Source: a virus. Taken from it: 31,723 nucleotides of DNA. Positions 1 through 31,723 of this stretch are shown here, in pieces; positions within the stretch are counted from its first letter, which is position 1; each line of letters begins with the position of its first letter. The position numbers and the translations under genes were made by a program. The stretch is taken from IMG/VR virus record IMGVR_UViG_3300017746_000073, positions 1-31,723 of that record. One strand, given 5' to 3'. The notes under the pieces were generated by a model. That model did no database searches, was not told the origin of the DNA, and saw only the letters and a list, made by a program, of their open reading frames with translations.

Positions 1-1710
1 AGGTCATATGGAATGTGCTACCTTAAAAATAGACGATCTGGATTCTCATTTATGGCGTCCGGGGAGTGCGTTAATATGGCAACCATATCAAGCGACTCTA
101 GATTTGGCATTTTATCAAAGAGTGGACCTGATGCGAAGAAGATGTTTACGGACAAGGTGGTACCGATATCGGTTAATTACCCCTTCTTTTTTAAACCAAT
201 ACAGGACGGTATGGACAGGCCAAAGACAGAGCTTGCCTATCGTGTACCAGCCAGTAAATTCACCCGTAAGAAGCTCGAGACCAACGAGACGCTACGTGAG
301 CTCGACGGCCTCGATACAACGATCGACTGGAAGAATACCGGTGACAACTCGTACGACGGTGAGAAACTCAAACTACTCGTCCACGACGAAAGCGGTAAAT
401 GGGAACGCCCGACGAACATCCTTAACAACTGGCGTGTTACGAAAACAACGTTAAGATTAGGTAGTAGAGTAATAGGCAAGTGTATGATGGGTTCAACAAG
501 TAACTCACTAGACAAAGGTGGCGAAAATTTTAAGAAACTCTATTATGACTCAGATGTTACAAAAAGAAACGCCAACGGACAGACTAGTTCAGGATTATAT
601 TCTTTGTTTATTCCTATGGAGTGGAATTACGAAGGATACATTGACTCTTATGGCTTACCTGTCTTCGACACACCACAAGAACCAGTTGAAGATCCGCATG
701 GCCAAAAGATATTTAAAGGCGTAATAGACTACTGGCAAAATGAAGTAGAAGGACTAAAAGGAGATCAAGACGGTTTAAATGAGTATTACAGACAATTTCC
801 AAGAACCGAGCAACACGCTTTTAGAGACGAAGCGAAAGAATCTTTATTTAATCTTACTAAGATATACGAACAAATAGATTACAACCAAGATTTAAGAAAC
901 TCCTCAATAATAACAAAAGGTTCTTTTCAGTGGGAGGACGGTATAAAAGATACTAGAGTTATATTTGTTCCCAACAACAACGGCAGGTTTAATATATCCT
1001 GGATACCTCCAGCTTATTTGCAAAACAAAATTTTAATTAAAAACGGTATAAAATACGCTGGAAATGAACACTGTGGGGCATTTGGATGTGATAGCTATGA
1101 CATATCTGGCACTGTAGATAAAAGAGGTTCAAATGGAGCTCTTCATGGTTTGACTAAGTTTAGCATGGAGAACGTTCCACCTAATCATTTCTTTTTAGAG
1201 TATATAGCTAGACCTCAAACAGCTGAAATATTTTTTGAAGATGTACTCATGGCTTGTGTGTTTTATGGCATGCCTATATTGGCAGAAAATAACAAACCAA
1301 GATTATTATATCATTTTAAGCGAAGAGGTTATAGAGGCTTTTCAATGAATAGACCTGATAAAGTTTATAATAAATTATCTGTAACAGAAAGAGAAATAGG
1401 TGGAGTGCCAAACTCCAGTGAAGACATGAAGCAAGCTCACGCGGCAGCTATAGAATCTTATATAGAAACATATGTTGGTTATATGGCTGAAGAATATGGA
1501 GATATGTATTTTGACAAAACCCTAGAAGACTGGGCTAAATTTAACATTAATAACAGGACAAAACACGATGCGTCTATAAGTTCTGGCTTGGCAATCATGG
1601 CTTGTAATAAAAATAGATATTACCCTGTAAACGAAATAATAAGAAAACCAGTAAAGCTGGGTTTTAAAAAATACAACAATAAAGGTTCAGTTTCTAAAAT
1701 AATTAAGTAA
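1..1710 (+). CDS. terL: Terminase large subunit (packaging ATPase-nuclease), 5' end truncated
   Basis: This is the motor that pumps phage DNA into the prohead at the portal and cuts it. The frame is open back to base 1, so the N-terminus lies outside the window; 569 residues are visible. A Walker A-like loop (KNRRSGFS) is at visible residues 9-16, Walker B (LLVHDE) ends at D129-E130, and a coupling motif (GSTSNS) follows. The RNase H-like nuclease begins with D364 in FGCDSYDI, and a second acidic site is E429 in ILAENN. Order and spacing fit TerL. The Walker A loop has Phe where most P-loops have Lys, with basic residues placed earlier, as in some phage terminases. The portal gene starts directly after the stop. 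Bases about 115-445 are much GC-richer than the rest and use CGT/CTC/ACG codons. The ATG at 13 is internal and is not the real start. Confidence 0.88.
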   Translation, partial: RSYGMCYLKNRRSGFSFMASGECVNMATISSDSRFGILSKSGPDAKKMFTDKVVPISVNYPFFFKPIQDGMDRPKTELAYRVPASKFTRKKLETNETLRELDGLDTTIDWKNTGDNSYDGEKLKLLVHDESGKWERPTNILNNWRVTKTTLRLGSRVIGKCMMGSTSNSLDKGGENFKKLYYDSDVTKRNANGQTSSGLYSLFIPMEWNYEGYIDSYGLPVFDTPQEPVEDPHGQKIFKGVIDYWQNEVEGLKGDQDGLNEYYRQFPRTEQHAFRDEAKESLFNLTKIYEQIDYNQDLRNSSIITKGSFQWEDGIKDTRVIFVPNNNGRFNISWIPPAYLQNKILIKNGIKYAGNEHCGAFGCDSYDISGTVDKRGSNGALHGLTKFSMENVPPNHFFLEYIARPQTAEIFFEDVLMACVFYGMPILAENNKPRLLYHFKRRGYRGFSMNRPDKVYNKLSVTEREIGGVPNSSEDMKQAHAAAIESYIETYVGYMAEEYGDMYFDKTLEDWAKFNINNRTKHDASISSGLAIMACNKNRYYPVNEIIRKPVKLGFKKYNNKGSVSKIIK

Positions 1711-4107
1711 ATGAATATATACACAAATCCTAATAGTTCCTTTCCTAGCCAAGTAGTTAGCGATGAAGAAAAGTCAAGCTTAGACTACGGAATAAAAGTA
1801 GGTAGAGCTATTGAACAGGAGTGGTTTCAACAAGGTAGAGCTGGTAACAGATTTGCAGTGAGTTGGAATCATTATCATCAACTAAGATTATATGCTAGAG
1901 GGGAGCAAAGTGTACAAAAATATAAAGACGAATTATCTATTAATGGTGATTTAAGTTATTTAAATATTGATTGGAAGCCAGTGCCTATATTGTCTAAGTT
2001 TGTAGACATAGTCGTAAACGGCATGTCTCAAAAAAAATACGAGATAACAGCCTACTCTCAAGATCCTGATTCTCAAAAAGAAAGAACAGATTACGCTCAA
2101 AGTATACTAAGAGACATGACCATTAAAAACGAGGCTCTTGCTGTTTCCGAAGCAATGGGTATAAACGTTTTAAAGCACGATCCTGAAACTCTTCCTGCAA
2201 ACGAAGACGAGTTATCTCTTCACATGCAGTTAGATTATAAGCAAGCTGTAGAAATAGCTGAAGAAGAAGCTATAAATAATACACTTGCTTTTAACAAGTA
2301 TAATTTAACTAGAAGAAGATTAAACATGGATCTAACGGTTTTAGGTATAGGTTCTGTTAAAACACACTGGAATAGAGCAAATGGTATTACAATAGACTAT
2401 GTTGATCCTGCTAACTTGGTATACTCTTACACTGATGATCCAAATTTTGAAGATATATATTATGTTGGTGAAGTTAAATCAGTTACAATACCAGAATTAA
2501 AAAAAGAGTTTCCTGACATATCAAATGATCTTTTAAAAAGAATACAGGATATGCCTGGAAACAGACAGTTTGTAACAGGCTGGAACAACTATGACGAAAA
2601 TACAGTTCAGGTTTTATATTTTGAATACAAAACTTATAATAATCAGGTTTTTAAAATAAAGAAAACAGGGTCAGGTTTAGAAAAAGCTTTAGAAAAACCA
2701 GACACTTTTAATCCTCCTGCGGCGGATGATTATGAAAGAGTATCAAGAAGTATAGAAGTTTTATATAGTGGTTGTAAGGTTTTAGGTATAGATGAACTAC
2801 TAGAATGGAGACTGGCTGAAAACATGACAAGGCCATACTCAGACACTAGTAAAGTTGAAATGAATTACGCTATTGTAGCACCAAGAATGTATAAGGGCAG
2901 AATAGAATCTGTTGTCAGCAAGTGTGTTGGATTCGCTGATATGATACAATTAACTCACTTAAAGCTGCAGCAGGTAATGTCTAGAATAGTTCCAGATGGT
3001 GTATTTGTAGACATAGATGGATTAGCAGAGGTTGATCTCGGTAATGGAACAAACTATAATGCGGCTGAGGCCTTAAATATGTTTTTTCAAACTGGCTCCA
3101 TTGTAGGTAGATCTTTAACCCAAGATGGTGATATTAATAGAGGAAAAGTACCTATTCAAGAATTAACATCTTCTAGTGGGCAAGCAAAAATAGCAAGTCT
3201 TATTCAAACATACAATTACTATCTTCAAATGATACGTGATGTGACGGGTTTAAATGAAGCCAGAGATGGTAGTTTACCGGATAGAGATACGCTAGTAGGT
3301 CTACAAAAGTTAGCAGCAAATGCTTCTAACATAGCTACAAAGCATATTTTACAATCTAGCTTGTATTTAACATTAAGAGTTTGCGAAAACATATCTTTAA
3401 GAATAGCTGATTCTCTTAATTTTCCCTTACTAAAGAACACTTTAACTTCATCTATAAGTAAGTTTAATGTTGAAACTTTAAAAGAATTAGAAACTAGAAA
3501 TATTCACGATTTTGGAATATATCTACAATTAGAACCAGAGGAAGAAGAACAACAACAACTAGAGCAGAATATACAGATAGCTTTAAAGTCTGGAGGCATA
3601 GACTTAGAAGATGCTATAGATTTAAGACAAATACATAATCTTAAACTAGCTAATCAAATGCTTAAGCTTAAAAGAAAAGAAAAGCAACAAAGACAAGAAA
3701 GATTAGCTCAACAAAACATACAAGCCCAGGCTCAAGCCAACGCGCAGCAGGCAGAGCAGGCGGCTATGAATGAAGTTCAAAAACAACAAGCACTAACTCA
3801 AGAAAAAGTTAATTTTGAGCAGGCTAGATCTCAAATGGAGATACAAAGAATGCAAACAGAAGCTCAAATAAAAACCATGCTAATGGGTGAGCAATTTAAC
3901 TATGATTTAAAATTAGCTCAGGTTGAATTACAACAGGCTAAAACTAAAGAAGAGTATATTGAAGATAGAAAAGACAAAAGAACTAAGCTTCAAGCAACCC
4001 AACAAAGTACGATGATAAATCAAAGAAAAAATGATTTATTACCAACCGACTTTGAACAACAAAGTCAAGGACTAGGTATTGGTTTAGAAAACCTACCTAC
4101 AGTTTAA
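1711..4107 (+). CDS. Portal protein
   Basis: This is probably the dodecameric portal ring at the capsid vertex, through which DNA enters and leaves and to which the tail attaches. The call rests on position (directly after terL with no gap), length (798 aa, in the range of large podovirus-type portals) and a helical N-terminal part with the stretch YLNIDWKPVPILSKFVDIVV at about residues 84-103, a type I associate with portals of Bacteroidota and crAss-like phages. From about residue 610 the chain becomes a long Gln/Ala/Glu-rich coiled coil, as expected for a C-terminal helical barrel projecting into the head. The start codon abuts the terL stop, so translation is probably coupled; there is no Shine-Dalgarno sequence. 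Confidence 0.82.
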   Translation: MNIYTNPNSSFPSQVVSDEEKSSLDYGIKVGRAIEQEWFQQGRAGNRFAVSWNHYHQLRLYARGEQSVQKYKDELSINGDLSYLNIDWKPVPILSKFVDIVVNGMSQKKYEITAYSQDPDSQKERTDYAQSILRDMTIKNEALAVSEAMGINVLKHDPETLPANEDELSLHMQLDYKQAVEIAEEEAINNTLAFNKYNLTRRRLNMDLTVLGIGSVKTHWNRANGITIDYVDPANLVYSYTDDPNFEDIYYVGEVKSVTIPELKKEFPDISNDLLKRIQDMPGNRQFVTGWNNYDENTVQVLYFEYKTYNNQVFKIKKTGSGLEKALEKPDTFNPPAADDYERVSRSIEVLYSGCKVLGIDELLEWRLAENMTRPYSDTSKVEMNYAIVAPRMYKGRIESVVSKCVGFADMIQLTHLKLQQVMSRIVPDGVFVDIDGLAEVDLGNGTNYNAAEALNMFFQTGSIVGRSLTQDGDINRGKVPIQELTSSSGQAKIASLIQTYNYYLQMIRDVTGLNEARDGSLPDRDTLVGLQKLAANASNIATKHILQSSLYLTLRVCENISLRIADSLNFPLLKNTLTSSISKFNVETLKELETRNIHDFGIYLQLEPEEEEQQQLEQNIQIALKSGGIDLEDAIDLRQIHNLKLANQMLKLKRKEKQQRQERLAQQNIQAQAQANAQQAEQAAMNEVQKQQALTQEKVNFEQARSQMEIQRMQTEAQIKTMLMGEQFNYDLKLAQVELQQAKTKEEYIEDRKDKRTKLQATQQSTMINQRKNDLLPTDFEQQSQGLGIGLENLPTV

Positions 4108-4134
4108 TTTTTATTAATTTTATAATATTTTATT

Positions 4135-5256
4135 ATGGCAGATGCTAAAATTACAATACCTAAAGAAGGTTTAGGTAAAAAAGAAGACGACGTTATAAAA
4201 GTCGACTTATCAAAAAAACCAGAAACAAAAGAAGAAGAAAAAAATGCCGTTCAAACACAAGAGACAAATGTGGGCGATGTTGTTGTCGAAAAGCAAGAAG
4301 ACACAACAGACAGCAAAGAAGTGGCTGAAGAAGTACGGTCCACCGAAGAAGAATTAGATTCACCAATAAAAGAAATAACTGAAGACGAAATAAACAAAGA
4401 TCCTGTTTTAGAGAATAAAATCGAAACTAAAAAAATAGAAATAGAACTACCTGAAAATGTAGAAAAATTAGTAGATTTTATGAAACAAACGGGAGGTACA
4501 GTTCAAGACTATGTTAGACTTAACGCTGATTATTCTAATGTTGATGGTGATACTTTATTAAAAGAATACTATAAGCAATCAAAACCTCACTTAAATAACG
4601 AAGAAATAAACTTCTTAATGGAGGAGAATTTTGCTGTAGACGAAGATAGTGATGACGAGCGAGACATCAAAAGAAAAAAACTTGCTCAAAAAGAAGAAAT
4701 TGCAAAAGCTCAAAACTTTTTAGAAGGCTTAAAAGACAAATATTACGATGAGATCAAGTTGAGACCAGGCGTAAGTCAAGAGCAACAGAAAGCTATGGAC
4801 TTTTTCAATAGATATAATGAGGATAAATCCAAAATAGAAAAGCAGCACGAAAAATTTAAAGCAGATACTAAAAGTCTTTTCAACAATGATTTCAAAGGTT
4901 TTGATTTTAAAGTTGGAGAAAAAAACTATAGGTATAATGTAACAAATAAAGACGCTGTTAGTGATAAACAATCTAATCTAAACAACTTTGTCGGGAAGTT
5001 CTTAGACAGCGAAGGTAACGTTAAGGATACAAGAGGTTATCACAAAGCTCTATATGCCGCAGAAAATATCGATAATATAATAACTCACTTTTACGAACAA
5101 GGTAAATCAGACGCAGTAAGGAATGTTGTAGAGCAATCTAAAAATCCTTCAACCGCTGATAGACCAACACAAGTAACTTTAGGCGGGTTAAAAGTTAAAG
5201 CTATTACTGGCATGGATAGTTCTAAATTAAGAATTAAAAAGAAATTTAACCAATAA
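4135..5256 (+). CDS. Probable scaffolding protein
   Basis: This 373-aa protein lies between the portal and major capsid genes, the usual place for a scaffold that directs capsid assembly and leaves before or during packaging. The first about 110 residues are almost entirely Glu, Asp, Lys, Thr and Val, hence disordered and acidic. The middle is charged and predicted helical or coiled-coil. The C-terminus is basic (LRIKKKFNQ), as expected for a segment that contacts the inner capsid surface. No catalytic motif is visible, so a fused maturation protease is unlikely. The function is inferred from composition and position rather than from recognisable homology. The 27-bp leader before it consists only of A and T. 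Confidence 0.6.
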   Translation: MADAKITIPKEGLGKKEDDVIKVDLSKKPETKEEEKNAVQTQETNVGDVVVEKQEDTTDSKEVAEEVRSTEEELDSPIKEITEDEINKDPVLENKIETKKIEIELPENVEKLVDFMKQTGGTVQDYVRLNADYSNVDGDTLLKEYYKQSKPHLNNEEINFLMEENFAVDEDSDDERDIKRKKLAQKEEIAKAQNFLEGLKDKYYDEIKLRPGVSQEQQKAMDFFNRYNEDKSKIEKQHEKFKADTKSLFNNDFKGFDFKVGEKNYRYNVTNKDAVSDKQSNLNNFVGKFLDSEGNVKDTRGYHKALYAAENIDNIITHFYEQGKSDAVRNVVEQSKNPSTADRPTQVTLGGLKVKAITGMDSSKLRIKKKFNQ

Positions 5257-5270
5257 AAAAATAAAACAAA

Positions 5271-6770
5271 ATGGGATATTTTGATGCTAATGACCCGTTA
5301 GGCCAATTTTCTTTAGTGCCGACACCTAAGAAAATGCTAACGAGTACATCGTATTTAAACTTTACTGGAGACGCCGCTGGCGGAGATCCGGTAAATAACT
5401 TTGCACAACAGTATCTACCTGAAATTTATGAAGCTGAAGTAGAGCGTTACGGAAATCGTACGATCGGAGGTTTCTTAAGAATGGTAGGAGCTGAAATGCC
5501 AATGACTTCTGATCAAGTAATTTGGTCAGAGCAAAATAGATTACACATAGCTTTTACTGGAGCTACAATTCCTAATGCAGGAGGCACTAATGAAATTAGT
5601 GGCTTAGCTGGTCAGGATTCTGCAGGAAACGCTATAATTCCTTCTATTAGAAAAGGACAAACAATAGTCGTAACAAACAACACAAGCTTATTAAGCACAA
5701 AGTGTTATGTTAAGGCTGATCCTGTTGCTGATGGAGGTGGAGCTTGGAAGATTGACGCTTTTTCATATGACTTAGCTGATTTGCAAACTTTAAACGGAGC
5801 TGGACAAATCGACGTATTTGTATATGGTTCTGAGTTTGCTAAAGGAACAGCTGGCATGGAAGGCTCAATTGAACCTAGCTTTACTCAATATCACAATTCA
5901 CCTGTAATTATTAAAGACAAATATGAAATCAACGGTTCTGACACTGCTCAGATCGGTTGGGTTGAAGTTGCAGTCGAAGATGGTACATCAGGTTACTTGT
6001 GGTATTTAAAAGCCGAAGGCGAAACTAGATTACGTTTTCAAGACTACCTAGAAATGGTGTGTGTTGAAGGTGAGAAAGCTGCTGCCGGATCTGCCGCGAT
6101 AGGTGAAGATCTTCTAAACTCTACTGTAAAAGTAAAAGGTACTGAAGGTTTATTTGCTGCTATTGAAAGTAGAGGAAATATCTATGACAACTTTGCCTCA
6201 GGAGTAGACGGGGCTGCTAACCCAAGATCTTCATTACAAGATTTTGATTTAATTTTACAAAACCTTGACAAGCAAGGTGCTATTGAAGAGAACATGTTAT
6301 TCTTAAACAGAGCTACAGCTCTTAGTTTTGATGACATGCTAGCTCAGCAAAATTCTTACGGAGCTGGAGGTACATCTTATGGTGTATTTGAAAATTCTGA
6401 AGAAATGGCACTTAATTTAGGTTTTTCTGGTTTCAGACGTGGATCTTATGATTTCTACAAAACTGACTGGAAATACTTAAATGACGCTACAACAGGTGCA
6501 TTGAATCAAACTGTTGATGGAGTTATGGTACCAGCTGGAACTTCTACTGTTTACGACCAAATGCTTGGCGCAAACATTAGACGTCCATTCTTGCATGTTC
6601 GTTATAGAGCATCTGAAGCTGACGATAGAAGAATGAAAACTTGGATAACTGGATCTGTTGGTGGTGCTTACACTACTGGCGATGATGTTATGAAAGTTCA
6701 CTTCTTGTCAGAAAGATGTTTAGTAACTCAAGCTGCAAACAACTTTGTTATCTTTAAATCAGTAGCATAA
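5271..6770 (+). CDS. Major capsid protein
   Basis: This 499-aa protein is the likely shell subunit. It follows the scaffold gene by 14 bp. An N-terminal arm is followed by a helical stretch (YLPEIYEAEVERYGNRTI, about residues 47-64), a Gly-rich variable insertion (about 100-240), and a C-terminal region with YRASEADDRRMKTWITG and FLSERCLVTQ, consistent with an HK97-like fold with an added domain. I recognise the general type from environmental marine and Bacteroidota podoviruses. A strong hairpin terminator directly downstream separates it from the following genes, which would fit high, separately tuned expression. The start is preceded by an A-rich stretch and no Shine-Dalgarno. Confidence 0.8.
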   Translation: MGYFDANDPLGQFSLVPTPKKMLTSTSYLNFTGDAAGGDPVNNFAQQYLPEIYEAEVERYGNRTIGGFLRMVGAEMPMTSDQVIWSEQNRLHIAFTGATIPNAGGTNEISGLAGQDSAGNAIIPSIRKGQTIVVTNNTSLLSTKCYVKADPVADGGGAWKIDAFSYDLADLQTLNGAGQIDVFVYGSEFAKGTAGMEGSIEPSFTQYHNSPVIIKDKYEINGSDTAQIGWVEVAVEDGTSGYLWYLKAEGETRLRFQDYLEMVCVEGEKAAAGSAAIGEDLLNSTVKVKGTEGLFAAIESRGNIYDNFASGVDGAANPRSSLQDFDLILQNLDKQGAIEENMLFLNRATALSFDDMLAQQNSYGAGGTSYGVFENSEEMALNLGFSGFRRGSYDFYKTDWKYLNDATTGALNQTVDGVMVPAGTSTVYDQMLGANIRRPFLHVRYRASEADDRRMKTWITGSVGGAYTTGDDVMKVHFLSERCLVTQAANNFVIFKSVA

Positions 6771-6779
6771 GTTTAGTAT

Positions 6780-6811
6780 AAGGTAAGGGCGCTTCGGCGC
6801 CCATATACCTT
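6780..6811 (+). terminator. UUCG-capped hairpin terminator after the major capsid gene
   Basis: A perfect 6-bp GC stem (GGGCGC, 6787-6792, with GCGCCC, 6797-6802) is closed by a TTCG tetraloop, the very stable C(UUCG)G type. It is extended by a lower stem AAGGTA/TACCTT across a small internal loop. It is followed by TTTAATTTATTTAATT. It starts about 10 bp after the capsid stop. It probably terminates or attenuates transcription, or protects the 3' end of the capsid message; downstream genes would then be reached by read-through. Confidence 0.8.
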
Positions 6812-6835
6812 TAATTTATTTAATTATATTATATT

Positions 6836-7597
6836 ATGAAAACACAGAAAATAACTAAGCCAGAAAACTGGCAAATAAAAGACAGAGTATATATACTCAG
6901 CGGGAATAAAAATCCCTTAACTAGAACTATTCCAAGCAAGCATACAACAAGATACCCGATGACTTTTTTTGATAAAGAAAAAGGTTATCAAAGAGAACTT
7001 AGGTATGCTACAAATCAACCATCAATATTTGTAGATGAACAAGTAGGACCATTTACTTTGTCTCATATTGTTTTTAAAAACGGAACCTTGTCGGTTCCAA
7101 AACAAAACCAAGCTCTACAAATATTACTATCAAATTACCATCCTTTTAAAGACAGGATTTATAAAGAATTTGATCCTGTGGTTGAAGCTAAAGATGAATT
7201 AACAGAGTTAGAAATACAATTAGCTGCTTTAAATTTAGCTAATCAAATTGATGTTGATCATCAAGAAGCTATATTAAGAGTTGAAATGGGGAGTAATGTT
7301 GGATCTATGGATTCTAAGCAAATAAAAAGAGATATTTTACTTTTTGCAAAACACCAACCCAAGACTTTTATAGCTCTTGCTCAAGATGAAAACATACAAT
7401 TAAGAAACTTTGGTATACAGGCTGTAGAGAAGTCAATACTAAAATTATCTGCTGATCAAAAAACTTTTAAGTGGGCTACAAATGGAAAAAAAATAATGAC
7501 AGTTCCTTTTGACGAGCATCCTTATAGCGCATTAGCATCTTTTTTCAAAACAGATGAAGGCATGGAGGTTTATAAATCAATAGAGAAAAAAATATAA
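6836..7597 (+). CDS. Conserved phage protein of unknown function (capsid-proximal)
   Basis: This 253-aa protein sits alone between two hairpins, after the capsid gene and before the neck genes. The N-terminal half (about 1-100) looks beta-rich, with TRTIPSKHTTRYPMTFFD and the stretch QRELRYATNQPSIFVDEQ. The C-terminal half is helical and charged, with an EMGS element near residue 150 and the ending SFFKTDEGMEVYKSIEKKI. I have the impression that similar proteins accompany capsid genes in environmental phages, but I cannot attach a function. Candidates are a head decoration or head-completion protein. No enzyme motif, signal peptide or membrane segment is visible. Confidence 0.65.
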   Translation: MKTQKITKPENWQIKDRVYILSGNKNPLTRTIPSKHTTRYPMTFFDKEKGYQRELRYATNQPSIFVDEQVGPFTLSHIVFKNGTLSVPKQNQALQILLSNYHPFKDRIYKEFDPVVEAKDELTELEIQLAALNLANQIDVDHQEAILRVEMGSNVGSMDSKQIKRDILLFAKHQPKTFIALAQDENIQLRNFGIQAVEKSILKLSADQKTFKWATNGKKIMTVPFDEHPYSALASFFKTDEGMEVYKSIEKKI

Positions 7598-7614
7598 AAA
7601 CATGTAATATTAAT

Positions 7615-7642
7615 ATAGGGCTCGCTTAATAGTGAGCTCTAT
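7615..7642 (+). promoter_or_regulatory. Intergenic hairpin upstream of the neck genes
   Basis: An 11-bp stem, ATAGGGCTCGC (7615-7625) with GTGAGCTCTAT (7632-7642), contains two G-T pairs and a 6-base loop, TTAATA. It ends 18 bp before the ATG at 7661. No T-run follows (GTTAAAATATAT), so a classical terminator is less likely than an RNA stability or processing element, though weak termination is possible. The 3' arm and its flank resemble the sequence after 16460 (GTGAGCTCT, then GTTAAAATA). Confidence 0.55.
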
Positions 7643-7660
7643 GTTAAAATATATAACAAT

Positions 7661-8638
7661 ATGGCAATAAATGTAAACGAAGTTTATAGAACCGTTTTAC
7701 TTATACTGAATAAAGAACAAAGAGGTTATTTAACGCCCGATGAGTTTAACAAAATAGCAACACAATCTCAGCTAGAGATATTTGAAAGTTATTTTGAAGA
7801 AACAAATCAACAGTATAGAGTGCCAGACAATAATAGTGAATACGGCGATAGACTTAAAAATTTAAGAGAAAAAATATCTCCATTTCAAGAAGAAGGTGAC
7901 TGTTCGTATGTTTCTGGATTAGGCAATGATACAGATTTATCTAATGTAAATAATCCACCAAAACCCTATTTTAGTTTACCAACAAACTCTTCGACATCTT
8001 TAACACAAACACTTACCACTACTAGTTCAAGAATATACCCTTTATCTTTAAACGCCTCTGAGGTAGAAGCTGGACAAGTATCTGTTTTTCTAGCTAATTC
8101 TGCTAATTTTCTAGTAGAGCTAGCTGAGTTTACAGAGTGGACTTTATCTAATAACGTAATAACGCTTTTAAATACACCGCCTACAGGTAGAAGATTAGTT
8201 GTAAGAGTTAGTGATTTTGTAGTTTATAAACTAGGTACTGTAATATATAAAGACGAAAAAGAAGTTCAATATGTTCAACCTAATGAATTATTAGAATTAA
8301 ACCTATCTCCATTAACAAAACCAACTAAAGAATATCCTGTGTACAAATACAAGGATTATCAGTTGTTCGTATATCCTCAGTCTATAACTAGTGATATATC
8401 TTGTACATTTTTAAGAAAACCCTTAGATCCAAGATGGAACTTTACAGCTCAGGTTAGATCTAGTTATCAATACGTATATGAGCCTAGCACCTCTGTTAGC
8501 TTTGAATTGCATGAAACAGAACAAACAGATTTAATATTAAAAATACTTTTATACGCTGGTGTGGTAATAAAAGATCCTCAAATAATTCAAGTCGCAGCAC
8601 AACAAATAGCTCGCGACGAACAAAACGAAAAAAGCTAA
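7661..8638 (+). CDS. Putative neck/ring (portal-proximal connector) protein
   Basis: This 325-aa protein is the first of two consecutive genes between the capsid and tail modules, where head-tail connector or ring proteins are encoded. It has a helical N-terminus (VYRTVLLILNKEQRGYLTPDEF, about residues 8-29), a Ser/Thr-rich beta middle (about 95-195), and a helical C-terminus (QTDLILKILLYAGVVIKD, about 291-308), the arrangement expected for a protein that docks to the portal by helices. The next gene starts 6 bp after its stop. The specific role is inferred from position and from similarity in style to ring proteins of crAss-like phages; no definitive motif was seen. Confidence 0.5.
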   Translation: MAINVNEVYRTVLLILNKEQRGYLTPDEFNKIATQSQLEIFESYFEETNQQYRVPDNNSEYGDRLKNLREKISPFQEEGDCSYVSGLGNDTDLSNVNNPPKPYFSLPTNSSTSLTQTLTTTSSRIYPLSLNASEVEAGQVSVFLANSANFLVELAEFTEWTLSNNVITLLNTPPTGRRLVVRVSDFVVYKLGTVIYKDEKEVQYVQPNELLELNLSPLTKPTKEYPVYKYKDYQLFVYPQSITSDISCTFLRKPLDPRWNFTAQVRSSYQYVYEPSTSVSFELHETEQTDLILKILLYAGVVIKDPQIIQVAAQQIARDEQNEKS

Positions 8639-8644
8639 TAAGAT

Positions 8645-9949
8645 ATGCCAGAGATTGTTGTTCAACCATACACCCCACCTCAACCAAGTGGAGGCTTAAT
8701 TACGGAAACTAATGAGATATATTACAGCGGAGAACAAACTGTTTTAATTGTAGATCCTGTTGTTAACAGTAATGGCGATCAAACATATGGCAATGCGATA
8801 GAGTTAGGTTTTGATACAGAGTTAATTTATTATACAAACGATCTTACAGATGCAAATTTTAATAGAAACAATTTTAAAATATTTAAAAACGTATCGCCTA
8901 ATAATATTTCTAATGTTGAGAACTACGTAGAATATACAGTTCAAAATGGTTTTCCTGAAATTGGTTCAGTGGGGAATGTTTTTCAAGGTTATCTTAGTAA
9001 AAATATTTTAATTTTAGATTCTGAAGAATTTAATTTTGGAGATATATACAAAATAAAACTTAATACTCCACAAAAGCAACAAAACTTTGGAGGATATTCT
9101 TATATTAAACTAAGCGATATTATAAATAATTTTTTAGTTGCATACGTTGGAGAGGGTAAATTAATACCAGATGTTAAAAGAACAGACGTTATATTTCATG
9201 CTAAAAGAGCTTTACAAGAATTTAGCTATGATACACTTAAAAGCATTAAATCTCAAGAACTAAATATACCACCTAGCTTGAGTGTTATACTACCTCAGGA
9301 TTATGTTAATCATGTTAGATGCTCTTGGATAGATAGCTTAGGTGTACAACATATTATATATCCAGTAAATAACTTAACTTCAAATCCTTATACTATTCCA
9401 CTGCAAAGTCAAGACGGAGTTCCTAATCAGGATAACTTTGGAGAGAACTTACAAGGAGATTCTCTTACCGAAGAAAGATGGAAAAGCGCTAATGATAAAA
9501 AAATAACAGGTGTTTTTAGAAACTACGAAGACGTTAGTGAATTTGGTTGGTATGGCTACGACTGGGGTTGGGGAGGTTTTTACGGTAAAAGATACGGTTT
9601 AAAACCAGAAACAACTCAAATAAATGGCTGGTATAATATAAACGAAAGAGAAGGTAAAATTTCTTTTAGCAGCGACTTGTGCGAAAAGTTAATTATATTA
9701 GAATACATATCAGACGGTTTAGCGTACGACTTGGATACTAAAGTTCCAAAAATGGCTGAAGACGCTATGTATGCTTACATAAATTACGGTGTTCTAGCTA
9801 GTAGATCAAACGTACAAGAATACATAGTCAATAGATATAAGAGAGAGAAAAGCGCTAAACTTAGAAATGCTAAAATAAGACTATCTAATATTAAGCTTGA
9901 TGAGTTTGTTCAAGTAATGAGAGGAAAGTCTAAATGGATAAAACATTAA
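8645..9949 (+). CDS. Putative neck/tail adaptor (ring) protein
   Basis: This 434-aa protein follows the preceding neck gene at 6 bp and precedes the giant tail gene at 6 bp, so the three are probably translated together. After a Pro/Gly-rich beta N-terminus, residues about 155-225 hold a well-structured segment (KLSDIINNFLVAYVGEGK, then AKRALQEFSYDTL and LPQDYVNHVRCSWID) of a type common in structural proteins of environmental phages. An aromatic/Gly-rich stretch (FGWYGYDWGWGGFYGKRYG) lies near residues 299-317. The C-terminus is helical and basic. A tail-tube or adaptor role similar to podovirus tubular protein A is likely but not proven. Confidence 0.5.
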   Translation: MPEIVVQPYTPPQPSGGLITETNEIYYSGEQTVLIVDPVVNSNGDQTYGNAIELGFDTELIYYTNDLTDANFNRNNFKIFKNVSPNNISNVENYVEYTVQNGFPEIGSVGNVFQGYLSKNILILDSEEFNFGDIYKIKLNTPQKQQNFGGYSYIKLSDIINNFLVAYVGEGKLIPDVKRTDVIFHAKRALQEFSYDTLKSIKSQELNIPPSLSVILPQDYVNHVRCSWIDSLGVQHIIYPVNNLTSNPYTIPLQSQDGVPNQDNFGENLQGDSLTEERWKSANDKKITGVFRNYEDVSEFGWYGYDWGWGGFYGKRYGLKPETTQINGWYNINEREGKISFSSDLCEKLIILEYISDGLAYDLDTKVPKMAEDAMYAYINYGVLASRSNVQEYIVNRYKREKSAKLRNAKIRLSNIKLDEFVQVMRGKSKWIKH

Positions 9950-9955
9950 AATTTA

Positions 9956-12900
9956 ATGGCAGAAATTAAAAATAGTTTCTTAAAGTCAAAAATGAATAGG
10001 GATCTAGACGATAGATTAATCCCTAATGGCGAGTATAGAGACGCTATGAATATATCGGTTGGAAGATCAGAAGCAGATGACGTAGGCGCTTTAGAAAACA
10101 TTAGAGGTAATTCTAGATTACTAGGATTAGGTTCTAGGTTTGGAGAGTGTATAGGTCAATTTTTTGATGACACGGGTAATAGAATATTTCAATTTTACAC
10201 AAACTACTTAGATCCTCAACCTAATGAATTAACTAAAGCGCCTGATACTTCTTTATGCGCTATCACTGTTGTCAATTTTAATGGAAATATAAGTGAGCAA
10301 ATTTTAGTTCAAGGTAGCTTTTTAAATTTTTCTCAAGGAAAAAACTTTTTAATACACTCTGTAAACTTAATAGAGAATCAATTATTTTGGACAGACAATA
10401 GAAATCAACCTAGAAAAATAAACATAGATTTAGCCGAAGCAGATAGATTTCACTACAATCAAGAGTGGCAAATATCAGTAGCTAAATTTGCTCCAATATA
10501 CGCGCCATCATTAATTCACCAAACAAGATTAAAGGTGAAATCAGATGTAACAGATGGTACAACTGTTGAATTAAATTTTTCTGAATCTACAAATAAAAAA
10601 GAATCTTTTTCAATAACAGATATGACTCTAATAGGAGGTGGTATAGATAGCTGTGATTTTGTTTATATAAAATCTGCAACTACATCTGCAGGAGAGGATT
10701 ATTATACATGTGAATTAAACAAACCTGTAACCTTAACCGCTGATACTGACGTTAGGTTATTAGGATCAACTATGAGCAACGAAAGCGAGGATCCTAATTG
10801 GCCTGGTGACCCCGATTATTTAGAATCAAGATACGTTAGATTTAGTTTTAGGTTTAAATATGAAGACGACGAGTATTCAGCTTTTGCTCCTTTTAGTCAA
10901 ATAGCTTTTATACCTCAACAAAAAGGTTATTTTATTGATGGCGATGAGAAAGATGCTTTTAGAAGCACAATAATAAGATGGTTCGAAAACAATGTAAACC
11001 AGGTCAAGTTAATATTAAGACTACCTAGTAGAGCTACAAGTTTAGAAAAAAAATATAAAGTTTCTAAAATAGATTTACTGTATAAAGAAAGTGAATCTAC
11101 TGTAGTTAAAGTTTTAGATACTGTAACTGTTCAAGAAGTAGCATCTTCATCGGGTGATGAAAATTACTATGAATATATTTATCAGTCTCAAAAACCTTAT
11201 AGATCTCTAGCTGAATCTCAAACAACAAGAGTGTACGATAGAGTACCTGTTAGAGCCTTAGCTCAAGAAGTTTCTGGTAATAGAGTAATGTATGGAAACT
11301 TTTTTGCAAACTGGACACCGCCATCTAGTATTAACTATAGATTAACGTATCAAGAGAAGGGAGATAATTTTGATAATTTTGTAGAATATCCTAATCACAC
11401 TGTTAAAGAAAATAGAAATTACCAAGTAGGTGTAGTTTTAGCTGACAAGTATAATAGACAATCTTCAGTAATACTTTCTTCTTTGGATTCTAGCGGAGAC
11501 GCGCAAGGCTTAAAGGGCTCCACAATATTTGCTCCATATACAACAGAGATAAACAAGGTAGATGTAAAATGTTATTTTGGTAAAGCTATAAGAATGCTTT
11601 TTCAAAACCAAATAACTTCTAAAAGAAATATTCCAGTAGGAACTCCTGGACTATACGCCGAGCAAATTAGCGACGGCTTTGCTATAACAGCTAGTACGCT
11701 TTCAAATCCTCAAGGCGGACCTTACGAATATACTTTTACAATAAACACTACCGCTGGTATAACAAACACCATACCACAAATTGGAGAATATTTAAGAGGT
11801 AAGTATTGTGACTATACAGTTATTACAAGCGTTTCAAGTCTTGGTTCAAATGAGTATAAAGTTAGAACAGAAGAGCCCATAGCTGATTCGTATATTTTTG
11901 ATTATTTAAATTTACCAGCTGGTACAGAAGATATTAAATTTGCTTACACAAGAAATCCTGAGGGTTGGTATTCTTATAAAATAGTCGTAAGACAGCAAGA
12001 GCAGGATTATTATAACGCTTATTTACCGGGTATATTAAGAGGCTATCCTTTAGATCAAACAGATGGTCAAACAGTAACATACACTGTAGATGACGAAAAC
12101 ACCGGGACAGTTGTGCTTCCTAATATACAACACGGTGTCAATACTACAGATTTCCCTGTTGGTGAAAGAGGATCAACAGCACACACAGTGTTGATCAATG
12201 ACAATATAAACAAAATACCAAGAGATTTATCTGAAGTAGGTCCTGATCAAAAACAATATAGAAGTAGTGTAGAAATATATGGAAGAGTAGAAAATTTTGA
12301 ATCAGTATGTGAGCTATCAGAAGAAACAGGTTATGTTGGTTTTGCTGCTCAGGCAATAGCAGACTATATATCATATGACAAAACAGATCCTAATCTACCT
12401 GCATGTATTCAAAGATTAAGAGTAGGAGATGGAGTAGAGGGAGTTGGAACTCAAGGCGCTGGTGCTACAGGTACAACATATCCAGATGACTGGATTAGAA
12501 GCACTGTAATAACAGAAATAGATACAGATTATGCAGAAACACTTATAGATACTGTTGATCAAAACTATGCCAATGTCAATGCCGTAGATCTTGATGCTCC
12601 CAATGGAACTCTTCAAACTTATTTTAACGAAGCTGGCGCTGGAGTAATAAGCGTATTAGACCTAGGCACTGGCCTAACGCCAGCTCAAGATCAAACCACC
12701 ATTGTTACAGTAAGTAATGTTACTGAGGTTCAAGGCGTTATGACCGTGACATTCAACACAACTGTTGATATGTTTAGCAATAGACAATATCAGTTTACAT
12801 ATCCTCAAGATGAAGGTAGAATATATTTTAAACCAAAACAATTAATACTTGCTGAGTCTGGAGGCAGTAGCAGTACGGGTATGTCTTGGAAATTTTTCTT

Positions 12901-15900
12901 AGAAGAAAATAGACAATACTATCCTACTAGAAAAGCAGACGTTGTAAGCACCATAGCAGACGCAAGAAACCTAGGTTTTTTACCTACTACACTTGATAAC
13001 ACTAGAGGAACTGCTTCTTTGAATTTATATAATTTAGAAACAAATCCTTTAATAGGTAGAATATCTACAGTTAATCCTATAGGCGTTGATGGTAATACTA
13101 TGGTACCATTTTTAGCTATATACGAGACACAACCAGTTGAATCTTCTTTAGAGGTTTTTTGGGAAACTGCTTCTAGCGGTTTAATCTCAGATTTAAATGA
13201 TGATGTATTACAAGGCTTTGATGGTATTGTTGGGTTTAGCGCTATAAATTATACTCATTATGAAAATCAAGATAGAAGCGGAACCAGTGTAGTTACAGGC
13301 GCTGAAGATTCAAAATGGGTTACAGACGCTTTCTTTGCTGTAGATAACAATGGAACTCAGCAGTCCACGATAAGTATATCATCTTTCTCTGTTACAAATG
13401 GTAACGGTCAAGAAATAGGTCAAAAATTTGAATTATTTGAAGACTACAACGCTGTTGCTGGGCAAATGAGAATAGCTATAGCGGATGATAATTTTGTTTT
13501 TAATAACGACGCTGATGTAGTAGAAAATTACACTTTCACCTTAGATGTATCGTACGAAGGAAGTATAAATCCATATGCTTTTAGTGGAAGATTAAGAAAC
13601 GTAGATCCTGAAATAGATCCCACGTGTGCTTCATACTCTGTTAACACAGTAGCTACTAATCCAAATCCTTTAGTTACCTTAACAGGTAATAATGGTTCTT
13701 TTGTAGAGTCAAATTCAGATTTATACTGGGAAATAAACCCCAGCAATCAACCTATAGAACCATCTAGCGGTGAACCTTATTTTATATTAGAAAACTCAGA
13801 GAACACCGCTATAATATCTATAAACCCAGGATTAGACGAACCACCACCACAAGCAGTTTATAATCTAACGATAAGATTAATAGATGCTTATAATTTTGTT
13901 TTAAATCAACCTACTGGTACTTTAGATGCTGGTGATTTTGACAGCAAGCTAGACACATGTGATCAAGTTGGTTCTAATTTAGATATAAACGTAGGAGCTC
14001 AGCCACTACCAGCCTGCCTGCAAACAAGTGGTAATGGAATAGAGGGAGGTATAGATTTATTTTCTGACATTGCTTTAAGCGGTAATGGATTTAGAGCCGG
14101 TTATTCTTTTGATCCTTTTATTGAAGATCCTATTGGTTATTATCAAGACCCTACCACTGGGTGTATAGAAGCATTTAGAAATTATCCAAATCAATCAAAT
14201 GGGTATCCTGGTAGTTTTGTATATGGTGCTGTTTACACAGGAAGAACAGATATATTAAATATGGGTAATATACAACCTAATCCCTACACTCCGCCTTTAT
14301 TGCCTCCAGTTGGGCCAGGTGGTGTATTTGATCCAACAGTAGGTGGTTGGTTATATGAAAATGCAGATACAGATACTGGAAATACTTTAGCATCGCTGGG
14401 TCTTCCTTCTGTTGATGCAAATGGAAATCCTACTAGCACTACAAATCCTAGCGCAAAGCCATCACCGTTTATGTTGATTCATTTAGATGCAATTGCTGGA
14501 GCTGATCCTCAAGCTACTAATATATGTGAGCCACCGGCTAGATGTTGTCAAAACTTTACTGATGCGGGTTGTACTCAGGGTGTCATGAGGTTTAAAATGA
14601 TGACTATGACAAATCCCATGGAGTGTTATAGATATGATGTCCAATGTTCTGGGCAACCACAACCGGCTTATTCTCAATTTGGGCAAGGTATAAGTGGCGG
14701 TAGAATGAGATTTCATATTTTTCATAGAGAGCTATCTGATCAAATACCAAATCCAAATGAATGGCAAAAAGTAAACCACAGCAATAAAGATGCAACTTTA
14801 AATTACACTACAAGTTCTCCATTTGGTGCTGGTCAAAATGGTATATCAGCTTCATCTTGGCAGCGAATTCAAAGAGTTGATGGATCATTCTCAGCGGCTT
14901 ATCAAGCTGAGGCTTCATCTGCATTTTCTATAGATTGCACGGAAAGACCAGGTGAATATTATATAATATTTACCTATTACCATGCTGGTGGAACCTACTC
15001 TGGTTGTGGAAATGGAAGAGCATGGGTTCGTTTTATGGATGGTAACTTTACATATCCAAACGGCCCAGAAGGAGCTGAGCCATTAGCTAGACCAGCAGGT
15101 GCATATTACACTGGATTAACAGCTATACCAGGCGTTAGCAATGAAGCTAAAACAATAGAGTTTCTTGGAAACGGATTAACAGGTGAGCAATCAGATCCAG
15201 GTGGTTTTGGTTTTAAGTGGGAAAACCTAGGTATATCTGCTACAAACGGAGCTTTATATAATGATGACGTAGAAGACAATTGGTCTTCTAACTTAGACTC
15301 ACAAAGTAGTTTAAATATAGTGCTAGATGATCTTAGACCGTTAATATCAGCAGGACAAGGTATATTTACTGAAGAGTCATTTTCAACTACACCTACTGTT
15401 TCAATGTCAACTGCTCAAGAAAACTTTACGTGGGATTCTACGACTAATACACTTGTAGTTAATTACGATCCAAGCTTGTCAGTTGGTAGAATTCCTATAG
15501 CTCCATGCCGTGTTCAATATGAAGGCTTGTCTTATAATGGAGTCAGTGCTTGTCCTACAGATACAACTACTTATTCCGGAAACATAACCAGTGTAGACGA
15601 AGATAACAACACCATGACAATTAACGTTCAAGGCGGTACTAATAAACCGGGAATTTTTGCACCAGGAGCTACTTGCGCGCCAGACCAACCAGATCCAGTT
15701 GTGTTTATTATGCAAGACTTCCGTGGAAACGCCCTGCCTAAAACTTACGTTACCTCTGTAACCACGCAAGATACTGACACTAAAACTAGTTTAACAATAG
15801 CTAGTGATTTTAGTTTTGCTAATGGTGAAAAGCTTTGGTTTTTAACAGATCAATATCCTGGAGGTATAAGCAATGCTAGTTCTGCAATGTCTGAAAGCGG

Positions 15901-16471
15901 AACATATCCAGATCCTCCTGGTAATTTAGTTGTAGGAAATCAATACGGCTCAGGCTTGATATATGGCAACTCGGCATTTCCAGACGTTGTTAGTTCTTTC
16001 TACACAGATATTAATTTAACTCAGCCATACGTTCCAGATAGACCAGAAAGATATATATTAGTAAGTGGTGGAGAAGGAACTGGGGTTGGCTATCGAGGAT
16101 TATACTATAGCTCAACCGATTCTTTTCAAACCTTCCCCTTTAATAATGGTTTAGCAAATAGTGACGCAGGAAGCCCCGTTTATAACAGTCAAAACTATGG
16201 TCCATCTAACGCTCCAGAAGACGGTGCTCCATTCCCAACCGTTGGTGTAGCAGGCCAACCACCAGCAGATCCTTTTAGAAGATACAAGGGTTATGGAGGA
16301 TATAAAATGATAATAAAGCTAGATCAGTATGGTAAAATAGTTCCTAACGAGCAAGGTTATAGAAAGATATATCTTCAAGGATTTGGTGGTGTTGATGATC
16401 CTGAAACACAAACAAAAGCACAACCAGGTAGAGTTAACCAGCTATTTACTCACTATACCGTGAGCTCTTAG
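9956..16471 (+). CDS. Giant tail protein with stabilisation-protein-like N-terminus
   Basis: This 2171-aa virion protein starts with a segment (about residues 8-55, including KMNRDLDDRLIPNGEYRDAM and a VGALENIRGN element) of the kind that opens tail stabilisation or tubular proteins in many environmental podoviruses, where it seats on the neck. It continues as a long Asn/Thr/Ser/Gly-rich beta chain with few helices, typical of tail nozzle or host-recognition domains. A Cys cluster near residues 1524-1560 (CEPPARCCQNF, then further Cys) could form disulphides or bind metal. The C-terminal half has many repeated beta-type stretches and may contact the host surface. It ends in TAG. The following 558-aa gene looks like the missing C-terminal part of such a protein. 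Confidence 0.65.
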   Translation: MAEIKNSFLKSKMNRDLDDRLIPNGEYRDAMNISVGRSEADDVGALENIRGNSRLLGLGSRFGECIGQFFDDTGNRIFQFYTNYLDPQPNELTKAPDTSLCAITVVNFNGNISEQILVQGSFLNFSQGKNFLIHSVNLIENQLFWTDNRNQPRKINIDLAEADRFHYNQEWQISVAKFAPIYAPSLIHQTRLKVKSDVTDGTTVELNFSESTNKKESFSITDMTLIGGGIDSCDFVYIKSATTSAGEDYYTCELNKPVTLTADTDVRLLGSTMSNESEDPNWPGDPDYLESRYVRFSFRFKYEDDEYSAFAPFSQIAFIPQQKGYFIDGDEKDAFRSTIIRWFENNVNQVKLILRLPSRATSLEKKYKVSKIDLLYKESESTVVKVLDTVTVQEVASSSGDENYYEYIYQSQKPYRSLAESQTTRVYDRVPVRALAQEVSGNRVMYGNFFANWTPPSSINYRLTYQEKGDNFDNFVEYPNHTVKENRNYQVGVVLADKYNRQSSVILSSLDSSGDAQGLKGSTIFAPYTTEINKVDVKCYFGKAIRMLFQNQITSKRNIPVGTPGLYAEQISDGFAITASTLSNPQGGPYEYTFTINTTAGITNTIPQIGEYLRGKYCDYTVITSVSSLGSNEYKVRTEEPIADSYIFDYLNLPAGTEDIKFAYTRNPEGWYSYKIVVRQQEQDYYNAYLPGILRGYPLDQTDGQTVTYTVDDENTGTVVLPNIQHGVNTTDFPVGERGSTAHTVLINDNINKIPRDLSEVGPDQKQYRSSVEIYGRVENFESVCELSEETGYVGFAAQAIADYISYDKTDPNLPACIQRLRVGDGVEGVGTQGAGATGTTYPDDWIRSTVITEIDTDYAETLIDTVDQNYANVNAVDLDAPNGTLQTYFNEAGAGVISVLDLGTGLTPAQDQTTIVTVSNVTEVQGVMTVTFNTTVDMFSNRQYQFTYPQDEGRIYFKPKQLILAESGGSSSTGMSWKFFLEENRQYYPTRKADVVSTIADARNLGFLPTTLDNTRGTASLNLYNLETNPLIGRISTVNPIGVDGNTMVPFLAIYETQPVESSLEVFWETASSGLISDLNDDVLQGFDGIVGFSAINYTHYENQDRSGTSVVTGAEDSKWVTDAFFAVDNNGTQQSTISISSFSVTNGNGQEIGQKFELFEDYNAVAGQMRIAIADDNFVFNNDADVVENYTFTLDVSYEGSINPYAFSGRLRNVDPEIDPTCASYSVNTVATNPNPLVTLTGNNGSFVESNSDLYWEINPSNQPIEPSSGEPYFILENSENTAIISINPGLDEPPPQAVYNLTIRLIDAYNFVLNQPTGTLDAGDFDSKLDTCDQVGSNLDINVGAQPLPACLQTSGNGIEGGIDLFSDIALSGNGFRAGYSFDPFIEDPIGYYQDPTTGCIEAFRNYPNQSNGYPGSFVYGAVYTGRTDILNMGNIQPNPYTPPLLPPVGPGGVFDPTVGGWLYENADTDTGNTLASLGLPSVDANGNPTSTTNPSAKPSPFMLIHLDAIAGADPQATNICEPPARCCQNFTDAGCTQGVMRFKMMTMTNPMECYRYDVQCSGQPQPAYSQFGQGISGGRMRFHIFHRELSDQIPNPNEWQKVNHSNKDATLNYTTSSPFGAGQNGISASSWQRIQRVDGSFSAAYQAEASSAFSIDCTERPGEYYIIFTYYHAGGTYSGCGNGRAWVRFMDGNFTYPNGPEGAEPLARPAGAYYTGLTAIPGVSNEAKTIEFLGNGLTGEQSDPGGFGFKWENLGISATNGALYNDDVEDNWSSNLDSQSSLNIVLDDLRPLISAGQGIFTEESFSTTPTVSMSTAQENFTWDSTTNTLVVNYDPSLSVGRIPIAPCRVQYEGLSYNGVSACPTDTTTYSGNITSVDEDNNTMTINVQGGTNKPGIFAPGATCAPDQPDPVVFIMQDFRGNALPKTYVTSVTTQDTDTKTSLTIASDFSFANGEKLWFLTDQYPGGISNASSAMSESGTYPDPPGNLVVGNQYGSGLIYGNSAFPDVVSSFYTDINLTQPYVPDRPERYILVSGGEGTGVGYRGLYYSSTDSFQTFPFNNGLANSDAGSPVYNSQNYGPSNAPEDGAPFPTVGVAGQPPADPFRRYKGYGGYKMIIKLDQYGKIVPNEQGYRKIYLQGFGGVDDPETQTKAQPGRVNQLFTHYTVSS

Positions 16472-16503
16472 TTAAAATAAATAAAAACAAGTGATAATAA
16501 AGT

Positions 16504-18180
16504 ATGTCAGCTACTATTGAATTAAAATATTTTAACTCTTTTTGGATAAAGAAGATGGACACTATAATGGATGTTAGAGACACAAAAGCTCAGGTGCTAA
16601 GTGCTCAAACAGACTCTACTGTTATACCTTTAGTGGCGCCGAATAATTTAATAGGTGTAGGTCAAAGAGTAAAAAATCCAACGCTTCAACAAACAATACC
16701 TGATTTTACATATGTTGAGTCGGTTGATATGGTTTCAAGTCCTCCAACAATTACGCTAACAAAAGCAATTGATGCGGAGGCTTTAGAGCAAATAGATTTT
16801 GGACCTATAGAAGATTTTAAAAATATACCAAATGCGTACGCTAGCTCACCAGAAAGTGATTGGTATGCTGAAGAGTCTAGAATAAGAGGAGGTTACAACA
16901 ATACAAATGTAGACCTAGGAGTAAAAGCTTATATTGTAGAAGAAGATACAACTCAAAACCACAGATCTAATTCAATAATATACTCAGGTATATTTAATTC
17001 TAATACTGGGGTGAATGAAACAAATCAATTTCCAACTGGTCAAGATATAACAAGAGCTGTAGATCCTAGAAATGGTACTATACAAAAGCTTTACTCAGAA
17101 GACACTAATTTAATAGTGTTTCAAGAAAATAAAGTTAATAGAGCTTTGATAGATAAAGATGCTATATACACGGCTGAGGGTGGACAGCTTACTACGTCTG
17201 GAGAAATGGTAATAGGTCAAATAGTACCATACGCTGGAAACTATGGTATAAGTACTAATCCGGAATCTTTTGCGGTCTATGGATATAGAAAATACTTTGC
17301 AGATAGAACAAGAAGCGCTATATTGAGGTTATCACAAGACGGTATAACTGAAATATCTAACTACGGCATGTTTGATTATTTTAGAGATAATTTAGCAAAC
17401 GTAGGAAATGATGGAAAAATAATTGGCGGTTGGGATATGCATACAAAACAGTATACAATATCTATGCAACCCCCAACTAACGTAGGCCCTAGCACTTTAG
17501 GCTTTGATGAAACTGTGTTGGGTTGGACTAGTAGGTTTAGTTATATACCAAATTTAATGGGTAGTTTAAGAGATAATTTCTACTCTACTAAAGACGCTGT
17601 GCTATGGGAACACTATAGCCCTGCTGCTAATTACTCTACTTTTTACGGGTATACCCAACCATCCACTGTTACTTTTGTTTTTAACGCTAAGCCTTCTTTG
17701 TCTAAAAACTTTAAAACCATAAACTATGAAGGTTCACCTAACTGGCAGTCTAATATAACTAGCCTTGATTCAAACGGTATAGTATTAAATGGGCCACAAC
17801 AAGCTAACGACATAAGAACACTGTCTAATATAGAAGGAACAGTTGGTACATCTTCTGCAGTTAGCACTTACAGCGGCGATACAGGTACTTATATAGCTCC
17901 TTTTGTTCAAGTAACTAATTTATTAGACATGGAAAATTCTTTGTTTGTAAATAGCTTTAAGAAAAAAGAAGATAAGTACTTTGCTAATATATTCAATGCT
18001 AGCAAGCCAAAACCAGGTGAAATTTTAAATGGTGAATCCATGACAGGCTTAAAAGGCTTTTATCTTACAGTTGTAATGCAGGTTAATAATAGCATGTATT
18101 CTCAAGGAAAAGGTTCACCAGGAAATCAACCTGCTGAATTATTTGCTGTATCAACAAACTACGACGCGTCGTCATATTAA
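16504..18180 (+). CDS. Tail stabilisation-like protein, C-terminal-type partner
   Basis: This 558-aa protein lies 32 bp after the giant tail gene. Its central region (about residues 195-330) contains NGTIQKLYSEDTNLIVFQEN, PYAGNYGISTNPESFAVYGY, RKYFADRTRSAILRLSQDGI and EISNYGMFDYFRDNL. These are propeller-like repeats of the type that in other phages form the later part of a stabilisation or tubular B-like tail protein. It therefore probably assembles with the upstream 2171-aa protein into the tail nozzle. The assignment rests on motif style and position. The N-terminus (residues 1-110) is beta-rich, with no membrane segment or enzyme motif. It has its own ATG with an AT-rich leader. Confidence 0.55.
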   Translation: MSATIELKYFNSFWIKKMDTIMDVRDTKAQVLSAQTDSTVIPLVAPNNLIGVGQRVKNPTLQQTIPDFTYVESVDMVSSPPTITLTKAIDAEALEQIDFGPIEDFKNIPNAYASSPESDWYAEESRIRGGYNNTNVDLGVKAYIVEEDTTQNHRSNSIIYSGIFNSNTGVNETNQFPTGQDITRAVDPRNGTIQKLYSEDTNLIVFQENKVNRALIDKDAIYTAEGGQLTTSGEMVIGQIVPYAGNYGISTNPESFAVYGYRKYFADRTRSAILRLSQDGITEISNYGMFDYFRDNLANVGNDGKIIGGWDMHTKQYTISMQPPTNVGPSTLGFDETVLGWTSRFSYIPNLMGSLRDNFYSTKDAVLWEHYSPAANYSTFYGYTQPSTVTFVFNAKPSLSKNFKTINYEGSPNWQSNITSLDSNGIVLNGPQQANDIRTLSNIEGTVGTSSAVSTYSGDTGTYIAPFVQVTNLLDMENSLFVNSFKKKEDKYFANIFNASKPKPGEILNGESMTGLKGFYLTVVMQVNNSMYSQGKGSPGNQPAELFAVSTNYDASSY

Positions 18181-18190
18181 ATTTAATTAA

Positions 18191-18706
18191 ATGAGTAAGT
18201 TAAAAAAAAATAACTACACTCTAGAAGAAATAAACAAAATAGAATATTTTAGAGATGAAGTTATAAAGCTCGAAAAACAATTAATAGAAATGGGTAGCTT
18301 AGGAGATCCTGAAAACCCAGGTAAATGTAAAGAGCTAAATAAAATAAATCCACTAAAGCATACGTTTGCAGGTGGGTGCTATATAAGAGAAATTAATTGT
18401 CCAGCCGGACAAATACTAACAACAGCAATACACAAAAAAGAACATCCTTATTTTGTTATAAAAGGAAAAGTATCAGTATTGACTGAAAATGGTATAAAAG
18501 AAATTACAGCTCCTTTTTATGGAGTTACTAAACCAGGAACTAAAAGAGTAGTTTTTGTTCACGAAGATTGTACATGGGTTACTGTTCATAGAACTGACAG
18601 CACGGATGTAGATGAAGTTTTAGACGAAGTGTTAGCAAAGACATTTGAAGATCCTGAAGTTAGTTTTAAAAAAATAAAAAAACAATTACAATTAAAAAAT
18701 AAGTAA
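18191..18706 (+). CDS. Small cupin-fold virion-associated protein
   Basis: This 171-aa protein has a helical, charged first 40 residues and then a single beta domain. In that domain, HKKEHPYFVIKGKVSVLTEN, APFYGVTKPGTKRVVFVHED and CTWVTVHRTD correspond in style to the two cupin (RmlC-like jelly roll) motifs, including candidate His residues. The ending TDVDEVLDEVLAKTFEDPE is also of a type often seen in small phage proteins encoded beside ejection-protein genes. It is likely structural rather than enzymatic, because the canonical HxH metal motif is not intact. It lies 10 bp after the tail gene, and the next gene follows its stop after 1 bp. Confidence 0.6.
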   Translation: MSKLKKNNYTLEEINKIEYFRDEVIKLEKQLIEMGSLGDPENPGKCKELNKINPLKHTFAGGCYIREINCPAGQILTTAIHKKEHPYFVIKGKVSVLTENGIKEITAPFYGVTKPGTKRVVFVHEDCTWVTVHRTDSTDVDEVLDEVLAKTFEDPEVSFKKIKKQLQLKNK

Positions 18707-18707
18707 T

Positions 18708-19421
18708 ATGAGCATGTTAGTATCAGGCGGATTAAGTATCGCCGGAGGAATTTACGGCGCGATCAGCTCTGGAAAGCGAGCTAGAGAAGCAGCTGAAGCA
18801 GCTGAAGCTCAAAGGCGAGAGTTAGCAAGGTTAGAGGCTTCTCGCCAGGATATAATAAATCCCTATGCTAGTACTAAAAATTTATCTAATCTAGCCACAG
18901 ACTTAAGTGGCATGATGACAAATCCATATGCTAGTTTAGGTGTAGCAACTAATGCCGCTAAAATGCAAATAGAACAATCTGATCTAGCCTTAGCGCAAAC
19001 ACTAGATACATTAAGAGCTACTGGAGCTAGTGCAGGAGGAGCAACCGCATTAGCGCAAGCAGCTTTAAGGTCTAAGCAAGAGGTTGCTGCAGATATAGAA
19101 AAGCAAGAAACAACAAATGAGCAGCTTAGAGCTGGAGGAGAGCAAAAAATTAATGAAGCAAAAATAGCTGAGCAAAGAAGACTTCAAACTATTAATCTAA
19201 GTGAAGGGCAAAGGGTTCAACAGGCTGATGCTGCTGGAAAATCTTTTGAGTTTAACGCTAAAGAACAAAGACAAACAGCTCAAATAAATAGAGTGGCTGG
19301 GCTTGCAGATAGGTACGCAGCTCAAGAGGCACAGGCTCAAGCAGATCAAACGGGAGCTATAACAGGAACACTGAGTAGTTTAGCAAATATATACTCAGGA
19401 TTTAAATCAGGACAAGGTTAA
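18708..19421 (+). CDS. Probable internal virion (ejection) protein, small
   Basis: This 237-aa protein resembles small podovirus ejection proteins in layout. It has a short Gly-rich hydrophobic N-terminus (MLVSGGLSIAGGIYGAISSG, about residues 2-21) that could insert in a membrane. An Ala/Glu/Gln/Arg-rich helical body (about 25-215) with little else follows, and the end is Gly/Ser-rich and hydrophobic. Such proteins are packed in the head and released into the host envelope to make a DNA channel. It is the first of three consecutive genes (237, 702 and 2897 aa) with increasing size, the pattern seen for internal core proteins. No specific family motif is claimed. Confidence 0.6.
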   Translation: MSMLVSGGLSIAGGIYGAISSGKRAREAAEAAEAQRRELARLEASRQDIINPYASTKNLSNLATDLSGMMTNPYASLGVATNAAKMQIEQSDLALAQTLDTLRATGASAGGATALAQAALRSKQEVAADIEKQETTNEQLRAGGEQKINEAKIAEQRRLQTINLSEGQRVQQADAAGKSFEFNAKEQRQTAQINRVAGLADRYAAQEAQAQADQTGAITGTLSSLANIYSGFKSGQG

Positions 19422-19422
19422 T

Positions 19423-21531
19423 ATGGGAGCATACGAAAATCCAGCACAAATAGTCGACACACAGTCAGGGCAACATATAAGAGACATGCTACGTTCTATT
19501 GGACAGACAGCTCTTCAGTACGGTCTAACACAAGCTAGAAAAAGAGAAAAAGAAGAAGAAGAAAGAATACGTAGAGCAGAGAACAACAACACTATACGTA
19601 AAAAATCTATATTAGATGCTACAAAACTAAAGACTGATTTAGAAACAGGTCTTCAGGGTGTTAAAAACCCTGTAAATATCCAGTCTTTACAAGATGATGT
19701 AGACACTAGATTCACAGAGTACAGCCAGGCTTTGCAGCGATTTAATTTATCTCAATACAATGACAATTACGCTGGAAGTGAAGACGAGCAAAACGACTTA
19801 AACACAATATCAGCGGTGCAAAGTTTTTCTAAAAACGCTCCTAAGTTATTTGAAAACCCAACAGCTCTTATAGATAAATACAAAAAATTAACAGCTAAGT
19901 ATGATTCTCTAGGAGGTTTAGATCCATACTATAGTGATCCTTATTTTCAAATATTTGTTAACACTCAAGAAGGCGCTTATGATAATGATGCTAGTGTTGG
20001 TTGGCAAACAAATATAGTTGGATCTACTTTAAACCTAGATTACGTTGTAAAAGGAAAAGAAGTTAAAAACCAAAACGCTATACAGTATTATAACACTCTA
20101 ACAGAAGATCAAAAAGATAAATTGTTTGGAACATATACTGATAAAGATGAAACTAGAAGAATGACAGCAGAGGAGTTTGCTCAAACTTATTCACAAACAG
20201 GTATAGAGTTTAACGACATACCAGTCAACGAAGAACAACAACATCTTTTAGTAGACAGCGGTAGTGGTGGGTACACTTTCAGCGATGAGCATCTAATAAG
20301 CATGAATGAAATGGCTGATGTCATGAACGACACAGACGGAAATCCATATGTCTATGGTAGCTTTTTTTCTGAAATACAAGACGTCAACACTAAGTTTATT
20401 GATAATGCTGAAAAAGCACAAATATTAGTTAATGGTAAATTGGCTGCTAGATTTACAGAAAATGGAGACACAGCTAATAGAATGATTGAAAAAACTAGTC
20501 CAGTCGGAACCACTTATATAGAAGAAACAATAGCGCTACCTAATCTTTCTGAAGTAGAAAATTTCGCTATGCAACAAGGAGGCGCTGTTACTGATGGTTG
20601 GGAACTTTCAAGAAATGGAATAACAACAGCTAACGCTGTAATAAGAAAATTAGGATTACCTGCTTACACCGAAAAAGGTGGACCTGAATTAGATGAATTT
20701 GGCAATCAAGTTTATTATTACATGGTGAAACAAGAAGCTCCTAACGAGCAAAATAACTATCGTTGGTCAGGAGAAAAACAAGTTAAAATATCTTTATTAA
20801 ATCCACGAACAGTTATTAATAGCAAAGGAACTTCTGAAATATGGGATCCAAATATTAAGCTTCAAGTGGAGCAAATGATGGGTGAACACGCTAAAAGAAT
20901 GTCAGGTTATTACACTAATCCTGTTATTGAGACTAAAAACCTAGGAACCAAATATAATGAAAGTCCAACACAAACCAAAGCAATAAACCCTAACATACTT
21001 GCTCTCGCTCAAAGCGTTGTTAGTCAGCCTTCTGGAAATTGGAGTGACTCACAGTGGGTTACTAATTGGTTTAACGATGCTAGTATAGATAGAACTACCG
21101 CCATGAGTGGCGCTAACGCTAGGTTGTCTCTTCAAGAGCAAATTAACGCATATGGAGATGATGAGTCTAAACTAGAAGACAAACAAAAATTAGAATTAGC
21201 AAATCTAAAACAGACGCTAAGTGGCTTAGATCAAAACGCCGTGTATCTACAATTTGGAGGCACCGGTGATTTAACACCTATAACTATAGGCAACGCGGGG
21301 GTTGTGGCAAATTCTATTAGAAGCTCTTTCAAGGGCGAAACAGAGCAATCAGATTTTGACAAAGGATTTTCTGCTTCTGCAACTCAAAGAATAAAAGACT
21401 TTACAAAAGAAAAGTATATGGCTCAAAACAACTTAGCCAATACAGAATTTAATAGAAATAGTGCAACTGTAGAGAGAAATTACCAAGACGCGCTAAACTC
21501 TTTAAAACAACAGTTAAAAAGATATAAATAA
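19423..21531 (+). CDS. Probable internal virion (ejection) protein, medium
   Basis: This 702-aa protein starts 1 bp after the preceding stop. The N-terminal 80 residues are a strongly charged helix (ARKREKEEEERIRRAENNN), the middle is mixed alpha/beta, and the C-terminus (about 655-702) is again helical and basic. No membrane segment, lytic transglycosylase motif or protease motif is visible. Its place between a small membrane-type ejection protein and the 2897-aa giant suggests an ejection or core-stack subunit, by analogy with the middle protein of T7-like internal cores. This is inference from position and composition. Confidence 0.55.
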   Translation: MGAYENPAQIVDTQSGQHIRDMLRSIGQTALQYGLTQARKREKEEEERIRRAENNNTIRKKSILDATKLKTDLETGLQGVKNPVNIQSLQDDVDTRFTEYSQALQRFNLSQYNDNYAGSEDEQNDLNTISAVQSFSKNAPKLFENPTALIDKYKKLTAKYDSLGGLDPYYSDPYFQIFVNTQEGAYDNDASVGWQTNIVGSTLNLDYVVKGKEVKNQNAIQYYNTLTEDQKDKLFGTYTDKDETRRMTAEEFAQTYSQTGIEFNDIPVNEEQQHLLVDSGSGGYTFSDEHLISMNEMADVMNDTDGNPYVYGSFFSEIQDVNTKFIDNAEKAQILVNGKLAARFTENGDTANRMIEKTSPVGTTYIEETIALPNLSEVENFAMQQGGAVTDGWELSRNGITTANAVIRKLGLPAYTEKGGPELDEFGNQVYYYMVKQEAPNEQNNYRWSGEKQVKISLLNPRTVINSKGTSEIWDPNIKLQVEQMMGEHAKRMSGYYTNPVIETKNLGTKYNESPTQTKAINPNILALAQSVVSQPSGNWSDSQWVTNWFNDASIDRTTAMSGANARLSLQEQINAYGDDESKLEDKQKLELANLKQTLSGLDQNAVYLQFGGTGDLTPITIGNAGVVANSIRSSFKGETEQSDFDKGFSASATQRIKDFTKEKYMAQNNLANTEFNRNSATVERNYQDALNSLKQQLKRYK

Positions 21532-21536
21532 AGTAA

Positions 21537-24500
21537 ATGGATTTAAATCCCCAACAACAAGCGAGGTTACTTGAGTTTCAACAAAACTTTCAAGGATCTC
21601 AGGAAGAATATGACTCTGGTCTAGCCGCTTTATACGATTCGTTTAAAGTAGAAAACGAGCAAGAAAAATTACTCCAAAAAATTAACGAAGCAAAGGCAAA
21701 AAAGGCCAATGCTTCTGCGGATCAACAGGATGCCCTTGCAGAAGCGAATCAAGATGGGGCATCAAACTCGGTTCCTGTTTCATTGGAGTCGTTTTCAAAA
21801 ATGAGTCAACCTCAAAAGCGTAGACTTTCTTTTAATGAAAGACAAAGACTAGAAAAAGAAAAAAAAGATAGAGAGCTATTCAGTGATTATGTTTTAAATC
21901 CTGATCAATTAGATTTTGACAAACAAAGAATTCCAGATGATTTGTATTGGTCAGACCTAATAGGTGGTAGAAGCATGTTTGATCCTGAAGGTGATGACAA
22001 ACTGGAGCAGTTTTCTAAATTATTTTACGCTAGTAAAGGTTTAGATTACAAAAAAATAAAAGCTGCTAAAGAAGATGGTTTAAGAAACGACCAAATGCAA
22101 AAGTTTATTGATAGTAATTTATACGAAACTAAAAGAGTACAGTCTGATCCTTTTATGATGTCAGGGCTTGCGCTTGGCATGGGTACATCAGGAGGTGGGG
22201 TTCCCACGTCAACTCTTGAGAATTTTTTAGTAGAAGACTATGTTGCAGATCAAGATACTTTAGATGCTTATCCAGAATTGTTTGACGAATATGGTGCTTT
22301 GAAATTTAAATCAAAAGAAGAGTTGAGAACTTTTGAAAGAGATTTAAGAGAAAAAAATGACGCATACGCTGAAATAACATCTTCTGAGTGGAATAGAGAA
22401 ATAGAGCACGAGCTTAATATGAAATTTAAAGCTATGCTAGAAGATTTAAAAATAGAGCAAGAGGTTGTTTTAGATTATATATCTGAAAAAACAAAGTCTG
22501 TAGAAGCTAATATAACAGAGAGATATAGAATACCAGAAAACACAGTAACAGACGAGAATGAAGATGGAACCGTAGACTTAGCAGATACTATTCAAGCGCT
22601 TGTTGGTGGCTTTAATACTAGAATAGAAGATTTGAATCAAGAGTTAAATGATACCGCTGGTATTGATATAGAAGGCTTAAAAGATTTTAAACCAGCAACA
22701 CAAGAGCAGTCTGACATAGTTAATAGTATAGTTGATCGATTAAATTTAGTATACGAAGAAGCTCAACCTTTAAACGAAGGCATGTCAACATTAAATAGTT
22801 TAGTATGGGCCACAGACGCAGCTTATGCCGGTCAAGAAGTTAGTCAAACGCTATTGAATTACGGTGATGTTTCAAGAATAAGAGGTGAATACGTCGACGG
22901 AAAGGGCAGTAGTATATGGAATAGTTTAAGAAAAGGTAAGGTTTCCGGTGAATTAAACGATGAGTTCTGGAGAATAACATACGGTATAACTGATCTTGAT
23001 GATCCTGAGCAGTTGAAAGAAGTTTCAGAAAAAGTAGCTTTACTTACTGCTAAAAACAATGGTATATTAACAAGTAGAGTTTGGGAGGAATACAGTAATG
23101 CAAATACTGTTTCTGCTAAAATGGAAATACTGTCTCAAGAGCCTGTAGAAATTTTCTTAAGTTTATTTGGAAACTCTATGAGTCAGTTTTTTGAAACTGG
23201 AGATGAGTTGTTTATACCTATAGTTGGAGCTGGCGCAGGCATTGGAGCCGCTAGTGGAGCTACTGCTGGTGGTGTTGGTGCTGTTCCTGGGTTTTTAACA
23301 GGAGCTAGTTACGGATTATCGACGTGGCAGGCTATAACAGCTTTAAACATGGAAGTTGGTAATGCTTATCAAACCGTGATGGTTGAAAAAGGATTAGATC
23401 TCTCTAACCCAGAAGATGTTATGGCTGGATTAAAAGATCCAGAGATAATAAAAGAAGCAAATGAAATTGGTTTTAAAAGAGGAATACCAATAGCGTTAAT
23501 GAACCTAGTAGGCGCCAAAGCTACAAACGCTATAGTAAGCAAAACAGCTTTATCTTCTGGAGGTGTAAGACTAGCTACAGCGGGAGTCACTGGATTTGTT
23601 GTTGATCCTGTTTTTGAAGGTACTGGTGAAGCTTTAGCTCAAGTTTTTTCAGGAGAGGGAATTAAAGCCACTGAAATAATGGACGAAATGATAGGTGGTA
23701 CGGCTGGAACTTCTAGCAATTTTGCTTTAAAATCAGCTAGAATGTCTATGTTTAATGAAGCTGGCAAGCAAGCTATTAAACTAAAAAATTTAGACAACAT
23801 GGTTAAAGGTAATTATACTGTAAACCAAGTAGAAAAATTTGTTAATAGACTTGTGGCTAAAAACAAAATAACAAAAGAAGATGCGGCTGCTATAAGAGAA
23901 AACGCTAGAGTTGTAGACGCGGTTAATAATCAAATTAAAAATAACTCTAAATCAGGAAAAGTAAAAGCAGGGGTAAAATCTCGGGTAGCAGATTTAATAA
24001 AGACTAAAGAAACAATAGAAAAACAACCTGGGCTTGCGGCTGCTGCAGCTAAAAGCATTAAACAGATTAACGAAGAGATATCTAACGTCACGTCTAACAA
24101 CGCTTTAAAAACAGAGGATAGTTTTGTAACTATAAAAGATTATGTATCAAAACAAACAAGATCTTTAAACGCAGCTATACCTTTCTTAAAGTCTTTAGGT
24201 ATAGATGCTGATGTTGAAATAATACAAATAAATTCTATAGAAGACTATAATAATTTGCCTTCTATGTTTAACAAAGATGAAGTTATAGGAACTTTTGAAG
24301 ACGGTAGAACATCTGCAGTTGTAAGTCCCTACGTAGAGGGTAAAAAACAATTTATAGTTGTTAATAACGAGAACGTAAAAAATAACGGAGCAGTTAACTT
24401 AGTAAACCAAGGATCCACAGATGTAGCAGCTGTTAGTGTTACTCACGAGGTTTTACATGCTGTCTTAGATAGAAGCTTTAGCGATACTCAAATAATAGAT

Positions 24501-27500
24501 CTCGGTAAAAAGCTTGATACTTATTTAAACGAGCAATCAGCTATAGACGGCAATGACGGTAAAAATATATCTGTAGGTGTTGTTGATAAAATAAAAAATA
24601 GATTAAAAGTTTACGGGTCTTACAATCAAGACGGAGTGTTTGTTCCTTCTAAAGAAAATCCTAACTATACAGAAGCAATGTACGCTTCAGAAGTATTTAC
24701 TAATTTAAGTGATGAAATGTCTATTGGAAATATTCAATGGAAAAGGCAAGACACAGCGTTTTGGCAGAGAGTTGCTAACGATATAACTGACTATCTTAAG
24801 TACAAGCTGGGTATGCCTGACAATATTATAAACGCTGCTGAAATACAAACAGGAGAGCAAGCTTTTAATTTTGTTAAAAATTTTAATAAAAGTTTTTACA
24901 ACAAACAGTCTTTAACTAAAAGACAAATAAAAGGTATTAGCCCTTCTACTATTGCCAACGAAGAAAGTGATACTTCTACAGAAGAAACAGAGGCTGCAAA
25001 CAGAAAGTCAACATTACCTGGCGACATTAAATCCAACTTAGATAAGTTTACGGGCCCTGCAGAATCTAGAAAATATACAAGTAACGCGTTGTTTAGAGCC
25101 ACTGAAGATTTTGCAAGCGCGTTTAATGCTTTAGAGAATACGGATTTATTAGATGGCTCTATTGCTGGTTTACCAGCTGTTACACAGGAATATTTAAATC
25201 AAAACCCTGAGTTTATTAGAGACGTAAAAGAAAGAATAGGTGAAAGATTTTTAAGAAACTATGATGCTGGTTTAAATAGTTTATTCGGATGGTTAACTGG
25301 TAAAAATAAAAGCGGTAAAAGTATTATAGAATTATCAGCTGGAGACATACAGAATAGAAATAAAAGAAGACCTGGAGGTACTTCAATAGATCAAGAAGTT
25401 TCAGAAGGATCTATTGGTATTAAAGAAAGATTACAGGCTGACGAGGACTCTACAATGTCTGATCTTGAAAACAAAGATTTATCTGTAACAGCTAAAGCTA
25501 AGCCTAAAGTAAAAACATTTGCTGAGTCTATAAGCGTAAGCCCTGAGCTTTCTGAAGAAATAACAAACACTGTTATAAACACTCTTGATCCAGAAAATAA
25601 ATCTTTACCATCAGTAACTCAGACTGAATTAAGAAAAAAGCTAGAGCAAGCTTTTTCAAAAGATCTTTACAAAAAAATAAGACCTTTGTTAGGTAGAAAA
25701 ATAGAAGATTATAAAAAGTTTTTAAATACTAACTATAAGGTTTTATGGGACAAAATACCTCAATCTGCTATAAACAAAAGATTTCCAGAGCTAGCAACTA
25801 TAGTAAACAAAAGGATGGGAGCTTCCCAGTCTAATGTAGCTGAAAGAAACGTTAAAAATATATACGCAGGTAATACACTAAGAATAAAAAGCAATTTAAC
25901 AAAGCAAGATTTTGTAGATTATTTTAGTTCAGATCCTAAAAAAACAAGAAGTAGAAAAGAATCATTAGCTCAAGTTATAGCCGTTGAACTAGCCAAAGAC
26001 GAAGTAAACAACGTGATGATGGACAATCCTGATTTAAGAAACAGGTGGATTGGTCAACAAGAATTAATGAATAACAACTTAAAAGAAAACTATGTTGCTA
26101 TGCTATCTGCTGCTATAGGTAGAGCTACCGTAGATTCTCAAGGATTAAGATACAGCCAAATAGTTCAAACAGCAGAAGAAATAGGTATATCTCAAGATCA
26201 GTTAGTTAATTTACTTAATGACTTAAGCTTAGACGAGATACAAGATCAACAACCTATAATATATGATTCTATAATAGATTCTTTTAATTACTGGGTAGAA
26301 AATAAAGTTAAAATAGTAGGAAGAATTAATGATGGGTTTGTAAAAGTTATATCAAAACAATTTCCTAGCTTTATAGGTAAATACAACAATGCACTTAAAG
26401 AATACGTTAAAAACAAAGAATACAACTGGTCGACTGATTACACGGATTTAGAAGGAAACAAAAGAAAAATATATAATTCACAAAGATACAACACTTGGCT
26501 TGACCAAACTTTACAGCAAATAAAATATATGCCTGTTGAAGCTTTAGAGGCTTTAAAAAATTTAAAAAACCAAAAATACAATTGGCTTGTTAAAATGCAT
26601 ATCAAAGACAACGGAAGCTCTAGAGGTGGATCTCCAGTTGGAATGGTTTATAATAAAAACGGTACATTAGTAAGTGAAGACAGACAGAAAAAGGTTACGC
26701 CTGAAGAGTATGCAGAAGGAAAAAGAATAAGCAAAGAGGTTTATAAAAGCAAGTTAGACAAAGCTATTGATGATGCTATTAAAAACAACAAAGCCACAGA
26801 GGAAACTACAGCTAAGTGGAAAAAATACGATAGCAACGATATAGAGTTAGGCAATAAAGGCGCTGCTACAATGGGACACATACTTAGCGTTTATAGAAAT
26901 ATAGCTAACAAACCTTGGGGTGCACAGACAAAAGCAAATGTAATGTCTAGAGTTATGGGGCCTAAAGGTAAAGCTTCTCTTAAATCAGGTTTAGCCTTAA
27001 TGGACGCGTATCATTCTAGCTTAAACGATTGGGTGAATAACGAAGTTAAAAATGGTAGAAATAGATCAGATGCAATTACATCTATATTTGCTAATATGCA
27101 AATGACTACTAACGCGGTTTATTCTGCTAGAGCTTACGCATCATTTACTTCCTTCTATTTTGTTGATGGTCCACAAGATATAAATAAGAAATTTGAAGAC
27201 TATAAAGGTGAGCACGTACAAGACTCTTCTTCTACTACTTCTTCAATATTCCTATCTATGTTGAACAATAGCTTTAATGATAACATAGAAGAGATACTTA
27301 ATGGCTACGAACAATCGGCAATGCTTGAGTCTGATACTAAAAGAATAGATGATTTAGGAGGTAGAAATAGCCCACTTGGTAATTTAAGATTCTTATTAGA
27401 TCCCAAGCTAGGTAAACAAATATTTAACTTAGATGGTATAAATAAATATCAAGAAGTTTTAAATGAATATGATCAAATATTTAGAACTTCTGTTGGCGCA

Positions 27501-30230
27501 AATTTAAGGGTTGATAATACTGCTTTGAAGCTTAGAAAAAGTCAAGGACCTAGAAAAGGTATAAGTGTTTGGGACTTTGATGACACGCTTGCTACTACTA
27601 AGTCTATGATAGGTGTAGAAATGCCCGCTGAAGAAACTATGCTTGATGTTGGTGCTAGAAGAATATTTAAAAAAGAATTCGAAAACAGACCTAGCTTTAA
27701 ACAAAACTTTAAAGACTTAAATAAAGAACAACAAGCAAGAGACTTAAAAGATGTTCCTGGCAGAAAATCAAAAATAGATGCTGAAACATTTGCTAAAACC
27801 TCAGACAAGTTAGCCGCGGAAGGCGCGCAATTTGATTTTAGTGAGTTCAACAAAGTTATGAAAGGCAAAAAAGGCCCTATGTTTGAAAAGGCTTTAGCTA
27901 GAAATAAAAAGTTTGGTAATGAAAATGTTTACATATTAACAGCTAGACCTCAAGCGTCAGCAACAGCTATACAGAAATTTTTAAAAGGCATAGGTTTAGA
28001 TATACCTTTAAAAAATATAACAGGGCTAGCTGATGGTAGACCAGAAGCAAAAGCAGCTTGGATTGAGGATAAAGTACTAGAAGGTTATAATGACTTTTAT
28101 TTTGCTGATGATGTTTATAAAAATGTAAAAGCAGTACAAGAATCTTTAGACAAGTACGATATAAAATCAAAAACAGAAGTTGCTGGTTTTAGAAACAGTA
28201 TGACTAATTCTGAAAAGTTTAACACTATACTAGAACAAGTTAAGGGCATACCTAAGGACGATCAGTTTTCAGACGCAAGAGCAAAAAACATAGGCAAGCA
28301 AAAAGGTAAATTTAAATTTTTCGTACCACCATCAGCTGAAGATTTTGTTGGACTTTTATATGGGTTTTTAGGTAAAGGAAAACAAGGTGATGCTCAAATG
28401 GATTTCTTCAAACAAACACTAATAAAACCTTTTAGTCAAGCAATGCAAGCTCTTTCTATAGCTAAAAATGCTTCAAGAAAAAAATATAGATCAATTAGAA
28501 AAAGCTTTAGTAAGAAATTCAGAAAAAGTTTACTTAAAGAATCAGAGTACTCAGGCTTTAGTAATGAAGATGCTGCTAGAGTTTACATGTGGCGTAAAGG
28601 CGGTTATGACATACCTGGTTTATCTAAGCAAGACATAAATAAATTAGTTGAAGTTGTAGAAAACAATGAAGAATTAAAGTCTTATGCGGATCAAATTTTT
28701 AATTCAACAGGCAAAGGATACGTTGAGCCATCTGAAAACTGGACTGCATCTGGTATAGCAGGAGACCTAAGAACTTCTTTAGACGATGTAAATAGAAAAC
28801 AGTATTTAGGCGAGTGGATAAAAAACAAGAACGAAATATTTTCTAAAGAAAACTTAAACAAGATAGAAGCCGCCATGGGTTCTAACTTTAGAGAAGCTCT
28901 TGAAGATATACTTTACCGCATGGAAAACGGTAGTAATAGAAATTTTGGAAGTAACAGATTGGTTAATGGTTTCATGAACTGGATTAATAACTCTGTAGGT
29001 ACTATAATGTTTTTCAATGCTAGATCAGCCGTGCTACAAACCATATCAGCTGTGAATTTTATAAACTTAACAGACAACAATCCTATAGCTGTAGCTAAAA
29101 CCTTAATTAATCAAAAACAATTTTGGACTGATTTTGTAAGTATATTTAATTCAGACTTTCTACAACAAAGAAGAGCTGGTAATACTACAGATGTTAGTGC
29201 AAGTGAAATAGCTAGCTACGTTAAAAACTCTAAAAACCCTATAAAAGCTGGAATTGCGTTCTTATTAGAAAAAGGTTTTATACCTACTCAAATAGCTGAT
29301 AGTTTTGCAATATCTATAGGTGGCGCTAGCTTTTACAGAAATAGAATAAACACATACGTCAATCAGGGTTTTAGCTTAGAAGAAGCTCAAACAAAAGCTT
29401 TTGGTGAGTTTCAAGAGCTTGCAGAATTATCGCAACAGTCTAGTAGAGCAGATCGTATATCTCAACAACAGTCAGGTCCTTTAGGTAGGGTTATATTAGC
29501 TTTTGCAAACACTCCGATGCAGTATACTAGATTAATTAAAAAGGCAACTTTAGATTTGGCTAACCGAAGAGCTGATTGGAAAACTAATTTATCTAAAATA
29601 GTTTACTACGGCGCTATTCAAAACTATATATTTAATGCATTGCAAAACGCGTTGTTTGCTCAGCTTTGGGATGATGACGAGGAAGAGGAAGAAAAAAAGA
29701 ATATAAGAATCGCTAGCGGTATGTCTGACTCACTTCTTAGAGGTATGGGTATTGGAGGTGCTGGTGTAGCTGCTATTAAAAATATAGTATTAAGAGTTAT
29801 AGAAGAATCTAAAAAAAGAAATCCTGAGTACACTAAAGCTTCTATTGACGCTTTAAGTTTGTCTCCTCCTGTTCAAAGTAAAATAAGAAAAATAGCTTCT
29901 GCTGGTAATATATTAAAATATGAAGGCGATGAAATATTTAAAAAAGGTTTATCAATAGATAATCCTGCTTTTATGATAACAGCAAAACTAGCTTCAGCTC
30001 TTGGAAATATACCTGCTGATAGATTACTTCAAAAGCTAGACAATTTAAGAGTGGCCATAGATGAAGACACTAAGTGGTGGCAGACTGTTGCCCTAACATT
30101 AGGTTGGGATCAATGGAGTTTAGGTCTTGGCCGTAAAAATAAAGATAAAGTAATAGTACCCAAAATGGATAACCTTAAAATAAAAGGTTTAAATTTTAAG
30201 AAACCAAAATTTAAAAAAATAAAATTTTAA
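21537..30230 (+). CDS. Giant multi-domain internal virion protein (polyvalent-type: zincin, sigma-like stretch, HAD)
   Basis: This 2897-aa protein is the largest in the window and the last of the ejection-protein run. In order: a charged helical N-terminus; a glycine-zipper hydrophobic segment at about 559-600 (FIPIVGAGAGIGAASGATAG); a zinc-metallopeptidase motif HEVLH at 970-974 with E1052 (ASEVF) as plausible third ligand; a stretch at about 1215-1320 resembling sigma-factor region 2 (FLRNYDAGLNSLFGWL, then SIDQEV at 1283); long helical linkers; a HAD-type module with DFDDT at 2013-2017, LTARP at 2134-2138 and DD at 2191-2192; and a long helical C-terminus with an acidic tract near 2711-2720. 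Injected polyvalent proteins of phages carry such mixed enzymatic modules. The role is inferred, namely entry into the host with DNA and action on host targets or membrane. All key HAD and zincin residues appear intact. Confidence 0.7.
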   Translation: MDLNPQQQARLLEFQQNFQGSQEEYDSGLAALYDSFKVENEQEKLLQKINEAKAKKANASADQQDALAEANQDGASNSVPVSLESFSKMSQPQKRRLSFNERQRLEKEKKDRELFSDYVLNPDQLDFDKQRIPDDLYWSDLIGGRSMFDPEGDDKLEQFSKLFYASKGLDYKKIKAAKEDGLRNDQMQKFIDSNLYETKRVQSDPFMMSGLALGMGTSGGGVPTSTLENFLVEDYVADQDTLDAYPELFDEYGALKFKSKEELRTFERDLREKNDAYAEITSSEWNREIEHELNMKFKAMLEDLKIEQEVVLDYISEKTKSVEANITERYRIPENTVTDENEDGTVDLADTIQALVGGFNTRIEDLNQELNDTAGIDIEGLKDFKPATQEQSDIVNSIVDRLNLVYEEAQPLNEGMSTLNSLVWATDAAYAGQEVSQTLLNYGDVSRIRGEYVDGKGSSIWNSLRKGKVSGELNDEFWRITYGITDLDDPEQLKEVSEKVALLTAKNNGILTSRVWEEYSNANTVSAKMEILSQEPVEIFLSLFGNSMSQFFETGDELFIPIVGAGAGIGAASGATAGGVGAVPGFLTGASYGLSTWQAITALNMEVGNAYQTVMVEKGLDLSNPEDVMAGLKDPEIIKEANEIGFKRGIPIALMNLVGAKATNAIVSKTALSSGGVRLATAGVTGFVVDPVFEGTGEALAQVFSGEGIKATEIMDEMIGGTAGTSSNFALKSARMSMFNEAGKQAIKLKNLDNMVKGNYTVNQVEKFVNRLVAKNKITKEDAAAIRENARVVDAVNNQIKNNSKSGKVKAGVKSRVADLIKTKETIEKQPGLAAAAAKSIKQINEEISNVTSNNALKTEDSFVTIKDYVSKQTRSLNAAIPFLKSLGIDADVEIIQINSIEDYNNLPSMFNKDEVIGTFEDGRTSAVVSPYVEGKKQFIVVNNENVKNNGAVNLVNQGSTDVAAVSVTHEVLHAVLDRSFSDTQIIDLGKKLDTYLNEQSAIDGNDGKNISVGVVDKIKNRLKVYGSYNQDGVFVPSKENPNYTEAMYASEVFTNLSDEMSIGNIQWKRQDTAFWQRVANDITDYLKYKLGMPDNIINAAEIQTGEQAFNFVKNFNKSFYNKQSLTKRQIKGISPSTIANEESDTSTEETEAANRKSTLPGDIKSNLDKFTGPAESRKYTSNALFRATEDFASAFNALENTDLLDGSIAGLPAVTQEYLNQNPEFIRDVKERIGERFLRNYDAGLNSLFGWLTGKNKSGKSIIELSAGDIQNRNKRRPGGTSIDQEVSEGSIGIKERLQADEDSTMSDLENKDLSVTAKAKPKVKTFAESISVSPELSEEITNTVINTLDPENKSLPSVTQTELRKKLEQAFSKDLYKKIRPLLGRKIEDYKKFLNTNYKVLWDKIPQSAINKRFPELATIVNKRMGASQSNVAERNVKNIYAGNTLRIKSNLTKQDFVDYFSSDPKKTRSRKESLAQVIAVELAKDEVNNVMMDNPDLRNRWIGQQELMNNNLKENYVAMLSAAIGRATVDSQGLRYSQIVQTAEEIGISQDQLVNLLNDLSLDEIQDQQPIIYDSIIDSFNYWVENKVKIVGRINDGFVKVISKQFPSFIGKYNNALKEYVKNKEYNWSTDYTDLEGNKRKIYNSQRYNTWLDQTLQQIKYMPVEALEALKNLKNQKYNWLVKMHIKDNGSSRGGSPVGMVYNKNGTLVSEDRQKKVTPEEYAEGKRISKEVYKSKLDKAIDDAIKNNKATEETTAKWKKYDSNDIELGNKGAATMGHILSVYRNIANKPWGAQTKANVMSRVMGPKGKASLKSGLALMDAYHSSLNDWVNNEVKNGRNRSDAITSIFANMQMTTNAVYSARAYASFTSFYFVDGPQDINKKFEDYKGEHVQDSSSTTSSIFLSMLNNSFNDNIEEILNGYEQSAMLESDTKRIDDLGGRNSPLGNLRFLLDPKLGKQIFNLDGINKYQEVLNEYDQIFRTSVGANLRVDNTALKLRKSQGPRKGISVWDFDDTLATTKSMIGVEMPAEETMLDVGARRIFKKEFENRPSFKQNFKDLNKEQQARDLKDVPGRKSKIDAETFAKTSDKLAAEGAQFDFSEFNKVMKGKKGPMFEKALARNKKFGNENVYILTARPQASATAIQKFLKGIGLDIPLKNITGLADGRPEAKAAWIEDKVLEGYNDFYFADDVYKNVKAVQESLDKYDIKSKTEVAGFRNSMTNSEKFNTILEQVKGIPKDDQFSDARAKNIGKQKGKFKFFVPPSAEDFVGLLYGFLGKGKQGDAQMDFFKQTLIKPFSQAMQALSIAKNASRKKYRSIRKSFSKKFRKSLLKESEYSGFSNEDAARVYMWRKGGYDIPGLSKQDINKLVEVVENNEELKSYADQIFNSTGKGYVEPSENWTASGIAGDLRTSLDDVNRKQYLGEWIKNKNEIFSKENLNKIEAAMGSNFREALEDILYRMENGSNRNFGSNRLVNGFMNWINNSVGTIMFFNARSAVLQTISAVNFINLTDNNPIAVAKTLINQKQFWTDFVSIFNSDFLQQRRAGNTTDVSASEIASYVKNSKNPIKAGIAFLLEKGFIPTQIADSFAISIGGASFYRNRINTYVNQGFSLEEAQTKAFGEFQELAELSQQSSRADRISQQQSGPLGRVILAFANTPMQYTRLIKKATLDLANRRADWKTNLSKIVYYGAIQNYIFNALQNALFAQLWDDDEEEEEKKNIRIASGMSDSLLRGMGIGGAGVAAIKNIVLRVIEESKKRNPEYTKASIDALSLSPPVQSKIRKIASAGNILKYEGDEIFKKGLSIDNPAFMITAKLASALGNIPADRLLQKLDNLRVAIDEDTKWWQTVALTLGWDQWSLGLGRKNKDKVIVPKMDNLKIKGLNFKKPKFKKIKF

Positions 30231-30234
30231 ACAA

Positions 30235-30396
30235 ATGAGCTTATCAGATTTTAAATTATACGCAATGAACGCAGGGACATTAAGTGTTACAACTTTTACT
30301 CACATAGAAGACGGATTAAAAATATTGCTGCTACTAGTTACTATAGGCTATACTGTTAGCAAGTGGAAGAACACAAAAAAAGAAAAAGAAAAATAA
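30235..30396 (+). CDS. Small single-TM protein, holin-like
   Basis: This 53-aa protein lies 4 bp after the giant gene, with the next gene 1 bp after its stop. Residues 1-27 are polar. A hydrophobic helix, LKILLLLVTIGYTV (about 28-41), is followed by a strongly basic tail (SKWKNTKKEKEK). One membrane span with a short charged C-terminus fits small phage holins or other lysis/membrane proteins. No endolysin is seen next to it, so lysis function is only a guess. The tight spacing and full coding continuity between neighbouring genes support it as a real gene. Confidence 0.6.
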   Translation: MSLSDFKLYAMNAGTLSVTTFTHIEDGLKILLLLVTIGYTVSKWKNTKKEKEK

Positions 30397-30397
30397 T

Positions 30398-30631
30398 ATG
30401 AACTCATCCCCATTTAATAAAAAAGGTTGTAAAGACGTTTTACAGGCACACTGCTTTGGTAACTCAAAAAAGAAAACAGCTTTACCAAAAAAAGAAGGAA
30501 AAAAAGACGCGTGTTACCATAAAGTAAAAAAAGCCGTAAAGGTTTGGCCTAGCGCGTATGCCTCTGGTCAGCTAGTTCAGTGTAGAAAAAGAGGAGCATC
30601 TAACTGGGGTGTTGGTAAAAAGAAAAAGTAA
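30398..30631 (+). CDS. Small basic Cys-containing phage protein (NSSPF N-terminus)
   Basis: This 77-aa, very Lys-rich protein carries the core ACYHKVKKAVKVWPSAYASG followed by a CRKRGASNWG element (about residues 43-72). I recognise that core as recurring in small proteins of environmental phages and giant viruses; the function is unknown. Residues 2-6 are NSSPF, close to the NSPF of the next two proteins. Four Cys residues could bind metal. Strong positive charge suggests nucleic-acid contact or packaging in the virion. Its stop overlaps the next start by one base (TAATG), so the two are coupled. Confidence 0.6.
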   Translation: MNSSPFNKKGCKDVLQAHCFGNSKKKTALPKKEGKKDACYHKVKKAVKVWPSAYASGQLVQCRKRGASNWGVGKKKK

Positions 30632-30996
30632 TGGCTTATACACAAAATAATTCACCGTTTCTATGCTGGAAATCGCATAAGCAAGTAGGTATGAAAATGA
30701 AGGGTGGAAAAGAAGTTCCTAATTGTGTGCCTAAAGACTCTGCTTTACCTAAAAAGAAAACAAAAGGTGGTGGTACTAGGAAGGTGTGTTTGCCTGCTGA
30801 CAAAGTAAGATCAATGAGTGCTGCTGAAAAAACAAAAGTTATTTCAGCAAAAGAATCTGCAGCATCAAAAGGTAAACAAAAAAGATCTAGTAAGTCTAAT
30901 GTTAAAGGTGCTAGAAAAAAAGGAGCAACACTTAAAGACTGGTTTGAAAAAGAAAATTGGATTAACGTTAAAACAGGAAAGCCTTGCGGCGATTAA
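30631..30996 (+). CDS. Small basic phage protein (NSPF N-terminus; DUF5872-like C-terminus)
   Basis: This 121-aa Lys-rich protein begins MAYTQNNSPF. A middle with CLPADKVRSMSAAEKTKV is followed by a Lys/Ser-rich linker and the C-terminal element LKDWFEKENWINVKTGKPCG (about residues 101-120). The last element resembles the domain I know as DUF5872, found in phages and giant viruses; the name is from memory and the function unknown. It shares an 8-of-10 N-terminal decapeptide with the following gene. Its start overlaps the previous stop. There is no membrane segment or signal peptide. Confidence 0.6.
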   Translation: MAYTQNNSPFLCWKSHKQVGMKMKGGKEVPNCVPKDSALPKKKTKGGGTRKVCLPADKVRSMSAAEKTKVISAKESAASKGKQKRSSKSNVKGARKKGATLKDWFEKENWINVKTGKPCGD

Positions 30997-31000
30997 TAAC

Positions 31001-31297
31001 ATGGCATATCAACAACACAACTCACCTTTTAGAATAACAGAGTCATCATATGAGAAGCAAAATAGAAAAATGCGGTCAAAGCATAAGTCTGAGACTGGTA
31101 AAACTCTAGGAGCTAGACAAACCAAAGGAACGGGTAAGCGTAGGGTGTCATTTGCTTGTAGATTCGGAAGCATGGCAGGCTCTTTGAAAAACTCTAAAGG
31201 CGAACCAACTAAATTAAAAATGGCGTTAAAGAAGTGGGGATTTGGTAGCAAAGAAGCTGCTAGAAATTTCTGTAACAAACACAAAGAAAAAAAATAA
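31001..31297 (+). CDS. Small basic phage protein (NSPF N-terminus; RRVSFACRFG domain)
   Basis: This 98-aa protein begins MAYQQHNSPF and contains RRVSFACRFGSMAGSL and LKMALKKWGFGSKEAARNF (about residues 47-90). This is a compact Arg/Lys-rich module that recurs in marine phage proteins (it may be the one called DUF6321, from memory). I chose the ATG at 31001 over the in-frame one at 30818. The longer form would overlap 180 bases of the upstream gene in another frame, whereas 31001 gives a 4-bp gap and exposes the shared N-terminus. Function is unknown; a packaged DNA-binding protein is possible. Confidence 0.65.
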   Translation: MAYQQHNSPFRITESSYEKQNRKMRSKHKSETGKTLGARQTKGTGKRRVSFACRFGSMAGSLKNSKGEPTKLKMALKKWGFGSKEAARNFCNKHKEKK

Positions 31298-31300
31298 ATT

Positions 31301-31441
31301 ATGGGAAAATTATTAGTAAAAATAGGATTATGGATGCAAGCTTGGTGGTGTAAGCTAATGTGTAAATGGAACTGGTTAGTGTCTAAGTTAATTGTAGACG
31401 TTAAAGACTGTCCAATAGCACAGTGCACGTGTAAAAAATAA
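31301..31441 (+). CDS. Trp/Cys-rich 46-aa protein of unknown function
   Basis: This small gene starts 3 bp after the previous stop. Residues 1-29 form a possible amphipathic helix with many Trp (MQAWWCKLMCKWNWLVSK), and the end has DCPIAQCTCKK. The five Cys at roughly 17, 21, 37, 42 and 44 could bind a metal or form disulphides. The high Trp content suggests a membrane-surface role, perhaps in lysis. It is the last + strand gene before the terminator. The coding call rests on spacing, composition and frame; no family was identified. Confidence 0.5.
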   Translation: MGKLLVKIGLWMQAWWCKLMCKWNWLVSKLIVDVKDCPIAQCTCKK

Positions 31442-31487
31442 GGAACAAAGATAAATGGGCGTACCATACCCAAAAGTTCCTGTAACA

Positions 31488-31515
31488 GAAGGGGATCTCA
31501 AATGAGGTCCCCTTC
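31488..31515 (+). terminator. Strong hairpin terminator ending the virion gene operon
   Basis: A 13-bp stem, GAAGGGGATCTCA (31488-31500) with TGAGGTCCCCTTC (31503-31515), contains one T-G pair and a very short loop. It is followed by ATTGTTTTTATCC, giving a U-run on the + strand. It sits between converging genes, 8 bp from the nrdA stop. On the minus strand no A/T tract of comparable quality follows, so it mainly serves the + strand operon. Confidence 0.85.
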
Positions 31516-31522
31516 ATTGTTT

Positions 31523-31723
31523 TTATCCGTCACAGGCAATACAATCTTCACTCATAGCTTGTTGTGCTATATCGCCACGTAGTACTGATTCGGTTCTAGT
31601 ATAGTATAAGGTTTTAATACCTTTTTTCCATGCTGACATATGAACTTGATTAATCCATTTAGGTGTAGCTACACTAGGAAATGCTAGGTTTAAACTAACA
31701 GACTGATCTATGTACTGTTGTCG
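31523..31723 (-). CDS. nrdA: Class I ribonucleotide reductase large subunit, C-terminal end (partial)
   Basis: On the minus strand the window ends inside a gene whose last 66 residues are visible. They contain QQYIDQSVSLNLAFPS, WKKGIKTLYYTRTES and a terminal EDCIACDG. The IDQS-SLN loop and the K-G-x-K-T-x-YY-x-R-T segment are characteristic of the catalytic subunit of class I ribonucleotide reductase, which makes dNTPs. The CIAC pair at the end is the redox-active tail that re-reduces the active site. Phages often encode this enzyme to boost DNA synthesis. The 5' part lies beyond the window. It is transcribed towards the virion operon and marks the start of the metabolism/replication region. 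Confidence 0.9.
   Translation of the reverse strand, partial: RQQYIDQSVSLNLAFPSVATPKWINQVHMSAWKKGIKTLYYTRTESVLRGDIAQQAMSEDCIACDG

Follow-up and report, generated by a model that had tools for sequence, protein, structure and literature searches.

A shared N-terminal SPF motif on small basic proteins of a marine phage lineage, a possible head-targeting label

Three adjacent small genes near the end of a marine phage record encode proteins that begin alike and then continue with different bodies, which raises the question of what the common peptide is for. The source is a 31.7-kb viral record in IMG/VR from a marine virus of bacteria, and the window analysed here is the whole of that stretch (31,723 nucleotides). 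Our preferred answer is that the peptide is a lineage-specific signal that directs small cargo proteins into the phage head during assembly.

Three small genes with a common start

The plus strand carries terminase, portal and structural genes (positions 1-30230) and then, with the strand unchanged, five small genes. The nrdA gene (31523-31723) lies on the opposite strand and converges on the late genes. The terminase is 68% identical to that of an uncultured Manatee Spring phage and ~48% identical to those of the Flavobacterium elemo phages, and phages with related terminases infect Flavobacterium and Cellulophaga; given these relationships, the lineage is podovirus-type and its hosts are probably marine Flavobacteriia. 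The portal is P22-like, unlike that of T4. The features on which the argument rests are as follows.

4135-5256, plus strand: acidic protein of 373 aa, candidate scaffold, between the portal and putative capsid genes
5271-6770, plus strand: virion structural protein of 499 aa, putative major capsid protein (phrog_13704, 1.3e-92)
30235-30396, plus strand: small membrane-type protein of 53 aa, untagged and lineage-conserved, directly upstream of the tagged genes
30398-30631, plus strand: basic protein of 77 aa, start MNSSPFNKKGC, with an MNSSPF tag and a DUF5872-like body (KDACYHKV...VWPSAYASG)
30631-30996, plus strand: basic protein of 121 aa, start MAYTQNNSPFL, with the tag MAYTQNNSPF (30631-30660)
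31001-31297, plus strand: basic protein of 98 aa, start MAYQQHNSPFR, with the tag MAYQQHNSPF (31001-31030) and a DUF6321 body
31301-31441, plus strand: Trp/Lys-rich protein of 46 aa, untagged and lineage-conserved, directly downstream of the tagged genes

A preliminary description of this DNA had pointed to a common N-terminus on three small basic proteins with different bodies, and each element of it is real. The second and third proteins agree at 8 of their 10 N-terminal residues, NSSPF occupies residues 2-6 of the first (codons at 30401-30415), and the calculated pI values are 10.2-10.7. Of the eight residues common to the second and third proteins, three are encoded by different synonymous codons (GCT/GCA, AAT/AAC, CCG/CCT). 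The three genes follow one another closely, with the first and second overlapping at TAATG. For the third we took the ATG at 31001 as the start, matching the starts of homologues, where the ORF lister gave a GTG at 30818.

The bodies belong to three families. The 98-aa protein is a member of DUF6321 (PF19846; 32.5 bits, E = 1.4e-7, above the curated cut-off of 28.5 bits). The 77-aa protein reaches 18.3 bits against DUF5872 (PF19197), below the curated cut-off of 27.5 bits; its relation to phrog_727 is stronger (3.4e-19). The 121-aa protein combines a CWKxxKxVGMKMKGGKxVPNCVP module with a following KGGGT...LxDWF...W module, and its family is unnamed. An AlphaFold2 model of the 98-aa protein (mean pLDDT 83) has four helices (residues 14-32, 46-57, 71-78 and 84-93) preceded by a tag whose residues 1-7 fall below 50. 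The model of the 121-aa protein, with a mean pLDDT of 63, is usable only for tag disorder, and there residues 1-9 are below 50. A search of the PDB with the DUF6321 model returned no significant fold match, and none of the three window proteins has a Pfam match to the P22 gp7, gp16 or gp20 families.

The tag (SPx) is absent from the structural genes of the window, and structural proteins do not keep SPx as a set of sites. The acidic protein at 4135-5256 has a pI of 5.0 with a basic C-terminus and is conserved in 10 lineage genomes, an elemo phage and MW202828. The two untagged proteins that flank the tagged genes vary in their order beside them within the lineage and are holin-like candidates. 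The late region also holds two giant ORFs (21537-30230, 2897 aa; 9956-16471, 2171 aa), the larger of which may encode a virion component that leaves the capsid along with the DNA. An inverted repeat (31489-31514, AAGGGGATCTC/GAGGTCCCCTT) sits where the late genes and nrdA converge, and by eye T-rich sequence lies 3' of it; the repeat is likely a terminator, possibly bidirectional.

Spread and conservation of the motif

The tag is not peculiar to this record. Searched as a DNA pattern, MAYxQxN[S]PF matches at least 119 viral stretches in IMG/VR; among the matches listed, 88 different bodies stand behind 79 different tag DNAs. Every degenerate tag position in these listed matches uses mixed codons, and serine is encoded by both TCN and AGY. 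The earlier proposal that selection acts on the peptide is therefore well founded. Across 257 Gb of bacterial and archaeal genome sequence the pattern matched 11 times, always in a chance-like way and never in anything resembling a tagged gene, so a general host motif can be set aside.

The motif is also concentrated at protein starts. In 77 loci fetched by DUF6321 homology, with the DUF6321 genes themselves left out, SP[FLIM] lies within residues 2-18 of 66 out of 891 distinct N-termini (7.4%), compared with 59 out of 9132 internal windows (0.65%), an 11-fold enrichment (Fisher p = 7e-37; shuffled mean 10.8, maximum 18) in a selection that is not wholly tag-free because one of the six search peptides held part of the tag. 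Depending on the clustering used, the tagged bodies fall into 23 clusters (very permissive joining) to 59, and 89 loci have two or more tagged genes. Variant starts include MAFKxxxSPL, MSKFSSPFMAKSPL, MTYISPF and MKPFTSKHCTPIxYGSPL. On contigs read whole, the tagged genes form groups that share the strand of the structural genes and lie close to one or other end of the structural block, and no tag was seen on replication or metabolism genes.

The tag follows one phage lineage. All 20 tagged contigs tested carry the terminase of this phage at 76-90% identity. The collections used yielded no SPx-tagged isolate: the whole elemo record has no tag, and phi38:1 (first 50 of 72.5 kb) and MW202828 show only scattered chance-like matches, none on tagged cargo families. 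In the IMG/VR contig of L162 (G016) the terminase is split at 7231-8924 with several stop codons between the pieces, which could reflect an intron, an insertion or an assembly error. Tag variants within a genome covary weakly in one test (16.75 versus a permuted mean of 16.08, sd 0.30; 11 of 1000 permutations reach 16.75) and not in a second (23 of 36 concordant versus 21.9 expected, p = 0.37). Since the signal is weak (p ~0.01) or absent, we make no claim of fine covariation.

Within cargo families the motif is kept in most homologues, not in all, so the refuting condition set in the preliminary description, a motif that homologues do not conserve, does not apply. The proline (Pro9) is invariant in 21 of 21 rows of the lineage DUF6321 alignment, and most of these homologues have an [STG]P[FLIV] N-terminus, with TPF, TPL, GPL, SPT and SPN as minor forms. 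The motif often directly abuts the DUF6321 body (SPLNIKEKAYEKQNR), so part of it could belong to that fold. Of 24 small DUF5872-like proteins in the lineage, 17 have SPx among their first 20 residues, against 0 of 16 in comparison loci, half of which have another tag (p = 7e-6). Some lineage members carry cargo without SPx, either as MAYKVKGPAIKEK (L163, L176) or with MASALYKKLT-type starts (L120, L121, L123).

The preliminary description had suggested DNA-binding cargo, a restriction that the wider tagged set does not support. A tagged protein of L080 combines a glycine zipper with a weak match to P22 gp7 (E = 0.029), and others are putative HExxH proteins. The HExxH-like motif was seen on tagged proteins of L034, L036 and L119 (MSFKLTSPF...NHENVHIEQ) and of L023 (MAFKITPF...NHEMVHIDQ), which suggests a metallopeptidase carried as cargo; the L119 protein has no Pfam match.

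The same cargo behind other N-termini

All three bodies recur as modules of larger proteins in T4-like cyanophages, and the marine T4-like multi-module proteins (PF19846, PF19197, phrog_727/38880/3477) are built from the same body modules. In S-CREM2, gp160 fuses a DWF module, a CWxGY module and a DUF5872-like module, and it is identical to the 77-aa window protein at 42 of 72 residues (58%). The window lineage, by comparison, has these modules as separate genes or as SPx-joined fusions, each of them tagged. Mass spectrometry of S-CREM2 virions detected ORF160 with 7 unique peptides, with the caveat that highly expressed proteins may co-purify (PMC10665884). The coordinates of gp160 (128342-129235) are those of this ORF160. 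Its start is not CTS-like. A cytidylyltransferase of the same phage (gp154), also found in virions, has the CTS-like start MKNFSSFLTE. In Synechococcus phage Sf-CH8 (PV340853), a gene annotated as cytidyltransferase (118588-120717) holds a CWxxHKxVGMKMKGGKxVPNCVP module.

Relatives of the cargo can carry the T4 type of tag where the window proteins carry SPx. The T4 internal proteins IPII and IPIII start with MKTYQEFIAE and IPI with MKTFKEFTST. For IPIII, the 10 N-terminal residues are enough for targeting to the head, with positions 4 and 7 contributing most (PMC9026906). In S-RS29, MKTFNQFQAE is followed by CWKTHKKVGMKMKGGKLVPNCVP, and in the window MAYTQNNSPFL is followed by CWKSHKQVGMKMKGGKEVPNCVP; after the tag, 21 of 28 residues are identical. 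CTS-like starts also precede cargo in L297 (MKTFKEFQEG, then AAWTKKAGK), L509 (MKSFLEHLTET, then AAW), L540 (MKKFNEFINE...) and L551 (MVTFKEFITE...), and the proteins of the first three reach 66-88 bits against PF19846, the family of the 98-aa protein. Two overlapping genes of L509 (5528-5974 and 5971-6264), a contig whose phage type is unassigned, encode different bodies that both start with MKSFxxxLxE. The pair mirrors the arrangement in the window, with a shared start on differing bodies.

A third label occurs in sister podoviruses whose terminase is 49% identical to that of the window. There, three nearby small genes with different bodies share a KYKKGG tag (MKPVKKYKKGGAV, MKAVKYQKGGKL and MKACKSYKKGGRV). 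Loci with this system include L576 (2106-6119) and L578 (8462-9105), with three different small proteins, and the related forms RxYYKKGG and RGxGRAxxxxGG were seen in L537, L560, L573 and L575. Many cargo relatives in other phages have no recognisable tag (MAKTAAW...).

The exchange extends to module boundaries inside fused proteins. Of 266 internal module starts in the T4-like relatives, 175 have [LIV]xE in the preceding 10 residues (shuffled mean 71, maximum 90) and none has SPx there. The tagged lineage has SPx before 29 of 43 internal module starts (shuffled mean 1.5, maximum 7). The motif [L/I]xE is that of the gp21 prohead protease (PMC9026906). Taken together with the swap of CTS-like starts at N-termini, this places SPx at both positions on homologous cargo, that of the targeting sequence and that of the protease motif. 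A search for the S77 (gp21-type) prohead protease found it in 0 of 13 lineage contigs and in 7 of 7 T4-like contigs above 100 kb, so the CTS mechanism is not simply transferable to this lineage.

A candidate head-targeting label

The likeness to the T4 CTS (IPI, IPII, IPIII, Alt) is one of arrangement. Both systems place about 10 common N-terminal residues on unrelated bodies and both have small basic cargo; in T4-like marine phages, CTS-like N-termini occupy the same place on homologous modules. Unlike the CTS, the window tags lack MK[T/S][F/Y]xxF with its key residues 4 and 7, have no L/I-x-E cleavage site, and belong to a lineage in which the S77 search was negative. Sequence, cleavage motif and protease thus place the tag outside the T4 CTS family. 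The comparison with T4 internal proteins made in the preliminary description stands where it concerns cargo families, and for packaging it extends to the three-module relative in S-CREM2 virions and not directly to a tagged protein. P22 offers another parallel, as its gp7, gp16 and gp20 are held inside the head until they leave it together with the DNA, and the tagged L080 protein is weakly gp7-like; the window proteins are not homologous to them, and P22 is not known to use a shared N-terminal tag. Encapsulin targeting peptides are short, disordered and dock cargo inside an HK97-fold shell. These serve cellular compartments and not phage heads, and the resemblance is one of description.

We conclude, with a probability of roughly 0.6, that SPx is a lineage-specific prohead targeting, and perhaps processing, signal that works like the CTS. 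In this scheme, (N)SPF would be a short, disordered N-terminal label that recruits small cargo into the assembling podovirus head. A common partner would bind [S/T]-P-[F/L/I/V], with the acidic scaffold candidate (4135-5256) or the interior surface of the shell as the likeliest choice; we infer the putative capsid protein (5271-6770) as an alternative candidate. The basic cargo would be enclosed ahead of DNA packaging and would probably enter the host together with the DNA. Because the motif precedes each module in fused cargo, SPx might also be the site at which modules are separated.

Several other explanations were weighed. The peptide could recruit its bearers to a partner outside the virion, such as a replication centre, the host nucleoid or a host factor, during late takeover of the infected cell. 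The small, very basic cargo would suit such a role, the tagged genes also adjoin nrdA, and the virion detection so far concerns the untagged relative gp160 and not a tagged protein. We nevertheless consider it unlikely, since cargo relatives sit behind a proven type of head-targeting tag in T4-like phages, one relative was found in virions, and the tag keeps to the structural-gene strand and was not seen on replication or metabolism genes. That SPx is mainly a proteolytic site, at which some maturation protease trims N-termini and cuts fused cargo while the bodies provide recruitment (for example by charge), draws on its placement exactly at the internal boundaries where T4-like relatives have gp21-type [LIV]xE. 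This is rather unlikely given the protease result, which covers the S77 family, and the lack of a conserved set of sites in structural proteins; moreover, a bare site need not open so many single-domain proteins.

A generic linker or helix cap that forms part of the adjoining folds and was carried along in domain shuffling, without any targeting, would fit the invariant proline and the close junction in DUF6321 proteins. We regard it as very unlikely because homologues of the same folds elsewhere lack SPx or have other tags, SPx sits on unrelated bodies, and the tag is disordered in the AlphaFold2 models. Highly improbable, finally, is a shared start left by recent gene duplication or conversion, or kept for translation initiation, with no selection on the peptide. 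The tight spacing of the genes and the TAATG overlap speak for it, but the codon diversity among the listed matches largely refutes a duplication or DNA-level artefact, and SPx is found between the modules of fused proteins too.

Returning to head targeting by SPx, a broader and more tentative proposal is that marine tailed phages hold common head-cargo modules to which each lineage adds its own N-terminal address peptide (MKTFxxF, SPF or YKKGG). The label would evolve with the head-assembly machinery, and cargo would move between lineages by label change. T4 already provides the precedent for N-terminal head targeting; what appears new is the motif itself, the lineage that bears it, and the way common cargo recurs behind different tags. 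In the literature searched, with subscription papers and preprints outside its scope, we found no description of such a phage tag, and the one paper found to name DUF5872 or DUF6321 does not concern phages.

If head targeting by SPx is correct, the cargo of uncultured phages would be readable from sequence, and a lineage tag would mark candidates for delivery into the host. The CTS principle of T4 would extend to podoviruses without a T4-type protease, and DUF5872, DUF6321 and phrog_727 would gain a function. The tags would also add to the short peptides with which proteins can be loaded into phage heads. A testable question opens with them, namely how unrelated phages share internal proteins despite different head assembly.
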